Assembly (NCBI GenBank): GCA_015056365.1
Contig: SVGM01000003.1
Coordinates: 1 to 64,000 of the forward strand
Length of the DNA: 64,000 nt
Source: Clostridiales bacterium
GTDB lineage: Bacteria; Bacillota; Clostridia; Christensenellales; Aristaeellaceae
Direction: 5' to 3'
Position 1 is the stretch's first letter. Each line of letters starts with the position of its first letter. A program made the position numbers and the translations under genes. Below are positions 1 to 64,000 of this stretch, one piece after another. The notes under the pieces were generated by a model. That model made no database searches. It was not told the DNA's origin and worked only from the letters and a program-made list of their open reading frames with translations.

Positions 1-17
1 ACCATATTGAGAATCAT
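1..17 (-). CDS. Start of a further phage gene running off the left edge (partial)
   Basis: An ATG at 17-15 overlaps the TGA stop of the 35-aa membrane ORF as ATGA and is preceded by a GGAGGGAG ribosome binding site five bases upstream. Only MILNMV can be read before the window ends. By position downstream of the tailspike it could belong to the lysis module (holin or endolysin), but that is inference from gene order only. Confidence 0.5.
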
Positions 18-121
18 TTTTGCTCCCTCCAATCCTTCGCCGCGCCTGCCAGCGCCGCCGACCAAAAGCCCATCGCGGCCGCCGCCGGAATGATCCACAG
101 CAAGTGCCATGCGTTCATCAT
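14..121 (-). CDS. Small single-span membrane protein (35 aa), possible lysis-module protein
   Basis: A 35-codon ORF begins with tandem ATG codons (121 or 118) behind a GGGAGG site. Its sequence is one hydrophobic segment (about residues 7-28, rich in Ala, Ile and Trp) followed by a short charged tail, DWREQK. It starts 14 bases downstream of the tailspike stop, and its own stop overlaps the next start as ATGA, so it looks translationally coupled. Small hydrophobic proteins at this position are often holin-associated or of unknown function. No specific family is recognised. Confidence 0.55.
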   Translation of the reverse strand: MMNAWHLLWIIPAAAAMGFWSAALAGAAKDWREQK

Positions 122-135
122 ACACTTGCCCTCCC

Positions 136-3090
136 TTACACCAGCTTGTGTGCAAACCAGCCACGAACATCGTTGCACTGAACTTTGTACAGACCGGATT
201 CGGTCAATGCAGCCATGAACCCCTCGGGATGGCGAAGAACCACGTTGGGCGTACCTTCGCAAATCAGGTTGACATAAAAGAACGTTGCTTCGCCGTACCA
301 GTACCCGCGTGGAAGGGTCAGCACCAGTTCTGTGCCTTCCGTAGCCGTAACGTTGTAGGTTCGACCTTCGATAGCGAACGGCTGAGTCGAAAGGTCTACG
401 GTCTGGTTGATATCTACGTAGTCGTAGTATCGGTCACAGTCCTTAATGATCATCTGATTCTTGGCGAAATAGCCTCGCTTGCCAATATCCACGCCATCCG
501 TCGCGTCGTCGGTGTACTTGATCAGACCATCGAAGTAGTTGTAATACTCTGGGTTCTGTCCTTCCTGCACAAGCTGGTTGGCGAACACGAATCCGGTATA
601 ATTGAACGTGTTTCGGTTGGCGTCTTGGCCGAATGTGATAAACGTATCCCAACTGTTTTCCCACTTGGAGAAACGGCAGCCGTGGAACTGGTTGAATTGG
701 AAGAATCTAAGTTCCATCCCCTCTGAACAACCCTCGATCCCAATGTTATTGAATTTGTTGCCGTTAAATGGATCTGTACATCCGTTTTTCACAGTTCGGA
801 TTGGACAACCGCCCATCAACGCGCCGCTTGTGAAGGTGTTTTCGTTGATGTACGACCCAGAAGCCATCGTGGGCTCAAACAGAATACATGTTTCTGCCGT
901 GATTGCTTTAAACTTCACATTGGTGTAAGCAATACCACCGCCGTCAGGATTAAACCAGATACCACGTTCAAGATGATCGGTCAGGCCAATTTCAATGTGA
1001 TTGTAGAACGGGCTATGAGAATTGTCTGCGCTAATTCTGATACCCGTTCCAGTTTTGGGCGTTACGGTTCCAATATGACGGATATAGATGTTGTTGCTGT
1101 TGGTGTTGACCATCAGAGCCGCGCAGTCGTTCACTTTCAACGTGCCCTCGCAATGGAATCGGCATTGAGCGCCTCGAAGGCGAAGTTCGCTGGTAATGAG
1201 ATATACTCCATTGGGCGCATACACGTTATCGCTATCATTCAACGCAGCTTGGATCGCCGCAGTGTCATCCGTTACGCCATCGCCTACAGCGCCGTAGTCT
1301 TTTACGGAAACCACGTTGATGCTGGAAGAACCGCCGCTGCCATACCCATCCGGCAGATATTTGGCATCCAGCTTGTGAACGATCTCCGGCTGGCCGTACA
1401 GGCCGAAGGTGAACGTGTCATTTTCGCCCGCGTAAGTCAATAGACCGAAAATGCCGTCCATGGCTTCTACCGTTTCTGATGGCACAAGCGCGACCAAAAA
1501 AGGCTCGCCCGTGTCCGGCCCGCCAATAAAAAGTTTTTGGTTTCCTACCACCACAAGCTCCTCGCCCTGGGCTGACAAGCTTTGTGCTGTGCATTCGTAT
1601 TTTTGTCCATCGACCAGCGCAATGACTTTTTCTCCAACATTAACCTCCATCAAAGGCGGATACATGATTTCGACAGTTTGATATTCATACGCGGCGCTGG
1701 GATAAATCTCAGGCATTCCCATTGTGACGGTGAATGCTTCACCTATCAATTCTGGGGCAACTGTCAGCAAGCCAGGCCATCCGAACGATTCTTGATCATC
1801 GACAAGGTAGAGCGCAAACAGCTCGTTTTCTTCAACAATTGCCTTTGCACTATAACCATAATATGGCAAGTTTTTTTCCACGGCTTTGATTTGATAAAAC
1901 TTGCCGGAAACCTCCACAGTGTATGGCTTGCCAGCACGAATAACAAATGGCTCGGAAATCTGATTTTCCTCACTCGCAATGCTAAAGATATTTAAAACCG
2001 TCTCTGCGCCTGGTTCTGTCCAGTGCGTTTTCTTCACCCAACCTGTATACCCTTTTGGGTCTGTTGCAAGCATCATGTTGGGATGGCCAGCCGAAAGGAA
2101 TTTAACATCAAGGGCATGGATGGTCTCCGGCTGGTCGAAAAGCCCAAAGGTAAATGTGTCATTTCCTCCGAGGTAAATAAGCTGGGCATAAGCGCCAGCT
2201 GTTTCAACCATTTCGTCAGGAACAACCATAAGAACAAAGGGTTCCCCGGTATCATCGCCCCCCATAATCGATGCGTTTCCGACACCGGCTGCAAGAATAC
2301 CGCCAATGTCCATTTCAAAAGCTGCACCTGTGTACGCAACGTCATCGAGCAGAACGACGTAAGTCTGCCCAACCGTCAGCTTTTTAGGAAGCGGTTTGTC
2401 GAGCACGTTTTCTTCTCCGCTGTACGAATCAACGGGGAGGATGGCGCTCATGCCTTCGTAAACTGCAAATGTTTCGCCAACAAGCTCGTCTGAAACGATA
2501 AGAGTCGCGTAAAATCTAAGCGCATTAACGATGTTTTGATCCTTTAAGGATGCGAGCACGAAAGGAGTAAACTCATCGCCGATCATCGCATGATCATAGG
2601 GGATTTCTTTCGACTGGTACGCTGTCAAATTGTACGTTTTGCCACCAGCAGTTACCATATAAGTTTGCCCAATCTCAATCGGGACTGGAACTTCAATTCC
2701 GGACTCCGTTTCGGTGGGCTGAAACGACCAAACAATCTTCGCTCCAGGTTCTGCCCAATGAGTGCGCTTATCCCACTTGGTAGCGCCATCTGCATCGGTC
2801 ACCAGCATCATGTTAGACTCGCCGCCCTCAGGAAGGCCGTTGCCGCCGGACACGTCGATATTGTCGATCATCTCCTTGAGCGCCTTGCCCTGTGCAGCAG
2901 ACAGCGCGGAACTGGTACTGGTGCTGGTCAGATTGTTCACGACGGTCACCGCATCCGACGCGTCCGTTTCCGTGAGATATCCGCTGTCGTTTTCAAGCTG
3001 GCTCGTTTTGGTAGGAACCTTGCCCGCCACGTGTTCCTTCACTTTGCCCCACAGGTACGATACGCCGTTGCTGTCAAGAAACTTGCTCAT
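136..3090 (-). CDS. Tailspike / tail fibre protein with pectate-lyase-like beta-helix
   Basis: This 984-aa protein probably recognises or degrades host surface glycan. Residues 1-90 are an attachment region typical of clostridial phage fibres (WGKVKEHV, then a Ser/Thr-rich linker). Two homologous blocks of about 240 residues follow (about 92-330 and 331-590), each opening with NMML-T-D and a THW-EPGA motif and ending with a glycine/aspartate-rich QPE segment. After LDAKYLPDGYG comes a pectate_lyase_3-type start, KDYGAVGDGVTDDTAAIQAA (about residue 605), leading into a beta-helix to about residue 900 and a short C-terminal domain. Its ATG overlaps the stop of the BppU-like gene as ATGA, so the two are co-translated. 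The fold is inferred from motifs. The substrate is unknown. Confidence 0.8.
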   Translation of the reverse strand: MSKFLDSNGVSYLWGKVKEHVAGKVPTKTSQLENDSGYLTETDASDAVTVVNNLTSTSTSSALSAAQGKALKEMIDNIDVSGGNGLPEGGESNMMLVTDADGATKWDKRTHWAEPGAKIVWSFQPTETESGIEVPVPIEIGQTYMVTAGGKTYNLTAYQSKEIPYDHAMIGDEFTPFVLASLKDQNIVNALRFYATLIVSDELVGETFAVYEGMSAILPVDSYSGEENVLDKPLPKKLTVGQTYVVLLDDVAYTGAAFEMDIGGILAAGVGNASIMGGDDTGEPFVLMVVPDEMVETAGAYAQLIYLGGNDTFTFGLFDQPETIHALDVKFLSAGHPNMMLATDPKGYTGWVKKTHWTEPGAETVLNIFSIASEENQISEPFVIRAGKPYTVEVSGKFYQIKAVEKNLPYYGYSAKAIVEENELFALYLVDDQESFGWPGLLTVAPELIGEAFTVTMGMPEIYPSAAYEYQTVEIMYPPLMEVNVGEKVIALVDGQKYECTAQSLSAQGEELVVVGNQKLFIGGPDTGEPFLVALVPSETVEAMDGIFGLLTYAGENDTFTFGLYGQPEIVHKLDAKYLPDGYGSGGSSSINVVSVKDYGAVGDGVTDDTAAIQAALNDSDNVYAPNGVYLITSELRLRGAQCRFHCEGTLKVNDCAALMVNTNSNNIYIRHIGTVTPKTGTGIRISADNSHSPFYNHIEIGLTDHLERGIWFNPDGGGIAYTNVKFKAITAETCILFEPTMASGSYINENTFTSGALMGGCPIRTVKNGCTDPFNGNKFNNIGIEGCSEGMELRFFQFNQFHGCRFSKWENSWDTFITFGQDANRNTFNYTGFVFANQLVQEGQNPEYYNYFDGLIKYTDDATDGVDIGKRGYFAKNQMIIKDCDRYYDYVDINQTVDLSTQPFAIEGRTYNVTATEGTELVLTLPRGYWYGEATFFYVNLICEGTPNVVLRHPEGFMAALTESGLYKVQCNDVRGWFAHKLV

Positions 3091-4328
3091 TTCAAGATCG
3101 CCTCCAAATCTTCGTCGGTGATAGCTTCACAGGCACAGTTGTCGCCTGTGCCGTTCCCGTCGCCGCTGCCTGTGTCGGCGCTTCCGCTACCGGTCATGCC
3201 CGACCCCATGGCAACAATCATCACATTTACCACAACATCAGTAGCAGGCAGCTCCACACACGTGAATGTGATGGTTCCTTCTCCCTGCAAGCTGGCTCTC
3301 ACCTCAGCGTTATGGTACTGTTTTTCATTCGCTCGATCAGGCGCCGGGGATACAATAGCAGAGGTTTGGCTCGTGTCGGCGCTCATCCCGGTGACAGGAA
3401 CCGTCTGCTCATAGAGCTCGCCTTTTTGCGTCCAATCTGCCGCCGCAAGCGTAATGCTTTCAGTTTGTACTTGCGGGATGTCATCGTAAGTCTGTATTCC
3501 CAGGATCTTTTTTGCATCATCGACATTGTCTACGCCAAGGCCGCCCTTTCCAATGGGTAGAATGCCGACTAACTCATCTAACCGCGGCATGGGGTGTGCA
3601 TGGTCGCCACGAGCCATTTGCATGCTGCTGCCGCTGTTGGCCTCTCCGAGCCCCAAGGGTGTATCATCGTAAAATTTGAGGCCGTTGATCTGCCCGTCTC
3701 TACCCGGTGGAATAATCAGTTTTATTACCGGGCGGTCGAGGGGGCCCCTTACTTCCAGCTGTACTTGCTCTCCTGGTTTCCCTGTTTCAACCTCAAACTG
3801 AATAGCTGGTATGGCGAGTTTCTCTGTGCTGATGTATTCTTTCAGCGCGTGGCTCCAAATGCGCCAGTGATAATCCTCACCGATCTGCACTATGTTCTCC
3901 ATTTCACGTACAGCTTCCAAGCTTTCCTGAATCAGCTGAAAGAAAGCCGGCGCAGGGTCCTTGGCAGAACCAGGCGCAGGCATTGGGATCGAGTATTCCA
4001 CCACAAATGGCATGGTGTAGCTGTGTGCAATCGCATCCTGCGCATACAGAGCGATCTGCATCAGTCCCTTGCCCGCTTCCGCAGCCATGCTCGCCGGTAA
4101 GGTAAACCGCAGGTAGTTTTTTTCCTCCACCTTTACTTCGTAGGGTTCACTGGGAACGCCATCCTTTTCATAGCTTACAGTGGCGATCATGCCAGTCATG
4201 TCCAGCAGTGCATTAGGTGTTTCATATACCAACAGCCGCACTTCAACGGCGTTATAGTCATTTTGCCTTACTTCAACCGGCAGTGTTCCGCTGCCGTTGC
4301 TCAGGCAAATCATCCGTTCAATCACCAT
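3087..4328 (-). CDS. BppU-like baseplate upper protein
   Basis: This 413-aa protein has an N-terminal domain (about 1-125) of the BppU type: a short strand-rich start with the VEVRQND-type motif, an extended LLVY-TPNAL-DMTG segment, and FVVEYSIP near residue 125. In lactococcal phage baseplates this domain links receptor-binding proteins to the tail. The middle holds a GxDGQINGLKFYDDTPLGLG stretch and GDHAHP-PRLDELVG, common in phage appendage proteins, and the C-terminus is Gly/Ser/Asp-rich. It is translationally coupled to the tailspike downstream (4-base overlap), which fits an adaptor role. A GAAAGGAGG site lies before the ATG. A minus-strand terminator lies just upstream of the gene. Confidence 0.72.
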   Translation of the reverse strand: MVIERMICLSNGSGTLPVEVRQNDYNAVEVRLLVYETPNALLDMTGMIATVSYEKDGVPSEPYEVKVEEKNYLRFTLPASMAAEAGKGLMQIALYAQDAIAHSYTMPFVVEYSIPMPAPGSAKDPAPAFFQLIQESLEAVREMENIVQIGEDYHWRIWSHALKEYISTEKLAIPAIQFEVETGKPGEQVQLEVRGPLDRPVIKLIIPPGRDGQINGLKFYDDTPLGLGEANSGSSMQMARGDHAHPMPRLDELVGILPIGKGGLGVDNVDDAKKILGIQTYDDIPQVQTESITLAAADWTQKGELYEQTVPVTGMSADTSQTSAIVSPAPDRANEKQYHNAEVRASLQGEGTITFTCVELPATDVVVNVMIVAMGSGMTGSGSADTGSGDGNGTGDNCACEAITDEDLEAILK

Positions 4329-4359
4329 GGCCTCCGCCTCCTTTCCATCTCAGCATAGC

Positions 4360-4389
4360 AAAAAGGCGCAGGGGTTTTCTCCCTGCGCC
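4360..4389 (-). terminator. Rho-independent terminator/attenuator before the BppU-like gene
   Basis: Read on the minus strand, a perfect 9-bp stem (GGCGCAGGG with CCCTGCGCC, 7-nt loop) is followed by TTTTT. It lies between the 324-aa gene and the BppU-like gene, so it probably lowers but does not abolish transcription of the appendage genes. Similar hairpins follow other genes of this late region. Confidence 0.8.
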
Positions 4390-4400
4390 GGTTGTGTTGT

Positions 4401-5375
4401 TTACTTTTTCAGCCAGTTTGCCAGGTACTTATCATCCTTTCCAAACACTTGCTTGATTGCATCGCCCAGCCGTTTGCGTTCTGCAGGACCAGCCGCAATG
4501 TATAGCGGTTTCAGCTGCTTAAGGATATTCGTGTCCACCGTCTTCTGCGGATCCTGCGCCGTGCTGTCTGCGATCATCTCGCTGCGCACCAGCGCAATGT
4601 CCTCCAAGCTGCATGTGCCGTTGGCATATCCCTGCACCACATTGGCAGCCTCCGTGTAGCTCCATGCTTTGCTGTTCAGCGGGGTGGCTGCTTCTTCTTC
4701 CTCTTCTTCGCCTTTTTGTTCGTTGGCATAGACGGCAACGCTCTTGTCGAAGATTTCCTCTGCCCGGCTGTCGCCATTTTCGCCAAGCATATCGCCGTAC
4801 TCGTCCACAAATTCGCTGCGGATCCGTGCATATTCGCTGACTTTACCGCCTTGTTTTGCGGTGTGCGCGGCCAAAACACGGGCGTCTGCATCCTCTGCAA
4901 ACTTGCTTGCCATGGCGCTGTCAATGGCTTTTTCGTCCTTCCCCAACTTTCTGCTCACCCGATTCCACTTCTTGGAATTTCCGTCCAGCATAGCATTGTA
5001 TAGATTCTCATAGCCAATGCTGCTGCTGGCAGTCTCGGTCTTCTCGCTGATGGGGTCAAGCCCAACGGCCTTCAGCAGCAAGTTGGCAAAGCCATAAGTA
5101 TCTCGCAGCGCATTGCTGAAGCTCTGGCCAGTCACGCTGTCCACCGCTGTTGCCAGCTGACGTGCCCAGCCCCAACCGCTTAGCTTGTTCTCACCGGTCA
5201 CAAGCTTGCCCACGTTGGTACCCACCTGCACCAGCTTCTCCATGCTTTGCATGTCCGTCCTGCTCACGTCGTAGCCTTGGATCAGGCTAAGCCCATCCTT
5301 AATGTAAGGGATCAGCGCCAGCGGGTTCAGGCCCGAAATCACGTTCGAATCCAGCGCAGTGCGTACATAGTCCAT
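4401..5375 (-). CDS. C-terminal part of the polyvalent internal protein, separated by one in-frame TGA
   Basis: This 324-aa ORF begins MDYVRTALDSNVISGLNPL and continues with IPYIKDGLSLIQGYDV. As I know related polyvalent proteins, such a segment is normally their C-terminus rather than a separate protein. The ORF is in the same frame as the 2,682-aa gene: after that gene's TGA come only GAG AAG TTT and then this ATG. The rest is helical and charged, with an acidic run (about residues 215-222), and ends in lysines. It may be a separate protein reinitiated from the weak GAGAG site, a readthrough extension giving a ~3,010-aa product, or a remnant after a nonsense mutation. Sequence alone does not decide. 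Confidence 0.7.
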   Translation of the reverse strand: MDYVRTALDSNVISGLNPLALIPYIKDGLSLIQGYDVSRTDMQSMEKLVQVGTNVGKLVTGENKLSGWGWARQLATAVDSVTGQSFSNALRDTYGFANLLLKAVGLDPISEKTETASSSIGYENLYNAMLDGNSKKWNRVSRKLGKDEKAIDSAMASKFAEDADARVLAAHTAKQGGKVSEYARIRSEFVDEYGDMLGENGDSRAEEIFDKSVAVYANEQKGEEEEEEAATPLNSKAWSYTEAANVVQGYANGTCSLEDIALVRSEMIADSTAQDPQKTVDTNILKQLKPLYIAAGPAERKRLGDAIKQVFGKDDKYLANWLKK

Positions 5376-5384
5376 AAACTTCTC

Positions 5385-8300
5385 TCAGCTGCTCCAGTCG
5401 CCAAACATAGCCTTGCCCCATTTCTCCCAGAAGTCCTCATCATCTCCGTTGCGCACAGCGTCAATCAGGCTCTGGGCAGCAGCATTGACGATGGTATTCA
5501 GCGCATAGGCGCTGATCGTCCGGCAGAATTTACGCTTAGCCACAGGGTCGTGCCGGTTTTCTTTCAGTCGCTGCATGGCGCTCGCCAGCATGTTGTAGGT
5601 CTTGCTGGGTTCGCTCATGAAGGAGGTAGCCATCTTGGTCAATCCATCGCCGCTTCGCATCAGCTGGGTGCGGTGAAACGGGGTGTCAACCACTTGTGTG
5701 TAGTCGATGATGCCGCTCATCCGATTGCCCACCGCTTCGTAGTAGGCCTCGCTGCCCACAGTCAACTCCGGCTTCAGCTTCCGGGTCTCCGCTTCGCATG
5801 CCCGCCAGATGGCGCCAAAGGTCATCTCATCCATCTTGCCAGCCAGCCACATGCCCTCGTCCTTCACTTTGTCTCCCACACTGCGGTTGTCAAATAGGGC
5901 TGCCCTCAGACTCTTGCCCATGTCGGTCTCGAAGAATCCCATGCTTTTCAAAAGAGCGATGGGGCAGTGCTGCTTGCTCAGTTCAATGGCTTTTTTCAGC
6001 TTCACCCTGCCACCCTTACCGGTCAACCCGCTCATTCCTCGGACGAGGAATCGGTAATCGATCATATCGCCAGCCCGCAGGATCGCCGTTGGCTGCTGGA
6101 TCACCACTCGCACGTTACGGCCTACGCTGCTGCTCTTCATCACGCCGGTCAGCTTCTCCGTCCATTTCGGGCTGTAGCTCCTGTTCACCTCGCCATTCAG
6201 GTCACGGATCAGCTGGGGAATGTACTCCGCAGCTTCCTTTCCCCATTTGGCTTGGATCATCTTCTTCACGCTGCTGCCGTCACCGGGCCGGTAGTTGTAC
6301 CAGCGCACCAGGTCAGCAATCGGGGCTGCATAGGCGTTGTAGGTGGCCATGTTGTCCACGTGCCGGCAGAAGGTATCAAAGATGTCGCCGATGTACAGCG
6401 CATTCTTGGCCTTCTCTTTCAGTGCCTTGGTCATGCCCATGTTGGCAATAGCGTACAGGTTGTCCTGCTGCCCTTCTGAGGAAATGTTGCTGTCCACGCT
6501 GTCCGGATCAACCCGGATGGGGTAGTAGTTCTTCTCGCCAAACTTCTTGTATCCGTACAGCTGCAAGGAGGTTTCGTTGCCCCACTGGGCGCATTCGTTG
6601 GCCATGTACTGCTGCAAGGCATCCGCCAGCGCCTTTTCCTCTGATGTCAGCGTATCGGTCAGCTTTTCAATGTCGCCTTCGTTTACCTTCACCGCTCTTG
6701 CCTTGTCGTTGTCACCCACACGGATACCGCCGACGCTTTCATCATACAGGTGCCCTCTTGCTTGCTCACGTTTGTTCAGGCAGTAGATTTCCATCACCTG
6801 CCCCTTGGTCAGCTCCACCGTGCCGCCGCTCAGATCGTAGGCTGTTGCCTTTGCCTTCTTCCCAGCAAATAGTTCTTTCTGCACTTTTGCGGGAATTTTG
6901 CTCACGGCTTCCTCCACATACGCCATGGCTGCTGCCCGGTGCATCGTCTTCTTGTCCAGGCCATTCCGCAGGCTCTGGTACATCTCTTTGGCTGCGCCGC
7001 CCAGCTTGTCGAAGAAGTGCATGCTGTCCATCTGGCCAACCGTCAGGAAATCCCTTGCCCCGTTGACAATTTTGCCCCGGTCTTTCCAGTCTTTCCGTTC
7101 TCCTGCCTCCTGCAGGAAGCGGCCCGCCGAACTACTGATGCGAATCGCTTTTTGGTTTGCAAAGGCAGTGTCAGCTTTGTTCACCGTCCACACAGCGCAG
7201 TGTACGATGTTTCGCACCTGCTCCATTTGGTCTGCCGTCAGCTGGTCAAGGCTGTTCATGTCCTGCAGCTGCTCCGCCATAAAGCGCATGGTTTCCAGCA
7301 TGTCACTGTCCACAATAAAGGAGCGAGTGCTCTCCCCGTTCGCTGCATCTTGCATCATGTTACGCAGTCTCAGGATCCTGTCGCCGATGCTACGTTCCCT
7401 GCTGCGCTTACCCAAATCAAGGCTCTTGAGGAAGGCGGTCAGTGCGCCGGTCAGCTCGTCCTGCACATGCTGCTTGTCGGTAGGCTTCTCCACCTTCTTC
7501 AGCAGCTGGTTGGTCTCCCGCAAAATTTGTGCCCGGTACCGGTTCTTCCGTTCTACATCCCTGTGCCGGGTTACAAACTCACTGCGCCATGCTCTGGCTT
7601 TCTCCCGCATGGCTTCCCGGTAGGCTTCCATGTCGGCAAGGTTCTGCTGCTTGGCGTCTGCAATGCGCTTGTCTACTCCCGCCTGCGCTTTTGCAACCCG
7701 CAGATCTGCATCCGCTGCTGCTTCGCTGATGGCTTTATCCGCTCTGCGTTCGGCTTTGTCGGCCGCCATTGCGATCCGGACATTCGCATCCTTGGTTACT
7801 TTCGCATATGCCTCGTCAAAGGCAGCTTTGTGCTCCTTGGCAAATCGCTCAGCCACTTGCCTGTACTGGTGCAGCTTCAGTCCCAGTCGGTTCTGCTCCT
7901 TGGCAGCGCTCTGCACGCCGCTCAGGTTCATGTAGCCCTTGAACAGCTCATGGGTTAGCCATTGGGCAGCCTCCCGTGCGTCCAGTCCGCTTTCGTTGTG
8001 GTACACAGGCTGCACATACTCCGCTGCTTCCATCAGCAACCGTACCTGATCGCCGCTGGTAGCATCCAGTGGGAACAGGTGTGGGGCAGTCTCATGCAGC
8101 TGTTCCCACACTGCGCCATCCAGCGCACTGCCGCTATTACGCAGGTTCACCCTCCCAAACAGCGCCTGCCGGTACGCACCATAGCTGCCGCCCATCAGGC
8201 TGGCCGCTTCCTTCTGCTGCTCGGTACTCAATGCAATCTGGTTGTGCTTCAGGTAGTAGCGCAGATCGGCCACTTCTTCTTCGTGCTGCATATCCAGCGT

Positions 8301-11300
8301 CTTGCTCTGGCTCAGCATGTCTTCAGCCAGGGCGGTGGCCTCGCTGCTCAGCCCCTGCATATCCAGCTTGTTGCCGCTACGGCTGGCATAGTCAAAGATG
8401 CTCTTGATCCGTTGCGTAGCTTCGTCCAAATCCATCTCGCTGCTGGCGGCCTTCAGTACCCTGCGTGCCACTCTGGCCGCCTCCGCATCCGTCATCCGGT
8501 GGGCAGCAGTCATGGTCAGCAGCTCCTCCAGCACATTCTCGCCTTCACGCACGGTATCGTCGTAGTCGCTCATGCTATAGCGAATATCAGTATTGTCATC
8601 CTGAAAACGCTTAGAGAGAGGGATCACATTGCCAGCATCATCATAGGTCACTGGCTCGGCAGATTTGATCTGAGAGGATTCAAACGCCACCGCTTCGTCG
8701 CCATCTTCAGACTGCATCACGCCATCATAGCCCATTTCCTTCAACGTTGCAGTGAATTCTTTGTTGTGATCAAGAAGAACCCTTGTGAAGTTTGGCATAT
8801 CAACAGAGGAATACACTCTGGATGCAAGGTAATCATAGGAGATACTAAGCTTATCAACCTTGCCAGCCACACGTTTCTGAAATCCGTAGTCTTTGAATGT
8901 GTGTTTCTCTCCACCGTAGTCAAACTCATGAATTTCAGGATCCGCAAGCACAACAGTTTCCTTGTCTCCAAATTCTCCGTCCACTTCATCGTACAGGAAT
9001 TCGGTATCAGAGAGTACTTTCTTGTATTCGTCAGCAAATTCACGGATCGGAATCTCTTTAAAGCTTTCTCCTTTTCTTGCAACATCAATGGTAATTTTCT
9101 CTGCGATCTTGGGGAACTTGTCTGCAAAATTCATCAGCGCAACGGCACTTGATGCGTTGTAATCAAATGTTCTCTCGCCGTTGTATTCATGCAGGTTTTC
9201 TTGGAAGTTGAATGGGTTTGTCAGATTTAGATATGCAGGAATGATCCTTTTTCTTCCGTAAAAGGATGCCTCTCCTTTAGAATACGCAAAGTAGAACCCA
9301 CGCCCAAAGAACCCAGTGTCTCCGCTTGACATACCGATATATTGAGGATCAAACACTGTAAAGTCTTCAGAATTGGTTCCATGGTATACAACACGCAATT
9401 TCCCATTAGGCGTTCTCAGTTTGGAATCCGGCATGCTTTCCTCAGCGGCTTGTGCAACCAGATCAGCAATCTTGTCCATGTTCCCCTGCTCAACAGCAGA
9501 GGAATACGCTGCGTCAAAGTCAGAACGACTGTGCTTGACATTTTGTGTATCCCCTGCTATACTCCTAATGAAACCAAAGCGTTTTCCCCCCAAAGGCACA
9601 TGGATGCCGCGGGCTTGGAACCACGCAGAGGTTTCTTTTTTGTTTGGATTAAGGTACAAAACGGAGTCGTCTGTAATCTGACGCCAATAATCGCCTCGTG
9701 CGTGCACGGTTCTTATCTTTGCAATAGAAGCTGTTCCGCTTCTATCCTTGGCTATCATAACCCCGACAACAATTGGTGTTGTACCATTGTGGATCAGATG
9801 CCCATATACGCTCACTGTATTATTTTTATATTGCGTAATGACAATTGGATTTGCTAAAAGAGAAGGGATTTCCTTATACACTTTCTCACTTAGATGATCA
9901 CCATGCTTGTCCAATTCTTTAAGTGCTTTGCTGACATCAAAGTAAAGTTTACCGTTTGGAATTCCTACTTGCTCAAGTGGAGAGCCTTTTTCAATTGTTC
10001 CCACAGTAATATAACTATCCGGGTTAAGCTGACGTAGTTTATCTACAAGCCCAGAAAACAATTTATGTTCTGCGAATGATGCTGTTTTCGGACTTGACTT
10101 TGTCCCAGAATTTCCCGAAGCAGCTTCCCCCTCACTCTGCATAATGCTCTCCATCACATCATACAGCCCCTGCAGCGTAGCGGCATCTTCCTTCAGCGCC
10201 CCCATCTGCCGCCAGCTCTCGCTGCGCTCGCTCAAGGCCTTGCCCGCTGCTTTCACGTCGCTGATCAGGTTCTTCAACCAGTCCATCAACTTTTCAAACA
10301 GCGTCCGATCCTGCTCATACAGCTTTTGCAGCGTGCCTTCGTCCTGCAGCATGGCAGGTACCGTGTTGCAGATCACTTCCTCGGCGGCGTCCTCCCGGCT
10401 CAGGCCAAAGCTGTCCATCTGGTACTTAACCAACTTCTCAAAGTCCTGCCCCTTGTCAGTCAGCGCTTCCTGCACCCATCCGGAGAAGGTGCTCCAACTG
10501 GTTTCGTGCTCTGCCTTCAGCTGGTGGGTCAATTCGTGCATGGCTACATAGGCGTAGGCCTTGGCATCCGCATCCAATGCGATGTCAATCTGGCCCGTCT
10601 GGGGATTGTACTGTCCGTTGGCCCGCTGGCCATCTGCGGTGGCAATGCTGTCCACAATGTTGATGGTTGCGCCCATCCGCTTTGCCAGCTGGCTTACCAC
10701 TTCCATGTTGGCAGCTGCCACCCGCTGCTCCTGCCGGGTCATGCGGTTCCATGCGCCCTTGGTAAAACTCCGGTTCATTGTGCCCTTGGTAGAGGATAGG
10801 GGAGTGGTGGCTTGCTGATGCGCCCCGGCACCCAGCCCCGCAGCATACGCATCCTGCATAGCGCTCTGCGTCATCACCTGCGGGATCACGCTGCCCCGGA
10901 TCACCTCTGCCATGTCCATCCCGGCTGCTGCCCGGCGGTATACCATGCCATATGCCTGAGCATACTCCGAAGGAGCAACACTCTTGCCATTCACAGTTTC
11001 TGTATACCCGGTCAGGTAACTCTGCAATCCTTCGCCGCTCAGGTTCTTGGCGCCATCGGCGGTCATCAGCTCCTGCACCGTTTCGTCCGCAAAGGCCAGC
11101 TCGCCAGCCATGGCCGTGCCACGGTTGCCTGCTTCGTCAACGGTGTGCAGTACCACATTCTTTCCATCCTGCGTGGTCTCAAAGCCGATCACTTGCACAT
11201 TGCCACTACCGTTTTCGGCATCGATCATAGCCGCCGCCATGGGCCGGTCGAAGCGGCTCACACCATCTGCGTCCTCCTGCGCCACCGGTACTGCTTGCGC

Positions 11301-13433
11301 AGCTGCTTTCTGCTCAGTCTGCTTAGTTGCCAGTGCATCAGCTGCTGCTGCCAGTGGATCCACCATAGGCTGCATCTGCAATTGCTGGTCTGCGGTTTGC
11401 AGTCCACTGCTGTTCCTGTTGTAGATGAGTGCGTTGCTACCTGCCAGCAGGTTGCTCCCCTCGCCGCTGAGGAATCCCGTTGCGGCAGCGTTAAACACAT
11501 CCCACATCAGGTCTTTCTTCGCCTGGGCATGCGCTTCCTCGCTGCTCATGCCGGTTTGCTGGTATTGCGCCACATTCAGGTTGTAGTTGCTCATGGGGCC
11601 CATCAGCGCCTGATCGCTCACATGGCTCAGCAGCTCGCTCAAGCCTTCGCCGGGGGCTTCGCTCAAGCCGCCTTTCAACGCGCTTCCCAGCACATCCCGG
11701 AAGGTGCGAACGTCTTTTCCTTCGATGGTATCCAGCAGCGTGTCCATGGGCAGATATTCCGTGGCGGTTTCAAAGGCAATGCTCAGTCCACCAAGTGCCA
11801 GCGCCTGCTCATCCGTAGCGCCTCTCAGCTTGGCATCCTGGATCACGCTTCCTGCGCCGCTGCTGCCCAGCAGCAGAGAGCCACCCAGCGCAGAGCCACC
11901 GGAGAGCCGTCCGGCCACCAAGCTGTCAGCGCTGCTCATGGCTGCATTGTATCCGGTTTTCATCAGCCAACTTGCGAAAGTATCCGTGCCGTCCTCTTTC
12001 CCGTAATGGCGGGTAATATTCTGGCCCACCTCGTCACGCAGCGTCCCCGTCATCTGCCCAAACATGAACTGGTCAGCATATGGGTCTATTTCTTCGCCCG
12101 TCAGCTTCTGCGTTACGCTGTACAGTGTACCAGCAAGGCTCATTGGCGAGGTAAGCACGCTCAGTGCGCTGCTCCCTGCGCCGCCCCAGAAGCCGTTTCC
12201 TGCCATGTCCCGCAGCGCCTTATCACGTACAGCATAAGCCTTCTGGCCGTATTGCCCTTCCTGCCGCATGGCATTCCAGTAGTCCTGCGCTGTATCCGCT
12301 CCATAGCGGGCTGCCATGCCCATGTACACCGCTGCATCTTCGTCGGTCAGGTTTTGCAGCATCTGCGTGTCTCCGGTTTCCAGCATATCCACAGGGTTTA
12401 TTGCTCCATACTGTTCCCTAAAGCGGAGCTTGTTCATCAGGTCGGCATGCTCCGCTGCATCGCTGCCTTTGCGCTGGAACAAAGGTGCATGATAGCTTTC
12501 GCCATATGCTTCGCCCTCTTGCCCAATCCCGTACTGCTGTCCGTAACTGCGTAGGTAGTCCGCATCACTGCGCCCGGCATACTGGCCAATGTCCTCGCCC
12601 AGAGCCTCCGTCGCCGCCGTGGCCTTGTCTTCCAGTTGCTTTCGTCTGCGCTGTTCAGTTGGAGAATACTGCGCATTGGCCATGGCGGTGTCCAGCTGTT
12701 CCTGTAAATCTGCTTTGCGCACAGGGTCGCTTTCGGCATCGATGGCAGGTTGCAGGTATTCCTGCGCCCTTTTCGCCGCTTCGGGCAGGTTGTCTCTTTC
12801 GGCTTCCCATGCGTCATAGTCGTGCATATAGGTAAGGTAGCTGTCAGGGTTAATGCCATACACCGCAGGGGTTGCGGCTCTGCTTCCGGCAGTCACACCC
12901 TCCAGCGGTTTGTATACGAGTCCCCGCTGGTCTGCAGCCACAGCATTTTCGCCCGTTCCATACCAGCCATATCCAGCCGGTAGCCGCCCGGTGGCGTTCA
13001 CATCCGCCACCAGTCTCTGTCGCATCTGGTCTGTAGGTGCGGCAGTCCTTGCCATCTGATGAGGCATTTCTCTCTCAGTAGTCGCTCCCATGTTTGCGAA
13101 CGCATGCCTGCCTCCATCAGGTCTTTGTGCAATGCGGCTTGCCGCTTCGCTTGTTTCCCGGACGGCTGCACCCATCAGCATTCTGGCGGCGTCCCTTCTG
13201 GCCTGTGCTCGCTGTTCCTGCCGCTCCCGCACCGGATCAATGCCCTGGCTGCGCAGATAATTTTCACGGTTCACAGAAGCAGGCGAACGGGTGTCCGCCT
13301 GCTTCCTGCTGATAGTTCTTTTCGCTGCTGCCTGGGCTTCTGCTTTTCTCGCTGCTACTGCCGCAACTGCTTGTGCCAGCTTGTCTCTGTCTGTGGTTTT
13401 CTTTTTCTCAGGCAACCGAATATTCTTTGCCAT
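5385..13433 (-). CDS. Large polyvalent protein (internal virion/ejected protein) with protease, nuclease and ADP-ribosyltransferase-like modules
   Basis: At 2,682 aa this is by far the largest phage gene. Such proteins are packaged and enter the cell with the DNA. An N-terminal charged region is followed by a Gly/Ala-rich, partly hydrophobic part (about 380-640). A zincin-like domain has HELTH at 966-970. Residues about 1150-1310 resemble the PBECR (barnase-EndoU-colicin-like) nuclease domains of phage proteins. About 1345-1610 resembles ART-PolyVal, with VYHGT (His1351) and the following FGRGFYF segment. A long Ala/Lys/Glu-rich coiled coil spans about 1858-1980, and an LPD38-like region lies near 2460-2545. 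Junction peptides of RYS-SD type flank the modules. The 8,570-10,140 segment is more AT-rich than its surroundings. The ORF ends in TGA with an in-frame continuation. Confidence 0.85.
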   Translation of the reverse strand: MAKNIRLPEKKKTTDRDKLAQAVAAVAARKAEAQAAAKRTISRKQADTRSPASVNRENYLRSQGIDPVRERQEQRAQARRDAARMLMGAAVRETSEAASRIAQRPDGGRHAFANMGATTEREMPHQMARTAAPTDQMRQRLVADVNATGRLPAGYGWYGTGENAVAADQRGLVYKPLEGVTAGSRAATPAVYGINPDSYLTYMHDYDAWEAERDNLPEAAKRAQEYLQPAIDAESDPVRKADLQEQLDTAMANAQYSPTEQRRRKQLEDKATAATEALGEDIGQYAGRSDADYLRSYGQQYGIGQEGEAYGESYHAPLFQRKGSDAAEHADLMNKLRFREQYGAINPVDMLETGDTQMLQNLTDEDAAVYMGMAARYGADTAQDYWNAMRQEGQYGQKAYAVRDKALRDMAGNGFWGGAGSSALSVLTSPMSLAGTLYSVTQKLTGEEIDPYADQFMFGQMTGTLRDEVGQNITRHYGKEDGTDTFASWLMKTGYNAAMSSADSLVAGRLSGGSALGGSLLLGSSGAGSVIQDAKLRGATDEQALALGGLSIAFETATEYLPMDTLLDTIEGKDVRTFRDVLGSALKGGLSEAPGEGLSELLSHVSDQALMGPMSNYNLNVAQYQQTGMSSEEAHAQAKKDLMWDVFNAAATGFLSGEGSNLLAGSNALIYNRNSSGLQTADQQLQMQPMVDPLAAAADALATKQTEQKAAAQAVPVAQEDADGVSRFDRPMAAAMIDAENGSGNVQVIGFETTQDGKNVVLHTVDEAGNRGTAMAGELAFADETVQELMTADGAKNLSGEGLQSYLTGYTETVNGKSVAPSEYAQAYGMVYRRAAAGMDMAEVIRGSVIPQVMTQSAMQDAYAAGLGAGAHQQATTPLSSTKGTMNRSFTKGAWNRMTRQEQRVAAANMEVVSQLAKRMGATINIVDSIATADGQRANGQYNPQTGQIDIALDADAKAYAYVAMHELTHQLKAEHETSWSTFSGWVQEALTDKGQDFEKLVKYQMDSFGLSREDAAEEVICNTVPAMLQDEGTLQKLYEQDRTLFEKLMDWLKNLISDVKAAGKALSERSESWRQMGALKEDAATLQGLYDVMESIMQSEGEAASGNSGTKSSPKTASFAEHKLFSGLVDKLRQLNPDSYITVGTIEKGSPLEQVGIPNGKLYFDVSKALKELDKHGDHLSEKVYKEIPSLLANPIVITQYKNNTVSVYGHLIHNGTTPIVVGVMIAKDRSGTASIAKIRTVHARGDYWRQITDDSVLYLNPNKKETSAWFQARGIHVPLGGKRFGFIRSIAGDTQNVKHSRSDFDAAYSSAVEQGNMDKIADLVAQAAEESMPDSKLRTPNGKLRVVYHGTNSEDFTVFDPQYIGMSSGDTGFFGRGFYFAYSKGEASFYGRKRIIPAYLNLTNPFNFQENLHEYNGERTFDYNASSAVALMNFADKFPKIAEKITIDVARKGESFKEIPIREFADEYKKVLSDTEFLYDEVDGEFGDKETVVLADPEIHEFDYGGEKHTFKDYGFQKRVAGKVDKLSISYDYLASRVYSSVDMPNFTRVLLDHNKEFTATLKEMGYDGVMQSEDGDEAVAFESSQIKSAEPVTYDDAGNVIPLSKRFQDDNTDIRYSMSDYDDTVREGENVLEELLTMTAAHRMTDAEAARVARRVLKAASSEMDLDEATQRIKSIFDYASRSGNKLDMQGLSSEATALAEDMLSQSKTLDMQHEEEVADLRYYLKHNQIALSTEQQKEAASLMGGSYGAYRQALFGRVNLRNSGSALDGAVWEQLHETAPHLFPLDATSGDQVRLLMEAAEYVQPVYHNESGLDAREAAQWLTHELFKGYMNLSGVQSAAKEQNRLGLKLHQYRQVAERFAKEHKAAFDEAYAKVTKDANVRIAMAADKAERRADKAISEAAADADLRVAKAQAGVDKRIADAKQQNLADMEAYREAMREKARAWRSEFVTRHRDVERKNRYRAQILRETNQLLKKVEKPTDKQHVQDELTGALTAFLKSLDLGKRSRERSIGDRILRLRNMMQDAANGESTRSFIVDSDMLETMRFMAEQLQDMNSLDQLTADQMEQVRNIVHCAVWTVNKADTAFANQKAIRISSSAGRFLQEAGERKDWKDRGKIVNGARDFLTVGQMDSMHFFDKLGGAAKEMYQSLRNGLDKKTMHRAAAMAYVEEAVSKIPAKVQKELFAGKKAKATAYDLSGGTVELTKGQVMEIYCLNKREQARGHLYDESVGGIRVGDNDKARAVKVNEGDIEKLTDTLTSEEKALADALQQYMANECAQWGNETSLQLYGYKKFGEKNYYPIRVDPDSVDSNISSEGQQDNLYAIANMGMTKALKEKAKNALYIGDIFDTFCRHVDNMATYNAYAAPIADLVRWYNYRPGDGSSVKKMIQAKWGKEAAEYIPQLIRDLNGEVNRSYSPKWTEKLTGVMKSSSVGRNVRVVIQQPTAILRAGDMIDYRFLVRGMSGLTGKGGRVKLKKAIELSKQHCPIALLKSMGFFETDMGKSLRAALFDNRSVGDKVKDEGMWLAGKMDEMTFGAIWRACEAETRKLKPELTVGSEAYYEAVGNRMSGIIDYTQVVDTPFHRTQLMRSGDGLTKMATSFMSEPSKTYNMLASAMQRLKENRHDPVAKRKFCRTISAYALNTIVNAAAQSLIDAVRNGDDEDFWEKWGKAMFGDWSS

Positions 13434-13444
13434 GTCGTACCTCC

Positions 13445-14440
13445 TCAGTTGCGGGTCTGCATGGTTTGCTTTTTGTTAATGGATGGGCCTGCTGCCGGCA
13501 CCCAATAATCATCGTTGACATTCTGCTGCTGTATCAGTACAGCCGCCGCCTTCGCCAGGGCATCTCCTGCTGCCTGCCCCACAGTGTTCACGCCGCTTTG
13601 CAACGCTTTTTTCGCCGTGGTTGTAGAGCTTCTTCCACCACCGCCACTTCCACCGGCTGCCTCAGCAAGCTCCAGCGCCCGGTTGTGCCAGTAGGTTCGG
13701 TCGGTGTCCCACATGGCCATGTCGTTCATATACCGCTGGTATTCCTGATCGCTCATGTCCATGTACTTGCCATACAGGTAGTTCAGCATCTGCTGGTAAT
13801 CGCCCATGGTGTCCCGGTACCGGCCGTAGTCGATTTCGTCTGCACCTTGCAGCATTCCCAGATTGGCCCGCATCGTGTCCCCTTCGTTCTGGTACATTGC
13901 ATATGCTACCTGCTGCAACTGGGGAATCTTTGCACTCAGATCCTCCATATACCGCTGGTAGGTCTGCTGTCCCACCTGCTGTGCATAGCTGTTGCCGTAC
14001 CCTCCTGTCAGGGCAGCGCTCTCAGCCATGGCATCCTTCATGGCCAGCTGGCCACCCCGTTGGTACTGCTGGGCATACTGCTGGTACAGGGGATCGGCCG
14101 CATAATCGTAGCTGAACTTCTCCCGGTTCATGATGCTGTTGATCATGCTCTGGATCTGATCGCCATATGCGCTCTGGTACTCGCCGGGCTTGTTGGTCTC
14201 GTGGTCAGCCAATGCCTGCCCCGCCGCCTTCACTGCATCGCTCTGGGTGTAAACCTGCCTCGCACCGTCATAGTTGCTCAGGTTCACCGGCGTGTAGTAA
14301 CTCTGCGTAATGCTCGCAGGGTTCACGCTGGGGGCTTTGGGTGCAGCCACTGTGGCCGTCGTGGTCGTACTTGTGGTCGGCAGCGTGCTGCTCTGGGGCG
14401 ATGTCACGCCGATTTCCGTCAGTTTCTTTGTAGTGCTCAT
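13445..14440 (-). CDS. Phage minor structural / internal virion protein
   Basis: The 331-aa product starts at the ATG at 14440, which has an AAGGGGTGAG site seven bases upstream; an in-frame GTG at 14452 would overlap the previous gene but lacks a good site. A Thr/Ser/Ala-rich N-terminus is followed by a helical body with many Tyr/Gln/Asp residues and the motif ALTGGYGNSYAQQVGQQTYQ near residue 150. I know this motif from Clostridia phage proteins found next to polyvalent internal proteins. Residues from about 275 are Gly/Ser-rich and low complexity. It sits directly before the polyvalent gene, which fits an internal virion or ejection protein. The exact role is unknown. Confidence 0.6.
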   Translation of the reverse strand: MSTTKKLTEIGVTSPQSSTLPTTSTTTTATVAAPKAPSVNPASITQSYYTPVNLSNYDGARQVYTQSDAVKAAGQALADHETNKPGEYQSAYGDQIQSMINSIMNREKFSYDYAADPLYQQYAQQYQRGGQLAMKDAMAESAALTGGYGNSYAQQVGQQTYQRYMEDLSAKIPQLQQVAYAMYQNEGDTMRANLGMLQGADEIDYGRYRDTMGDYQQMLNYLYGKYMDMSDQEYQRYMNDMAMWDTDRTYWHNRALELAEAAGGSGGGGRSSTTTAKKALQSGVNTVGQAAGDALAKAAAVLIQQQNVNDDYWVPAAGPSINKKQTMQTRN

Positions 14441-14448
14441 GCTGTGTC

Positions 14449-15066
14449 TCACCCCTTGTAATAATGTACTGTGCAGTCATCCCATGGTTCGCTGCTGCCG
14501 CTTGGTTCTATCCAGATCATCCCCGCCGTTGGGGTGGCTGGCTCGCTGCTGCCAATGTGGATATTGCCATCGGTCAGCACATTCGTGCCGCCCTTGGTCA
14601 ATGTCCCAGAGAATATGCCGCTCTTGGCAGTCAAGGATCCTGCACTGGTCAATGTGCTGCCGTCAGCCATGGTCACACCAGAGGCATCCACTGTCACGCC
14701 GCTGTTTTTCAGCAACTGCACAGCCTGTGCGCCACTCAACAGGTCCATCAGCAGCGGCCACAGCTCGTAATGGGTGCCTCCATCTTCATGTGTAGTCTCC
14801 GCTTTCCTGCTAAGGCTTCGTTCAATCCGTTTGGATAGGGAGGTAATGCTCTGCTTGTCTGCAGCTGTGCTGGATTTCTCCAGCGCAGCGCTCATTTTGT
14901 TCAGCTGCTCCTGTAGCTCTTGGGAGAGGCTTTCTTCTCCCAAATGGTTCAGCGCATGCTGCACCTGCCTCTTCAGCTGCTCCATTGCATCCAGCACCAT
15001 TTGCAGCTTCCGGTCTGTATCCCTCTCTCTGGAGAGGTCTGGCACCTTAATATCTGCCATACCCAT
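14449..15066 (-). CDS. Phage structural protein with coiled coil, unknown function
   Basis: This 205-aa protein is encoded between the tail-hub-like gene (20-base overlap) and the GGYGNSYA-motif gene. The first 95 residues are charged and heptad-like (RKLQMVLDAMEQLKRQVQHA and following), a probable coiled coil. The remainder is Gly/Ser/Thr-rich beta-type sequence (about 120-170) ending in a TPTAGMIWIEPSG motif, often seen at the ends of phage fibre or neck proteins. An AGGGAG site precedes the ATG at 15066. A neck or fibre-trimerisation role is plausible by position only. Confidence 0.55.
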   Translation of the reverse strand: MGMADIKVPDLSRERDTDRKLQMVLDAMEQLKRQVQHALNHLGEESLSQELQEQLNKMSAALEKSSTAADKQSITSLSKRIERSLSRKAETTHEDGGTHYELWPLLMDLLSGAQAVQLLKNSGVTVDASGVTMADGSTLTSAGSLTAKSGIFSGTLTKGGTNVLTDGNIHIGSSEPATPTAGMIWIEPSGSSEPWDDCTVHYYKG

Positions 15067-16783
15067 ACTGATCGCTCCCTGTTTCCACCCGCATCGTCAG
15101 GCTGTACAATCTGAATCGCCCCCGCCCCCGCAGCCGCAGCCGGATGAAGCTCGCCCGCTTGGGAATGATGGGAATCGTCATGTTTTGCCGCTCGGTTGGG
15201 GTGCGGTCAAACACCTGCTCCCACTCGCCGCGGCCATCGTACTGGATCTCCACATACAGCGGACAGTGTGCTTCTGTCTGTGCATGCAGCTGTATGGCGC
15301 TCACAAATTGCGCCGCCTGCCTGTCCTTGCCAATATCACCGGTTTCCAGCATCCACTCCACGTCGCTTTCCGGCTGGCTGTCCTCTGCAGCATAGGCTTC
15401 GCCGCCTGTCATGCTCCACAGGTATCCGTCTGTGTCCAGCATGTATAGCTCATCGCCACAGCTGGCAAAGTCCTGTACATCGGCATCGTCTTCCTTCACC
15501 CACACATTCAGCGAGGTGTCGTAAACAAACAGTTCCCGGCGCCCGTTGCTGTTTTTCAGGCTAATGTAGTACAGCCCGCCCTTTACACCCGCAATGCCGC
15601 CCGTTAGCTTGCGTTTCCCTAACTGCTTGGAGATGCCCACAGGCGTGGTACTGCTATAGGCGCATACGTCCTCATCACTCATAAAGTACAGATGTTCATT
15701 CACCCGGCACAGGCTTTTCTCGCTGCCTTTGGCCACGCCCCTGCAGTCGGTGGTGCTCAGCTGGAAGTTGCTTGGCTTGGTGCCAAGAATGTGGTGCAAG
15801 CAGTTATCCTTAAAGAAAATCACATACCCTTGATTCGCCGCCGCTCCGGTAAACTCGCCGGTTGTGCCGACGGTTACTGCATAGCTGTCTCCTGCCAGCC
15901 CCAAATACTGGTTCCAGTTCTTCGGGTCGCCTAAAGCGCTGGCATAGATTTCATGTTTTTCCGATGAGCAACCCCAAATCCGGTTGTTGTGCTCCACCAG
16001 ATAATCCATATCCGGGATAACTCGTTCAATCGTCACAGGCTCTTCTTGCTCAATGGGCGCCGTAATCAGGCCCACGACTGTAACAAAATCCTCTCCGGCT
16101 TCCACCAGATAATGGCTGCCGGTCAATTCTGCGCTGTCGATTCCCGTAATGGTCACGCCATCATGTTGCTGAAACGCCTTCCCAATGCCATTCGCAGCAA
16201 TCTTCGTGTACACCGTTGGGATAGCCGCCCACTCGCCATTGGTGTCGCTCCATTGCCGCAGCACAGCGGGGGTCTGACTCACATCCATCCAAAGTGCGCC
16301 ATTTTCCGGTTCAGTTGGTGCGGCAGTTCCGGTGTGGTATCCCTCGTAGGGGGTTCCGTCCAGTTTGCAAAGAACACAGGTTACAGTCCCCGTGGTGGTA
16401 AAGGTTGCCGAAAGTCTCCCGAATTCATCGGTGTGCGTGTTGTAGTAACATTTATCAGGCCAGATCAGCACATACGCACCCATGCGCACAAACTGCTTTG
16501 GATTGTCTGCTACAGTTCCTTTCAGCTGCCCACCGTAATAAAATTCTGTGCCGTCAACCCAGCACAGTTCCTCATGGGCAAACAAGCCATTTGGTTTTTC
16601 CAGTTTTCTCAACTTTCTACGTGGTTTTCGGGATGAGATCACGGGCAGCAGCGCACTGGTAATGTTCTGCATCTCGTAAAACTCTTCATCCCGGATACGC
16701 AGGTTATGGTTCAGCCCGGCAAACGCCGTCACACCCTCCTGCCGGGTGCGGATATGGTTCAGCTTTGGCAATCTTACGCTCAC
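15047..16783 (-). CDS. P22 gp10-like tail hub / packaged-DNA stabilisation protein
   Basis: The likely start is the GTG at 16783, which overlaps the preceding stop as GTGA and has AAGGGGG eight bases upstream; the longer reading frame before it covers the neighbour's codons. The 578-aa product begins VSVRLPKLNHIRTRQEGVTA, then shows repeated strand motifs characteristic of a beta-propeller: GYVIFFKDNCLHHILG, LYFMSDEDVCAYSS, GGLYYISLKNSNG, ELYMLDTDGYLWSM. Tail-hub/plug proteins of short-tailed phages such as P22 gp10 have this architecture and this position after the connector. The assignment rests on architecture and gene order. Confidence 0.6.
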   Translation of the reverse strand: MSVRLPKLNHIRTRQEGVTAFAGLNHNLRIRDEEFYEMQNITSALLPVISSRKPRRKLRKLEKPNGLFAHEELCWVDGTEFYYGGQLKGTVADNPKQFVRMGAYVLIWPDKCYYNTHTDEFGRLSATFTTTGTVTCVLCKLDGTPYEGYHTGTAAPTEPENGALWMDVSQTPAVLRQWSDTNGEWAAIPTVYTKIAANGIGKAFQQHDGVTITGIDSAELTGSHYLVEAGEDFVTVVGLITAPIEQEEPVTIERVIPDMDYLVEHNNRIWGCSSEKHEIYASALGDPKNWNQYLGLAGDSYAVTVGTTGEFTGAAANQGYVIFFKDNCLHHILGTKPSNFQLSTTDCRGVAKGSEKSLCRVNEHLYFMSDEDVCAYSSTTPVGISKQLGKRKLTGGIAGVKGGLYYISLKNSNGRRELFVYDTSLNVWVKEDDADVQDFASCGDELYMLDTDGYLWSMTGGEAYAAEDSQPESDVEWMLETGDIGKDRQAAQFVSAIQLHAQTEAHCPLYVEIQYDGRGEWEQVFDRTPTERQNMTIPIIPKRASFIRLRLRGRGRFRLYSLTMRVETGSDQYGYGRY

Positions 16784-17163
16784 GCAATGATCCCCCTTAT
16801 GCCGCTGATGTGTACAGCCTTCGCCACATGGCTCCGAGTAAAACTGTCCACAAAGCCTTGGTACGCATCTTGCCACATCAACATGGAGTTGTTGTAGCGG
16901 TCAAAGTCTGCGTTATGGTAATCAATCTGCGCTGTCAACCACTTAATGTAAACATCGTCATGGGGGAAGGGAATCAGCAGCTGGGTGAGCGCATCCGTGG
17001 CAGAGTAGGGGAGAGCAGGCTTCTGGTCCTTGGGCAGGTAGTTGCTCATCACATCCTCCCATACACGCCCATCCAGCTCGCTCAGCCAGCGCATCAGGGT
17101 GTCATCGGTGTACTGGTGGGGCTTCACCCGCCCGATCTCCATCAAAATCTCTGGTGCGGTCAT
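16780..17163 (-). CDS. Head-tail connector/adaptor-like protein
   Basis: A 127-aa helical, acidic protein lies between the capsid-proximal genes and the tail-hub-like gene, where short-tailed phages encode the head completion/adaptor protein. It begins MTAPEILMEIGRVKPHQYTD and includes a Trp-rich helical pattern (MRWLSELDGRVWEDV). Many HK97 gp6-like or P22 gp4-like adaptors begin with a similar helix and LxELDxRV pattern. The stop overlaps the GTG start of the next gene. Family membership is inferred. Confidence 0.6.
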   Translation of the reverse strand: MTAPEILMEIGRVKPHQYTDDTLMRWLSELDGRVWEDVMSNYLPKDQKPALPYSATDALTQLLIPFPHDDVYIKWLTAQIDYHNADFDRYNNSMLMWQDAYQGFVDSFTRSHVAKAVHISGIRGIIA

Positions 17164-17181
17164 GCGCTCACCCTCCTGTTA

Positions 17182-17625
17182 TCAGATCTTGTACTGGTCA
17201 GCCTTGCTGGTAAACTTCCGGTTCAGGTCATCCAGCAGCATCAGGGTCTTGGCGTCAGCGTCCTCGTTCTCCTTGATCGCCAAGTACACGAAATAGGGAA
17301 TCTCCACCTGCACGCCACGCTTGATGATGCAGGTGTAATCGTTCACACGCACATGCAGCGGTTCCTTGTGCAGGCTGTCCAGCGGCAGCGTTACCTTCAC
17401 CTTGCGCTTCATGTCGTTCTGATCCTCCATAGGCTTTGCAGCAACGCTCTGCTTCTGGGCTTTCAGCTCCTGCTCCTGGGCAGCCAGCGCTTCCTGCTGG
17501 CTGTTCAGCTGTGCCAGCTTGTCATCCAGTTCTTTCTGCTTGGCTGCAAAGTACGCATCCATCTCTTCCATCGTGGTGGGGCGCTCGTTGGTGGTGTCGG
17601 TGGTAGGGGTGTTGGTCTTAGCCAT
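17182..17625 (-). CDS. Small virion-associated protein with coiled coil
   Basis: This 147-aa protein is encoded immediately after the major capsid gene. A Thr/Pro-rich N-terminus is followed by a coiled coil of Lys/Glu/Gln heptads (about 17-70) and a compact C-terminal part (KVKVTLPLDSLHKEPLHVRV-type strands, about 73-147). The position suggests a head decoration, head fibre or connector component. In N4-gp56-type phages a small protein of this kind is common here, but I cannot name its function. A GAGGAAC-type site precedes the ATG. Confidence 0.55.
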   Translation of the reverse strand: MAKTNTPTTDTTNERPTTMEEMDAYFAAKQKELDDKLAQLNSQQEALAAQEQELKAQKQSVAAKPMEDQNDMKRKVKVTLPLDSLHKEPLHVRVNDYTCIIKRGVQVEIPYFVYLAIKENEDADAKTLMLLDDLNRKFTSKADQYKI

Positions 17626-17646
17626 ATTCGTTCCTCCTTATCAATC

Positions 17647-17674
17647 AAAAAGGGAGCGGGGGAAACCCCGCCCC
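17647..17674 (-). terminator. Terminator after the major capsid gene
   Basis: On the minus strand a GC-rich stem (GCGGGG pairing with CCCCGC, with further G-C pairs on the flanks) is followed by a run of five T. It lies in the 64-base gap between the capsid stop and the next start. Partial termination here would raise capsid transcript levels over downstream genes. Confidence 0.75.
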
Positions 17675-17689
17675 CGTAATGGTGGTGCG

Positions 17690-19009
17690 TCAGTTGCTCT
17701 CGGCCACAGCGCCCATGCTCTCAGTGGAGTGCTCGATTCGTACCATGTACTCTTCGATCAGTCGCACAGCGGCCTTGGTCATCTTCCAGCCCTGGGTGGC
17801 GATCTGGTTCAGGGGGTCGCTGGTGCCGCCGCTGCCCCGCTGCTTGAAGATGTGCTCAAGGCCCAGGCCCTGAATGCTGGTGGTGGCGTAGGCCTTCTTG
17901 CCCAGCAGCATGGTGCAGTACACAGCGGAACCATCAGCACCAGCGCCATAGCCGCAAACCACCGCACCCGCCTCCACATTCTGGATGGCAGCGCTCACAG
18001 TCAGCTTGGCCACACCGGCTGCGCCAGCGGTCACGGCAGTCACGGTTGCTTCCTTGCCGCCCACATACACCTTCAGCGCCTCGCCGTTGGTGATCTTGTC
18101 GTTGGCTTCCTTCGCCTGTTCGGTGGAAATGGCGGTATCCAGCACAATGTACGTGCTGCCAGTACCGTCCAGCGCAGTGGCCAGCGGCGCACGACAGATG
18201 CCGGGCACCATCTCACCGGGGCCGATGATCTTGGCTTCAGTGCTCTCCACATAGCGCACGCCATGCAGCTTGCCGATTTCGCCCTGCTTGATCTCCTCCA
18301 AACTGGCGTACTTGTGCGCTTCGATCCACTCAGGGTCGCCGGTCACATCGCAGCTGGTGTCGGGATGGATAATGGCCACGAAGCCACCATCAAAGGGCTT
18401 GGCATTCACACGTTTCAGGTCATTCACACATTTGCGCATCACGGCAGGGGTCAGCCGGTTCTTGGTGGTGATGGCGCTGCGGGTCAGAATCTCGCTGGTG
18501 GTACCATCACCGTTGATGGTGGGCGCAAACCGCTTGCAGCTGCCGGCGCATACGATGTCACGGGTGATGGTGTCACCGGTGCGGCCTGCCTGGCTGCCCA
18601 GCATTTCACCGGTCTGCACAGCGATGGGGTCGATGGCGGTCACGTCGATCACATCAGAATAACGCACAAAGTCGCCAAACTGGTGTACATCAACAGTCAC
18701 CGTGCTCACGTCCAGCTTGTTGCCATCAGGCACAACGCCTTCCGTAAGCGGGGTCAGTGCTTTCTTCAAGGGTGCAAACTTTCGGAACTCCATCGTCTTG
18801 CCGCAATGGGCGGGGATGGGGTGGCTTTCCGCAAACCGATCATACACCAGCTCAGGCTCTGCGGTCTGAATCAGGTGCTTGTTGTAGTAGGTCTTCATTT
18901 CCGGGCTCATATCGTTGCCCGGAGTATTCAGCAGCGTGGTCTGCGTATCAGGGTAGCTGGTCGCAAACAGCTGCAGGTTCAGTCGCTTGGGGATTTCAAA
19001 ACAGGTCAT
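17690..19009 (-). CDS. Major capsid protein, N4-gp56 family
   Basis: The 439-aa protein matches the N4-gp56 capsid family as I know it: NDMSPEMKTYYNKHLIQTA, GKTMEFRKFAPLKKALTPLT, then FGDFVRYSDVIDVTAIDPI and a tyrosine- and aspartate-containing core. A Gly/Ala/Val-rich segment at about 325-390 looks like an inserted Ig-like or decoration region. Residues 10-16 are LNLQLFA, the same kind of site that Prp proteases cut in ribosomal protein L27, so the first 16 residues may be removed in assembly; prp and scaffold are the two genes just upstream. A terminator follows the gene. Confidence 0.9.
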   Translation of the reverse strand: MTCFEIPKRLNLQLFATSYPDTQTTLLNTPGNDMSPEMKTYYNKHLIQTAEPELVYDRFAESHPIPAHCGKTMEFRKFAPLKKALTPLTEGVVPDGNKLDVSTVTVDVHQFGDFVRYSDVIDVTAIDPIAVQTGEMLGSQAGRTGDTITRDIVCAGSCKRFAPTINGDGTTSEILTRSAITTKNRLTPAVMRKCVNDLKRVNAKPFDGGFVAIIHPDTSCDVTGDPEWIEAHKYASLEEIKQGEIGKLHGVRYVESTEAKIIGPGEMVPGICRAPLATALDGTGSTYIVLDTAISTEQAKEANDKITNGEALKVYVGGKEATVTAVTAGAAGVAKLTVSAAIQNVEAGAVVCGYGAGADGSAVYCTMLLGKKAYATTSIQGLGLEHIFKQRGSGGTSDPLNQIATQGWKMTKAAVRLIEEYMVRIEHSTESMGAVAESN

Positions 19010-19025
19010 ATCTTCCTACCTCCGT

Positions 19026-19062
19026 TCACATTCTTGCGCCCGGAGTTTTGTCCGGGCTTACA
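19026..19062 (-). other. Hairpin between scaffold and capsid genes
   Basis: The 48-base gap between the scaffold stop and capsid start can form GCCCGGA-loop-TCCGGGC (7 bp, 6-nt loop) on the minus strand. No T run follows, so it is unlikely to terminate. It may be an RNA processing or stability element for the abundant capsid mRNA. Confidence 0.45.
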
Positions 19063-19963
19063 GTCGGATCTTTTCACCCATCATGGCACGGCGGGTCGCT
19101 TCCCGCATGTCCTCATCCGTCCAGTCCTTGGGGTCTGCTTTCACAACCTTGGCCGCTGCCGTGCTGTTGCCGGCACCAGCTTCCTGCGGTCGCATGCCCC
19201 TTGCACGGATGTCCTCCACCGTGCGCTGCTGCGCAGTCTGCACAGCATAGCGGATGGCGCCGGAAAGCAGCTCGTCCTTATGCACCACTTCGTAGGCAGT
19301 CTTCACATCGATGCCGTTTTGGAGCAGCCGCACAAACCCCTCGTTCTGTGCTTCCACATCCAGCCGGAACTCTGGGTACACAGCCTTCAGCTTTTCGCCT
19401 TGTTCTACCCAGTCCTTGTAAACGTTGTCCCGTGCTTCCTGCCTCTCACGCTCAGCTAGAGCTTCTCTCAGCTGTGCATTTTCGTTGGTGATGCGCCTCT
19501 GCTCTTTCAGCTGCGGCACAGTCAGTCCCAGCCTGTCGGCCTCCTGCTCGTAGAAGCCGTCATCCTCATCGATGGCGGCTTGGAGCTGCTGTGCAAAGTC
19601 CTTGCTCCTCATGTCCACACCATATCGGGCGCTCAAAGCATCCAGCACAGGTCGCAAGGCTTCTCGCTCTTGCTCCAGCTTCTTCGTCTGCTTAAAGCGG
19701 GTGTCGATCATTTGCTGAGCCTTTTGGGTAAAGTCCTCCTTGTACTTGCCGTTGATGAGGCTATCGAAGCTCTCCGCCTCCGGCTGAGGCGCTTGTGGTG
19801 CCTCTGGCTGCGTTTCGGGCATGGCCGTGCCTTCCTGCTTGCCATAGATCACCGTGGTCTGCTCTCCCGCGGGTGCCGCCGTGCCTGCAGCATTGGCCGA
19901 TGCTGCGCCGTCACCGCCGCCCTCTGCAAACAGTTGCAGATCCATCCATCTCACTCTTTCCAT
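19058..19963 (-). CDS. Capsid scaffolding protein
   Basis: The ATG at 19963 (GGAGG five bases upstream) gives 301 aa; an ATG four codons earlier is possible. The sequence is typical of a scaffold: acidic, Glu/Gln/Ala/Arg-rich and mostly helical, with a long coiled coil (about 85-190) and a basic C-terminus (RRAMMGEKIRL) that would bind capsid protein. Near the start it carries MDLQLFAEGG, closely like the motif in the capsid and in Firmicutes L27. Position between prp and the capsid gene supports the role and suggests Prp cleavage before or during assembly. Confidence 0.85.
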   Translation of the reverse strand: MERVRWMDLQLFAEGGGDGAASANAAGTAAPAGEQTTVIYGKQEGTAMPETQPEAPQAPQPEAESFDSLINGKYKEDFTQKAQQMIDTRFKQTKKLEQEREALRPVLDALSARYGVDMRSKDFAQQLQAAIDEDDGFYEQEADRLGLTVPQLKEQRRITNENAQLREALAERERQEARDNVYKDWVEQGEKLKAVYPEFRLDVEAQNEGFVRLLQNGIDVKTAYEVVHKDELLSGAIRYAVQTAQQRTVEDIRARGMRPQEAGAGNSTAAAKVVKADPKDWTDEDMREATRRAMMGEKIRL

Positions 19964-19972
19964 GGGTACCTC

Positions 19973-20016
19973 CATCGTCTTTCCGAAGTGTCATTCATCG
20001 TCTTTCCGAAGGGTCA
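19973..20016. repeat. Tandem 21-nt direct repeat in the scaffold leader
   Basis: The 21-mer beginning catcgtctttccgaag occurs at 19973-19993 and again at 19996-20016 with one mismatch, a 23-nt period. It lies just upstream of the scaffold ribosome binding site and includes the alternative upstream ATG. It is probably a recent tandem duplication in the 5' untranslated region. Confidence 0.8.
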
Positions 20017-20046
20017 GCAATCTTTTCCGGTTTGCAAAACCAGCGT

Positions 20047-20079
20047 AACAAAACAAGCGCAGGGATTTCTCCCCACGCC
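20047..20079 (-). terminator. Weak terminator-like hairpin after prp
   Basis: On the minus strand GCGTGGGG-AGAAAT-CCCTGCGC forms an imperfect stem followed by TTGTTTTG. It resembles the better hairpins at 4360 and 24234. It lies between prp and the scaffold gene and could reduce readthrough slightly. Confidence 0.4.
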
Positions 20080-20089
20080 TGCCACTTTT

Positions 20090-20389
20090 TTATTCAGTGT
20101 ACTCCACACATTTGGGGTATTCCGCAGCCAACTGTTTCAGCCCAGCCTCCGCTACGCTCAGCATGGCTCTCGTTTGCTTGGTATCTGTAACCCTCAGCCA
20201 CATATGCCCGCTGCGCACCACGCTGTCCAGTCTGATGTTCTCCACACCTTCCAGCGCATACAGCAGGGCCTGTCCCAGCATGCTGGCAGCTGCGCACACA
20301 ATATCATCGCCCAGCTTGGCAAATCCTGCGTGCCCGTTCATGCTCAGCGTCAGCTCGCCATCCCGTTTGTCCACCACCACACAGATCAA
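20090..20389 (-). CDS. prp: Prp-family cysteine protease (phage capsid/scaffold processing)
   Basis: The 99-aa protein has the full Prp signature: GHAGFA with catalytic His20 and DIVCAAAS with Cys32, the spacing found in Staphylococcus aureus Prp. Host Prp removes the N-terminal extension of ribosomal protein L27. In phage 80alpha the same motif is found in the capsid and scaffold. Here prp lies directly between the portal gene (4-base overlap) and the scaffold gene, and both scaffold and capsid carry LQLFA motifs near their N-termini, so it most likely acts in head assembly. It could also act on host L27. No key residue is missing. Confidence 0.88.
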   Translation of the reverse strand: MICVVVDKRDGELTLSMNGHAGFAKLGDDIVCAAASMLGQALLYALEGVENIRLDSVVRSGHMWLRVTDTKQTRAMLSVAEAGLKQLAAEYPKCVEYTE

Positions 20390-22329
20390 GCCTTTCCACC
20401 TCCCTGGGGCATTGCCATCATGGGCGGCTGCGCCATCATTCCCTGCTGCTGCAACAGCATCTGCACTTGCGGTGCAAAACGTACCATACCGGCATCTGCA
20501 TCCAGCTGCGCCGCCATGGTCAGCGCCAGCTGTCCCAGCTGCTGCATTTTCTCCATCATGGTTTTCTGTTCGCTGATCTTCGCCTTCACACGATCAATGC
20601 CCTCAAATTCCATCATGTCAAGGGTCATCAATGCCTGGTCAGCCATGTCCGGCCGGAAGAAGCCCATCTGGTACAGCGCCTGCGCCCGCTCGTTCTGGAT
20701 TGCCGTATTGAAAGGATCGCTCTTCTGCGCCACCACACGAATATCGAAAACCGGCAGCCGCTGTGTCATGCCAGTCATGCCGTCACCTACAGTCTGGGGT
20801 GCAATGCTCCTGCCGCTGAATTTGGCAAACTGCATCTCTCCTCTCTTGCCCGTAATGCGGAAGGTCCTCTCCTCGGTGTAAAACTGCCGCATCAGGTCAA
20901 GGCAGAGATACCCTACCTGCGCAAAGGCACGGTATGCGCTGGCGATCATATCCCGACTCAGCTTGCTGCCTGCTTCTTTCAATGCCTGAATGGCGCTGAA
21001 AGCCGTCACGCCGCCCGTGGTTGCACCCTGAGAGAAGTCCCGGTTGCCGCTCACTTCTTTCAGCTCCTGTATCTTTTCGCCACGCATGGTCACAGCATAG
21101 GCATTCAGCTGTGTCACCGGGATCTGCACCACGCTGTCATTGGGGTTGGCGCTGCCGGTGAAATGCACAAAGTCATTCTCCGTATTCGCATATTCCTCCA
21201 CGTTCACATTGCCATCGTTTTTCAGCCAGAACCGGGGCTTAGCGCCCATGATCGTGTTTTTCAGCAGCGCACTGTCCAGCTTGTCAATGTACAGCTGTGC
21301 TCCCTTGCAAATATCAATGTACCCAAACCCGGCAGGGCTTTCCGGCACAGGAAAAAGTGCATCCAGTACATAGGGATACTTCCCGTGTTCGTAAAATCCG
21401 TTTTCGTATCCATCCTCACGTTCTGAGCAGAAAAGCACCTTACCAGCGCAAATCTTGCAGAAATGCAGCACTGTCTTTCCGTTCTGCATCCGCTTATAGT
21501 ACCAGTCCACCATCATCAGCTGATTGCTCTTGTCAATGCTCTCATCATGGACATATTCCGCTACCGTGATGATGCCACTGCCGCTGAAACTCTTGCCTTC
21601 TGTTACCTCCCTCAGCTGGGGATACTGCTGCCGTAGCTGATCGCCATCATGCAGGCTCACATAGAAGACATTTCGGCTCTTTTGAATATCTGTAATGCCA
21701 GGCTCCCAGTACAGGTTCAACAGGTCAAGGCTTCGCACACTGATGTCACCAAGCCCGTTGAGCTTGCTGGTGTCCCAGAAAACGCCTGTGCAGCCGGTAC
21801 CGCTGCGCAGCTTGTACCACCACATGTCGCTGTATACCTGTTCAAATTCGTTCTGCTCCAGCACCACAGGTAGCACATCACTCAGCGTGTTGGCGCTTTC
21901 CTTGTCGCTTTCCTCCCTGGGCAGCACCGCCAGCGATGGCATGTTATCCATGGCATCTGCATGTTTGTTGGCCAGCGCATTGAACAGCCACGCAGAAGAT
22001 GGGGCAGGGTCGCCGGGGTTGTTGCTGGCTGCCGCATTGTGTCGCTGCCGGTACCATGTTTCGTCTTCGATGATGCGTTTTTCAAGCTGCTGCTTACCCT
22101 GCTTGTACTTCTGCAACAGCTCCTCCGCTTTGCGCACCAGCGTTTCGTCCGTCAGTTCCACTGGTAGTCCTTCCTCCGTGCCCTCGATGGGGTGCAGCTG
22201 CCCGCCATCCTCCGGTCCCTCCAAGCCTCCCCTGTGTAAGGGGAGGTGGCCTGCGAGGCCGTAGGGGTTGCCCCGCACCAGCTCCCGCATGTTCTCTGCA
22301 TCCGCAGGCCGTTTCCTCTTCTCATCCAT
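20386..22329 (-). CDS. Portal protein
   Basis: The 647-aa product fits the portal of short-tailed or N4-gp56-type Clostridia phages in length, order (directly after terL, before prp, scaffold and capsid) and composition: a helical N-terminus (LLQKYKQGKQQLEKRIIEDE, about 70-90), a central clip/wing region with WYKLRSGTGCTGVFWD and YWEPGITDIQKSRN, a long helix around 480-520, and a Gln/Met-rich C-terminal crown region ending in a repeated Met/Gln/Pro stretch. Residues about 20-38 (GNPYGLAGHLPLHRGG) are encoded by a dispersed double-hairpin repeat, so the true N-terminus has been extended by an inserted element. The start is therefore less certain than the rest. Confidence 0.85.
   Translation of the reverse strand: MDEKRKRPADAENMRELVRGNPYGLAGHLPLHRGGLEGPEDGGQLHPIEGTEEGLPVELTDETLVRKAEELLQKYKQGKQQLEKRIIEDETWYRQRHNAAASNNPGDPAPSSAWLFNALANKHADAMDNMPSLAVLPREESDKESANTLSDVLPVVLEQNEFEQVYSDMWWYKLRSGTGCTGVFWDTSKLNGLGDISVRSLDLLNLYWEPGITDIQKSRNVFYVSLHDGDQLRQQYPQLREVTEGKSFSGSGIITVAEYVHDESIDKSNQLMMVDWYYKRMQNGKTVLHFCKICAGKVLFCSEREDGYENGFYEHGKYPYVLDALFPVPESPAGFGYIDICKGAQLYIDKLDSALLKNTIMGAKPRFWLKNDGNVNVEEYANTENDFVHFTGSANPNDSVVQIPVTQLNAYAVTMRGEKIQELKEVSGNRDFSQGATTGGVTAFSAIQALKEAGSKLSRDMIASAYRAFAQVGYLCLDLMRQFYTEERTFRITGKRGEMQFAKFSGRSIAPQTVGDGMTGMTQRLPVFDIRVVAQKSDPFNTAIQNERAQALYQMGFFRPDMADQALMTLDMMEFEGIDRVKAKISEQKTMMEKMQQLGQLALTMAAQLDADAGMVRFAPQVQMLLQQQGMMAQPPMMAMPQGGGKA
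22223..22274. repeat. Double-hairpin mini-repeat, copy A (inside the portal gene)
   Basis: The sequence contains CCTCCCC-TGTGTAA-GGGGAGG followed by a GGCC-centred hairpin and ends in GGGGTTGCCCC. It matches copies B (29119) and C (34378) in layout and much of the sequence. It lies fully inside the 5' end of the portal reading frame and is translated without a stop. Such elements are miniature dispersed repeats resembling MITE or REP elements of gut Clostridia. Confidence 0.8.
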
Positions 22330-22344
22330 CTGTTGTCATCCTCC

Positions 22345-23742
22345 TCACACAATCTGTATTCCATTCCCGTTCCTGCGTCCCCGCATGGCGTTCCAATCAA
22401 CTCCCAGCGGGTCGTAGGGCATGGGCTTCTTTTCCTTCTGCTGGGGCGGCGCCATGGGATTGAGCATGCACATATACCGCCATTCATCCGCCACGTGATC
22501 CTCACCCTTTGTGTCCAGATCCTCCGGCATGTGATCGTCGTAGATCAATAGGGGAATGGTGCGGATAAACGCCTTGCAGCAGTCAAACACATACATCATC
22601 GGCAGTCCGTTTTCGTCAAACCGTAGCCGATAGTGGCATTGCATCCAGCCGGGAATACGCTTGTTATCGCCCGGCGAGAAGAACACCCCATGCCGGGCTG
22701 CTGTCTGTGCAATGCTCACACCGCCATCTGCCGCCCAGATCGCCGGGTCTGCCACACCTTCCACCTTGTGGCCGCTCAGCCATGGGTGCTCCCGCTCAAT
22801 TTGCGCAATCCGGGCAAACTGCTCGTCCGCCGTCCACTTCACGCCCTCGTTGGGCGTGTCTGTACATCCGTACAGCTCCAATATCCGGTACATGCGCCCA
22901 TCGTGATCCACACACCACCATGCACAGCTGAAGGGTCTGGAATAGCCAAAGTCATAACTTCGGTATCTCTTCCAGCTCTTGGGCGGGTCGAATGCCTCAA
23001 TCACGTGGGTGTTCGTGCGTAGCGGGTTGGGGTTGTCCACAAATTCTTCAAAAAATTGCCCCTCAAACAGGTTCCATTCTCCGTGCAGCCATGCCCTGCG
23101 CAGCTTACTGGGCAGCGCTTCCAACTGTGCTTTGTACTCTGGCTGCGCTTTCATCAGCGCCCGGTTATCATCCACCAGCGACTGGATGAACGCATAATCC
23201 TCCGGTTTTTCTTCGTCCTTGAATTTCTTATCAATGAACAGCCGCTTCACCCATGCGTGTCCGGGCCCACCGGGATTGCAGGTCAACCGTAGATGCAACG
23301 GGTATCCCTTGGTGGACCTGAGACAGGCCGACAGCTTCTGGAATACGCCTTCCGTGTGCTGTGTGGCTTCGTCCAGGTCGATCTCCTCAAACTCGATACC
23401 TTGGGCGTGATCCAAGTCTTCCTCCCTTGCGCAGTACATCAGGCTGATGGTAGAGCCATTGGCAAATGTGAAAATCTTCTCGCTTTTGTTGTAGGTCGCA
23501 ATTTTCGGAGGAAGCATCTCCTTCAGTGGCCGCACATGGTTGGCAAGAAGCTCCGGGTAGGTCTTACGGATGATGCACACCCGGATTCCCGGATACCTCA
23601 GTGCGGTAATCACTGCATTCACACGCACCGCCCAACTCTTGCCGCCTCCACGGGCTCCACCGAAGCAGATGTACTTGGCTTTGTTCTCCATAAAGGTTTG
23701 CTGCTTGGGGCTGGGCTCTGGAATATGCAGCTCAATCGCCAT
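22345..23742 (-). CDS. terL: Terminase large subunit
   Basis: The ATG at 23742 with GGAGG eight bases upstream gives 465 aa; longer frames overlap terS. It packages DNA into the procapsid. The ATPase half shows Walker A GGARGGGKS (28-36) and Walker B-like EIDLDEATQ. The nuclease half begins YDFGYSRPFSCAWW (about 265), with GVADPAIW further on (about 345), the acidic residues expected of the RNase H-like nuclease. The start overlaps the terS stop by 11 bases, showing coupling. The portal gene follows within 16 bases. Confidence 0.95.
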   Translation of the reverse strand: MAIELHIPEPSPKQQTFMENKAKYICFGGARGGGKSWAVRVNAVITALRYPGIRVCIIRKTYPELLANHVRPLKEMLPPKIATYNKSEKIFTFANGSTISLMYCAREEDLDHAQGIEFEEIDLDEATQHTEGVFQKLSACLRSTKGYPLHLRLTCNPGGPGHAWVKRLFIDKKFKDEEKPEDYAFIQSLVDDNRALMKAQPEYKAQLEALPSKLRRAWLHGEWNLFEGQFFEEFVDNPNPLRTNTHVIEAFDPPKSWKRYRSYDFGYSRPFSCAWWCVDHDGRMYRILELYGCTDTPNEGVKWTADEQFARIAQIEREHPWLSGHKVEGVADPAIWAADGGVSIAQTAARHGVFFSPGDNKRIPGWMQCHYRLRFDENGLPMMYVFDCCKAFIRTIPLLIYDDHMPEDLDTKGEDHVADEWRYMCMLNPMAPPQQKEKKPMPYDPLGVDWNAMRGRRNGNGIQIV

Positions 23743-24205
23743 TTGCGTCGCCTCCATCAAATGGGTCAAACACAACCCTGATGGTGTTATCTTCGTTGCC
23801 AGCAGCCTCCGCAGGCTTGTCACGCCATTTGTCCGGACGGCGATTCTTCAGCCAGTAGATTTGCGCAGTGGTGTCTGGCGGCACGTGTTTCGTTACCTTT
23901 TTCGTTATTACCAGCGCACTTTCACCTGTTTCAGCGTCCTTGCGCAGCTCTTCCGTAATCTCTTCATAGCTGTATCCCAGTGCACGCCGCAAAAGCGCAT
24001 TCTCCACTTTGGCATCCACCGGGGCCTTCCCTTTTTTTAGGGCCTGTAAAATCTGCCCGTGCGCCAGCTTCCACTTGCCCAGCGTCCGCACGCTGATGCC
24101 CATCTTCATGGCAATCTGCTCTTCCGTCAGGCCCTCTCTTGCCCAGGCTTCGATCATCATCAGGCCGTCCTCTGTCAGCCACTCACCGTATCTGGCATTG
24201 GCCAC
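23732..24205 (-). CDS. terS: Terminase small subunit
   Basis: The GTG at 24205, six bases after AGGAGGT, gives 157 aa starting VANARYGEWLTEDGLMMIEA. The helix-turn-helix (EGLTEEQIAMKMGISVRTLGKW) is the DNA-recognition part, followed by a helical middle and a C-terminal TTAQIYWLKNRRPDKWRDK motif characteristic of terminase small subunits. It is the first gene of the virion-assembly operon. A strong terminator lies only about 30 bases upstream, leaving almost no room for a promoter. Confidence 0.9.
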   Translation of the reverse strand: MANARYGEWLTEDGLMMIEAWAREGLTEEQIAMKMGISVRTLGKWKLAHGQILQALKKGKAPVDAKVENALLRRALGYSYEEITEELRKDAETGESALVITKKVTKHVPPDTTAQIYWLKNRRPDKWRDKPAEAAGNEDNTIRVVFDPFDGGDANGD

Positions 24206-24233
24206 GTCCTCACCTCCTATGCTGTGAGGGTAC

Positions 24234-24265
24234 AAAAAAGGCGAAGGGTTTTTCTCCCTTCGCCT
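24234..24265 (-). terminator. Strong terminator between early genes and terS
   Basis: On the minus strand a perfect 10-bp stem (AGGCGAAGGG with CCCTTCGCCT, 7-nt loop) is followed by six T. It ends the early transcript just before terS, so late transcription must bypass it or begin inside the 28-base remainder, where no promoter is visible. Confidence 0.88.
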
Positions 24266-24326
24266 GTTGCATCACTTCACCCGCTTGTCTGCGCTTTCAG
24301 CGGAAGAAGTTGTGTTGCTCTTCCAT

Positions 24327-24590
24327 TTATTCCTCTCCCCGTATAGCTCTCGCCATGGGGCAATTCTCATACTTGTATGTATTGCACCACCGGCTTGTCC
24401 ATGCGTGCATGTCGGCCTTTCCGGTGAAAATCACGCCGCTTTCTACTCCCGGCGCAACCCCTTCGCACACGATCTGGCATATGGCGTTCTTCCCGCCGTG
24501 GAATCTCACAAAGTACGGGCATACCACCAATGCGCTATCCGCATCATTCGGCACCCTCTCATCATCTCCTTGGCGGCAATAATTCTTCAC
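24327..24590 (-). CDS. Small Cys-containing phage protein, unknown
   Basis: The 87-aa ORF starts at a GTG and overlaps the stop of the upstream 53-aa ORF by 29 bases. Cysteines at 5, 24, 38, 42, 69 and 78 are spread along the chain, which might bind zinc, but no standard finger is formed. It is the last gene before the terminator at 24234. No family recognised. Confidence 0.5.
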   Translation of the reverse strand: MKNYCRQGDDERVPNDADSALVVCPYFVRFHGGKNAICQIVCEGVAPGVESGVIFTGKADMHAWTSRWCNTYKYENCPMARAIRGEE

Positions 24591-24723
24591 GGTGTACCGC
24601 CATGCGCCGCAGCGGATTGTGCTCCCGCTCCACTTCTACCATCCCTCCTGCGTGCTTACGGATCACCACCCATACGCCTGGCTTCCCGTCAATACTCACT
24701 CTGCGTCCGCAGAAAATCAGCAC
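24562..24723 (-). CDS. Small phage protein (53 aa), unknown
   Basis: A GTG at 24723 follows an AGGAGGAGG site nine bases upstream and opens a 53-codon frame beginning MLIFCGRRVSIDGKPGVWVV and ending in ELLPPRR. It has beta-type composition with a basic C-terminus. It is too short for a six-frame list with a 60-aa limit, but the ribosome binding site is strong and it fits the tightly packed operon. Confidence 0.55.
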   Translation of the reverse strand: MLIFCGRRVSIDGKPGVWVVIRKHAGGMVEVEREHNPLRRMAVHREELLPPRR

Positions 24724-24745
24724 TTGTATCCCTCCTCCTTATGGG

Positions 24746-24871
24746 TCATCCCATCAGTATATACAGCAGCTGCACCGGCACACTGAAGATCATCATTACC
24801 ACTGTGGTTGCCAGCAGTGCTCCCAATGCTATACAAGCCATTGTCAGCACAACTCTCAATACATGCCACAC
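24746..24871 (-). CDS. Small single-pass membrane protein (41 aa)
   Basis: The GTG at 24871 opens a 41-codon frame that is nearly all hydrophobic (VVLTMACIALGALLATTVVMM and on), one or two closely spaced membrane segments. It begins just after the DUF4406 gene stop and ends 22 bases before the next GTG start. A GGAG sequence ten bases upstream is modest. Function unknown. Confidence 0.5.
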   Translation of the reverse strand: MWHVLRVVLTMACIALGALLATTVVMMIFSVPVQLLYILMG

Positions 24872-24876
24872 AGCCC

Positions 24877-25452
24877 CTAAGCTCCTTCCCACTCCCAATG
24901 GCTTGCCCCTTCGCACCCCTTGCAGGGGCAGGGGTCTTTGCAGTTTTGGCGTTCGCAGTCTGCCTCCATGCAGGCCGGGCTGTCCTCAATCGCAACGGGA
25001 AGGTGTTTGCATCCAACACAGGTTCCGTCTGCGGCTGCTGTCTCCCGCATACTCTGGATTGCTCGTTTCAGCTGCTGTCTCGCCTCCGCCAGCTCCTCTT
25101 TCAAACTCAGAACCTCCGCAGACTGTTCACCAGTCCACAGCACTCCCTTTGCCTGCACTTTTCGTACCACCTCTTCCAGCGTATACACCGGCATCTCCTG
25201 ATACTCCGCAAACGCTCTCTCCAGCCGTGCGCCGGGGCTGCTCTCCCAGCCCTCCAGCAGTACCAACGCCTGCGCTTGCTGGATCATGCTCAGGCAGATG
25301 GGCATGTATGCCGCCTTGGGCAACCCATCACCAATCCGTGCCGGGTTCAGTACCTGATGTCCCAACCCTACCAGCTGGTTCTCTGCCCGGTCGAAGGCCA
25401 CCCGGCCCTTATCAGGCAACCCGGCCATTTTTCCGGCAATGTATACATTCAT
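24877..25452 (-). CDS. DUF4406 protein with Cys-rich C-terminus
   Basis: The 191-aa protein starts MNVYIAGKMAGLPDKGRVAF and continues with LNPARIGDGLP, MIQQAQALVLLEGWESSPGA and AFAEYQEMPVY. This is the DUF4406 pattern, a Rossmann-like fold related to nucleoside 2-deoxyribosyltransferases and common in phages; activity is unproven. Residues about 115-140 form a coiled coil. The C-terminus (about 145-191) holds eight cysteines in CxxC-like groups, suggesting metal binding, an extension I do not know from the family. It overlaps no neighbour but is three bases from the DUF551 gene. Confidence 0.75.
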   Translation of the reverse strand: MNVYIAGKMAGLPDKGRVAFDRAENQLVGLGHQVLNPARIGDGLPKAAYMPICLSMIQQAQALVLLEGWESSPGARLERAFAEYQEMPVYTLEEVVRKVQAKGVLWTGEQSAEVLSLKEELAEARQQLKRAIQSMRETAAADGTCVGCKHLPVAIEDSPACMEADCERQNCKDPCPCKGCEGASHWEWEGA

Positions 25453-25455
25453 AGT

Positions 25456-25776
25456 TCAATCCTCCTTCGGCGGTTCGGGCAGGGGCTTCCAATGAGTAGG
25501 CCGCGCCACCGGCATGTCGGCGTAGTCGTACCAGCCCATGCATTTGTAATCGAGATACCCTGCGATGACGGATTTGTTATTTGCATATCCAAACAACACC
25601 ACCATACCGTCCTCTGGCAACGTGTCATCCACGCTGATCCATTGCTGCACCGTCACGCCGTTGGCGATCAGGTGGTCGACGATGGTTTCAGAAGCTGCAA
25701 ACGACTTCTGCCATCCATCAGAATAGATTTCGATGCCCTCATTGATCAGCTTCACCAACTTTTCCCGGTCAGTCAT
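25456..25776 (-). CDS. DUF551-domain phage protein
   Basis: The 106-aa protein carries the DUF551 signature in its second half: QWISVDDTLPEDGMVVLFGY, a GWYDYADMP segment and the ending THWKPLPEPP. This small domain is common in phage early regions, and its function is unknown. The N-terminal 40 residues (EKLVKLINEGIEIYSDGWQK) are helical. Its start overlaps the stop of the next upstream gene by four bases. Confidence 0.8.
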   Translation of the reverse strand: MTDREKLVKLINEGIEIYSDGWQKSFAASETIVDHLIANGVTVQQWISVDDTLPEDGMVVLFGYANNKSVIAGYLDYKCMGWYDYADMPVARPTHWKPLPEPPKED

Positions 25777-25976
25777 TGGTATGCACCTTCCTTCCCAAAA
25801 CTTGGTTTAAGTTTACGAATGCACCGCAGAGTGCATTGGTGGACTTCTCCATTACAGTAAAATTGGGTCTTTTTCGCCTTTTCAACGGCTTCCTCTTTAC
25901 TGGTGGCGGTTACCTGAAACCTTTCTTCTCCACCGAAATACCGCTGGATGCTCATCAGGTATTCATGTTCAGCCAT
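25773..25976 (-). CDS. Small phage protein (67 aa), unknown
   Basis: This 67-aa ORF overlaps both neighbours by a few bases (ATGA-type coupling with the DUF551 gene). It begins MAEHEYLMSIQRYFGGEERF and shows TSKEEAVEKAK followed by a Cys-x5-Cys-x3-Cys segment. The EEAVEKAK pattern resembles small phage proteins with an alpha/beta fold, but none can be named. Confidence 0.55.
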   Translation of the reverse strand: MAEHEYLMSIQRYFGGEERFQVTATSKEEAVEKAKKTQFYCNGEVHQCTLRCIRKLKPSFGKEGAYQ

Positions 25977-26394
25977 CCTGCTCCCCCTTCAGATCAGCCA
26001 GCGCATACACCAACCCTTCGCCGAAAATGTCTCCATCTTCGAAGATACAGAATTTTTCATGGGGGAAATCTGCATCGAACTCCCAACCATTTCCACTAAA
26101 TTTCGAGTAAATGTGTTTCAGCCTTTTGGATGTCTCTTTTAGCAAAACGCAATGGTTGTCTTCACAATCGTCTGCGCAGGGAACGAAGAATGGCTCTCCG
26201 TTCAGAAGTGGGATGTCCCTTTCGTTCCATACTCCGATTTCCGATTCAACAGCACCTACAAATTCAACGCAATCATCTGAGTAGCCATATACAACAACAA
26301 TCCCTGCTTCTGCAAATTGCTTTGTTTCTTCACGGGTTACTTCGCTGCCGTATGCCCTTTGGGTAAGCATGGCTGCAACTTCTTTAGTGGTCAC
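25969..26394 (-). CDS. Conserved phage protein, unknown function (141 aa)
   Basis: The GTG at 26394, nine bases after GGAGG, is preferred over the longer frame that covers the neighbouring gene. The product begins VTTKEVAAMLTQRAYGSEVT and contains VVVYGYSDDCVEFVGAVESE, PFFVPCADDCEDN and FPHEKFCIFEDGDIFGEGLV. Related sequences are widespread in Clostridia phages without known function. Acidic, mixed alpha/beta. Confidence 0.6.
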   Translation of the reverse strand: MTTKEVAAMLTQRAYGSEVTREETKQFAEAGIVVVYGYSDDCVEFVGAVESEIGVWNERDIPLLNGEPFFVPCADDCEDNHCVLLKETSKRLKHIYSKFSGNGWEFDADFPHEKFCIFEDGDIFGEGLVYALADLKGEQDG

Positions 26395-26590
26395 ACTCCC
26401 GCACCTCCTTTTCAGGCCCCTCCCTCTCAAACTTTGGCGGCACCACCACACACATGGTATTGCTGGCCTCTATGCCATACATGGCCTGGCACCAGAAGAA
26501 ACGTGCGCATTGCCCACAGGCCTCTCCCTCCGCCAGCTGCCGGCACTGGCTCCTGCACCTCTTTCTCCATTCGCACTCTTTGCAGTTCAC
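26384..26590 (-). CDS. Small Cys-rich, probably zinc-binding phage protein
   Basis: This 68-aa ORF begins at a GTG that overlaps the previous stop as GTGA, with GGAGG nine bases upstream. Seven cysteines lie in the first 34 residues (CKEC, C-x3-C, CGQC, C), a spacing suggestive of zinc binding, and one more follows at about 47 and one near the end. Function unknown. Confidence 0.55.
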   Translation of the reverse strand: MNCKECEWRKRCRSQCRQLAEGEACGQCARFFWCQAMYGIEASNTMCVVVPPKFEREGPEKEVRECDH

Positions 26591-26907
26591 TTTTCATATC
26601 CTCCTGCAATTCTCCCGATCCGCATCCGGGCGAAGCGCTGCTTCAGCGTCAGTGTTGGGTCTTCATTCAGCATCTCTCCAGCAGCGCTCCGGCCTTGCTT
26701 TTCGTAGGGAATCTCCATCAACTCCAAATACCTTTCGCCCCAGCGGCACCTGCTTTCACATACCTTGCACTTCATGGCGGTGGCTCTCCGTCCCAGATCA
26801 TCCACACACAGGTGGTTGCGCCGGATCACGCCCGCATCTGACACCTTGTCCGGGCGCAGCGGATGCCCGCCGCCACCGGTGAAGTTATCTACAACAATCT
26901 CTTGCAT
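26587..26907 (-). CDS. Phage protein beginning with a cytosine-methyltransferase-like motif (possible remnant)
   Basis: The ATG at 26907 lies 12 bases after the dam stop and has GAGG nine bases upstream; the frame gives 106 aa. The first residues, MQEIVVDNFTGGGG, match the start and S-adenosylmethionine-binding motif of phage DNA cytosine methyltransferases, but the rest (HPLRPDKVSDAG, a CKVCESRC segment, and a basic helical C-terminus) does not continue as a methyltransferase. It may be a fusion left after deletion of most of a cytosine methyltransferase gene. The protein is unlikely to be an active methylase. Confidence 0.5.
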   Translation of the reverse strand: MQEIVVDNFTGGGGHPLRPDKVSDAGVIRRNHLCVDDLGRRATAMKCKVCESRCRWGERYLELMEIPYEKQGRSAAGEMLNEDPTLTLKQRFARMRIGRIAGGYEK

Positions 26908-26918
26908 TCTTGCCAACC

Positions 26919-27749
26919 TCAAACCATCATTATCTGCTTTTGCCGTTCGGCGCACATGGGGTTCATCCAAATACATTCAATTCGTGGCGTGCCACGTTCA
27001 GCATTGGTACCGATACTCTCCATGCGCCAATCAGGCAACAGATCTCTATAGAGATCACAGCTATACCCGGAAAGAATTACCATCCCTTTATGAGTTTTCA
27101 GCGCATTCAGTAATTGTATATGATCATCATCGGTCATTTCGTAGCGATACTGGTCACCGTTTAGGGTGCGTGTTTGCTTTACATAGGGAGGATCTGCATA
27201 GATGAGAATATCAGGTCCATTGTTATGGTTGATAACATCCAGTGCCGGGCGATTCTCGATCTGGGCGTCAAGCAATCTGTCAGCAACAGTCCTTATTGTC
27301 TCTGGTAATCGCTTCCACAGCCGAGGGTTGTCAGGTCCGGGGTGCCTGCTTCTCACGGTTGTGTTGCGCCAACCAGTTTTGCATCTCATTCTTGCTCCAA
27401 ACGTTTGCCAGCAACGTACTGCAAATTGCCGTGCAGCTTCAACATCGTCAACACATTCGTCGCAGAAGTCGCTCAACAGGAATTCTTCACGGCTCCACGG
27501 TGTCAAACTGATCGCATATGCCAGCTCGTCTGGGTACTCCCTGCATGTGCGAAAGAACCGTACAATACTTCCGTCTAAGTCGGATATAGTTTCAACCAAC
27601 GACTTTGGTTTGTTAAAGAAGACTGCGCCGGAACCGAAATAGGGTTCCACATATCCCTTGTGCTCTGGTATATGATCAACAATCCATTCAGCCACCTTCC
27701 ACTTTGCACCGGGATATTTCAGCACAGGGTATAATTTTTTGTTCTTCAC
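26919..27749 (-). CDS. dam: DNA adenine methylase (Dam/M.DpnM type)
   Basis: A GTG at 27749 (GGAGG nine bases upstream, four bases after the previous stop) gives 276 aa and places the conserved start VKNKKLYPVLKYPGAKWKVA at the N-terminus. SAM-binding motif I reads YVEPYFGSGAVFFNK (about 31-45), and catalytic motif IV is ADPPYV (about 180). The order is that of alpha-class N6-adenine methylases, which usually act on GATC-like sites. In a phage it may protect DNA from host restriction. The target is not deducible. Confidence 0.9.
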   Translation of the reverse strand: MKNKKLYPVLKYPGAKWKVAEWIVDHIPEHKGYVEPYFGSGAVFFNKPKSLVETISDLDGSIVRFFRTCREYPDELAYAISLTPWSREEFLLSDFCDECVDDVEAARQFAVRCWQTFGARMRCKTGWRNTTVRSRHPGPDNPRLWKRLPETIRTVADRLLDAQIENRPALDVINHNNGPDILIYADPPYVKQTRTLNGDQYRYEMTDDDHIQLLNALKTHKGMVILSGYSCDLYRDLLPDWRMESIGTNAERGTPRIECIWMNPMCAERQKQIMMV

Positions 27750-27753
27750 CCTC

Positions 27754-28347
27754 TCACACCTCCGCCACTTCGCACACAAAACGCCCCTTGCCGCTGTTAC
27801 GCCACTGCCCAAGGCCACGCAGCTGGCCGTATTCCAGCCACTCCTTCACCAGCTCTGCGTGACCATCTGAAAGGCATGTCACCTCAAACGCCAGCTTTGC
27901 CCCCGCGGGGATCTCCTCGCTGTGGGCAATGGCCACCCGTTCGCCCATGGGCGTGGCTGCCCGAAGTGGCCGCTGACAGTTGCCCATTTCTCCCTCAAAC
28001 TGGATGGGGATATGCCGGGGGCTGACGAAAATCAGGCCGTCGATCACTTTCTTGTAGGCCTTCAGTTCACTGCTCTTCTTGTCTCCTACCTTGCGCAGCA
28101 CGCCGCACGCATCCTTGAAAAATCCTTTGATCTGGTAGTCGTACATGCAGGGCTTTCCCTCGTGCCGGGGGAATACTGTCATCTGCTTCTCCACCACTTC
28201 GTCCACGCCAAATTCTTCAATCTCTTCCTCCATCCTCCGGGCATCCGGTGCCTTTGAGGCAATGTAGGTCTCATGCAGTTCTTTGTCGTTGGGTGCGCTG
28301 CCCAGCAAGGCCTCCGTAGTGGTAATCATTACTTTCAGCTTTTTCAT
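27754..28347 (-). CDS. Conserved 197-aa phage protein with glycine-rich C-terminal loop, unknown
   Basis: A GGAGAAAGAACAA leader gives a clear start. The protein begins MKKLKVMITTTEALLGSAPN and contains FFKDACGVLRKV, KKVIDGLIFVSPRHI, CQRPLRAATPMGERVAIAHS, and a C-terminal GLGQWRNSGKGRF (178-190). I recognise it as a family widespread in Clostridia phages, normally listed as hypothetical. The last motif resembles the glycine-rich loop of RAMP-type RNA-binding folds, a weak hint. The gap upstream contains the degenerate repeat array. Confidence 0.65.
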   Translation of the reverse strand: MKKLKVMITTTEALLGSAPNDKELHETYIASKAPDARRMEEEIEEFGVDEVVEKQMTVFPRHEGKPCMYDYQIKGFFKDACGVLRKVGDKKSSELKAYKKVIDGLIFVSPRHIPIQFEGEMGNCQRPLRAATPMGERVAIAHSEEIPAGAKLAFEVTCLSDGHAELVKEWLEYGQLRGLGQWRNSGKGRFVCEVAEV

Positions 28348-28724
28348 TTGTTCTTTCTCCTTTGGTTCATATTGTCTTTGTCAATCATGACTCCGCAAGG
28401 CTTTTCCGTTGCATATTGCTTCAATGCCTCGCCTTTGCCATCCCAATCGAAGCTACGCCAAGGCTGCTCGCCGCTGATCTATTCCATCGCAAATCGATTC
28501 GTTGCTATTCCATCACATTTCGTGTCCGAGCCAATCCATCACATTTCGTGGCCGAGCCAATCCCTTGCTGTTCTGTGCATTGCCGCTGCTTCACGGGTTC
28601 TTTTCATCACTGTGCCACGCATAACAAATCATCGCTATGCTATTCCGCTGCTTTCCCTCTCTTGGCTAAGCCTCCGCACTTCCTGTCTTTGCCTCTCCCA
28701 TGCATCTCACAGCAATGCCTTTGC
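28348..28724. repeat. Gene-free array of degenerate short repeats
   Basis: No convincing gene lies in these 377 bases. On the minus strand about a dozen blocks begin with related words such as GGAATAGC, GGCAATGC, GGATTGGC and GGCAAAG, spaced 10-30 bases apart. One unit is perfectly duplicated apart from one base: the 26-mer at 28512-28537 and 28538-28563. Plus-strand reading frames cross the array but have repetitive composition and no ribosome binding site. The array could be an untranslated RNA leader, a recombination site or an origin-like element. I cannot tell which. Confidence 0.7.
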
Positions 28725-29405
28725 TCACAGATTCAGATCCGGATGCTCCCTGTCGAAGAAGTAAGCCTTCAGCTTCAGTATGGTCAGGTTCTGCGCCTCC
28801 CGGTATTCCTCCGCCACCCTTAGCTCCCCTTGGCGAATCATCTCGCTCTGGCTTCCCTTCAGCACATCCAGCTCAGCTTTCAGTTGTCTGGTTTCTTCGG
28901 TGGTTTGTTTCCGTTCTTCCCTCAGTTTTTTGTTTTCGTGCCATAGCTCTCGGTTTTCTTCGGCAACGCCTTTCAAAGCTGCCTCCATTTGCGCAATGGT
29001 CTTGTCCCGCTCTGCCAGAGCTTCTTCCAGCACAGGTGCGGATCTGTACGGTCCGGCTGGAACATAAACAACAGGTTTCATTGTGCTGCCATCATCCGCA
29101 GCCGTCCTACTCCGTTCAGATTCCCTTGTGTAAAGGGAGCTGTTAGGCGCAGCCTTGAGGGATTGCCCTTCCTCCGGCTGCTGCTCCTCTTCCTGGAATG
29201 CCAGTATCCCATCATAATCTATCCCCAGCGCTTCACATGCCATCTTCCATTTGGTCGGGCTCATGCTGCCGTTTCAGCTCAGGGCATTGCTGAGCTGCCC
29301 GCTGCTGGTACCAGCCTTCTTGGCCAGTTCCTTTTGTGCCATGCCCTGCATGTTCATCTCTGCACGTATGGCGTCTGCCATTCTCTTCCTTTGTGCCTCT
29401 GTCAT
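28725..29405 (-). pseudogene. HTH-type phage regulator interrupted by an in-frame TGA
   Basis: From the ATG at 29405 the frame encodes MTEAQRKRMADAIRAEMNMQ, then KELAKKAGTSSGQLSNALS, stops at TGA (29276-29274), and continues in the same frame as NGSMSPTKWKMACEALGIDYDGIL, so the stop splits a normal Cro/CI-type helix-turn-helix. A glycine codon would restore it. Downstream come a segment encoded by mini-repeat copy B (about EEGQSLKAAPNSSLY), a linker and a long coiled coil. Translation could restart at the ATG at 29264 (179 aa), which lacks the DNA-reading helix. Either a nonsense mutation or programmed readthrough. Confidence 0.75.
29119..29170. repeat. Double-hairpin mini-repeat, copy B (inside the HTH gene)
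   Basis: Contains TTCCCTTGTGTAAAGGGAG, then a GGCGCAGCC hairpin and GGGATTGCCC. It shares order and orientation with copies A and C. It is read in a different frame from copy A but again without a stop codon, adding about 17 residues between the HTH part and the coiled coil. Confidence 0.8.
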
Positions 29406-29426
29406 TGAGTCATTTCTCCCTTCGCT

Positions 29427-30746
29427 TTATCCCCGTAGACAGACATAACTCATTTGTTCCGGCTTAAACACCAGCTTCACCATGCCAGTCCTGCCTTCCC
29501 GGTGCTTGGCCACGTCTGCCAGTATCAGCTGCTCACCTGACTCCTCCAGAGACATTCTCACACCCCGCAGATGGATGTCTAGGCACTCGTCCTCGTCACT
29601 CTCCGGCCGGTGCAGCAGAATAATCTTGCTGGCTGCCTGCTCAATGGCGCCGCTGCCTTTCAGCTCATCCATCACTGGAAGCACCGCTTCCCGGCTGCCA
29701 GTGCGCCTCACCTGTGCCAGACCGATCACCGGGATCTTCAGCTCCATGGCCATGGCTTTCAGGCTGTTTACAACGATTTCGATCTCATCCTGTCGGTTTT
29801 GCACCCTTGCGTTGGAATGCACCAGCTGCAGGTAGTCCACCACCAGCATATCCAGCCCCTGTTGGTCATACAGTCCCTGCACATCTTGCCAAAGCTGCTC
29901 TACGCTCCGCACGTTGTATTTGCTCACAAAGGGCTGCTGCGCCAACAAGTTCAGCGCATCCATCACATCCACCCAATCGTCCGGATCCATCTTCCCTTTG
30001 CGGCGCAGTTTGCTGCCTTCCACGTTGCCAAGCCTGCTCACCATGCGTTCTCCAATGGCGTGCGGGCCCATTTCCTGGCTCACCAGCGCCACCTTCTTGC
30101 CCTGCTTGCAGGCATTCAGCGCCAGCTGCATGGCAAATGCTGTCTTGCCAACACCGGGGCGAGCGCCGATAATCTCCAGTTCACCCTCGCCAAAGCCGCC
30201 TATCAGCCAGTCCAGATCGCTCAGTCCTGTCTGGATCAGCGGCAGCGTGCCATTCTGCTTGGCCTCCACAAAGCGCAGGGTTTCGTCAGCCAGCTCCTCC
30301 GCCGTCATCCAGCTCTCGCCACCTCCGGCAATGCTTCTCAGCTCGCTGCGTGTGTTGTCCAGCAGGTTGTCCATGTCCCAGCTGTCATTGGCTGCATTCT
30401 CAGCCAGTTTTCGCCCGATCTCTGCAATGGCTCTGCGCTGCGCTGCGTCCCGTACCGCCCGGATGTATGCGCCTGCATTCACCGTGCTGGGCACCTGCCG
30501 TATCAGACCAATCAGGTCGCTCACCGTTACAGCGCTGCCGCTTTTGCTCAGTTCGCTGGTAGCTGTTGTCATGTCAACGGGTTCCCCACGGCTCACCAGC
30601 CTCTTGCACACGATGAATACGCTTTGGTGCATCGGGTCGGTAAAGTCTTTTGTCCTCAGCGTCTTGGCTGCTTTCATAGCTTCGCTGTCCTGCAATATCG
30701 CCCCGATTACCGCCGCCTCTGCTGTCCGGTTCTCCAGCGCACTCAT
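29427..30746 (-). CDS. dnaB: Replicative DNA helicase DnaB
   Basis: At 439 aa this is a full-length DnaB-family helicase that unwinds DNA at the phage replication fork. The N-terminal helical domain (about 1-110, ENRTAEAAVIGAILQDSEAM) is followed by a linker and the RecA-like ATPase, with Walker A GARPGVGKTAF near 196 and Walker B LDMLVVDYLQL near 295; GLAQVRR and an arginine-containing KHREGRTG motif follow, as usual in the family. Its start overlaps the stop of the DnaD-like initiator gene by four bases, the usual helicase-initiator pair of Gram-positive phages. Confidence 0.95.
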   Translation of the reverse strand: MSALENRTAEAAVIGAILQDSEAMKAAKTLRTKDFTDPMHQSVFIVCKRLVSRGEPVDMTTATSELSKSGSAVTVSDLIGLIRQVPSTVNAGAYIRAVRDAAQRRAIAEIGRKLAENAANDSWDMDNLLDNTRSELRSIAGGGESWMTAEELADETLRFVEAKQNGTLPLIQTGLSDLDWLIGGFGEGELEIIGARPGVGKTAFAMQLALNACKQGKKVALVSQEMGPHAIGERMVSRLGNVEGSKLRRKGKMDPDDWVDVMDALNLLAQQPFVSKYNVRSVEQLWQDVQGLYDQQGLDMLVVDYLQLVHSNARVQNRQDEIEIVVNSLKAMAMELKIPVIGLAQVRRTGSREAVLPVMDELKGSGAIEQAASKIILLHRPESDEDECLDIHLRGVRMSLEESGEQLILADVAKHREGRTGMVKLVFKPEQMSYVCLRG

Positions 30747-31462
30747 TCGTATCCCTCCGGTGCTGTCACAAATTGTCTCCGTCGCTGCGGTCTGGGTTCC
30801 GGCTGTCGCCGTTCACCCTTGGCCTGCTCCAGCGTGGTCACGCCTTCCCGCAGCCACCGGTCAAGGATGCTGCGCACATACGCCCAGCTCCGTTGCCCAT
30901 AGGCAGCTGCTTCATCCACCGCTTGCATCACCATCTCCACGGTGATGCCGTCCTCCATGTAGCTGCGCAGCGCTTCCCAGTTGCCCGGTGTCATGCCCCG
31001 CAGGTTGTCCTCCACGTAGCTCACAAAACTGCCCTTCGGAGGCGGGGTTTGGGGTGGTGGTAGTAATATATTATTATTTAATATATCGCTGGCTTTCGTG
31101 CGTGCGTTGGCGCCGCATTCGGTACTCATATCGGTACTCATATCGGTACTCATATCGGTACTCATATCGGTACTGTTCTTTGTTCCGGGTATGCCCAACA
31201 GCGTATATTCAGTGCCTTTCCGGCCCTTGCCGCCTGTAAAGTCGATCAGTCCATGCTGCTTCAGTACATTCCGGGCCTTCTGTACACCTTCGTAGGAAAG
31301 CCCCGTGTTTTGCACCAGCTGTATGCCGCTAATCCGGATTCGCTTCTGCCCGCTGCTCGTTGCCATGTACGCTATTGCGTGCCATAGTGCAATCTGGCCG
31401 CTGCTCAGCGAATGCCCCTGTAGCCATCCATAGAAAGCCCCGTGCAAATTGTTCAGCTGCAT
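30743..31462 (-). CDS. DnaD-like replication initiation protein
   Basis: This 239-aa protein has a winged-helix N-terminus (SSGQIALWHAIAYMA, then GLSYEGVQKARNVLKQHGLI, about 20-85) and a C-terminal DnaD/DnaB_2 domain (FVSYVEDNLRGMTPGNWEAL to AYVRSILDRWLREGV, about 150-215). It would bind the origin and recruit helicase. Between the domains the linker contains STDM repeated in tandem (about 97-115), encoded by four perfect 12-nt units, so its length may vary between strains. The origin itself may lie in this gene, as in related phages, but no clear iterons are seen apart from those repeats. Confidence 0.85.
   Translation of the reverse strand: MQLNNLHGAFYGWLQGHSLSSGQIALWHAIAYMATSSGQKRIRISGIQLVQNTGLSYEGVQKARNVLKQHGLIDFTGGKGRKGTEYTLLGIPGTKNSTDMSTDMSTDMSTDMSTECGANARTKASDILNNNILLPPPQTPPPKGSFVSYVEDNLRGMTPGNWEALRSYMEDGITVEMVMQAVDEAAAYGQRSWAYVRSILDRWLREGVTTLEQAKGERRQPEPRPQRRRQFVTAPEGYE
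31120..31175. repeat. 12-nt tandem microsatellite in the initiator gene
   Basis: Four perfect copies of cggtactcatat occupy 31120-31167, with a partial fifth (cggtact) to 31174. The unit is a multiple of three, so gain or loss of copies changes the number of STDM units without a frameshift. Besides coding, the array could serve as DnaD-type initiator iterons, since initiator genes of lambdoid-type modules often contain their own origin. Confidence 0.9.
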
Positions 31463-31474
31463 CTGATCGCCACC

Positions 31475-31786
31475 TTACTGCGCTCTGGGCGTCAGAAATT
31501 CCACATCCTCCGCCAACACATCAAGGCTGGCACGGGTTGTCCCATCGCTGGCTTGATAGGTGCTCACGTTCACAGCGCCTACCACCGCTACCTTGCTTCC
31601 CTTGTGCAGGTACTGTTCGCATTTTTCTCCCAGCCCGTTCCACACGCTCACCCGGAAGAAGGTGCTCTGGCTGTCCTTGCTGCGGCCGTTTACAGCCACG
31701 CTCAGGTTGCATACCGTTTTATCTTCGCCCACCTGCCGCAGCTCCGGGTCTCTCGTCAGGTTCCCGATAATGGTCAGTTTGTTCAT
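31475..31786 (-). CDS. ssb: Single-stranded DNA-binding protein
   Basis: The 103-aa protein is a minimal OB-fold SSB: MNKLTIIGNLTRDPELRQ, then FFRVSVWNGLGEKCEQYLHK and VVGAVNVS. It lacks the acidic C-terminal tail of host SSBs, which normally recruits partner proteins, so it may act only on phage DNA or form mixed tetramers. It lies just upstream of the initiator and helicase genes. AAGGAG precedes the ATG, and a perfect hairpin stands just before that. Confidence 0.92.
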   Translation of the reverse strand: MNKLTIIGNLTRDPELRQVGEDKTVCNLSVAVNGRSKDSQSTFFRVSVWNGLGEKCEQYLHKGSKVAVVGAVNVSTYQASDGTTRASLDVLAEDVEFLTPRAQ

Positions 31787-31804
31787 ATGTATACTCCTTG
31801 AAGT

Positions 31805-31827
31805 GCCGGTGGGAGTTGCCCACCGGC
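31805..31827 (-). promoter_or_regulatory. Perfect hairpin in the ssb leader
   Basis: GCCGGTGGG-AGTTG-CCCACCGGC forms a perfect 9-bp stem in the 51-base gap before ssb. No T run follows, so it is not a standard terminator. It ends about 8 bases before the ssb ribosome binding site. It could be an RNA operator or processing site controlling ssb translation. Confidence 0.55.
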
Positions 31828-31837
31828 CAAGCTCTTG

Positions 31838-32548
31838 TTACGACAGGAAAGTAATCTCATCAATGCCGATCAACGCATTCTCCAGGTAATCCAGAATATT
31901 TCTCTTCGCTTCGATCTTCCATGCGTCACCGTCAGCCTCGAACAATGCGCATTGCACACAATGGCCGCCCTCTCGCATGCGGAACACATACTGTGCATCG
32001 GGCTGGTCTACCTCGGCAAATGTCCTGTACCCACGCAGCGTAACGGGGTTGGGTACAATGGCATCACTCTTGGACGCCACACCGGTTTTGACAGTCGCTT
32101 TCTGGGTAACACCATCATCGCCATACTGCGCAATCGTGCCGCTTTCCACCGTTCCGGCAAACTTCAGCAGCAGCGCCCGGTCTCCAGCATCCAGAAACGC
32201 CGTCTGCAAATTGATCAGGAACGATTCGTGGTCATGGAAGAAGTCATACTGGAATTTGGGTACCTCTGCATTCGCCACAATCAGCATTTCGCGGCTGCGT
32301 TCATCGTCAAGCGCAGAAAAAACACATACCCGGGTGGGGGAGACCACATGAACAAACAACTTACCACGCTTGTCGAAATCCGATAACAGATAGTCGCACA
32401 AGCCATCCAGCGTGCTCAGCATGATGGGTTCTGCTTTGGGGTTGTGGTGGATCCTGTGCAGGGGCTTGTCCGACCAGGTTTGACCATTCAACTCCCGCAC
32501 ATAGGGGCTGCACAGGCTGTTGATGTATTGAATCGCTTCCTTAAGCAT
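31838..32548 (-). CDS. Conserved phage early protein, unknown function (236 aa)
   Basis: The protein begins MLKEAIQYINSLCSPYVREL and contains LFVHVVSPTRVCVFSALDDE, NAEVPKFQYDFFHDHESFLI, GDDGVTQKATVKTGVASKS, the phrase VPNPVTLRGYRTFAEVDQPD and CALFEADGDAWKIEAKRNI. I know this full-length pattern from early regions of many Clostridia and Bacilli phages, usually beside recombination or replication genes, with no function assigned to my knowledge. A mixed alpha/beta fold is likely. It is separated by 13 bases from the replication-terminator-like gene upstream. Confidence 0.7.
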   Translation of the reverse strand: MLKEAIQYINSLCSPYVRELNGQTWSDKPLHRIHHNPKAEPIMLSTLDGLCDYLLSDFDKRGKLFVHVVSPTRVCVFSALDDERSREMLIVANAEVPKFQYDFFHDHESFLINLQTAFLDAGDRALLLKFAGTVESGTIAQYGDDGVTQKATVKTGVASKSDAIVPNPVTLRGYRTFAEVDQPDAQYVFRMREGGHCVQCALFEADGDAWKIEAKRNILDYLENALIGIDEITFLS

Positions 32549-32561
32549 ATTGTTTCCTCCT

Positions 32562-32969
32562 TTAGTTGTTCATTGCCTGACGAAGATCAACCACGTTGTC
32601 AGTATGGTTGTTCAGCACTTCACCCGTTTCTGGGTCAACAGCATCATTCAGCAACTCTTGCATGTTCATTTGGCCAGCTACTTGCTTGCCGTATTCAACG
32701 GCATACACTTCACCGGTTTTCAGGTCCGTACCAACGCTGAAGCTGGTCTCCATCGGAGTCTGCGGCGCTAGCTTTTCGTTCACCTGAATGCCGCACTTCA
32801 CATCATCACGTGCTTCGTTCTGCACAAACTTCAGCTTGATAACGATCTCCCGGCTGTTCTTGTACGGAGTGTTGGGGTTTTGCAGATTTTCGATTACCTT
32901 TTCAAAGCTCTTGGCAAACTGTGCCTGCAATGCACCGCCTACCAAGTCCCTCAGTTCAATCTTTTTCAT
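32562..32969 (-). CDS. Phage replication-terminator-like protein
   Basis: This 135-aa protein matches the small phage family annotated as replication terminator protein: a helical start (LVGGALQAQFAKSFEKVIEN), a NPNTPYKNSREIVIKLKF strand segment, then LAPQTPMETSF and an acidic C-terminus ending VVDLRQAMN. The name in this family is historical, and a replication arrest function has not been shown for phage members as far as I know. It is paired with the 236-aa protein in the same order in other phages. Confidence 0.65.
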   Translation of the reverse strand: MKKIELRDLVGGALQAQFAKSFEKVIENLQNPNTPYKNSREIVIKLKFVQNEARDDVKCGIQVNEKLAPQTPMETSFSVGTDLKTGEVYAVEYGKQVAGQMNMQELLNDAVDPETGEVLNNHTDNVVDLRQAMNN

Positions 32970-32970
32970 C

Positions 32971-33159
32971 TCATTTCACCTTCCTTTTGTTTTCACGCAG
33001 TCGTTGCTGCTTTGATTTTCTTCTCATGCACCAGCCATGATCCTGCGTTGCTTTCCCGTTTACGATCACCAGCACACGCCCACGCAGCAGCCCGCATTTG
33101 TATGCGCTTGCCCCTACGTTCCAGCACTCACGGCAATTCCGGCAGTCCAGTGCCCTCAT
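32971..33159 (-). CDS. Small basic Cys-containing phage protein
   Basis: The ATG at 33159 with an AGG element eight bases upstream gives 62 aa; a GTG at 33168 is a less likely start. The product is strongly basic, with C-x2-C-x2-C near the start (CRNCREC), two further cysteines, and a Lys/Arg-rich tail. It may be a nucleic acid-binding zinc protein. Its start overlaps the end of the HNH gene. Function unknown. Confidence 0.5.
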   Translation of the reverse strand: MRALDCRNCRECWNVGASAYKCGLLRGRVLVIVNGKATQDHGWCMRRKSKQQRLRENKRKVK

Positions 33160-33877
33160 CCGTTTCACCTGCCTCGTGCTCTGCCAGCGCCTGCAGTAGC
33201 TCTTCGTCAGCCTCCGCCCGCAGCTTGTAGATTATGGCGATCTCCTTCGTGATCTCTATTGGCGCCAGAAGGTACTTGTCCATGAATGCTGCATCCCCCA
33301 GCTGGTGCGCTTCAAAGTGGTGGCCACGCACGCCCCAGCAGAGGGAAATCCCCATCAGTCCCACATGGCCAATGCGCCGCCGGTTCCGGCCCATGCCTAC
33401 TGCGTCCACGTGGTGCATGCCGGCATGCCGCCGGCACACGGCGCACACGCCATGGATGGCGCATTGGTACACATACGCTTCTACGTCCTCCGCCATCTGC
33501 CACAGCGGCTCCTTGGTGGGCACATCAAACTCAATGCAGATTTCCACCAGAAATGTGATGTATTCCCTCGCCGTGGTCATGTCCGTGTCCCGTAGGCTGA
33601 ACATCTCCACGGGTTCCTCGACATCCCGCATTTGTGCCAGAAACTTCGCTTTCAGCTCTTGGTGCATTTGCCGCTTGTCGCTCTGGCTCAGGTACCCACA
33701 GTGCCGGGCGATCTCGCCGATGAGCGCCCACGCCTTGCGCCGCTGCTCAGGTGATATGCTCCGCTTGTCATGCCAGATCACCGTCACCTCATCGCTCAGG
33801 TTGTCCATCGGAGGAGCCGTGGTCTTGATGATGATCCCATCACCGTGCCGGTAGGCACGCCCTATAGTCTGCGCCAC
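33128..33877 (-). CDS. Putative HNHc nuclease (HNHc_6 type)
   Basis: The GTG at 33877 gives 249 aa and begins with the family's first strand (VAQTIGRAYRHGDG); a longer frame to 33988 would overlap the SH3 gene. Middle: KRSISPEQRRKAWALIGEIA, a helical region, then the HNH core CAVCRRHAGMHHVDAVGMGR (about residues 155-175) with later H-L-G and HHFEAHQLGDAAF, which contains the last His/Asp positions. This is the HNHc_6 family of phage recombination-region nucleases. It probably acts in DNA recombination or replication. The catalytic residues appear intact. Confidence 0.78.
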   Translation of the reverse strand: MAQTIGRAYRHGDGIIIKTTAPPMDNLSDEVTVIWHDKRSISPEQRRKAWALIGEIARHCGYLSQSDKRQMHQELKAKFLAQMRDVEEPVEMFSLRDTDMTTAREYITFLVEICIEFDVPTKEPLWQMAEDVEAYVYQCAIHGVCAVCRRHAGMHHVDAVGMGRNRRRIGHVGLMGISLCWGVRGHHFEAHQLGDAAFMDKYLLAPIEITKEIAIIYKLRAEADEELLQALAEHEAGETDEGTGLPELP

Positions 33878-33953
33878 TTGCGCATCCCGCCTTTGTGTGT
33901 TATAATTATTTCGTTCTTTTTCCAAAGGTTCTTTGGGGGTCTGTGATTCGCCG

Positions 33954-34349
33954 TCACGGATCTCCACTTTTTTTGTGCAGCCATTCACCGTACACGGTCA
34001 GGTAGTCGGTGCTTACCCAGCCCAGCGGAGGCCAGCCGCCTTGCAGGTACTTGCCTTTACTCACCAGCGCCCATCCATCCTCCGTGCACAGGATCACTAC
34101 CTCTTCGCCGCTCTGCAGGCTCATGTACTTCCACTCGCCACCGGGACTGCGGCGTATGTTCAGGCTGCTGCCTTCGTGTACATCCACATAGGCTGCTGGG
34201 TAGCGCTGGATTTCCTCCGCACACGCCGGGTCAATCCCGTATATGGTCAACATCACGCTGTAGATCAACACAAACAGCAGCACGCCTACCGCTACACCTA
34301 CTACCACCGTTACCATTTCCCACAGCAGGCGTTTCACTTTTGCTTTCAC
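33954..34349 (-). CDS. Membrane-anchored SH3-like domain protein
   Basis: The GTG at 34349, eight bases after AGGAGG, gives 131 aa: a short basic N-terminus, one transmembrane segment (about 10-33, MVTVVVGVAVGVLLFVLIYS), and an outside SH3b-like domain (SSLNIRRSPGGEWKYMSLQS, GEEVVILCTEDGWALVSK, GWVSTDYL). SH3b domains bind cell wall or other ligands. It is carried in the replication operon where an envelope protein is unexpected, so it may be a cargo gene active early in infection. The upstream extension through mini-repeat copy C has no ribosome binding site. Confidence 0.65.
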   Translation of the reverse strand: MKAKVKRLLWEMVTVVVGVAVGVLLFVLIYSVMLTIYGIDPACAEEIQRYPAAYVDVHEGSSLNIRRSPGGEWKYMSLQSGEEVVILCTEDGWALVSKGKYLQGGWPPLGWVSTDYLTVYGEWLHKKSGDP

Positions 34350-34377
34350 TGGCTTGTCCTCCTTTGTCTTTGGTGTT

Positions 34378-34436
34378 AAGCCTCCCTTGTGTAAAGGGAG
34401 GTGACACGGCGTAGCCGTGACGGAGGGATTGCCCCT
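34378..34436. repeat. Double-hairpin mini-repeat, copy C (intergenic)
   Basis: Contains the two stems CCTCCCT-TGTGTAA-AGGGAGG and CACGGC-G-TAGCCGTG with the GGAGGGATTGCCCC tail, the best preserved of the three copies. It fills the space between the stop of the 142-aa gene and the start of the SH3-like gene and begins exactly at the stop codon. Confidence 0.85.
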
Positions 34437-34864
34437 CATCCCGGCGGCAATATCTCCCGGTGTGGCGGCTCCCCGCCTTGGTATGCGATCACCACCGGCG
34501 GTACCCACGGCGCAGGCGGTTCTCTCTCCGGCTCAAAGTCCTGCGGTACCCGTCCGGCATCCTTAGCATCCTGTATATCCTGGGCAATGCGCCAGTCCCA
34601 CCAGTCTGTCCGGATGCGCTGCACTTCCTTATACCGGGCCAGTTCCTCCGCCGTCCAGTTGTCTGGATTGCGTGGGCTGTCCTTCAGCAACTGCTCCGCT
34701 CCCTCAGCGCCATGCTGGTCGATCATCGTCCCAAGCACCCGCTGTACCGTCTGCTGCATTTCCCGCCGCCGGGCTTGTCGCTCTGCTTCGGTACGGGGCA
34801 GGCAGTCATCGTGGATCCTCACATAGCCGTAGGGCGAATGCCACCGCTCGTAGATCACCGCCAT
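34436..34864 (-). CDS. Phage protein, unknown function (142 aa)
   Basis: First gene of the long leftward operon; AGGAGGAGAG precedes its ATG. The 142-aa sequence begins MAVIYERWHSPYGYVRIHDD, has a helical centre rich in Glu/Gln/Arg (RRREMQQTVQRVLGTMIDQH, then LARYKEVQRIRTDWWDWRIA) and a Pro-rich C-terminus. I do not recognise the family. The gene stop lies at the edge of mini-repeat copy C. Confidence 0.55.
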   Translation of the reverse strand: MAVIYERWHSPYGYVRIHDDCLPRTEAERQARRREMQQTVQRVLGTMIDQHGAEGAEQLLKDSPRNPDNWTAEELARYKEVQRIRTDWWDWRIAQDIQDAKDAGRVPQDFEPEREPPAPWVPPVVIAYQGGEPPHREILPPG

Positions 34865-34921
34865 GGTCTCTCCTCCTTTCTTTGGTGTCTAAGGGTATGC
34901 CGCTTATGGTGCGGGGTTGCG

Positions 34922-34950
34922 TTGCGTATTTAAGGCAGAAGTGCTATAAT
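34922..34950 (+). promoter_or_regulatory. Promoter for the plus-strand cargo gene
   Basis: TTGCGT (34922-34927), a 17-base spacer and a perfect TATAAT (34945-34950) lie 37 bases before the coding start at 34988. This is a good vegetative promoter reading against the phage early operon, so the gene should be expressed in the lysogen. Confidence 0.75.
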
Positions 34951-34987
34951 TGCCACAAGGAATCTGCGGAAACAAAAGGTGATTTGT

Positions 34988-35566
34988 ATGTCTCAATTTG
35001 CCTTCGCTCCTCTGCCGGAACAACAGGCCTCTGCGCCGCCCAAAGCGAAAATGCCTTCTCTTGATCAGGTGGATCGTAACCTGATTGCAGAGAACAAGGC
35101 CTTGCAGGAAGAAAAACAGGCCTTGCAGGAAGAAAACCATCGGCTCCGCACCTCTAATCTGGAGCTGGAAGCCCGTATAGGTTCCACAAGAAAAGTTACG
35201 TTCGTTCTCGTCGCCGCCATGGTTGTTATGCTGGTGGTGTCTTTCACCATGTTCCAGTCGCTTCAAGCGTTTACACAGCAGCTGTCTTCTCAAGTCTCCT
35301 CGCTGGAAGGTCAGATCGCTGCTTTGTCTTCAATGCCACCTGCAACCTCATCTTCCGGCGCAGCAGTGAAGCCGAAGCTTCCTGCAAAAACCAAAGCGAC
35401 CGCTACGCCCAAACCAGTCAGTACTGTAATGGTCTACATCCCACATTCTGGCCATCGTTATCATGACAGCAAAGCCTGTGCTGGGAGCGCCCCAACCCTT
35501 GTTTCTCTTGAGGAAGCAAAGAAACGGGGTTACACACCTTGTGGGAATTGTGATCCGCCAAGATGA
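34988..35566 (+). CDS. Membrane-anchored cargo protein with coiled coil and C-terminal Cys motif
   Basis: The ATG at 34988 with AAAGGTGA gives 192 aa. A coiled coil (about 33-64, with ALQEEKQALQEENHRLR) is followed by one transmembrane helix (about 71-90), a Ser/Thr/Pro/Ala-rich linker, and a C-terminal domain VMVYIPHSGHRYHDSKACAG to GYTPCGNCD. That ending is the small zinc-binding-like domain found at the end of several Firmicutes nucleases and membrane proteins, where it usually reads TPCxxC. The C-terminus is probably outside the cell. Own promoter and opposite orientation to the early genes mark it as a lysogenic-conversion type gene. Its role is unknown. Confidence 0.7.
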   Translation: MSQFAFAPLPEQQASAPPKAKMPSLDQVDRNLIAENKALQEEKQALQEENHRLRTSNLELEARIGSTRKVTFVLVAAMVVMLVVSFTMFQSLQAFTQQLSSQVSSLEGQIAALSSMPPATSSSGAAVKPKLPAKTKATATPKPVSTVMVYIPHSGHRYHDSKACAGSAPTLVSLEEAKKRGYTPCGNCDPPR

Positions 35567-35677
35567 TTGTCCAACTGTGTTTTTCTTCCCTTCGGCGTGG
35601 GGAGAACTATGTCCCATTGCATGGTACGCTCTAACTGCATCAACGGCGGCGGCCGTCCCGCAGAAGGAGTGATGCAA

Positions 35678-35824
35678 ATGCAAAAAATCTGTCCACTAAT
35701 CCAAAAACCCTGTAATCCGTCCTGCGCTTGGTACTGTGACTTGGCAAATCCTCGGTACCAAACTGGCTGTTGTGCCCTCATCAGAATCACAGCTATGTTG
35801 GAGTTCATATCCCGTAATGGCTAA
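35678..35824 (+). CDS. Small Cys-rich phage protein (48 aa)
   Basis: AAGGAG eight bases before the ATG at 35678 sets the start. The peptide MQKICPLIQKPCNPSCAWYC contains C-x6-C-x3-C-x3-C, followed by two adjacent Cys (GCCALIRI). The CPLL-x3-PC pattern is known from many small phage proteins of unknown function, probably metal-binding. It follows the cargo gene on the same strand and may share its transcript. Confidence 0.6.
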   Translation: MQKICPLIQKPCNPSCAWYCDLANPRYQTGCCALIRITAMLEFISRNG

Positions 35825-35851
35825 ATCGTGATCGTCCGCCGCCGTTGACGC

Positions 35852-36064
35852 CTAATCCACCATAAAGATCTCTGCCAGCTCGTTGCCGGTCAGCTCAAGC
35901 ACGTCTGCCAGCCTGTGCACCTCCTCGATGGTGAAGTTCAGCCCGCCTGTATGTATGCGCCGGTAGAAGGCAGATCTGCTCAGCCCCATCAGGAGCGCAC
36001 AGTCTGCTGCATTCAGCCCCTTGGCTTTCATCCGCTTGCGTAGCAGGGGTATGTTAGTTCTCAT
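35852..36064 (-). CDS. Cro-like HTH protein 2
   Basis: A 70-aa protein from the ATG at 36064 (the start could be a GTG three codons earlier). It is all helix-turn-helix: RTNIPLLRKRMKAKGLNAAD, LMGLSRSAFYRRIHTGG and a helical C-terminus LADVLELTGNELAEIF. It resembles the neighbouring HTH gene (same GxSRSA[FY]YR recognition helix), so the two are probably tandem paralogues. It is read leftwards from the Cro promoter region and likely represses or fine-tunes the lysogeny switch. Confidence 0.75.
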   Translation of the reverse strand: MRTNIPLLRKRMKAKGLNAADCALLMGLSRSAFYRRIHTGGLNFTIEEVHRLADVLELTGNELAEIFMVD

Positions 36065-36089
36065 TGTTTTCACATTCCTCAAGTGGCTT

Positions 36090-36296
36090 TTACGACACTT
36101 CTTTTGCAAAGAAAATGCCCATAGGGGATTCTAAATCAAGCAGATCGATAATCTTTTGAATCTCGCTCTGCGTAAATTCAGATGTACCGTTCAACTTGCG
36201 ATAATATGCAGAACGGCTCATCCCCACATGGGCACACAAGGCATCTACTGTGATGCCCTTACGTTTCATTTCATATTCCAGACGAAGCTTATCCAC
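36090..36296 (-). CDS. Cro-like HTH protein 1 (divergent from the repressor)
   Basis: The GTG at 36296 with AGGAGG seven bases upstream gives 68 aa: DKLRLEYEMKRKGITVDALC, then VGMSRSAYYRKLNGTSEFTQ and a helical end. It is a minimal DNA-binding protein and the first leftward gene of the switch, the position of cro in temperate phages. The perfect promoter just upstream (TTGACA-16-TATAAT) lies inside an inverted repeat that is probably bound by the divergent repressor and/or Cro. Confidence 0.82.
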   Translation of the reverse strand: MDKLRLEYEMKRKGITVDALCAHVGMSRSAYYRKLNGTSEFTQSEIQKIIDLLDLESPMGIFFAKEVS

Positions 36297-36324
36297 AGTC
36301 GCTCCTCCTCTCTTGTGTCGTATT

Positions 36325-36377
36325 GGACACTTTTGATTATACACATAATCTTTTCACTGTCAATCCCAAAAGTGTCC
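36325..36377. promoter_or_regulatory. Cro promoter and flanking operators
   Basis: Leftward promoter: TTGACA (minus strand, 36363-36358), 16-base spacer, TATAAT (36341-36336). It is framed by a perfect 11-bp inverted repeat: GGACACTTTTG at 36325-36335 and CAAAAGTGTCC at 36367-36377. The half-sites touch both promoter boxes, so a dimeric or tetrameric repressor binding them would block RNA polymerase. Related GACACT words recur at 36092 and 36424. Confidence 0.8.
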
Positions 36378-36400
36378 TTTAGGAAAAATAAATATCGGTT

Positions 36401-36442
36401 TACCATAAGAATGTTGCAAATACGACACTCTTATGGTATAGT
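36401..36442. promoter_or_regulatory. Repressor promoter and operator
   Basis: Rightward promoter for the repressor: TTGCAA (36414-36419), a 17-base spacer and TATAGT (36437-36442). A perfect 10-bp inverted repeat, TACCATAAGA (36401-36410) and TCTTATGGTA (36429-36438), spans the -35 region and overlaps the -10. It differs in sequence from the Cro-side repeat, so two different regulators may use the two operators. This arrangement suggests autoregulation of the repressor. Confidence 0.78.
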
Positions 36443-36461
36443 AGGGTCGTGAGGTGATCCC

Positions 36462-37076
36462 ATGGAAATGTCAGAAAAAATCAAGTTTCTTCGTATGAAA
36501 AATAAGCTCACTCTTGAGGAAGTGGGAAATAAAGTCGGAGTAGGGAAGAGCACTGTTCGCAAATGGGAAAGCGGCCAAATTGCAAATATGCGCCGTGATA
36601 AGATTGCAAAACTTGCTGAGGCACTGAATACCACTCCCGCTTACCTAATGGGTTGGGAGGAATCCTCCGCTCCCGCCATCCCCGGCATCGAGCACCCCAC
36701 CTTCCACGCCGTCCCTCTCCTGGGCGAGATCGCCTGTGGGGAGCCCATCCTCGCCGAGGAAAACCTCGAAGGCAAGGTGCAGGTGGATGGGGGAGTGGCC
36801 TGCGATTTTGCCCTCCGCTGTAAAGGCGACAGCATGGCTCCCCGGCTGCTGGATGGCGATTTGGTCTTTATCCGCCAGCAGCCATCCGTGGATAACGGTC
36901 AGATCGCCGCTGTCCTCATTGATACCGAAGCCACCCTCAAGCATGTCTATGTCAGCCCTTCCAGTATCCAGCTGGTGGCAGAGAACCCCGCCTATGCGCC
37001 CATCGTCCTCACTGGTGAGGATGCAGAGAACGCCCGCATTCTGGGCAAAGCAGTAGCCTACCGGCGTATGATTTGA
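36462..37076 (+). CDS. CI/LexA-like prophage repressor (HTH + S24 peptidase)
   Basis: The 204-aa protein keeps the prophage silent. N-terminal HTH: EKIKFLRMKNKLTLEEVGNK, GVGKSTVRKWESG (about 5-60). C-terminal S24/LexA-type self-cleavage domain: cleavage region GEIACGEP (Ala91-Cys92-Gly93; usual sites are Ala-Gly), catalytic Ser124 in GDSMAP and Lys160 in EATLKH. The insertion of Cys between Ala and Gly is seen in several phage repressors. GAGGTGA precedes the ATG, and its own promoter overlaps an inverted repeat. RecA-stimulated cleavage after DNA damage is the expected induction route. Confidence 0.92.
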   Translation: MEMSEKIKFLRMKNKLTLEEVGNKVGVGKSTVRKWESGQIANMRRDKIAKLAEALNTTPAYLMGWEESSAPAIPGIEHPTFHAVPLLGEIACGEPILAEENLEGKVQVDGGVACDFALRCKGDSMAPRLLDGDLVFIRQQPSVDNGQIAAVLIDTEATLKHVYVSPSSIQLVAENPAYAPIVLTGEDAENARILGKAVAYRRMI

Positions 37077-37135
37077 ATAACATAGATCAATGCCGTACAC
37101 AAACGGCTCCAATAATCTACGAAGGAGAGTTAACA

Positions 37136-37489
37136 GTGGTAGCATTAGCCTTTTTAGCCGTATTTGTGTTCATTATGTTCTGCGTTTTTGTGGTCGCTAA
37201 GATCTATCGGGGTTTTCAATCCGATGAGAGCCAAAAAGGCAGCAATGTCATACCGTGGCTTGCTGTCGGCTTTGGTATCATCCTCTTCTGTTTCGTCCCA
37301 CTTATTGTTTACATTTGCAAAGGCGGGCTGTCTGGCATGGCGTTTGTAGATGCAGTCGTTCACATCGTTGATATGGTTTTTTCCGGCGAAACAGATATTA
37401 CATCCACCTTTATCGGTTTGATCCTTGTCTATGCTTTCATTATGTATGTTATCAGGATAGGCCAGATCTTCACAGGTGAAAAGAAATAG
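37136..37489 (+). CDS. Small multi-pass membrane protein of the lysogeny module
   Basis: The GTG at 37136 (GGAG eight bases upstream) gives 117 aa. Three hydrophobic segments are visible: about 1-23 (ALAFLAVFVFIMFCVFVVAK), 40-62 (IPWLAVGFGIILFCFVPLIV) and 86-106. Expressed from the repressor transcript in the lysogen, it could act in superinfection exclusion, but nothing in the sequence proves that. It overlaps the 5' extension of the integrase frame. Confidence 0.6.
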   Translation: MVALAFLAVFVFIMFCVFVVAKIYRGFQSDESQKGSNVIPWLAVGFGIILFCFVPLIVYICKGGLSGMAFVDAVVHIVDMVFSGETDITSTFIGLILVYAFIMYVIRIGQIFTGEKK

Positions 37490-37526
37490 AAAATCTGCTC
37501 AAGTGCTACAGAAAGGAAGTCTGCTC

Positions 37527-39107
37527 ATGCCACACAGTGCGTATATCCGCAAATCCAGAAAAGACATCGAAGCTGAGCAGCAGGGAGCGGGGGAGACCCT
37601 TGCCCGTCATCGCCGGATACTGCTGGAGCTTGCCAGACGGAACGGCCATGTTATTGATCAGATTTACGAGGAGATCGTCTCCGGAGACTCCATTGCGGAG
37701 CGTGCCATGATGCAGCAGCTCCTCGCTGATGTGCAAGCTGGCAAATGGTCTGGGGTTTACGTTTATGAGGTCGAACGTCTCGCCCGTGGCGATACCATCG
37801 ATCAGGGTATCGTAGCTCAAACTTTCCAGTATTCTGGCACCCTCATCATCACCCCGCAGCGCACCTTCAACCCCGCAAACGAGGCCGACAGCGAATACTT
37901 CGAGTTCGGCCTCTTCATGTCACGCCGGGAGTACAACACCACCAAGCGCCGCCTTATGGCTGGCCGCTGGGCATCCCACAACGAAGGCAAGTATCTTGGC
38001 AGCCGGGACCCTTTCGGCTATCAGCGGTACAAGCTCCCTGGTCAGAAGGGCTGGTCTCTGCGCATTGTCCCCGAACAGGCTAAGCTGGTTCGCTGGGCCG
38101 CTGATGTGTATCTCCATGGCCGGGATGTGGTGGATCCCCTCACCGGCCAGACCACCCACGAGCCGGTTGGTGCCCAGATCATTGCCAACGAATTCAACGC
38201 CATGGGGGTCACAACCACCCTGGGCAACCAGTGGACGGCCAATGGGGTGCGCCATATGCTCCAGTGGCCAGGCTATATCGGCAAGGTCCAGTGGTTCCAG
38301 CGGGAAACAAAAGTCGCCATCGTGGATGGCCAACGTCAAAAGTCCCGCCCCGTATCAGATAAATATTCCCTGCAGGATGGCCTCCATGAGCCGATCCTCG
38401 ATCAATCTACATGGGATCAGCTGCAAGCCACCTTCGCCGGCCGTAAAAAAGGAGCAGTCAACACAGGCCGCAAGGTCATGTCGCCCCTTAACGGCTTGGT
38501 CAAATGCTCCGAGTGCGGCAAGGCCATGATCCGTACCCCCATGTACGGCCACCTTGCCGGTATCGACTATCTCAAGTGCTCAACCGTGGGTTGTCCTACT
38601 TCCTCCGCCCCTTTGGCCGATGTGGAATCTCTCATCCTCCAAACCTTGCAGGAGTGGGTCACATGGGTAGAGACAGACGCATGGCCCACTGAATACGGTG
38701 ATTCCTCCAATCAACACACTGAGGACATGCGTGTGGCTGCCCAGAAGCATCTGGATGATCTTCACAAGCGCCGCCTCCGCCTTATGGAACTGCTGGAACA
38801 AGAAATCTACGACATCCCCACCTACTCTCAGCGAAACACCGCCCTGTCCGAAGAAATCGCACGGGCACAATCAGCCATTGATGCACTCCCGCCTCCTCAG
38901 CAGGATCGCCGCAGCCGGATCACAGCCCTGCTACCGCAGCTTAAAGCACTCCTTCAAGCCTACTCTTCCGATCTTCCTCCGGCTGATCGGAATGCCCTGC
39001 TTTTCACTGTGCTCGATAAGGTTATCTATACCAAGACCCGCCGCTGCTTCCGAAACGAAAACCCTATCGATCATGTTGGTATTGAGCTTTTCCCGAAGTC
39101 TCTTTAA
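37527..39107 (+). CDS. int: Large serine recombinase (phage integrase)
   Basis: The ATG at 37527 with AAAGGA nine bases upstream gives 526 aa. Catalytic N-terminal domain: AYIRKSRKD with the nucleophilic serine near residue 10, EIVSGDSIAERAMMQQLLAD and YVYEVERLARGD. The recombinase domain (about 155-300) has GYQRYK and the wedge NGVRHMLQWPGYIGKVQW. A zinc ribbon follows (about 325-365): CSECGKAM, then a C-containing TVGCP segment. The C-terminal coiled coil (about 400-470) controls directionality. It catalyses attP x attB integration with no tRNA target needed. It is the last phage gene on this side, so the attachment site follows. Confidence 0.95.
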   Translation: MPHSAYIRKSRKDIEAEQQGAGETLARHRRILLELARRNGHVIDQIYEEIVSGDSIAERAMMQQLLADVQAGKWSGVYVYEVERLARGDTIDQGIVAQTFQYSGTLIITPQRTFNPANEADSEYFEFGLFMSRREYNTTKRRLMAGRWASHNEGKYLGSRDPFGYQRYKLPGQKGWSLRIVPEQAKLVRWAADVYLHGRDVVDPLTGQTTHEPVGAQIIANEFNAMGVTTTLGNQWTANGVRHMLQWPGYIGKVQWFQRETKVAIVDGQRQKSRPVSDKYSLQDGLHEPILDQSTWDQLQATFAGRKKGAVNTGRKVMSPLNGLVKCSECGKAMIRTPMYGHLAGIDYLKCSTVGCPTSSAPLADVESLILQTLQEWVTWVETDAWPTEYGDSSNQHTEDMRVAAQKHLDDLHKRRLRLMELLEQEIYDIPTYSQRNTALSEEIARAQSAIDALPPPQQDRRSRITALLPQLKALLQAYSSDLPPADRNALLFTVLDKVIYTKTRRCFRNENPIDHVGIELFPKSL

Positions 39108-39119
39108 TGGTAGCATCAT

Positions 39120-39242
39120 ATGAATGATGAATTTTTCAGCCTGCCCCTGTTCCCGCCTGCCTCGCTGTGCAACAATGACGAGGTCAGCATCAGCAATGCG
39201 GCCTGCAACACAGGTTCCTGCGGCTGCGGTTGCCGGCGTTGA
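39120..39242 (+). CDS. Small Cys-rich ORF at the prophage-host junction (40 aa)
   Basis: This frame encodes MNDEFFSLPLFPPASLCNND and then a tail with CNTGSCGCGC; five cysteines in 40 residues. There is no good ribosome binding site, and an in-frame stop lies just upstream (39111-39113). It may be the 3' end of a host gene cut by the prophage (host sequence joined just after the integrase gene) or an independent small peptide. A strong terminator follows 12 bases later, supporting that something coding ends here. Confidence 0.45.
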   Translation: MNDEFFSLPLFPPASLCNNDEVSISNAACNTGSCGCGCRR

Positions 39243-39253
39243 TCCAACCTTTT

Positions 39254-39303
39254 GGAGAGAACCTTCCACCGGTTTGCGCCGGTGGGAGATTCTCTCCTTT
39301 TTT
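39254..39303 (+). terminator. Strong terminator after the junction ORF
   Basis: GGAGAGAAccTTCCACCGG pairs with CCGGTGGgagATTCTCTCC around a TTTGCG loop and is followed by six T. It isolates the host CotH gene from integrase transcription. The remaining part to 39427 contains a TATACT -10-like box at 39349 but no gene. Confidence 0.88.
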
Positions 39304-39348
39304 ACATATGTGCAGCGGTTTTGGGTATGCATTTGCTGCGAAATATGG

Positions 39349-39354
39349 TATACT
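39349..39354 (+). promoter_or_regulatory. Possible -10 box of the CotH gene
   Basis: TATACT lies about 75 bases before the CotH start. No clear -35 is found at 16-18 bases upstream, so the assignment is weak. Confidence 0.35.
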
Positions 39355-39427
39355 ATTTTTGTATGTGCTGTGCAGCTTAAGCGCGCAGTAACATCTGTTT
39401 CCATGCTTTACGAAAGGAGGTTCGTGT

Positions 39428-42400
39428 ATGCAGTACCAAGCGCCGCAGCAGCGTTCGGTCCGTCCTCGGAAGGATTACGCACCCAAAAAGCGACATAATC
39501 GCGCTCTGTCCACCATTCCGCTGCTTTTGCTGTTTGTTGCGCTGCTCGCAATCATGTACCTGGTATTTCCCAAGGAAGCAGGCCGCCATGTAGGAACCAC
39601 CCGATATGATGGACTGATTTTCAGCGAAGTCATGTCTGCCAATTCGTCTGCCGTGCCTGATGAATCCGGCAATTTCTACGATTGGCTTGAAATCTACAAC
39701 GGAACCGGCGCCGATTTGGATATGGAGGGCGTCATGCTCACCAACCGGACAGATCGCATTACCTTCCCGTTCCCCAGCTATACGCTCAAGGCGGGGGAAA
39801 GAGTGCTTGTGTATGCCTCTGACAGCTATCAGTTGGATCCTTCCCTGCCTTTCCACGGCAAGTTCAAGATTTCTTCCGCAGGCGCGCATCTGTATATGTA
39901 CGATCCGGATATGTATCTGATCGACGAGATCGTCGTGCCGACGATGACAGCCGACAACAGCTACATCCTTGCCTCTGTGGATGATGACGGTACCCGCCAT
40001 TACGAGACCACAGCCTACTACAGTCCCGGCTACGCCAATACGCAGGAGGGTTTCATTGCCTACCGTTCCGCCAACGTAACAGAGGGCGGTACGCTGTTCA
40101 TCAGCGAGATCTGTCCGGATCCCAAGATCGGTATTCCGGATCAGGACGGCGAGATTGTCGACTGGCTGGAGATTCATAACAACAGCGATCAGCCTATCCA
40201 TCTTGGCAACTATTATCTCAGCGACAAGGAAAACAAGCCCACCAAGTGGCGTTTCCCTGAATCTGCAACCATTCCTGCCGGCGGCTATTATTTGGTCTAT
40301 TGCAGCGGCAAGGATACGCTTCAGCAAAACGGTATTCCTCATACTAATTTCTCCATCAGCGCCGAGATGGAAACGCTGGTGCTTAGCGATGCCTACGGCC
40401 GCATGGTGGATCGTTTTACCATTGAAAACGTGCCGGAAGATTATTCCGTCGGCCGTACCGATGCGGGTGAAATGCAGCTTTTCCAGCTGACCACCCCCGG
40501 TCAGAGCAATGACGAAGCCGGTCAGGCAAAAGCTGACCAGCTGTTTCGGGCGTACAATCCTACCGGCGTTTATATCAGCGAAGTCATGGCCTCCAACGAC
40601 GTTACTGCCGTTGGGGCCACGGCTGCGCTGACCGATTATGTGGAATTGTATAACTCCGGCAGCGAAACCGTCGATCTGACCGGCTATGGTCTGAGCGACT
40701 CTCTCAAGCGCCCCCGCCGGTGGCAGTTCCCTCAGGGAGCTTCCATCGCTCCGGGCGAATATATGATCGTTTATCTTGACGGACATCCGGAACTGAGCAC
40801 TGTTACTGATTATCATACCAATTTCAGCCTTACGCGAAACGGCGGCGAGACCATGACGTTTTGCGACCCCTCTGGTCGCGTGCTGGATCGCCTTCCTCTT
40901 GCTTTGATTCCTACCGACCACAGCTATGGCCGCACCACCGGCTATAACAGCTTTTTCTATTATGATACGCCCACGCCTGGTCAGGCCAATGGCATGGGTT
41001 ACTATGGCTATGCGAGCAATCCGTCGTTTTCCATTCCTGGCGGTGAATATAAAGGCTCTGTACAGGTGACTATCTCCATCCCTGAGAATACGCAGGTTTA
41101 CTACACACTGGATGGTTCCATTCCCACCCAGGAGAACGGTAAGCTGTATAGCAGCGATACGATGTTTGAGTTCTCTCACGTGACGGTGCTTCGTGCCCGT
41201 GCATTTGACCCCAGCGGCAAATTGCAGCCCAGCGAAACCATTACCCAAACCTATTTGATGAATCTTTATCATACGTTCCCCATCGTCAGTCTCGTCACAG
41301 ATCCCTATGAGTTGTGGAATGAGGAAAACGGCATGCTGACTGCCGGCGGCGAGATGAACAAGGAAAAGCTGCCCTTCAAATTGCTGGATGGCTCCGAGCC
41401 CAACTACCGTAGATACGGCAAGGAGGCCCGTCCTGGGCATGTGGAGATCTACGAAAAGGACGGCGTCCAGCTGGTCAGTCAGGACATGGAGTTTGGCCTG
41501 CAGGGACAGTACAGTCTGGACATGCCCCAGAAATCCTTCAAAATACGTGCAAAAGCCAAGTATGGCAGCAAGTATTTTGATGCCGCCCTGTTTGAGGATC
41601 GTCCCTTTACTCAGTACAAGAGCTTTGTGCTTCGTATCTCCGGCAACGATAACGCTTGGACACGTTTGGTGGATGGTTTTCAGGATCATCTGATCGACTG
41701 CTTCAACGAGCGCACCAGCAAGCCTACCACGTTGATCTATCAGGCATGGAAACCGGTTGTGGTCTATGTCAACGGCATCTACTGGGGCCATTTCAATATG
41801 CGTGAGCGCGTGGATCGCTTCTTTGTGGCCCAGCATGAGGGACTGACCCTCGAAGAGGCGGACAATATGGACATTTTGGAGGCCAGCGGACGCACGGTCG
41901 TTTGGGGTTCCAGCAAGGAATACCGCGACATGATCGAACGGGTGGAGAAATCTTCCCCCGGTACCAACGAGAAGGATCTCCAGTACATCCTGGACAATAT
42001 CGACGTAGATAACTACTTCGATTATATGGCCTTCGAAATGTTCTTTGGCAACTCTGACCCCGGTAATATTCGTTTTTACAAGCTCAAGGAGGAAGGCGCT
42101 AAGTGGCGTTGGATCATCTACGACCTTGACTACGGCTTCTTCTCCAGCGGCTTTGACAGCGTCACCAGTTATCTCAAACCCAAGGGCGCAGGTGAGATGC
42201 TGATCAACAATACGCTGATCCGCAAGCTGCTCGAAAACGAGGAAATGAAGATCCGATTCCTCACCCGGTTGGGTGAGATCTATCAGGTCTTCACCACTGA
42301 GTTCATGATCGGCGAACTCAATGAAATGGTCGCCATTCTCGAGCCTGAAATGCCGCTGCATTTTGCGCGCTGGGCCGAGGAAACGGATAAAGCCATCATG

Positions 42401-42613
42401 GCGGACAACCCCACCACGCCGGAAGGCGCGCTCCGTTACTGGAATACGCGACTGAATCGTCTGCGCAATACCCTGAAAAAACGTCCCACCTACTTTTATG
42501 AGATGGTTCAGGAACGCTTGGAATTGACCGACGATCAGATGCTGCTGTTCTTTGGCCCCAAGCCCGAGTTGCCCGATGATGCTGAATACACCGAAGGCAA
42601 GAAATGGAGCTAA
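39428..42613 (+). CDS. CotH-kinase surface protein with three lamin-tail domains
   Basis: 1,061 aa with AAAGGAGG before the ATG. A basic cytoplasmic end and a membrane anchor (about 28-47) precede three lamin-tail domains (about 58-185, 218-345, 379-500; each with a SE-[IV]-MASN or SEI start and DWLEI/DYVEL-YN motif), a chitobiase/hexosaminidase C-terminal-like domain (about 530-608, YYTLDGSIPT), then a CotH kinase domain (about 614-970) with the conserved IYDLDYGF (about 897) as metal-binding DFD-like motif. CotH proteins of spore coats phosphorylate partner proteins. This one is membrane-anchored and outside the cytoplasm. DUF4956 and VTC genes follow. Confidence 0.88.
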   Translation: MQYQAPQQRSVRPRKDYAPKKRHNRALSTIPLLLLFVALLAIMYLVFPKEAGRHVGTTRYDGLIFSEVMSANSSAVPDESGNFYDWLEIYNGTGADLDMEGVMLTNRTDRITFPFPSYTLKAGERVLVYASDSYQLDPSLPFHGKFKISSAGAHLYMYDPDMYLIDEIVVPTMTADNSYILASVDDDGTRHYETTAYYSPGYANTQEGFIAYRSANVTEGGTLFISEICPDPKIGIPDQDGEIVDWLEIHNNSDQPIHLGNYYLSDKENKPTKWRFPESATIPAGGYYLVYCSGKDTLQQNGIPHTNFSISAEMETLVLSDAYGRMVDRFTIENVPEDYSVGRTDAGEMQLFQLTTPGQSNDEAGQAKADQLFRAYNPTGVYISEVMASNDVTAVGATAALTDYVELYNSGSETVDLTGYGLSDSLKRPRRWQFPQGASIAPGEYMIVYLDGHPELSTVTDYHTNFSLTRNGGETMTFCDPSGRVLDRLPLALIPTDHSYGRTTGYNSFFYYDTPTPGQANGMGYYGYASNPSFSIPGGEYKGSVQVTISIPENTQVYYTLDGSIPTQENGKLYSSDTMFEFSHVTVLRARAFDPSGKLQPSETITQTYLMNLYHTFPIVSLVTDPYELWNEENGMLTAGGEMNKEKLPFKLLDGSEPNYRRYGKEARPGHVEIYEKDGVQLVSQDMEFGLQGQYSLDMPQKSFKIRAKAKYGSKYFDAALFEDRPFTQYKSFVLRISGNDNAWTRLVDGFQDHLIDCFNERTSKPTTLIYQAWKPVVVYVNGIYWGHFNMRERVDRFFVAQHEGLTLEEADNMDILEASGRTVVWGSSKEYRDMIERVEKSSPGTNEKDLQYILDNIDVDNYFDYMAFEMFFGNSDPGNIRFYKLKEEGAKWRWIIYDLDYGFFSSGFDSVTSYLKPKGAGEMLINNTLIRKLLENEEMKIRFLTRLGEIYQVFTTEFMIGELNEMVAILEPEMPLHFARWAEETDKAIMADNPTTPEGALRYWNTRLNRLRNTLKKRPTYFYEMVQERLELTDDQMLLFFGPKPELPDDAEYTEGKKWS

Positions 42614-42615
42614 GG

Positions 42616-42644
42616 TTGACAAAACGCCCTAAATCATCTACTAT
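42616..42644 (+). promoter_or_regulatory. Promoter before the DUF4956 gene
   Basis: TTGACA (42616-42621), 17-base spacer and TACTAT (42639-42644), just after the CotH gene stop. The DUF4956 and VTC genes can therefore be transcribed independently of CotH as well as by readthrough. Confidence 0.7.
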
Positions 42645-42679
42645 GCTCAAAGCGACACCACAAAGGAGGCACCCACTGT

Positions 42680-43381
42680 ATGCTTTCATCCTCTCTGCTG
42701 ACCGCCACTTCCGTTACCCCTACTGCTGTTACGGCAACCGGCCTGGCCGCCCAGTTCAAGTCCATCGTTCCTGCTGACTTGTTTATGGCGCTGGGTCTTG
42801 GCTTCCTGATCGGTATTATTATCGCCATCGTCTACCGCAAGACCTACCGCGGTGTTCTCTACAGCCCCTCTTTTACCATGACGCTGATCATGCTGACCTT
42901 GATCACTACTCCCGTGGTTATGTGTATCAAGAACGACATTGCGCTGTCCATGGGTATGGTGGGTGCGCTGTCTATCGTCCGTTTCCGTACGGCTGTCAAG
43001 GATCCGCTGGATACCGCCTATATGTTCTGGGCGTTGACCATGGGTATTCTGCTGGGCGCCGGTCTGTATTTCATCGCGATTATTGTGGTGCTCTGCATCT
43101 CTGTGCTGCTGTTCGTGCTTACCTTTGCCAAACTCACCGCCCCCAATGCGTATCTGCTGGTGCTGCATTATGACGAGTACTGCGAAGGTACCATTAATGC
43201 GGAGCTCCAGCGCAGCGTAAAGAGCTGCAAGCTGCGTTCCAAGACCCTGACCCGCGCAGGCGCTGAGATGACCTATGAAGTCCGCCTTAACGAGCGCCAC
43301 GAAGTGGTTACCCGCATGCTGGATATCGAAGGCGTTCACGATGCGACCCTGGTTGCCTGCCAGAGCGAAGTGGGCGCGTAA
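42680..43381 (+). CDS. DUF4956 membrane protein
   Basis: The 233-aa protein has about four hydrophobic segments (about 35-52, 65-85, 112-133, 133-150) with MGMVGALSIVRFRTAVKDPL, the DUF4956 signature, and a soluble C-terminal domain (about 155-233) that ends KTLTRAGAEMTYEVRLN and DATLVACQSE. Members are regularly found beside VTC-domain polyphosphate polymerases and CotH kinases. The function is not established; a membrane partner of the VTC protein is likely. It is followed within 25 bases by the VTC gene. Confidence 0.85.
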   Translation: MLSSSLLTATSVTPTAVTATGLAAQFKSIVPADLFMALGLGFLIGIIIAIVYRKTYRGVLYSPSFTMTLIMLTLITTPVVMCIKNDIALSMGMVGALSIVRFRTAVKDPLDTAYMFWALTMGILLGAGLYFIAIIVVLCISVLLFVLTFAKLTAPNAYLLVLHYDEYCEGTINAELQRSVKSCKLRSKTLTRAGAEMTYEVRLNERHEVVTRMLDIEGVHDATLVACQSEVGA

Positions 43382-43405
43382 TCCGTACGCGAAAGGAACA
43401 GTATC

Positions 43406-44110
43406 ATGAGCATATCCGTCCCTCTTCGGCATGAGCTGAAGTACTACATCACACCGTTGGAGTATCAGGTGCTTTCACGGGTGCTGGACAGGACCCTGCA
43501 ACGTGACCCCAATGGCGATGAGAACAACGAATACCACATTCGTTCGCTGTATTTTGACACCTTCTTTAACGATGCGCTGGTGGACAAACTGGACGGCGTG
43601 AAGAATCGTGACAAGTACCGTATTCGCATCTACAATTTTTCGGATAAGTTCATCCGTATGGAATGCAAGACCAAAGTAGGTTCGATGATCTCCAAACGCT
43701 CTACTGCTATTCCCAAGCTGCTTGCAGAACAGTTGATCGCCGGCGACCCCACTGGTCTGGAACGTACCCGCAGCGGTCTTTTGCGGGACGTTTATCGCGA
43801 GATGAAGCTGCATTTTCTGCATCCTGTGGTGATCGTGGACTATGTGCGTGAAGCCTATCTGCACCCCGCGGAAGAGGTGCGCATCACCTTTGACAAGCAG
43901 CTACATACCGGCCTGAACTCCACCGATATTTTCAATCCGTACGTGCCAACCATCTCTCCCTTTGACCACAATGAGATGATCCTTGAGGTCAAGTTCAATC
44001 GCTGTCTGCCGCCATACATCCGTGACATTTTGTGTACCCATGTGCACAGCGCCCAGAACAGCGCTATTTCCAAGTACGTCTGGTGCAGACGATTTGAAAA
44101 TTTCGAATAA
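43406..44110 (+). CDS. VTC-domain polyphosphate polymerase
   Basis: The 234-aa protein corresponds to a stand-alone VTC catalytic tunnel domain, which makes polyphosphate from ATP in yeast vacuoles. Expected charged tunnel residues are seen in RHELKYYI (near residue 8), RSLYFDT, DKYRIRIYN, ECKTKVGSMISKRS, DYVREAY and ILEVKF. It has no SPX domain and no membrane segment. It ends at a bidirectional terminator. Together with the membrane protein and the CotH kinase it may form a surface- or polyphosphate-related unit. Confidence 0.88.
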   Translation: MSISVPLRHELKYYITPLEYQVLSRVLDRTLQRDPNGDENNEYHIRSLYFDTFFNDALVDKLDGVKNRDKYRIRIYNFSDKFIRMECKTKVGSMISKRSTAIPKLLAEQLIAGDPTGLERTRSGLLRDVYREMKLHFLHPVVIVDYVREAYLHPAEEVRITFDKQLHTGLNSTDIFNPYVPTISPFDHNEMILEVKFNRCLPPYIRDILCTHVHSAQNSAISKYVWCRRFENFE

Positions 44111-44114
44111 GAGC

Positions 44115-44152
44115 AAAACCCGCCGCAATCATCGCATTTTGCGGCGGGTTTT
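44115..44152. terminator. Bidirectional terminator after the VTC gene
   Basis: AAAACCCGCCGCAA at 44115-44128 pairs with TTGCGGCGGGTTTT at 44139-44152. A/T runs on both sides allow function in both directions. Confidence 0.9.
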
Positions 44153-44183
44153 AGTTGCATATGCGTTTCTTGGTCATGCGTCG

Positions 44184-44224
44184 AAAAAAACACCCGGCCA
44201 CAGTTGCAGCCGGACATGTTTTTA
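44184..44224 (-). terminator. Terminator of the NSS transporter gene
   Basis: On the minus strand ACATGTCCGGC pairs with GCCGGGTGT, followed by seven T. It lies 14-54 bases after the transporter stop. Confidence 0.75.
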
Positions 44225-44237
44225 CGCATCCGTATCT

Positions 44238-45578
44238 TTATTTCCACTGGAAATTGATCAGACTGATCACATAGATGAACAGAATCGCACAAGGAACCAC
44301 ATAGCTGAAAATTGGTTTCATCCAGGGCTTGATTTTCAAGCCTTTTCCGCTGTTGGCTTCTGCCACGAAGTTATCCCAGCCCCAGCCAAAGCGGCGGCTA
44401 CAGCAGAAAAGGGTGAAGATAAGGGAACCGAGCGGCAACAGGTTTGTGCTGACCATGAAGTCCCAGAAGTCCATCCAAGTGCTGCTTGCTGCAAACGGGT
44501 GGAAATGGAGCACGCTGAAGCCCAGCGCCGTCGTGGAAGAAGTCAGGAATATGCCAATGGCACATACGATACAGCCAACGGGACGGCTCCAGCCGGTCAT
44601 TTCGCGTACACAGGCGAGAATGTTTTCAAAGACGGCCAAAATGGTGGACATTGCAGCGAATACCATGAACAGGAAGAAGATGCTGCCCCAGAAGCGTCCG
44701 CCGGACATGTTGTTAAAGACGGTGGACATGGTATCAAACAAAAGCGACGGGCCATCATCGACCTTGATGCTGTAAGTGAAGCAGGCAGGGAAGATAATAA
44801 AGCCGGCAGTAATGGCGACAAACGAGTCCAGCACGATCACGTTGACAGACTCTCCGAGCAACGCTCGATCCTTGTTGATGTAGCTGCCGAAGATCGCCAT
44901 TGAACCGATGCCAAGCCCCAATGTGAAAAACGCCTGATTCATTGCTGCAACCAAAACGGAGGTATTGATCTTGCTGAAGTCAGGCAGTAGGTAGAATTTT
45001 AGGCCTTCTTTAGCACCAGAGAGGGTGACACTGTTAATAGCAAGCAACAGGATCAGAAACAAAAGCGCAAGCATCATGTACTTGGTGATGCGTTCCAGAC
45101 CGCCCTGCAGCTTAAAGCTGAGAATGAGAAAGCCAACAACCACAACAATGCCCATGAACAGCATGTTGATGCCCGGATCAGCAATGAGGGTCGACCAACT
45201 CAGATTCGTTGTCTGTCCGGTGACAAAGCGATAGAAGTAGTATACCAGCCAACCGGATACGCAGGTATAGAAAGACATCAGACATACGTTGCCAAACAGG
45301 GCAAGATAGCCGTGGATATGCCACTTCTGACCGGGCTTTTGCAGCTTTTGGAACATGCGAACAGGACTGGCCTGAGCGGCGCGTCCAAGGGCAAATTCCA
45401 TTGCCATGACAGGCAGACCAAGCAGAACCAAAAAGAACAGATAAATCAGAACAAAACCGCCGCCGCCATTCTGGCCGGTCATTGATGGGAATTTCCATAC
45501 GTTTCCGCATCCAATTGCGCAGCCGGCACTAAGCAGGATAAAGCCGAGACGCGATGATAACCGTTCGCGATTTTCCAT
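44238..45578 (-). CDS. Sodium-dependent transporter, NSS (SNF) family
   Basis: The 446-aa protein matches bacterial neurotransmitter:sodium symporters that import amino acids. TM1 carries LSSRLGFILLSAGCAIGCGNVWKFP with the unwound GCGNVW stretch that binds sodium and substrate, followed by QNGGGGFVLIYLFFLVLLG; about 11 membrane segments are visible, the short-form (11-TM) bacterial type. It stands alone with its own promoter and terminator. Probably an amino acid carrier; substrate not deducible. Confidence 0.92.
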   Translation of the reverse strand: MENRERLSSRLGFILLSAGCAIGCGNVWKFPSMTGQNGGGGFVLIYLFFLVLLGLPVMAMEFALGRAAQASPVRMFQKLQKPGQKWHIHGYLALFGNVCLMSFYTCVSGWLVYYFYRFVTGQTTNLSWSTLIADPGINMLFMGIVVVVGFLILSFKLQGGLERITKYMMLALLFLILLLAINSVTLSGAKEGLKFYLLPDFSKINTSVLVAAMNQAFFTLGLGIGSMAIFGSYINKDRALLGESVNVIVLDSFVAITAGFIIFPACFTYSIKVDDGPSLLFDTMSTVFNNMSGGRFWGSIFFLFMVFAAMSTILAVFENILACVREMTGWSRPVGCIVCAIGIFLTSSTTALGFSVLHFHPFAASSTWMDFWDFMVSTNLLPLGSLIFTLFCCSRRFGWGWDNFVAEANSGKGLKIKPWMKPIFSYVVPCAILFIYVISLINFQWK

Positions 45579-45608
45579 AAGGCACTCCTTGCATTTTATA
45601 CTCGTAGT

Positions 45609-45637
45609 ATTTTAGCAGTACACGCCTTTAATGTCAA
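45609..45637 (-). promoter_or_regulatory. Promoter of the NSS transporter
   Basis: On the minus strand TTGACA (45637-45632), 17-base spacer, TAAAAT (45614-45609), about 30 bases upstream of the ATG. No operator is recognised. Confidence 0.78.
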
Positions 45638-45721
45638 AGAAAAAGATCGAAATGGAGATCTTTTTTAGTGCGACATGGTTCATTTGTGTTAAAATGACGA
45701 TGTGATAAAGCGAAGATGTAG

Positions 45722-45727
45722 TATAAT
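45722..45727 (+). promoter_or_regulatory. Possible -10 box of the GNAT gene
   Basis: A perfect TATAAT lies about 85 bases before the GNAT start. A convincing -35 is not seen. Confidence 0.4.
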
Positions 45728-45810
45728 GCAGAAAATGTGTTTTCCAAAAACCAAGAGACTGCATCAGAAAGATCGCGCTCATCTATAGAAAACCCGAAAG
45801 GATGTCATGA

Positions 45811-46317
45811 ATGAATATACAGACCAAACGATTAACGATAACCGATTTAACGCTGGATATGGCAGAGGATATCTGGCGCAATTCTCAGGATGACGATAAC
45901 AGGCGCTTTGTCCCGGACGAGGTGTTTGACACCCTGGACGAGGCTACGGAGACGGTAGCCTGGCTGATCGACGCAGCGAAGACAGAAACAGGACCATTCT
46001 TGTTCCCGGTGTTCCTTAAGGATGGGATCAATATTGGTTATGTTCAGCTGTGCGCCATTGAAGCAGGTTATGAGATTGGATACCATATCGCGAAACCATA
46101 TACCGGTCAAGGCTATGCTTCGGAGGCCGTTCAGGCGTTTTTGCCGGTGATTATGGAACGGTATGAGATCGATAAGGTTTATGGCATCGTCCTGGAAGAA
46201 AACAAAGCGTCTTGCCGCGTTTTGGAAAAATGCGGATTTGAATTAATTTTCGAAGGTCTGTCAGACTATCAGGAGGAGAAGCGCCTACTGAAAAAATACT
46301 GGTTCAAGCGTGTATGA
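45811..46317 (+). CDS. GNAT acetyltransferase (RimJ/RimL-like)
   Basis: 168 aa. N-terminal LTITDLTLDMAEDIWRNSQD and acetyl-CoA-binding motif A YHIAKPYTGQGYASEAVQAF (about 91-110), then VLEENKASCRVLEKCGFELI, the usual order of RimJ/RimL-type N-acetyltransferases. It may acetylate an amino group of a protein, an antibiotic or a metabolite; the substrate cannot be inferred. It is probably co-transcribed with the M20 gene 57 bases downstream. Confidence 0.85.
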   Translation: MNIQTKRLTITDLTLDMAEDIWRNSQDDDNRRFVPDEVFDTLDEATETVAWLIDAAKTETGPFLFPVFLKDGINIGYVQLCAIEAGYEIGYHIAKPYTGQGYASEAVQAFLPVIMERYEIDKVYGIVLEENKASCRVLEKCGFELIFEGLSDYQEEKRLLKKYWFKRV

Positions 46318-46374
46318 AGGTGTGAAAACTGGACAGGGTAACAGGGAATAGAGCGTCGGAGGGATATTCGGAAT

Positions 46375-47571
46375 ATGAAGGGTTCCTTGTTTACTCAAAC
46401 CCAGCAATATGCGCAGGAGATGGTCAATTGGCGAAGGTATCTGCATCAGCATGGCGAGGTCGGTTTTGACTTGCCGGATACCTTCGCTTTTGTCTGGTCA
46501 GAGCTTGAAAAGATGGGGTATACGCTGCAAAAATGTGGGAAGTGCGGTATTGTAGCAATAGTAGGCACCGGCAGGAAGACCATCCTGCTTCGTGCAGACA
46601 TGGATGCATTACCTCTGGAGGAAGAATCAGGACTGTCATTTGCCAGCACAAGAGGAACAGCTCATGCTTGCGGGCATGATCTTCATACGGCAATGCTGCT
46701 TGGCGCTGCACGTCTGCTCAAAGATCGAGAAGGCGATCTTCACGGAAGGGTAAAACTGATGTTTCAGCCTGCGGAAGAGATTCTTGAAGGCGCGATGGAC
46801 ATGATCGATCACGGCGTGCTGGAGAATCCCAAACCGGATGTAGCCCTGATGATTCATGTGATGAATGCCGAGGATATGAAAACCGGTATGGTGATCATCC
46901 CGGAGGCCGGTGTCAGCGCACCTGCAGCGAATATGTTTGAGATCGTGGTGCATGGCAAGGGCTGCCACGGCGCGATGCCGCATACCGGCGTGGATCCCAT
47001 CAATGCTGCATCGCATATCGTTCTTGCGCTGCAAGCCATCAGCTGTCGTGAACTGAGCCTTTCCGATTCCCACGCGCTTACGGTGGCGTCCTTCCGTGCA
47101 GGCGATTCCTGCAACGTGATCCCTGAAAAGGCTGTTTTGCAAGGGAGTGTTCGTTCCTACAGCAATGAAACGCAGGCGTTTTTACGTCGGCGTATCGAAC
47201 AGATCAGCGAATGCACTGCACGGACGTTCAATGCTGAGACAAAGGTAAACTTTATCAGCGGATGTCCTACGCTGCTAAACGATCAAACATTGGTAAATCA
47301 AGCCAATGAGATCCTCAGGGGAATTCTTGGTGCAGAGTATGTGTTTTCGGTAGAAAACCTGAAAGGCAGCAACCAGAAATCTACTGGCTCGGAGGACTTC
47401 TCATATCTTTCTCACCAGCTCCCATCTCTGATGCTTGCTCTGGCAGCCGGGGATGGAAGCAAGCCTCTGCCACTGCATCATCCGAAGGTCATTTTTTCAG
47501 AGGATACGCTTGTATACGGAGCAGCTGTCTATGCCGGCTTTGCGTTGGAGTGGCTGGCCCGAAACCAATAA
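46375..47571 (+). CDS. M20 family metallo-amidohydrolase
   Basis: 398 aa, the size of IAA-amino acid/hippurate hydrolases. Metal ligands: ADMDALPLEEESG region, ACGHDLHTAM (about 97-106), FQPAEE with the metal/catalytic Glu pair (about 132-137), IHVMNAED and the C-terminal HHPK (about 365). The dimerisation domain is at about 175-290 (HGKGCHGAMPHTGVDPINAA). It hydrolyses an N-acyl or amide-linked amino acid. The exact substrate is unknown. GAGGGA precedes the ATG. Confidence 0.88.
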   Translation: MKGSLFTQTQQYAQEMVNWRRYLHQHGEVGFDLPDTFAFVWSELEKMGYTLQKCGKCGIVAIVGTGRKTILLRADMDALPLEEESGLSFASTRGTAHACGHDLHTAMLLGAARLLKDREGDLHGRVKLMFQPAEEILEGAMDMIDHGVLENPKPDVALMIHVMNAEDMKTGMVIIPEAGVSAPAANMFEIVVHGKGCHGAMPHTGVDPINAASHIVLALQAISCRELSLSDSHALTVASFRAGDSCNVIPEKAVLQGSVRSYSNETQAFLRRRIEQISECTARTFNAETKVNFISGCPTLLNDQTLVNQANEILRGILGAEYVFSVENLKGSNQKSTGSEDFSYLSHQLPSLMLALAAGDGSKPLPLHHPKVIFSEDTLVYGAAVYAGFALEWLARNQ

Positions 47572-47611
47572 ACATGTACAGGGAAAAATTGCTTGTTTTT
47601 TCGTTTGCTTA

Positions 47612-47639
47612 TTGCTATTTCGTATTGATATGGTATAAT
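47612..47639 (+). promoter_or_regulatory. Promoter of the GH-like gene
   Basis: TTGCTA (47612-47617), 16-base spacer, TATAAT (47634-47639), about 50 bases before the gene start. Confidence 0.65.
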
Positions 47640-47689
47640 GCCCATAACCATTCGACAACTCAATATTGATCTGTCAGGAGGAACCGTGT

Positions 47690-49465
47690 ATGGGTCATTA
47701 TCGCAATTTCAAACTGGTTGTCTATTTTGTCGCCCACGGAACAGCAACAGAAACCCGTGAACGTCTGGAAGAGGAACTGGCTTTCTTCAAGCGCTATATG
47801 CGATTGGATAAAGTGTATCTGGAACCGTACCGTTCCAGTCAGTTTGCATCCCACGAGCAAGTGGAAATGTGCAAGGCTGTGTTTGAAGAGAACGGCATTG
47901 AAGTGGCCGGCGGCATTACAACGACTATCTCCACGCCTGAAGGCGACGAGCCCAAGGCACGTCTCTTTGATACCTTCTGCTATAACGACGAAAAAATGCT
48001 TGCCAAGCTCCGCGAAGTGTCTCGATTCCTTGGTGAGCATTTTAACGAGTTCATTATCGATGATTTCTTCTTCACCAACTGTACCTGTGAGCTGTGTCGC
48101 GCCGGTCGTGACCGTTTCAACAGCGAACGTGGCATCACAGATGGCAGTTGGCAGGAATACCGTCTTGCGCTGATGCAAAAGGTCAGCGAAGAAACCATGA
48201 TCGCGCCTGCCAAAGCAGCAAATCCTGAAGTGAAAATCACCATCAAGTATCCCAATTGGGCTGAAAGCTATCAGGAAACGGGCTATAATCCGGCCCAGCA
48301 GCGTCAGGTGTTTGACAGGATTTACACCGGCACCGAAGCTCGCGACACTGTCACTACCGATCAGCATCTGCCGCGTTATCTCAGCTTCTCACTGATGACG
48401 TATTTGGAGAATATGTGGCCCGGCCATAACGGCGGAGGCTGGTTTGACCCGTTTGATCTCCACGTGATGGAGCAATATCTGGAGCAGGCCTATCTGACCG
48501 CTTTTTCCAAGCCCAAGGAAATGATGATGTTCTGCTTCCAGGCGCTGGTCAACACCATGCGTGTGCCTGCACTTGGTTTCCAGTTGGATAAGTTGGACGA
48601 AACCCTGGACTATGCAGGCAATCCCATTGGCATTGCTTGCTACCTGCCTGATAACGGTCAGGGAGAAGACAATATTCAGGATTTCCTGGGCACAGTGGGC
48701 TTCCCAATTATCTGTACGCCGTATTTCCCTGAGAAGGCAAAGACCATTCTGCTTACCCGCAGTGCTGCCTACGACAAGCAGATTGTTGACAAGCTGGAGA
48801 AATATGTGGCAGAAGGTGGTAAAGCGATCGTTACCAACGGGTTTATCGATGCAGCTAGCGATATGGGCATTTATCGTATGACCTCCATTCGTCTGCGTGG
48901 ACGTACCATCAGCGGATGTGATTATCGCATTGAACATCTGCCGAAGAACCACCGCACGGCGCTGACGTTCCCACATGGTCAGGAAAAGATCACCATCCCC
49001 GTGGTCGAGTTCCGCAACAATGCCACCTGGGCGGTGGTCAAAGTATCCAATGCCCAGGAGAACTATGGCATCCTGCTTAGAGATACCTATGGAAAAGGCG
49101 AGATGTGGACTTTGACTGTGCCAGATTCCTTCAGCGACGTATACAAGCTGCCCAGGGAAGTGCTGACGCGCCTTCATGCGGAGTTCCCGGTAGGTGATGT
49201 CTATCTGGACGCCGATCCTCAGGTCAGTCTTTTCGTGTATGATAATGATTCTTTTATCGTCTATCCCTATGTGGAATGGGGTGCCCAGCCGGCCATGGCG
49301 AGAATTCACGTAAAGGGTCAGGTCAAGGGTCTGATTGCGCCCACCCAGATGGGTCCGAGTGGCGAAAAGAAACGCATTGCACCGCTGTACAGCGATGAAT
49401 GCGAAACGGTTTTTGAGCTGTATACCATGCCCGGCGAATATGTGATTTATCAGATCGAAAGATAA
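47690..49465 (+). CDS. Glycoside-hydrolase-like TIM-barrel protein, unknown function
   Basis: GGAGG eight bases before the ATG at 47690 gives 591 aa. The first ~300 residues read like a barrel (YLEPYRSSQFASHEQVEMCK, FNEFIIDDFFFTNCTCELC, GGGWFDPFDLHVMEQYLEQA), followed by a Rossmann-like segment (ICTPYFPEKAKTILLT, DKLEKYVAEGGKAIVTNGF) and a beta-rich C-terminus. The barrel plus a glutaminase-like second domain resembles the GH42-type layout. I cannot name a family or substrate. Confidence 0.5.
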   Translation: MGHYRNFKLVVYFVAHGTATETRERLEEELAFFKRYMRLDKVYLEPYRSSQFASHEQVEMCKAVFEENGIEVAGGITTTISTPEGDEPKARLFDTFCYNDEKMLAKLREVSRFLGEHFNEFIIDDFFFTNCTCELCRAGRDRFNSERGITDGSWQEYRLALMQKVSEETMIAPAKAANPEVKITIKYPNWAESYQETGYNPAQQRQVFDRIYTGTEARDTVTTDQHLPRYLSFSLMTYLENMWPGHNGGGWFDPFDLHVMEQYLEQAYLTAFSKPKEMMMFCFQALVNTMRVPALGFQLDKLDETLDYAGNPIGIACYLPDNGQGEDNIQDFLGTVGFPIICTPYFPEKAKTILLTRSAAYDKQIVDKLEKYVAEGGKAIVTNGFIDAASDMGIYRMTSIRLRGRTISGCDYRIEHLPKNHRTALTFPHGQEKITIPVVEFRNNATWAVVKVSNAQENYGILLRDTYGKGEMWTLTVPDSFSDVYKLPREVLTRLHAEFPVGDVYLDADPQVSLFVYDNDSFIVYPYVEWGAQPAMARIHVKGQVKGLIAPTQMGPSGEKKRIAPLYSDECETVFELYTMPGEYVIYQIER

Positions 49466-49470
49466 GGCGG

Positions 49471-50334
49471 TTAAAACATACGAAGCTGCTCGCAGCTCTG
49501 CGGAAACTCGTGCAGATAAGCAAAGATCTCATTTGTATCATGCATGATGCTGTGCTTTTCGCAAGTGCGACGAAAAATTCGCGTCAGTTCAGCGTTGCGG
49601 TCGCTGGGACATTCATAGTCCAGTCCGTAACGCTGAACATATTTTTGCTTCAGTCCGGGGAAGTGCCGGTCAAGAGCTTTGTAAAAATACTCACGGTCGC
49701 CCTCGCGGAGCGTTAATCCAAAACCAAACTGGATGATTCCCTTCACACCGGCATCGATGCAGTAATTGAGGATGCCTTGCAGGTTTTCGGGGGTGTCGTT
49801 GATCCATGGCAGAATAGGGGAGAGCCAGACAACGGTCGGGATACCTTCCTCTTGCAGATGCTTGAGCACTTGATAGCGGCGGTAAGTGGTACACACGTTT
49901 GGCTCAAGGATGCCACACAGCGCTTCGTCATAGGTGGTCAGCGTCATCTGGACCACACATTTGGCTTTGTGGTGGATCTTGCGAAGCAGATCGACATCAC
50001 GCAAAATGCGATCCGATTTTGTTTGAATAGCAACGCCAAAACCATGCCTGTTGATGATTTCAAGGCATTTTCTGGTCAAGCCCAGCTCCGTTTCACAGTG
50101 CATATAGGGGTCGCACATGGCGCCGGTGCCGATCATACAACGTTGGCGCTTGCGTCGAAGGGCATCCTCCAGCAACTGCGGCGCATTCTGTTTGACCTCG
50201 ATATCCTCGAAGTCATGCTCCATGTGATAGCATGTGCTTCTGCTATCGCAGTAAATACAGCCATGAGTACATCCACGGTACAGGTTCATGCCGCCTTTGG
50301 CAGACAAAATGGTTTTAGCGTTTACGAAATGCAT
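49471..50334 (-). CDS. Radical SAM protein, SPL-like family
   Basis: The 287-aa protein begins MHFVNAKTILSAKGGMNLYR and has the radical SAM [4Fe-4S] motif C-T-H-G-C-I-Y-C at Cys22, Cys26 and Cys29. Further motifs GAMCDPYMHCETELGLTRKC and QTKSDRILRDVDLL are typical of the spore photoproduct lyase-like/Rv2578c group. Length and composition agree with small SPL-type enzymes whose target is mostly unknown. It is convergent with the GH-like gene (5 bases) and separated from the TPR gene by a terminator. Confidence 0.85.
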   Translation of the reverse strand: MHFVNAKTILSAKGGMNLYRGCTHGCIYCDSRSTCYHMEHDFEDIEVKQNAPQLLEDALRRKRQRCMIGTGAMCDPYMHCETELGLTRKCLEIINRHGFGVAIQTKSDRILRDVDLLRKIHHKAKCVVQMTLTTYDEALCGILEPNVCTTYRRYQVLKHLQEEGIPTVVWLSPILPWINDTPENLQGILNYCIDAGVKGIIQFGFGLTLREGDREYFYKALDRHFPGLKQKYVQRYGLDYECPSDRNAELTRIFRRTCEKHSIMHDTNEIFAYLHEFPQSCEQLRMF

Positions 50335-50352
50335 GTTTCCTCCTGCGGGATC

Positions 50353-50388
50353 AAAAAGTCCGGATTGCTTTTGGCAGTCCGGACTTTT
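50353..50388. terminator. Bidirectional terminator between the radical SAM and TPR genes
   Basis: AAAAGTCCGGA at 50354-50364 pairs with TCCGGACTTTT at 50378-50388. On the minus strand it terminates the TPR/MrfAB transcript. Confidence 0.88.
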
Positions 50389-50393
50389 GGTCG

Positions 50394-51086
50394 TCAGGCA
50401 TTTTTGAGCTCATCAATGAGCGCCTGAATCGTTTCTTTGCTGGCATAGTTCAACGGAGAGAAGCGGCCTTCCAGCGCTGTTTCCAGTTTTTCGACTGCGG
50501 CTTCCTTGTTGCCTGCTTCCAGATCGTACTGTGCCAGGAAATAGAGCGTGTCGATCTGGCCAGGCTTCAGTTCCAGCGCTTTGTCGAAGTATTCCTTGGC
50601 CTTTACCTTATCGTCCAGCAGGCGGTAATAGGTCTGGCCCAGGTTATCCAGCGTGATGGCGTCCTCGTCGTCGTACTCATAGGCTTCCATGTTGTAGGCA
50701 AGGGCCTTTTCCGCGTCGCCTGCCTCGATGTACAGATAGCCCAAAGTCTCGTAAATCATGCCGCTGGGTTGTTTCTGATGCTGACGTTCCAGCAGATCAA
50801 TGCCCTTTTGCAGTTCGCCCATCTTGTAGACGCACGCAGAATAGTTCACAAAAAGTTGAACCTTTTGCTGAGGCTGCATAGGGAGTTTCTGGGTTTTGAC
50901 CAGTAGCTCGCGAGCTTCGGCATATTGACCGTTGCGGATCATCAAAACGGTATAAGGGATGATGTAGCGGGGATCGTTCATTCCCTCGCTGACGGCCTCG
51001 CGGTAAAGGGTAAGGGCCTCCTCCGTACGGCCTTCTTTATGTGCCTTGTGCGCTTTTTGTACCTTGAACATCGTCATCAGACCCAT
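50394..51086 (-). CDS. Tetratricopeptide repeat protein
   Basis: 230 aa of helical TPR units: KAHKEGRTEEALTLYREAVS, ARELLVKTQKLPM, ETLGYLYIEAGDAEKALAYN, NLGQTYYRLLDDKVKAKEYF and AQYDLEAGNKEAAVEKLETA, about five repeats. It has no signal peptide. It follows mrfB in the same direction with a 30-base gap and is probably a scaffold partner. No specific family name can be given. Confidence 0.85.
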   Translation of the reverse strand: MGLMTMFKVQKAHKAHKEGRTEEALTLYREAVSEGMNDPRYIIPYTVLMIRNGQYAEARELLVKTQKLPMQPQQKVQLFVNYSACVYKMGELQKGIDLLERQHQKQPSGMIYETLGYLYIEAGDAEKALAYNMEAYEYDDEDAITLDNLGQTYYRLLDDKVKAKEYFDKALELKPGQIDTLYFLAQYDLEAGNKEAAVEKLETALEGRFSPLNYASKETIQALIDELKNA

Positions 51087-51116
51087 TGTGTATCCTGCTC
51101 CTTCCGAAAATGATTC

Positions 51117-52289
51117 TCATTCTTTGGCACCGACGCACTGGCTGAGCTTGCGCCGCAAACGTGCATACCGATATTGTAGCGCAATTTGCTTCTCCTGTAC
51201 AGCCTCGGTTTTGACAAGGGAAGGTTCGGCCAGCAATAAAAGCGCCTGGCGGGTGTAATGCAGTGCTTGTTCGGGCTTGCGCAGTTGATGCTCGTACAGC
51301 TTTGCCAGGGCCTCGTAGGCATAGATGGGATCATCGCCGCGGTTGAGCATGGCCTTGCAGAGCTTGATGGCTGCTTCAGTATTGCCCTGCCGTTTTGCCG
51401 TCACGGAAAGAGCTCGGTAAGCGTCTGCGCGGGTATCGCCGTTTGCACATAGGCGGTAACATTTGACGGCTCGCTGGATGTCGCCACTTCGTTCGCACAT
51501 GCGCGCCAGAGAAAGCAGGTCTTCGCCCTGCTCAATGCTTTCTGGCTGGTCCATTTGTCTGCAGAGCTCATAAAATAGCTGCGCCAGACTGACGATGTCC
51601 TGGCGGTTGTGTTCCAGAACGCGCTCCATAGGTCCAAACTGCCGGTCTTTCAGATACTGAAAATAGGCCTGTGGAACCAGTGCGCCCGGAAGATCGTCTT
51701 CACGCTCCACGCCAAGTAGCTGATTTTCCAGGCGGCCAAGAGTACATTGCTTAAGCCGTAGCTTCCATAGCCGCCGAGCCGGATAGAGCACGTCCGCATG
51801 TACAGACGGAATGCAGTCGTCCTTCATGCGGTTCATGACCAGGCGGGTACGCAGCAGGGGAATATCAAAGCTTTTGCCATTGAAGGTACAAATGACGGAA
51901 AATCGGCGCATTCGGGAGCACAGAATAGTCAAAAGCTCTGCCTCCTGCGGATAGTCATGCATCAGCAGCTGTTCAACCACAAAGCTGCTTTGAGTAAAGT
52001 AACCGATGCCTACCTGAAAGGCAATGGTGCCTACTCCGCCGGACAAGCCTGTTGTTTCTGAATCCAGAAAGAGGACATCCTCAGGAGATATGCTTTTGGG
52101 GAACGAACATTCGAATACTTTTTCCAAAATGGCAGGGGTGGCGTGTCTGCGATCACAAAACAACGTCAGAGGATACTCAAACGTCTTATGGTAGCAGTGC
52201 TCCTGTTCGTTGCTTTGCGCTTCTGTTTTAGGGGCAGGTTTTTTTCCTGCTGCGTCCATCATGCGCAGTTTGTTCAAAAGACCGGCCAT
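51117..52289 (-). CDS. mrfB: MrfB-like (YprB) DEDD exonuclease with TPR-like tail
   Basis: The 390-aa protein has a ribonuclease H-like exonuclease domain: motif I FLDSETTGL (about 73), motif II CTFNGKSFDIPLL (about 134), motif III HNRQDI (about 228), the DEDD residues. The C-terminal region (about 250-345) consists of TPR-like helices (RCMxERSGDIQRAVKCYR-type, NTEAAIKLCKAMLNRGDDP). In Bacillus subtilis MrfB works with the helicase MrfA to repair mitomycin C damage. The ATG overlaps the mrfA stop as TGATG, so the two are coupled. Gene symbol assigned by analogy. Confidence 0.82.
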   Translation of the reverse strand: MAGLLNKLRMMDAAGKKPAPKTEAQSNEQEHCYHKTFEYPLTLFCDRRHATPAILEKVFECSFPKSISPEDVLFLDSETTGLSGGVGTIAFQVGIGYFTQSSFVVEQLLMHDYPQEAELLTILCSRMRRFSVICTFNGKSFDIPLLRTRLVMNRMKDDCIPSVHADVLYPARRLWKLRLKQCTLGRLENQLLGVEREDDLPGALVPQAYFQYLKDRQFGPMERVLEHNRQDIVSLAQLFYELCRQMDQPESIEQGEDLLSLARMCERSGDIQRAVKCYRLCANGDTRADAYRALSVTAKRQGNTEAAIKLCKAMLNRGDDPIYAYEALAKLYEHQLRKPEQALHYTRQALLLLAEPSLVKTEAVQEKQIALQYRYARLRRKLSQCVGAKE

Positions 52290-54559
52290 CAGGAAAGCAA
52301 CTCCTTCAGTACGGCAATGGCGTTCTGCTTACCGTCCACTCCGATCTCCGCCACAGGGCCTGAACAAGCCGGACAACCATCATCACAGCTGCAGCCGGTG
52401 ACCACCTTCAGCGCCTCTTCCAGCAGCAGGCTCTGCATCTGATAGGCCTTCTCGCTCAGGCCAATGCCGCCGGGATAGGAATCATACAGGAAGATCGTGG
52501 GCTTGTCGGTAATGGGCGCTTTGACCTGATACACCACCCGTACGTCGTTGGGTGCGCACATCAGGTACAGCGGCGCCACGATACCAAGCAGGTTGCTTAC
52601 AGCAACCAAAGCACCCTGCAAATCATCGTTGGTGTATTTCTGCGCCAGATGATCCGGTATGGTCCACCACATGCCCACGGTGTGCATGTCAGTCTGAGGA
52701 AGTCGAACCACGCCAAAGCCCAGGTTCTCATGGGTGTCAAACTTGCACTTCTTGAACATCTTGACAATTGTGCTTACACGCAGCTCTCCAAGATTAAGCC
52801 CTACGCCGTTTGGTAGCTGCTTTTGCTCCAGATCATCCAGAATATGTAGGCTGACATTCAGGTCAGCGTCGGTGTAGTAGTCCACATCCACGGCACGAAT
52901 GTAGGCCTTGCATGCGTCGTAGTCCAGCTTTTCTACCTGATACTGCCGCGCTTCATGCATATAGATGGCGTTTTCGTGCAGCAGCATAGGAACGGTAAAA
53001 CGATCCATCTCGCCGATCACGCGATGATGCGTCGGATTGGTGATATCAATGATGATATAGTTTTCAGAGGTGGCGCTACGCAGGCTGATTTCACCGGAGG
53101 GCAGCTCCTCTTCCATCCAGTAGTATTTGCCGTCCAGATGGCGCAGAATGTTGTTTTCTGTCAGGTACTCCAGGAACTGTTCCGTATCGCGTACATTGCC
53201 AAAGACTTCGCCTTCCTCAAAGGGCAGCTCATAGGCGGAGCATTTGATATGGGAGATCAGCACATACAGGTTGTCGGGCTGGACAAGCGCATGCTCGGGC
53301 GATGCGCTGAAGAAATAGTCCGGGTTTTCGATGATGTACTGATCCAGCGGCGCAGAGGAGGCGACCATGATGGTCAGCGCCGTATCTTTTCTGCGACCGG
53401 CACGGCCTGCCTGCTGCCAGGTGCTGGCGATGGTGCCCGGATAACCGCAAAGCACGCAGGCGGACAAAGAACCGATGTCGATACCAAGCTCCAGCGCATT
53501 GGTGGAAACAACCATATCGACTTCTCCGGCGCGAAGGCTGCGCTCGATTTCATGCCGTTCGCCGGGAAGATAACCGCCCCGGTATCCACGAACTCGGCCG
53601 GAAAAGCCATAGGCATCGCGTACGCAGTCCTTCATATACCGGGTGAGGACTTCCACCTGCAGTCTGCTCTTGCAGAACACAATAGTAGGAATACCGTTGC
53701 TTAGCAGCTTTTCAGAGATGCGTCGAGTTTCAGGCAATACGCCCTTGCGAATGCCCAGCGGCTTGTTGACCACTGGGGGATTATAGAAGACAAAATGCCG
53801 TTCGCCCATGGGCGCGCCGTTGTTGGTGACCGTGGCAACTTCCCGCCCGGTCAGGGCGCTCGCCAGCTCTGCGGGGTTGGCGATGGTAGCGCTGCACAGG
53901 ATAAACTGAGGGTTGCTGCCGTAGAAAGTACACAGACGCATCAGGCGGCGCAGTACATTGGCCAGATGGCTGCCGAAAATGCCGCGATAGGTATGGATCT
54001 CGTCAATGACGATATATTTCAGGTTCTCAAACAGTTTGACCCATTTGGTGTGATGGGGAAGAATGTTGGCATGCAGCATATCCGGGTTGGTGACCACGAT
54101 GTGACCAGCTTGTCGGATGGCTTTTCGGGCGGCTCCCTGCGTATCGCCGTCGTAGGTATACGCCTTGATATCCACCCCCAGCGCTTCGATCATGCTGTAC
54201 AAGCCGCTGACCTGGTCTGCAGAGAGCGCCTTGGTGGGAAACAGATACAGAGCCCGTGCATCCGGGTTTTCCAGAATGGAGGAAACCACAGGAAGGTTAT
54301 AGCACATGGTTTTACCGCTGGCGGTGGGCGTTACGACCACATAGTCGCGCTTTTGACGCGCCAGTTCATAGCATTCCGCTTGATGGGTGTAGAGCCGGTG
54401 AATACCACGCTTGCGAAGAATGCCTTTGAGGCACTCGTCCATCGCGTCAGGGAAATCCACATACTTTCCCTCGGTGGCAGGCAGGGTGCGCCATTCGGTA
54501 ACGCAATTCATAAATGAAGCGTCGTGCTTCAGATTGTCAATCAATTGATCTAGGTTCAT
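52289..54559 (-). CDS. mrfA: MrfA-like (YprA) DEAD/DEAH-box helicase with zinc-binding C-terminus
   Basis: Start at the ATG at 54559 (AGAGGGA upstream) gives 756 aa, close to Bacillus MrfA. Walker A PTASGKT (78-84), DEIH box (about 183), then a second RecA domain with TNALELGIDIGSL and QQAGRAGRR (about 370-395). The C-terminal MrfA domain includes GCSCDDGCPAC (about 727-737), four Cys that bind zinc. It unwinds DNA with 3' to 5' polarity in mitomycin C repair, independently of UvrABC in B. subtilis. It has its own promoter; mrfB follows with stop-start overlap. Confidence 0.9.
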   Translation of the reverse strand: MNLDQLIDNLKHDASFMNCVTEWRTLPATEGKYVDFPDAMDECLKGILRKRGIHRLYTHQAECYELARQKRDYVVVTPTASGKTMCYNLPVVSSILENPDARALYLFPTKALSADQVSGLYSMIEALGVDIKAYTYDGDTQGAARKAIRQAGHIVVTNPDMLHANILPHHTKWVKLFENLKYIVIDEIHTYRGIFGSHLANVLRRLMRLCTFYGSNPQFILCSATIANPAELASALTGREVATVTNNGAPMGERHFVFYNPPVVNKPLGIRKGVLPETRRISEKLLSNGIPTIVFCKSRLQVEVLTRYMKDCVRDAYGFSGRVRGYRGGYLPGERHEIERSLRAGEVDMVVSTNALELGIDIGSLSACVLCGYPGTIASTWQQAGRAGRRKDTALTIMVASSAPLDQYIIENPDYFFSASPEHALVQPDNLYVLISHIKCSAYELPFEEGEVFGNVRDTEQFLEYLTENNILRHLDGKYYWMEEELPSGEISLRSATSENYIIIDITNPTHHRVIGEMDRFTVPMLLHENAIYMHEARQYQVEKLDYDACKAYIRAVDVDYYTDADLNVSLHILDDLEQKQLPNGVGLNLGELRVSTIVKMFKKCKFDTHENLGFGVVRLPQTDMHTVGMWWTIPDHLAQKYTNDDLQGALVAVSNLLGIVAPLYLMCAPNDVRVVYQVKAPITDKPTIFLYDSYPGGIGLSEKAYQMQSLLLEEALKVVTGCSCDDGCPACSGPVAEIGVDGKQNAIAVLKELLS

Positions 54560-54614
54560 GCAGATCCCTCTCTTTGAATATCGGGAGTAAAAGCGAACGT
54601 TTGTGCGCACGTTT

Positions 54615-54643
54615 ATTATAGCAGGTATATCCCCTGCGGGCAA
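54615..54643 (-). promoter_or_regulatory. Promoter of mrfA-mrfB
   Basis: On the minus strand TTGCCC (54643-54638), 17-base spacer, TATAAT (54620-54615), about 55 bases before the mrfA start. A CGAACGTTTGTGCG word just downstream is only partly like a Gram-positive LexA box. Confidence 0.7.
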
Positions 54644-54683
54644 GAGAAAGATACGGCTTGACAATAAAAAGGCGCATAAAACA

Positions 54684-54710
54684 AAAACAGCAGGAAATCC
54701 TGCTGCTTTT
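54684..54710. terminator. Terminator of the ctsR operon
   Basis: CAGCAGGA-AA-TCCTGCTG forms a perfect 8-bp stem (54688-54705) with T runs on both sides, 19 bases after the clpC stop. Confidence 0.82.
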
Positions 54711-54728
54711 GATGGAAACAAACGCTGG

Positions 54729-57215
54729 TTATTCCGTTGCGTGTACTTTTTCATCCTGAATGGAAGACACCCCATCCTTTTCAAAGCATATTTTTTTCTC
54801 TTCGTTCACGTACAGTCGTACCTGATCTCCAAGGGCGATATTGCCAGCAATGATCTCTTCGCTCAGGGCGTCCTCTACGCTGCGCTGGATAGCTCTGCGC
54901 AGGGGTCGTGCGCCATAGTTGGCGTCGTAGCCTTCCTCGGCCAGCTGGGCGATCACGTCATCTTCGTAGCTCAGGTGCATTCCGCGCTGCGCAAGGCGTT
55001 TGCTGACACCGCGAAGCATCAGCGCAGTAATCTGATGGATATCGTCGGGCTCCAGCGCATGGAAGACGATCAGATCATCGATGCGGTTGATGAATTCCGG
55101 ACGGAAAATGTCTTTGACCTCGGCCATAACACGCTCTTTCATCGCTTCGTAATCGCGCGCTGTTTCAATGGTACCGCCAAAGCCTAAGGTACGCGTAGAG
55201 GTGATGCTGCTGGCGCCTGCGTTGGACGTCATGACGATGATGGTGTTTTTGAAATTGACCACGCGTCCGTTGTTGTCCGTGAGGCGGCCGTCGTCAAGGA
55301 TCTGCAGCAGGATGTTGAATACGTCGGGGTGCGCCTTTTCCACTTCGTCAAACAGAACGACGCTGTATGGCTTGTTGCGAACCTTCTGGGTCAGCTGGCC
55401 GCCTTCCTCAAAGCCCACATAGCCGGGAGGGGAGCCCACCAGACGGGATACGCTGTGCTTTTCCATGTATTCGCTCATATCGATACGGATCACGGCATTC
55501 TCGTCGTCGAACATCACTTCGCCCAGGGCGCGACAGAGCTCCGTTTTGCCCACACCGGTCGGCCCAAGGAAGATAAAGGAGCCGATGGGCCGCTTGGGGT
55601 CCTGCAGACCGGCCCGAGCGCGCCGCAGTGCGCGGCTGACGGCACTGATGGCTTCCTCCTGGCCTACAACGCGCTGGTGAAGCAGTTCCTCCATGTGCAA
55701 AAGGCGTTGACTTTCGTCTTCGGTCATCTTTTTCACCGGTACGCCGGTCCAGCTGGCCACGATCTGTGCAATATCTTCATCGGATACCACGTCGTGGGAA
55801 GCGGACTTGCGCTGTTCCCATGCGGCGCGCGCTTGAGCGACTTCGTCTTTCAGTGCGCGCTCCTCATCTCTGAGTAGTGCAGCCTTCTCGTAATCCTGAT
55901 GGGAGATAGCTTCTTTTTTCTCAGTTTCAAGAACCTTCAGGCGTTCTTCCTGTTCTTTTACGTCAGGCGGCGCAGTGTAACTGTTGAGACGAACACGGGA
56001 TGCTGCTTCGTCCATCAGGTCGATGGCCTTGTCCGGCAGGAAACGGTCGCTGATGTAGCGATCGGACAGGGTAACGGCTGCTTCCAGCGCTTCATCGGTG
56101 ATCTTGACCTTATGATGGGCTTCGTAACGGTCACGAAGTCCTTTCAGGATGGCCAGCGCTTCGTCGGTGGTGGGTTCGCCAACGGTAACCGGCTGAAAAC
56201 GCCGCTCCAGCGCTGCATCTTTTTCGATGTTTTTGCGGTATTCGTCGATGGTGGTGGCGCCAATGCACTGCAGCTCGCCGCGGGCAAGGGCAGGCTTGAG
56301 AATATTGGCGGCGTCCATGCTGCCTTCCGCCTTGCCGGCGCCGATGAGGGTATGCAGCTCGTCAATAAACAGGATGATATTGCCCTGCTGATGAACGTCT
56401 TTGATGGTATCTTTGAGCCGTTCTTCAAATTCGCCGCGGTACTTGCTGCCGGCGATCATGCTGCCAAGATCCAGGGACAAAAGGCGCTTGCCGCTTAGGC
56501 TTTCAGGTACCTTGTTGGCGATGATCATCTGAGCCAGGCCTTCCACAACAGCGCTTTTGCCAACGCCGGGCTCGCCGATGAGAACGGGATTGTTCTTGGT
56601 GCGGCGGCTCATGATCTGCATGATGCGTTCCATCTCAGTAGCGCGGCCCACCACAGGATCCAGCTCTCCGTCCTGTGCAGCCTTGGTCAGATCCCGACAG
56701 TATTTCTCCAGCGTACTGCCGCCTTTGGCAGAACCCTCCTCTCGTGCGGATTCGGGCTCGCTACCGTTTTCAACCTGCTCGTTTTTCAGGCTTTCAGCAA
56801 TTTGCTGCTGCAGCGCCTGAATATCTACGTGCATTTCACGAAGAAGCGTAACGGCAACGCCTTCGCCCTCGCGCAAAAGCGCCAGCCAAAGGTGCTCGGT
56901 CCCCACAAAACTGTGACCAAAGCGGCGGCTTTCCAGCACGCTTCTTTCAAGGATCTTTTTGCTGCGTGGCGTGAGCTCCAGATGACCGATGGACGGCCGT
57001 TCGCCCTCGCCCAGCACGGTACGGATCCTCTCCAGAACGGTGTCGTAATTGACCCCTTCAGGCAGCAGCCCGCCAATCATAGGGCCAGGCTCCTTGAGAA
57101 GACCAAGAAGAAAATGCTCTGTGCCTACATAAGGCTGTTTCAAAGAAACTGCCGCTTGCTGCGCAGCCGAAATGGCACGCTGAGCTCTTTGTGTAAAGCG
57201 TCCGAAAATGGGCAT
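54729..57215 (-). CDS. clpC: ClpC ATPase (AAA+ unfoldase)
   Basis: The ATG at 57215 with AGGAGG gives 828 aa, the normal size; a longer frame would run into mcsB. Two Clp_N repeats (about 1-150: [20 protein letters not shown] and the [10 protein letters not shown] part), Walker A1 GEPGVGKS (about 208), a linker with a UVR-like motif ([20 protein letters not shown]), Walker A2 GPTGVGKTE (about 550) and a C-terminal D2-small domain. With ClpP it degrades proteins, including those marked by arginine phosphorylation by McsB, the preceding gene. Last gene of the ctsR operon. Confidence 0.97.
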
Positions 57216-57265
57216 ATGCGTCCTCCTTCCGTGCATCCGGCTGGATGCAGGGTCATTCAATTGCC

Positions 57266-58270
57266 TCAAGAGGCATGGAAAAGCGTCTCTTTGATCCGCC
57301 GGCAGCGCGCCGCTTTCGCATCTGTTTCCTGGGAAAGCTGACGGACATACTGACGAACGTGCGCGTCCTGCGCAATGGTCAGCAGCCGATCCGCATCGTT
57401 AGTGGTGTGGGGCAGAAGTTCCAATGCAGCGCCCAGACGTAGGTTGCTCCAGTGCTGCATAAACTCCTTTTCATCCATGGACAGGGCATAACGCAATAGG
57501 CCGTAGCTACGCATAATCGCGTCCTTAAGCTCCATGGAATGATTGCTCAGGCAGCGCTGGCGAAGCTTGGTTTCCATCTCGATCAGTTGCCTACCGACCA
57601 CCGTCACCGCCTCGATGATGTCGTCCTCACGCCTGCCTAGTGTAACCTGATTGCTCACTTGATAGACATTGCCCAGCGCTTCGCTGCCTTCACCATAGAT
57701 ACCGCGGATGGTCAGCCCAAGCTTGGCCACGCTTTGGCCCACGTTGCCCATCTGCTTGAAACGGGCGAGCATTGGCAGATGAAGCATCAGAGAGGCGCGC
57801 ATGCCGGTGCCGGTATTGGTGGGGCAGGAAGTCAGATAACCCAGCTGAGGATCGAAGCTGAATCCGCATACTTTCGCAAGGGTCTCTTCAGCTGCAAAGG
57901 CGTGCTGCGCCGCCTTTTCCAGATCCAGTCCATGAATGATGGCCTGGATGCGAAGATGGTCTTCTTCATTGACCATGATACAGACTTGCTCATCTTCGCG
58001 GATCAGCGCCGCTCCTGTCAGGCTATTTTTGAGCAGATCGCTGCTGATCAGGTGCTTTTCCACCAGCGCCAGCTGATCGGTAGGGCTCATGTCCTTGAGC
58101 AGCTTGAGAATATAGCGGTCCTGGGTCATTTCGTGCATCGCCTTGACGGCACGCTGGATGCATACGGTGGCTTGCTTGCTTTCGCCTGGCTGGGAAAAGG
58201 GAAGATCAGCATAGTTCCGTGCCAGTCGGATCCGGCCGGAAAGCACAACGTTCATTTCATTGGTATCCAT
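57266..58270 (-). CDS. mcsB: Protein arginine kinase McsB
   Basis: 334 aa, a phosphagen-kinase fold: [19 protein letters not shown] (about 10-28), [26 protein letters not shown]-type [12 protein letters not shown] (about 117) and the [14 protein letters not shown] nucleotide loop (about 160). It phosphorylates arginines of CtsR and damaged proteins, marking them for ClpC-ClpP. The start overlaps the mcsA stop as TAATG. The gene order is the Bacillus subtilis ctsR-mcsA-mcsB-clpC order. Confidence 0.96.
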
Positions 58271-58833
58271 TATGCCTGCCCGACCTCCTTATCCTGCATT
58301 ATGGCGCGAATTTCATCACGATATTGTGCCGCAGCTTCGAAGTTTTCAACGGCCACAGCTTCTTCCATTTTCTGCCGAAGTGCTTCCAGTTGCCGTTCTA
58401 CGGCTTGGGAAGTAAGCAATTCCTGGGCGTTTTCGTTTTCGGACTCGGTGGATGGCTCGTCGTTTGTCTGCTGAGAAGGTTGAAAATCATCAGGAATGCG
58501 TCCAATGTGCTGCGTACAGCCGTGGATTCGCTGCAGCATAGGGCTGAGCTCTTTTTGGAAATCCTGATAACAACCAGCGCATCCCAGCTTGCCGGTGCGT
58601 TCAAAATCGGAATACCGCAATCCGCAATGGCTGCATACCGGTTTGGAATCCGTCTGGTTCGTACTCAGCATGGAAAGGATCGAGCTCAGAAACCCATGAA
58701 CGTTTCCCTGAGAGAAACTGGCTTCCATCTTTTTCATGCAGTCTGCACAGAGATGCTTATTGGTGATCTCGCCGCCGGAGGAAATGGTCACGGAAAAAAT
58801 AGCGGAATTGTTGCCGCATTCATCGCAAATCAT
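58270..58833 (-). CDS. mcsA: McsA, activator of McsB
   Basis: 187 aa with three complete pairs of zinc-binding Cys (Cys3/Cys6, Cys29/Cys32, Cys67/Cys70) and a further pair Cys85/Cys88, an acidic linker and a C-terminal UVR domain (about 145-180: LEALRQKMEEAVAVENFEAA). It activates the McsB kinase and links it to heat shock and metal stress. The ATG lies 12 bases after the ctsR stop. Confidence 0.93.
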   Translation of the reverse strand: MICDECGNNSAIFSVTISSGGEITNKHLCADCMKKMEASFSQGNVHGFLSSILSMLSTNQTDSKPVCSHCGLRYSDFERTGKLGCAGCYQDFQKELSPMLQRIHGCTQHIGRIPDDFQPSQQTNDEPSTESENENAQELLTSQAVERQLEALRQKMEEAVAVENFEAAAQYRDEIRAIMQDKEVGQA

Positions 58834-58845
58834 GGCCGTTCTCCT

Positions 58846-59325
58846 TTATACAATATTGTGTTTGCTGCGCTGAGCGATCTCCAGCAACATGGCTTTCATC
58901 ATCTTAGCACGAAGCGCGTTTTTCATTTCTGTGGTGATCGGCAGTCCCAATGCCTGCGCAGAAATAGCGCTGCGCATCAGAGCAGCCTCGCCGGAAGAAA
59001 CCAGTTCGCGTTCCTTGAGCTGCTGCACCAGATGAGAAGCAGAGAGCTCATCGATGGTCTCGCCGATCCTTTCGTGGATCAGGTACAAAAGCTGGTCACG
59101 GGTGTCCCTCTGGATACGGAAGATCCGGATATATCCACCACCGCCGCGGCGGGACTCGATGATATAGCCGTGATCCGGTGTAAAACGAGTGGACAGCACG
59201 TAATTGATCTGTGACGGGGCACAGCCGAAGTATTCTGCCAGTTCGTTTCGTTTTAATTCGATCTCGTGATCGTCCTCTACCAGCATGGCTTTGATAAACT
59301 GCTCAATAGCATCGCTAAGTCGCAT
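58846..59325 (-). CDS. ctsR: CtsR, transcriptional repressor of class III heat-shock genes
   Basis: 159 aa: winged HTH (ELKRNELAEYFGCAPSQINY, about 20-45) with the glycine-rich wing RRGGGGYIRI (about 60-69), then a dimerisation/McsB-sensing domain. The CtsR box just upstream shows autoregulation. Arginine phosphorylation by McsB or heat inactivates it, releasing clpC and its own operon. First gene of the operon, GGAGG before the ATG. Confidence 0.96.
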   Translation of the reverse strand: MRLSDAIEQFIKAMLVEDDHEIELKRNELAEYFGCAPSQINYVLSTRFTPDHGYIIESRRGGGGYIRIFRIQRDTRDQLLYLIHERIGETIDELSASHLVQQLKERELVSSGEAALMRSAISAQALGLPITTEMKNALRAKMMKAMLLEIAQRSKHNIV

Positions 59326-59364
59326 GATGGTACCTCCTGGGCATCAGTTTGATCAGACGGTGTT

Positions 59365-59381
59365 TTTGACCATCTTTGACC
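59365..59381 (-). promoter_or_regulatory. CtsR operator
   Basis: Minus strand: GGTCAAA-GAT-GGTCAAA, a perfect match to the CtsR heptad direct repeat, placed just downstream of the -10 box and so covering the start of transcription. Confidence 0.95.
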
Positions 59382-59387
59382 AAAATG

Positions 59388-59416
59388 ATTATAGCATGCA
59401 TTCCATGTAAAATCAA
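59388..59416 (-). promoter_or_regulatory. Promoter of the ctsR operon
   Basis: On the minus strand TTGATT (59416-59411), 17-base spacer and TATAAT (59393-59388). The CtsR operator begins seven bases after the -10. A sigma-A type promoter repressed by CtsR. Confidence 0.85.
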
Positions 59417-59464
59417 TGGCAGTACATAGCACATTTTCGTATGTGGATATTCTGCCTGATATGG

Positions 59465-59494
59465 TTGTATGACGTGCCTGAAATGTGTTATACT
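59465..59494 (+). promoter_or_regulatory. Promoter of the pgmB-tldD-tldE genes
   Basis: TTGTAT (59465-59470), 18-base spacer, TATACT (59489-59494), about 50 bases before the pgmB start. It stands back to back with the ctsR promoter. Confidence 0.6.
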
Positions 59495-59545
59495 TTCCAA
59501 TGAACATCTGGTTTTGAACATTAGCAAAGAAAGGTGGAAGCAGCC

Positions 59546-60202
59546 ATGAATCAGCCGATTCTGGGTGTGATCTTTGATTTGGACGGCGTGATTGTCTCAA
59601 CGGATAATTGTCACTATCTCGCCTGGAAGCGTATGGCGGATGAAGAGGGGATTCCCTTTGACCGCACCATCAACGAGCGCTTGCGCGGCGTAAGCCGTAT
59701 GGAAAGTCTCTCTATTATTTTGGAGAAGGCCACCAAAGACTATACCGAAGCCGAGAAGCAGGAAATGGCCACCCGCAAGAACGGTTACTATGTGGAACTG
59801 ATCCAAAGTCTCACCTGCGGCGATCTGTTGGAAGGCGCTGGCGACGCGCTGGCGCTTCTCAGGAACAAAGGCATCAAGATTGCGATCGGTTCCTCCAGCC
59901 GGAATACGCCCATCATTCTGAAGCAGATCGGTCTGGAGGATTCCTTTGATGCTGTTGCCGACGGAAACGCCATTACCCGCAGCAAACCGGATCCCGAAGT
60001 ATTCCTGCTGGCAGCCAAGTCACTGGGACTTGCGCCCGCTAACTGTCTTGTGGTGGAGGATGCAGACGCTGGTGTGGAAGCCGCACTTGCAGGCGGTATG
60101 CGTGTACTGGGCGTTGGCGGTGCAGCAGCTAATTCCAACGCTACTTTTGCAGCCGAAAGTCTGGCTGCAGCCAATTTCGATACCATTCTTACCAATCAAT
60201 AA
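59546..60202 (+). CDS. pgmB: Beta-phosphoglucomutase
   Basis: The ATG at 59546 with AAAGGTGG gives 218 aa. HAD superfamily: nucleophile Asp11 and acid/base Asp13 in FDLDGVIV, cap-domain WKRMADEEGIPFDR and RGVSR, motif II GSSSRN (about 115), motif III KPDPEVFLLAA (about 144) and motif IV VVEDADAGVEAAL. These are the features of beta-phosphoglucomutase, converting beta-glucose 1-phosphate to glucose 6-phosphate in maltose/trehalose use. No maltose phosphorylase gene is present nearby, which is unusual; other HAD phosphatases are possible. Confidence 0.87.
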   Translation: MNQPILGVIFDLDGVIVSTDNCHYLAWKRMADEEGIPFDRTINERLRGVSRMESLSIILEKATKDYTEAEKQEMATRKNGYYVELIQSLTCGDLLEGAGDALALLRNKGIKIAIGSSSRNTPIILKQIGLEDSFDAVADGNAITRSKPDPEVFLLAAKSLGLAPANCLVVEDADAGVEAALAGGMRVLGVGGAAANSNATFAAESLAAANFDTILTNQ

Positions 60203-60218
60203 CAAGGAGGAAAAAACC

Positions 60219-61607
60219 ATGCTGAATCAAGCAACAGCGCAGGTGGTGCTGGAAGCTGCGCTGTCCACTGGCGGAGACTTTGCCGAGATCTTTATGGAAG
60301 ACCGGCGCAATAACGCCCTTGTCCTGCAGGACAACCGTCTGGAAACTGTGAACTCCGGCCGTATTCATGGCGCAGGCATCCGCGTGTACAGCAAGCTGAC
60401 GGCTTACTATGCCTACACCAATGATACCACTCGCGATGGCCTGATCCGTTGCGCATTGGAGGCCGCCTCTGCCGTGAAGGCCGGGGATGAGCGTACCCAG
60501 TGCGCCCAGCTTGTGGCCCGCGACGTGCGCAATGCCCATTACGTCGCCATGATGCCCAGCCAGACCGACACCAAACTGAAGGCTGATATCCTGCGCGCTG
60601 CCAACAACAGCGCCCGCGCTGTCAGCGATGAAATCTCTCAGGTGATCTGCAGCTACCGCGACAGCGAACAGGATGTGGTCATAGCCAACAGCGAGGGTCT
60701 GTTTGTCACCGATACACGTGTGTACTCCCGTATGGCCTGCCAGGCCATCGCTGCCAGCGGTTCCGAAAATCAGAGCGGCTTTGAAGGCCCTGGCGCAATG
60801 CGCGGCTTCGAGCATTTCCTGAGCACTGTCAATCCCGAAGTGACAGGCCGTCAGGCTGCGTCCACTGCTGTGAAGATGCTGCACGCTCCCGTTTGCCCCG
60901 CCGGTACCATGCCCGTGGTCATTGGAGACGGATTCGGCGGCGTCATTTTTCATGAAGCATGCGGCCACAGCCTGGAGGCCACCAGCGTGGCGCTGGGGAT
61001 GAGCGAGTTCTGTGGTAAGCTGGGCCAGCAGGTGGCTGCTTCCTGCGTTACCGCCATCGACGATGGCACCATGCCGGGCGAATGGGGCAGTGAAAACGTG
61101 GACGATGAAGGTACGCCCACCGGTCGTCTTGTACTGATTGAGAACGGCATCCTGAAGAACTACATGGTAGACCGACTCAACGGCCGCCGTATGGGCATGG
61201 CGCCCACCGGCAGCGCTCGTCGTGAGAGTTATCAGTTTGCGCCCACTTCCCGTATGCGCAATACCTTCATCGCTGGCGGTTCTGACGATACCGCTGAGAT
61301 GATCTCCACCATGGGCGACGGACTGTACGCTGCCAAGATGGGCGGCGGTTCCGTCAACCCTGCTACCGGCGAGTTCAATTTTGCCGTCAACGAAGGTTAT
61401 CTGGTGAAGGATGGCAAGATCACCACGCCTGTCCGCGGTGCCAGTCTGATCGGCAAAGGCAACGAGATTTTGATGCAGATCGACCGTGTGGGTCGTACCA
61501 TGTCCATGGCCCAGGGCATGTGCGGCAGCATGAGCGGCAGCGTGCCCACCAACGTAGGTCAGCCCTTTATTCGCGTCAAGTCCATCATCGTGGGCGGACG
61601 TGCCTGA
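60219..61607 (+). CDS. tldD: TldD metalloprotease subunit
   Basis: AAGGAGG before the ATG at 60219 gives 462 aa. The zinc site is HEACGH (His245, Glu246, His250), as in the TldD half of TldD/TldE. Further motifs MPGEWGSENVDDEG, RRESYQFAPTSRMRNTFIAG and the GNEILMQIDRVGRTMSMAQG ending complete the family pattern. TldD/TldE heterodimers degrade unfolded peptides through a narrow tunnel and mature some modified peptides. The tldE gene follows within 12 bases. Confidence 0.95.
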   Translation: MLNQATAQVVLEAALSTGGDFAEIFMEDRRNNALVLQDNRLETVNSGRIHGAGIRVYSKLTAYYAYTNDTTRDGLIRCALEAASAVKAGDERTQCAQLVARDVRNAHYVAMMPSQTDTKLKADILRAANNSARAVSDEISQVICSYRDSEQDVVIANSEGLFVTDTRVYSRMACQAIAASGSENQSGFEGPGAMRGFEHFLSTVNPEVTGRQAASTAVKMLHAPVCPAGTMPVVIGDGFGGVIFHEACGHSLEATSVALGMSEFCGKLGQQVAASCVTAIDDGTMPGEWGSENVDDEGTPTGRLVLIENGILKNYMVDRLNGRRMGMAPTGSARRESYQFAPTSRMRNTFIAGGSDDTAEMISTMGDGLYAAKMGGGSVNPATGEFNFAVNEGYLVKDGKITTPVRGASLIGKGNEILMQIDRVGRTMSMAQGMCGSMSGSVPTNVGQPFIRVKSIIVGGRA

Positions 61608-61619
61608 GGAGGTTAGAGT

Positions 61620-62954
61620 ATGCAGAATTTCCTGAATCAACTGCTCAACGCCGCCAAAGAGGCCGGCATCGAAGCAGCCGAAGCCTATATCGTTGAAAAA
61701 GACAGCTTTTCCGTGATCACCAACTGCGGTGAGCTGATCGACTATCAGTCCAACATGACCCGCGGCCTTGGCTTCCGCGGTCTGGTCAACGGACGCATGG
61801 GTTATGCCTCCACCGAGGCTTTTGACGACGAATCCGTCACCCAGCTCATCAAGGGTGTGCTGGAAAGCGCCCAGCTGTGCGAGGATACCGATACCGAGTT
61901 CCTCCACAAGGGCGATGATCAGGTGCCTGAGCTTAATCTGTACAACCCTGAACTGGATGAAGTATCCGCCGCCGACAAGCTGGCCATGGTGTACAAGCTG
62001 GATGAAGCCTGCCGGGCCGAAGATCCCCGCGTCAAGAACGGCTATAATGTGGTGGAAACCAGCAAGGCTAAAGTGCGCATCGTCAACTCCTACGGCATGG
62101 ACCGCAGCTTTACCGAGAACATCGCTGTGCTGCAGGCTGAGGTGAACAGCGAGGAAAATGGCTTCGTTTCTTCCTCCGGCCACCTTGTGTATGACCGCGA
62201 TATCAACGCCATCGATGTGAATGCGCTGGCTAGAGAAGCCGTCAAACGTTCCATTGACGGTCTGCACGCTTCCTCCATTCCTTCCGGCAAGTACCGTACG
62301 GTGATTCACCATGACGCCATGGTGAGCCTTCTGGGCGTATTCAGCAGCATCTTCTCCGCTGAGTCTGCCCAGAAGGGCATGAGCCTGCTCAAGGGCAAGC
62401 TGGGCGAGACCATTGCAGCTCCCTGCGTAACCATCACCGACGATCCGCTGCTGCCAGGTGGCCCCAACAGTCGCCCCTTCGATGCCGAGGGCGTTGCCTC
62501 CAAGGCCCATGTGGTAGTGGATGGCGGCGTTTTCCGCACCTTTTTGCACAATATGAAGACCGCCTGCAAGGATGGCGTTGAAACCACTGGCAACGCCGGC
62601 AAATCCGGCTATTCCTCCTCTGTGAACGTAAAGCCCTCCAACTTCTTCTTTGCCAAGGGCGAAAAGAGCTTTGATGAGCTGCTGGCAGAAGTGGGCGACG
62701 GGCTGGTGATCACCAGCGTTAGCGGCCTGCATGCGGGCGCAAACCCTGTCAGCGGCGATTTCTCCCTGCTGTCCAAGGGTTATACCGTCAAGGGCGGCAA
62801 GCGGGAGAAGAGCGTGGAGCAGATCACCGTTGCCGGCAACTTCTACGAGCTTCTCAAGAACATCCGCTGCTTTGCCGATGACCTGACATTCCCCGGCAGC
62901 GCCATGGGCAGCCCCAGCGTTGATGTGGGCGAACTGTCCGTCAGCGGCAGCTGA
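61620..62954 (+). CDS. pmbA: TldE/PmbA protease subunit
   Basis: 444 aa, the non-metal half of the TldD/TldE protease. Typical motifs: FSVITNCGELIDYQSN, GFRGLVNGRMGYASTEAFDD (about 50-70), then SGKYRTVIHHDAMVSLLGVF and the C-terminal LLKNIRCFADDLTF with FPGSAMGSPSV. It lacks the HExxxH site, as expected. It would complex with the TldD product directly upstream, forming the peptide-degrading heterodimer. Confidence 0.94.
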   Translation: MQNFLNQLLNAAKEAGIEAAEAYIVEKDSFSVITNCGELIDYQSNMTRGLGFRGLVNGRMGYASTEAFDDESVTQLIKGVLESAQLCEDTDTEFLHKGDDQVPELNLYNPELDEVSAADKLAMVYKLDEACRAEDPRVKNGYNVVETSKAKVRIVNSYGMDRSFTENIAVLQAEVNSEENGFVSSSGHLVYDRDINAIDVNALAREAVKRSIDGLHASSIPSGKYRTVIHHDAMVSLLGVFSSIFSAESAQKGMSLLKGKLGETIAAPCVTITDDPLLPGGPNSRPFDAEGVASKAHVVVDGGVFRTFLHNMKTACKDGVETTGNAGKSGYSSSVNVKPSNFFFAKGEKSFDELLAEVGDGLVITSVSGLHAGANPVSGDFSLLSKGYTVKGGKREKSVEQITVAGNFYELLKNIRCFADDLTFPGSAMGSPSVDVGELSVSGS

Positions 62955-62968
62955 TTCGATTGCATTTC

Positions 62969-63018
62969 AAAACGAACCCCGGAATCCTGATGCTTTCAGG
63001 TCTCCGGGGTTCGTTTTT
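62969..63018. terminator. Bidirectional terminator between pmbA and the GNAT gene
   Basis: AAAACGAACCCCGGA (62969-62983) pairs with TCCGGGGTTCGTTTT (63003-63017), ending in T runs on either strand. It serves pmbA and the convergent GNAT gene, whose stop lies at its edge. Confidence 0.9.
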
Positions 63019-63580
63019 ATTCGTCTTTCCACTGGTTTTGATAGGTTTGGAAGGGTATGGGTTCAATAGCAGGAACCACCGGTGTGTTCAACCGCTTACG
63101 CATCCAGACGGTACTGAGCCAGCGACCGTGCTTGAAGGCACAGTTTTCGCACAGCGCTACCTGTTCAAAGCCGAAATACTTATGCAGTGCGATGCTTTCG
63201 GCGTTTTCGCTGCAAATGCAGGCATAGGCGTTTACGAACCCCTGACTGGACAGGCAGCCCAGTACCGCGCGGTAAAGTCTGCTGCCGATCCCGGCGTGTT
63301 TAGGGGCTTGCGGGTGAAGATAGATCGTTAACTCTACGGAGTAGCGGTAGCCGGACTGGGGACGAACCGGTTCTGCATTGGCAAAACCCAGGAAACGCCC
63401 GTCTGCTTCCGCAACGAAGAACGGGTATGTGGCGGACAGCGTCTCGATCTGCTTACGGTACTCAACCAACGTCTTGGGCGCTTCATGAAAGGTAGCCACA
63501 CTGTTTGCAATGTAGTAGGAATAAATCTCAAGAAGGGATTTGGCGTCATCGGGGGTCGCGATGCGCAGGGTAACGTTCAT
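63017..63580 (-). CDS. GNAT acetyltransferase (phosphinothricin acetyltransferase-like)
   Basis: 187 aa, start VTLRIATPDDAKSLLEIYSY. The VATFHEAPKTLVEYRKQIETL and VEADGRFLGFANAEPVRPQS segments and the acetyl-CoA site KHAGIGSRLYRAVL (about 104-117) match the phosphinothricin/methionine sulfone-type acetyltransferases. NAYACICSENAESIALHKYFGF follows. Expected to acetylate a small amine. Convergent with pmbA at a shared terminator; 15 bases downstream of the RqcH gene. Confidence 0.85.
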   Translation of the reverse strand: MNVTLRIATPDDAKSLLEIYSYYIANSVATFHEAPKTLVEYRKQIETLSATYPFFVAEADGRFLGFANAEPVRPQSGYRYSVELTIYLHPQAPKHAGIGSRLYRAVLGCLSSQGFVNAYACICSENAESIALHKYFGFEQVALCENCAFKHGRWLSTVWMRKRLNTPVVPAIEPIPFQTYQNQWKDE

Positions 63581-63595
63581 GGATATACCTCCTTG

Positions 63596-64000
63596 TTATG
63601 CCTGTGCGGCTTCCCTCATGATTCTGGTCTGATCTTCCGCCGTCAAGCCGATAATTGCGGTTTGAAAATGGGTGTAGGTCACCATGCCGGCAGGGGAGTT
63701 AGCGGACTTTTTCACATGCTTGCGTTTGGTGTAGTCTACAGGCAGGGCAGGGTGATTGCGTCCCTTGCTGTAATAGGCCGCCAGCTTTGCTGCGTACAAC
63801 AGGGTTTCGTCGCTGGGCTCGGCTTCGGAACGGATGATCACGTGGGAGCCGGGGATGCCCTGAGCATGCAGCCAGGTTTCGTTTCCACGGGCGTGCAGGG
63901 TTAGACGATCGTTCTGCATAGAGTTTTTGCCAACTTCGATCAAGGTGCCGTCAGGCGAAGTATAGCGGTATGGCTTTCCTTCCGGGAGCTTCTTTTTCTT
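63596..64000 (-). CDS. rqcH: RqcH-like NFACT protein, C-terminal part (partial at window edge)
   Basis: The frame is open to the window edge, and only the C-terminal ~134 residues are seen. They read KPYRYTSPDGTLIEVGKNSM, ARGNETWLHAQGIPGSHVII, LYAAKLAAYYSKGRNHPALP and DYTKRKHVKKSANSPAGMV, the NFACT-R domain of RqcH/FpbA proteins. RqcH adds alanine tails to stalled nascent chains on large ribosomal subunits so that ClpXP can degrade them. The full domain set cannot be checked. Confidence 0.9.
   Translation of the reverse strand, partial: KKKKLPEGKPYRYTSPDGTLIEVGKNSMQNDRLTLHARGNETWLHAQGIPGSHVIIRSEAEPSDETLLYAAKLAAYYSKGRNHPALPVDYTKRKHVKKSANSPAGMVTYTHFQTAIIGLTAEDQTRIMREAAQA

Follow-up and report, generated by a model that had tools for sequence, protein, structure and literature searches.

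A Prp-family protease gene in the head operon of a Clostridiales prophage is paired with predicted L27-like sites in the scaffold and capsid

The window, a stretch of 64,000 nucleotides from a Clostridiales gut bacterium, contains a prophage whose packaging and head genes are encoded on the minus strand. Genes for the terminase small subunit (23732..24235; phrog_309, E 6.5e-56), the terminase large subunit (22345..23823; PF04466 and PF03237), and a P22-like portal protein (20386..22329; PF16510, 112.8 bits) are followed by a gene for a 99-amino-acid Prp-family cysteine protease (20090..20389), whose TTG start overlaps the portal stop codon (TTGA). Next come a scaffold-position protein (19058..19975) and an N4-gp56 major capsid protein (17690..19009; phrog_1357). 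On the plus strand, a CI-like repressor (36462..37076; phrog_4, transcriptional repressor) and a serine recombinase (37476..39107; PF00239 and PF07508) provide prophage context; a scan for repeats around the latter was negative. The capsid scored 230.8 bits against TIGR04387 (cut-off, 60), with the match starting at residue 30, and 22.9 bits against the Pfam model PF25209, under its cut-off of 27. The label "scaffold" derives from the position of the gene between prp and the capsid gene and from relatives, without a named family match (phrog_13908, function unknown). An earlier note on this DNA had described a complete Prp (His20, Cys32) adjoining a scaffold with MDLQLFA and a capsid with LNLQLFA. 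All of these elements were found as stated when the sequence was reread, and the N4-gp56 assignment made there is borne out by the TIGR04387 score.

Both structural proteins carry a predicted L27-like site near the N terminus. In the capsid, LNLQLF/A (18962..18982, minus strand; the slash marks the predicted cut) would be cleaved between the codon ending at 18965 and the codon starting at 18964, so that the N terminus reads MTCFEIPKRLNLQLF/A. In the scaffold, which has WMDLQLFA near its N terminus, MDLQLF/A (19925..19945, minus strand) would be cleaved between the codon ending at 19928 and the codon starting at 19927. By eye, an ATG at 19963 has a better Shine-Dalgarno sequence than the listed ATG at 19975 and is the likelier translation start, giving the N terminus MERVRWMDLQLF/A. 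Across 34 gene-like prophage open reading frames (ORFs; 11,943 amino acids), LQ[LFHMRI]FA matched twice, at the scaffold and capsid N termini, versus a chance expectation of 0.017 in 300 shuffles; the two sites are therefore not attributable to chance. None of the 32 other gene-like prophage ORFs listed has an N-terminal LQxFA, and thus we claim no tail protein site for the window. A looser "strict" regex added one listed gene (33128-33988; AQTIG), which lacks LQxFA. A genome-wide codon-pattern scan returned 19 sites, among which the N-terminal L27-like ones were those of L27, the scaffold, and the capsid; an acetyltransferase-like ORF (L271) and L264 were rejected by eye as N-terminal extensions.

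An L27-like site on both capsid and scaffold is also the arrangement of phage 80alpha, in which these N-terminal sites are cut F/A by the host Prp (PMC9405229 Table 1; PMC5744158). 80alpha has no prohead protease (PMC9405229) and borrows the host enzyme, whereas the window prophage encodes its own prp; the two phages also differ in type.

The prophage enzyme scored 58.4 bits against PF04327 (cut-off, 27) in a profile search, and a structure model of it matches solved Prps. It has its family, dyad, and fold in common with ribosomal Prp (ysxB, in rplU-prp-rpmA). Against the NCBIfam equivalog models of the ribosomal enzyme its best score, 41.8, was below the cut-off of 171. Unlike the ribosomal gene, which lies between rplU and rpmA beside L21 and L27, phage prp sits between the portal and scaffold genes, and its likely substrates are phage proteins. 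A quick tree that included the host Prp of the window (L001) separated the phage Prps from 31 host Prps; in an earlier tree, made without L001, the Oenococcus phage Prp was placed among host copies with weak support. The host genome carries its own Prp, adjoining a long L27 with LNLQFFA. That the protease is phage encoded, as the earlier note had it, is upheld by the PF04327 gene in the prophage head operon.

His20, Asp29, and Cys32, a His-Cys dyad plus a loop-stabilizing Asp (H22, D31, and C34 in SaPrp; PMC9405229 section 3.3), were invariant across 26 aligned sequences, as expected if catalysis is under selection. Phe occupied P1 in 35 of 37 cluster representatives, in capsid and scaffold alike, a count to which regexes that partly demand Phe contribute. 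Both observations argue against a reading in which the peptide is mainly a binding tag, with Prp holding scaffold and capsid in the manner of a chaperone and the cut secondary. That reading is suggested by the 80alpha scaffold, which requires its N terminus and not the cut (PMC5744158), and by the proposal that SaPrp acts as a chaperone for L27 (PMC9405229 section 3.3.2). We consider it unlikely as the main explanation; a binding tag and a protease are not mutually exclusive.

To survey prp and the motif more widely, relatives were gathered with the capsid as bait; the window Prp as query in viral_contigs returned only the same phage. A locus was initially scored as Prp+ if the 3 kb upstream of its capsid frame held a prp. 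L103 (full prp behind the portal gene, about 7 kb from the scaffold gene), L022 (prp elsewhere in the record), and L166 (divergent prp missed by the HMM) were recoded as Prp+, which raised the prp-motif association and lowered the host contrast given below. The L103-type IMG/VR fragment L008, with no prp in its 14.7 kb, was kept as Prp-less, a coding that works against the dedicated-protease reading. Most IMG/VR records are fragments, which makes their scoring as Prp-less uncertain.

The earlier note had pointed to a search of other N4-gp56 phages for prp plus the motif and to close relatives with prp and no motif as the critical cases. The capsid motif was found by regex in 87 of 89 Prp+ loci versus 15 of 32 Prp-less loci (n = 121; Fisher, 3.3e-10), on raw labels that score L045 as "semi" for a match within the core, and that score L135 and L180 as "none" despite a visible degenerate motif common to both proteins. 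By eye, capsid and scaffold of the remaining two Prp+ loci share a degenerate motif, and the reading withstood the test posed by such close relatives. In FlowerPower and StenR_269, inspection by eye places the "semi" matches within the capsid core. A scaffold motif (strict or semi) was present in 72 of 89 Prp+ loci; the 17 without one by regex include an LQLFG-capsid clade (L145, L149, L155, L157, L161, L163, L167, and L182). Among Prp-less capsids without the motif, 13 of 17 start at the would-be mature N terminus (MADYKVQTT, MSNTQTT..., by eye), and LQxFA was absent from seven capsid relatives that have no prp in the stretch read. Weighing against the reading, besides the Prp+ loci without a scaffold motif and the 15 Prp-less loci with a capsid match, is L150, which comes from a bin with short L27 and no Prp found and retains LNLHLFA and LDLRLFD.

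The loci are related, and the motif could in principle be an N-terminal feature inherited by common descent and unrelated to Prp. The association indeed weakened with clustering: the motif was present in 41 of 43 Prp+ versus 9 of 23 Prp-less clusters at 80% capsid identity (p 8.9e-7) and in 10 of 11 versus 2 of 8 at 60% (p 0.006), and the scaffold-motif association was not significant at 70% (p 0.086) or 60% (p 0.074). An independent-pairs test on the capsid tree, which was underpowered, was not significant with hand-corrected labels (12 pairs; 5 in the same direction, 0 opposite, 7 with no difference; median p 0.0625) or with raw labels (3.9 in the same direction; median p 0.125). Common descent alone is nevertheless extremely improbable: besides the seven relatives that lack both prp and LQxFA, the motif occurs in cultured phages of other genera, tail proteins included, and its variants are common to scaffold and capsid, proteins that are nonhomologous by annotation. 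The site is present in both scaffold and head protein of seven cultured phages, and in a tail protein of five of these. This set leaves out phiS11, phiS13, phiFL3B, Krappator27, TMW 1.1365 P3, IME_EF3, two Listeria records, SA 1306 Kay, and the MT records except MT836150. "Efs 1-1-1" (L254) was dropped as a phage; its prp is followed by L27, and it is thus bacterial DNA.

Capsid and scaffold sites varied together. For 35 cluster representatives with raw regex labels, the two proteins shared 122 residues versus 102.1 upon permutation, with none of 10,000 permutations as high; P3, P2, and P1' each contributed (p <= 0.012). Hand editing, in which the sites of L135, L180, L171, and L172 were set by eye and the scaffold matches of L158 and L162 dropped, gave 37 pairs with 133 shared residues versus 106.5. 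Removal of these six loci left 33 pairs with 119 versus 101.5 (maximum, 117 in 10,000 permutations). In L009, a close Prp+ relative (81% in the capsid), the two proteins have drifted together, to LDLTMFD and LDLCMFD. The prp-motif pairing extends to the variants LQLF, LQRF, LTHF, LRLF, and SLYLL, which would represent natural protease/substrate pairs of changed specificity.

Since the window host has both Prp and a long L27, the host enzyme might cut the phage sites as in 80alpha, leaving phage Prp redundant or serving another purpose. In a result that fits this alternative and the dedicated-protease reading alike, a host Prp was present for 6 of 6 genomes of Prp-less phages with the strict motif versus 4 of 11 genomes for motif-less phages (p 0.035). 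However, the site matched host L27 at P3-P1 in only 3 of 44 Prp+ phages versus 4 of 8 Prp-less motif-bearing phages (p 0.007), and most prp-bearing phages have a site different from that of host L27. Prp specificity varies between species (review, PMC9405229 section 1.3); a phage with its own enzyme would not have to match the host Prp, and its sites could therefore drift from that of host L27. Moreover, in four phages (L135, L166, L179, and L248) prp persists alongside a matched motif although the host L27 is short and no host Prp was found. Hosts were assigned from metagenomic bins, in which absence of Prp may mean a missing contig; as a check, the bins were read for an L27 that has its own start codon. 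L133, from a short-L27 bin, was set aside as a clean case, since its Prp is identical to that of L131, which is in a long-L27 bin; L180 was not used because its bin is titled Heimdallarchaeota and no L27 was found there. These four phages support the proposal of the earlier note that head maturation could be independent of the host enzyme, and we regard cleavage by host Prp as improbable for the window prophage. They also bear on the possibility, raised in that note too, that host L27 is a substrate of phage Prp; ribosome assembly in infected cells might then be accelerated or disrupted. The enzyme family is the same and the site is similar to the LNLQFFA of host L27, but the host has a Prp of its own, phage prp is kept where L27 is short, it is located in the packaging/head operon, and the sites covary between the phage's own proteins and are mostly unlike L27. 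Action on host L27 is thus very improbable as its role.

HK97 gp4 and T4 gp21 are classical prohead proteases, with a role in head maturation, and differ from Prp in protease family and site. A closer parallel, absent from the earlier note, is Streptococcus phage Cp-1. Its orf13 (L003, 8805-9119), which we take to be the Cp-1 protease, aligned weakly with PF04327 (18.5 bits; cut-off, 27), and no LQxFA was seen by eye near the N terminus of the Cp-1 head protein or possible scaffold. The major head protein of Cp-1 loses its first 48 residues to a phage-encoded C108 (clan CR) protease (PMC12445089), so that a phage-encoded C108 protease cutting a head protein is already known. The window prophage likewise encodes a Prp-family cysteine protease, here with a predicted head protein site. 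Cp-1 differs in being a phi29-like phage and in that only its head protein is reported cut in this source, whereas the window has predicted sites in both scaffold and capsid. Among the papers returned by our literature searches we found no report of the prp/site pairing, its breadth, or its independence from L27.

Comparison of related viruses indicates that the phage enzyme would be there to trim the phage's own shell proteins, and we consider it highly probable that phage Prp is a dedicated virion-maturation protease (MEROPS C108) for its own scaffold and capsid. That cleavage takes place, when it does so, and what the phage gains from it are inferred. The prp gene lies in one head operon with those of the portal, scaffold, and capsid; the enzyme would recognize the L27-like N-terminal peptide on newly made scaffold and capsid and cut after Phe during procapsid assembly, removing 12 residues from the scaffold and 15 from the capsid. 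By analogy with 80alpha, the tag may also retain scaffold and capsid, or tether them to the protease, as long as one of the two is missing. The benefit of the cut may be small, since 80alpha capsid cleavage is dispensable (PMC5744158).

If correct, this turns a single 80alpha oddity into a testable rule: a phage prp predicts an LQxF/A-like tag on scaffold, head, and sometimes tail proteins. It also raises the question of whether phage use or ribosomal use of Prp came first. A tentative and rather doubtful extension is that Prp is at root a virion-maturation family, in which Firmicutes phages, including those of short-L27 hosts, pair their own Prp with a private scaffold, capsid, and sometimes tail tag, and that the bacterial Prp/long-L27 system is a domesticated derivative. 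Phage Prps of other specificity also bear on inhibitor design, Prp being a suggested target for antibiotics (PMC9405229). Phage prp genes are labelled "ribosomal protein," "peptidase," "unknown," or "hypothetical" in public records, and the pairing assigns likely substrates to this vaguely annotated gene.

The window forms the initial 64 kb of a 212-kb contig in a 2.6-Mb genome of 30 contigs, and its left part is a temperate phage. The prophage carries genes for a tail-spike-like protein (136-3090), a CI-like repressor (36462) and a serine recombinase (37476-39107), along with a P22-like portal, an N4-gp56 capsid and replication genes; a transporter gene (SNF family) lies at 44238. IMG/VR contains the same phage, with 100% identity across Prp and capsid. 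The minus-strand gene order is terminase small subunit, terminase large subunit, portal, prp, scaffold-position protein and capsid, and the TTG start of prp (20090-20389) sits within the portal stop (TTGA). The earlier note had described a Prp with His20 and Cys32 and matching L27-like sites in scaffold (MDLQLFA) and capsid (LNLQLFA); this was borne out, with both residues at those positions. The host's own prp adjoins the L27 gene (MLKLNLQFF↓AHKKG; arrows mark predicted cuts) on a different contig. The virion gene block also includes an ORF of 2682 aa (5385-13433), and an insertion close to the C-terminal third of the capsid (approximately 17690-18250) is absent from L058-type relatives (alignment A1).

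Among 34 gene-like prophage ORFs, LQ[LFHMRI]FA occurs twice, in scaffold and capsid, both times within the first 17 residues. Shuffling (300 rounds) gave an expectation of 0.017, and the two sites are not chance occurrences. At the codon level, [LF]Q[LF]FA matched 19 sites across the genome, of which the N-terminal, L27-like ones (by eye) were those of L27, the scaffold and the capsid.

The association between prp and the motif was examined in 145 loci (65 capsid-bearing loci from IMG/VR and 80 retained from 366 GTDB-genome loci), of which 24 were excluded before counting because the capsid was not found or its frame started <2.5 kb from an edge. An HMM detected prp in 86 of the remaining 121 and three were recoded on inspection (L166, L103 and L022), giving 89 Prp+ loci and 32 without prp seen; absence is firm for genome-derived loci, whose entire bins were searched, but not for IMG/VR records, which are mostly fragments. 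The capsid motif, scored by regex, was present in 87/89 Prp+ and 15/32 Prp-less loci (Fisher 3.3e-10). The association persisted after clustering at 80% (41/43 vs 9/23, 8.9e-7) and 60% (10/11 vs 2/8, 0.006), with the first member representing each cluster and mixed clusters numbering 3 of 66 and 4 of 19, respectively. The scaffold motif was found in 72/89 Prp+ and 15/32 Prp-less loci (p 4.7e-4; after clustering, 0.086 at 70% and 0.074 at 60%); among other long ORFs, the same regexes matched 85 of 659. The capsid tree holds 15 prp changes; among 12 independent pairs with hand-corrected labels, the motif differed in the same direction as prp in five, in the opposite direction in none and not at all in seven. 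Because the median p was 0.0625 (0.125 with raw labels), this test is not significant by itself.

Both Prp+ capsids that escaped the regex (L135 and L180) have a degenerate site common to capsid and scaffold (SLYLL↓D with SLYLL↓E, and ISLSSF with INLASF). Of the 17 motif-less Prp-less capsids, 13 (by eye) start where the others would start after the cut, resembling short L27 beside long L27; L014, L015, L016 and L064 have no clear start there. These last four loci (IMG/VR, no prp seen) bear LKLQLFA on the scaffold only, and their capsid frame opens with a hydrophobic, signal-like stretch. In the L103 phage, prp and scaffold lie about 7 kb apart, separated by small ORFs whose segments are partly repeated (L282, about 5900-12001), which splits a block that is compact in other phages.

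Capsid and scaffold sites also co-vary. Across 35 cluster representatives with both sites found by regex, 122 residues at P4-P1' were common to capsid and scaffold of one phage, compared with 102.1 under permutation (0/10,000 as high), a figure inflated by relatedness among loci; by annotation, capsid and scaffold are not homologous. The signal lay at P3 (p 0.011), P2 (p 0.003) and P1' (p 0.0007), with none at P4 or P1. Striking matched variants include LRLF↓D with MRLF↓D (L156), ILNMF↓D with ILSMF↓D (L166) and, in a human faecal phage (L262), LKKLHTQMF↓D with LKKLHTHMF↓D. A single protease with a phage-specific taste would best explain these patterns.

Outside this capsid type, the seven cultured prp phages that were read (Oenococcus Krappator149 and phi9805, Enterococcus phiFL3A, Lactococcus PLgT-1 and TP712, Latilactobacillus TMW 1.1447 P1 and Dorea DO134P1) all have a site in the scaffold-position protein and in the major head protein, with protein roles in TP712 and the Dorea phage assigned from position; the Dorea head version, LQVF↓T, was missed by the strict regex. 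Five of the seven have a tail-protein site (LQLL↓A in phiFL3A), which is absent in PLgT-1 and TP712. In both Oenococcus phages (L070 and L251), the scaffold, the head protein and the major tail protein all bear the unusual tag LQRFA. The prp of DO134P1 is unannotated (L253, approximately 6950-7260). A further record deposited as an Enterococcus phage (L254, OR846610.1) was rejected because this part of it is host DNA, with a bacterial prp preceding L27. LQxFA was absent from both N-termini in seven of seven relatives of the window capsid that showed no prp in the portion read (Bacillus Pascal, Paenibacillus API480, Pseudomonas Rollin, Streptomyces FlowerPower and BRock, Stenotrophomonas StenR_269 and Pseudoalteromonas Y3); a looser regex matched two of their capsids, both within the capsid core.

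One report (PMC5744158) describes host Prp cutting 80alpha capsid and scaffold between F and A, a scaffold tag that is required although its cut is dispensable, and similar tags on other phage proteins, such as the phi13 tail protein. According to another (PMC12445089), a Cp-1-encoded C108 protease removes 48 residues from the Cp-1 head protein. No LQxFA site was seen in that head protein. Among the titles and abstracts listed by searches of open-licence PubMed Central, one of which listed 10 of 1,155 papers, none described a phage that encodes Prp and also bears matching sites on its proteins.

Host genomes were compared as MAG bins, which may be incomplete or mixed, and within that limit host Prp was found in 6/6 genomes carrying Prp-less phages with the strict motif (L110; L136; L137 and L140, one genome; L141; L151; L160) but in 4/11 for motif-less Prp-less phages (p 0.035). 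At least two Prps were present in 42 of 47 searched genomes hosting a prp-bearing phage. L150 has motif-like sites, yet no Prp was found. The phage enzyme could possibly act on host L27, although this is a weaker reading than virion maturation. Four phages of short-L27 hosts (L135, L166, L179 and L248) keep prp and matched sites lacking Q at P3, and no host Prp was found in their genomes (L27 starting M↓AHKK or M↓ASKK); the phage enzyme there cannot serve L27 processing. In long-L27 hosts, P3-P1 was identical to host L27 in 3/44 prp-bearing phages vs 4/8 prp-less ones (p 0.007). The proposal in the earlier note stands: from the prp/motif association, the co-variation and the short-L27 hosts, phage-borne Prp is very probably a protease of virion maturation whose putative substrates bear L27-like tags. 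Cleavage itself, when it takes place and what the phage gains from it are inferred.

L248 (G214:C77:44500-48500) is the second prophage of its short-L27 genome, with a divergent prp at 1343-1681 and sites LDLHLF↓E (scaffold) and LNLALF↓A (capsid); the first phage of that genome, L159, is without prp and motif. L131 and L133 encode identical Prps; the MAG that contains L131 has long L27 and that of L133 short L27, which reflects either conflicting bins or phages able to infect a wide range of hosts. The bin that contains L180, a prp-bearing N4-gp56 phage, is titled Heimdallarchaeota, and the phage is probably mis-binned.
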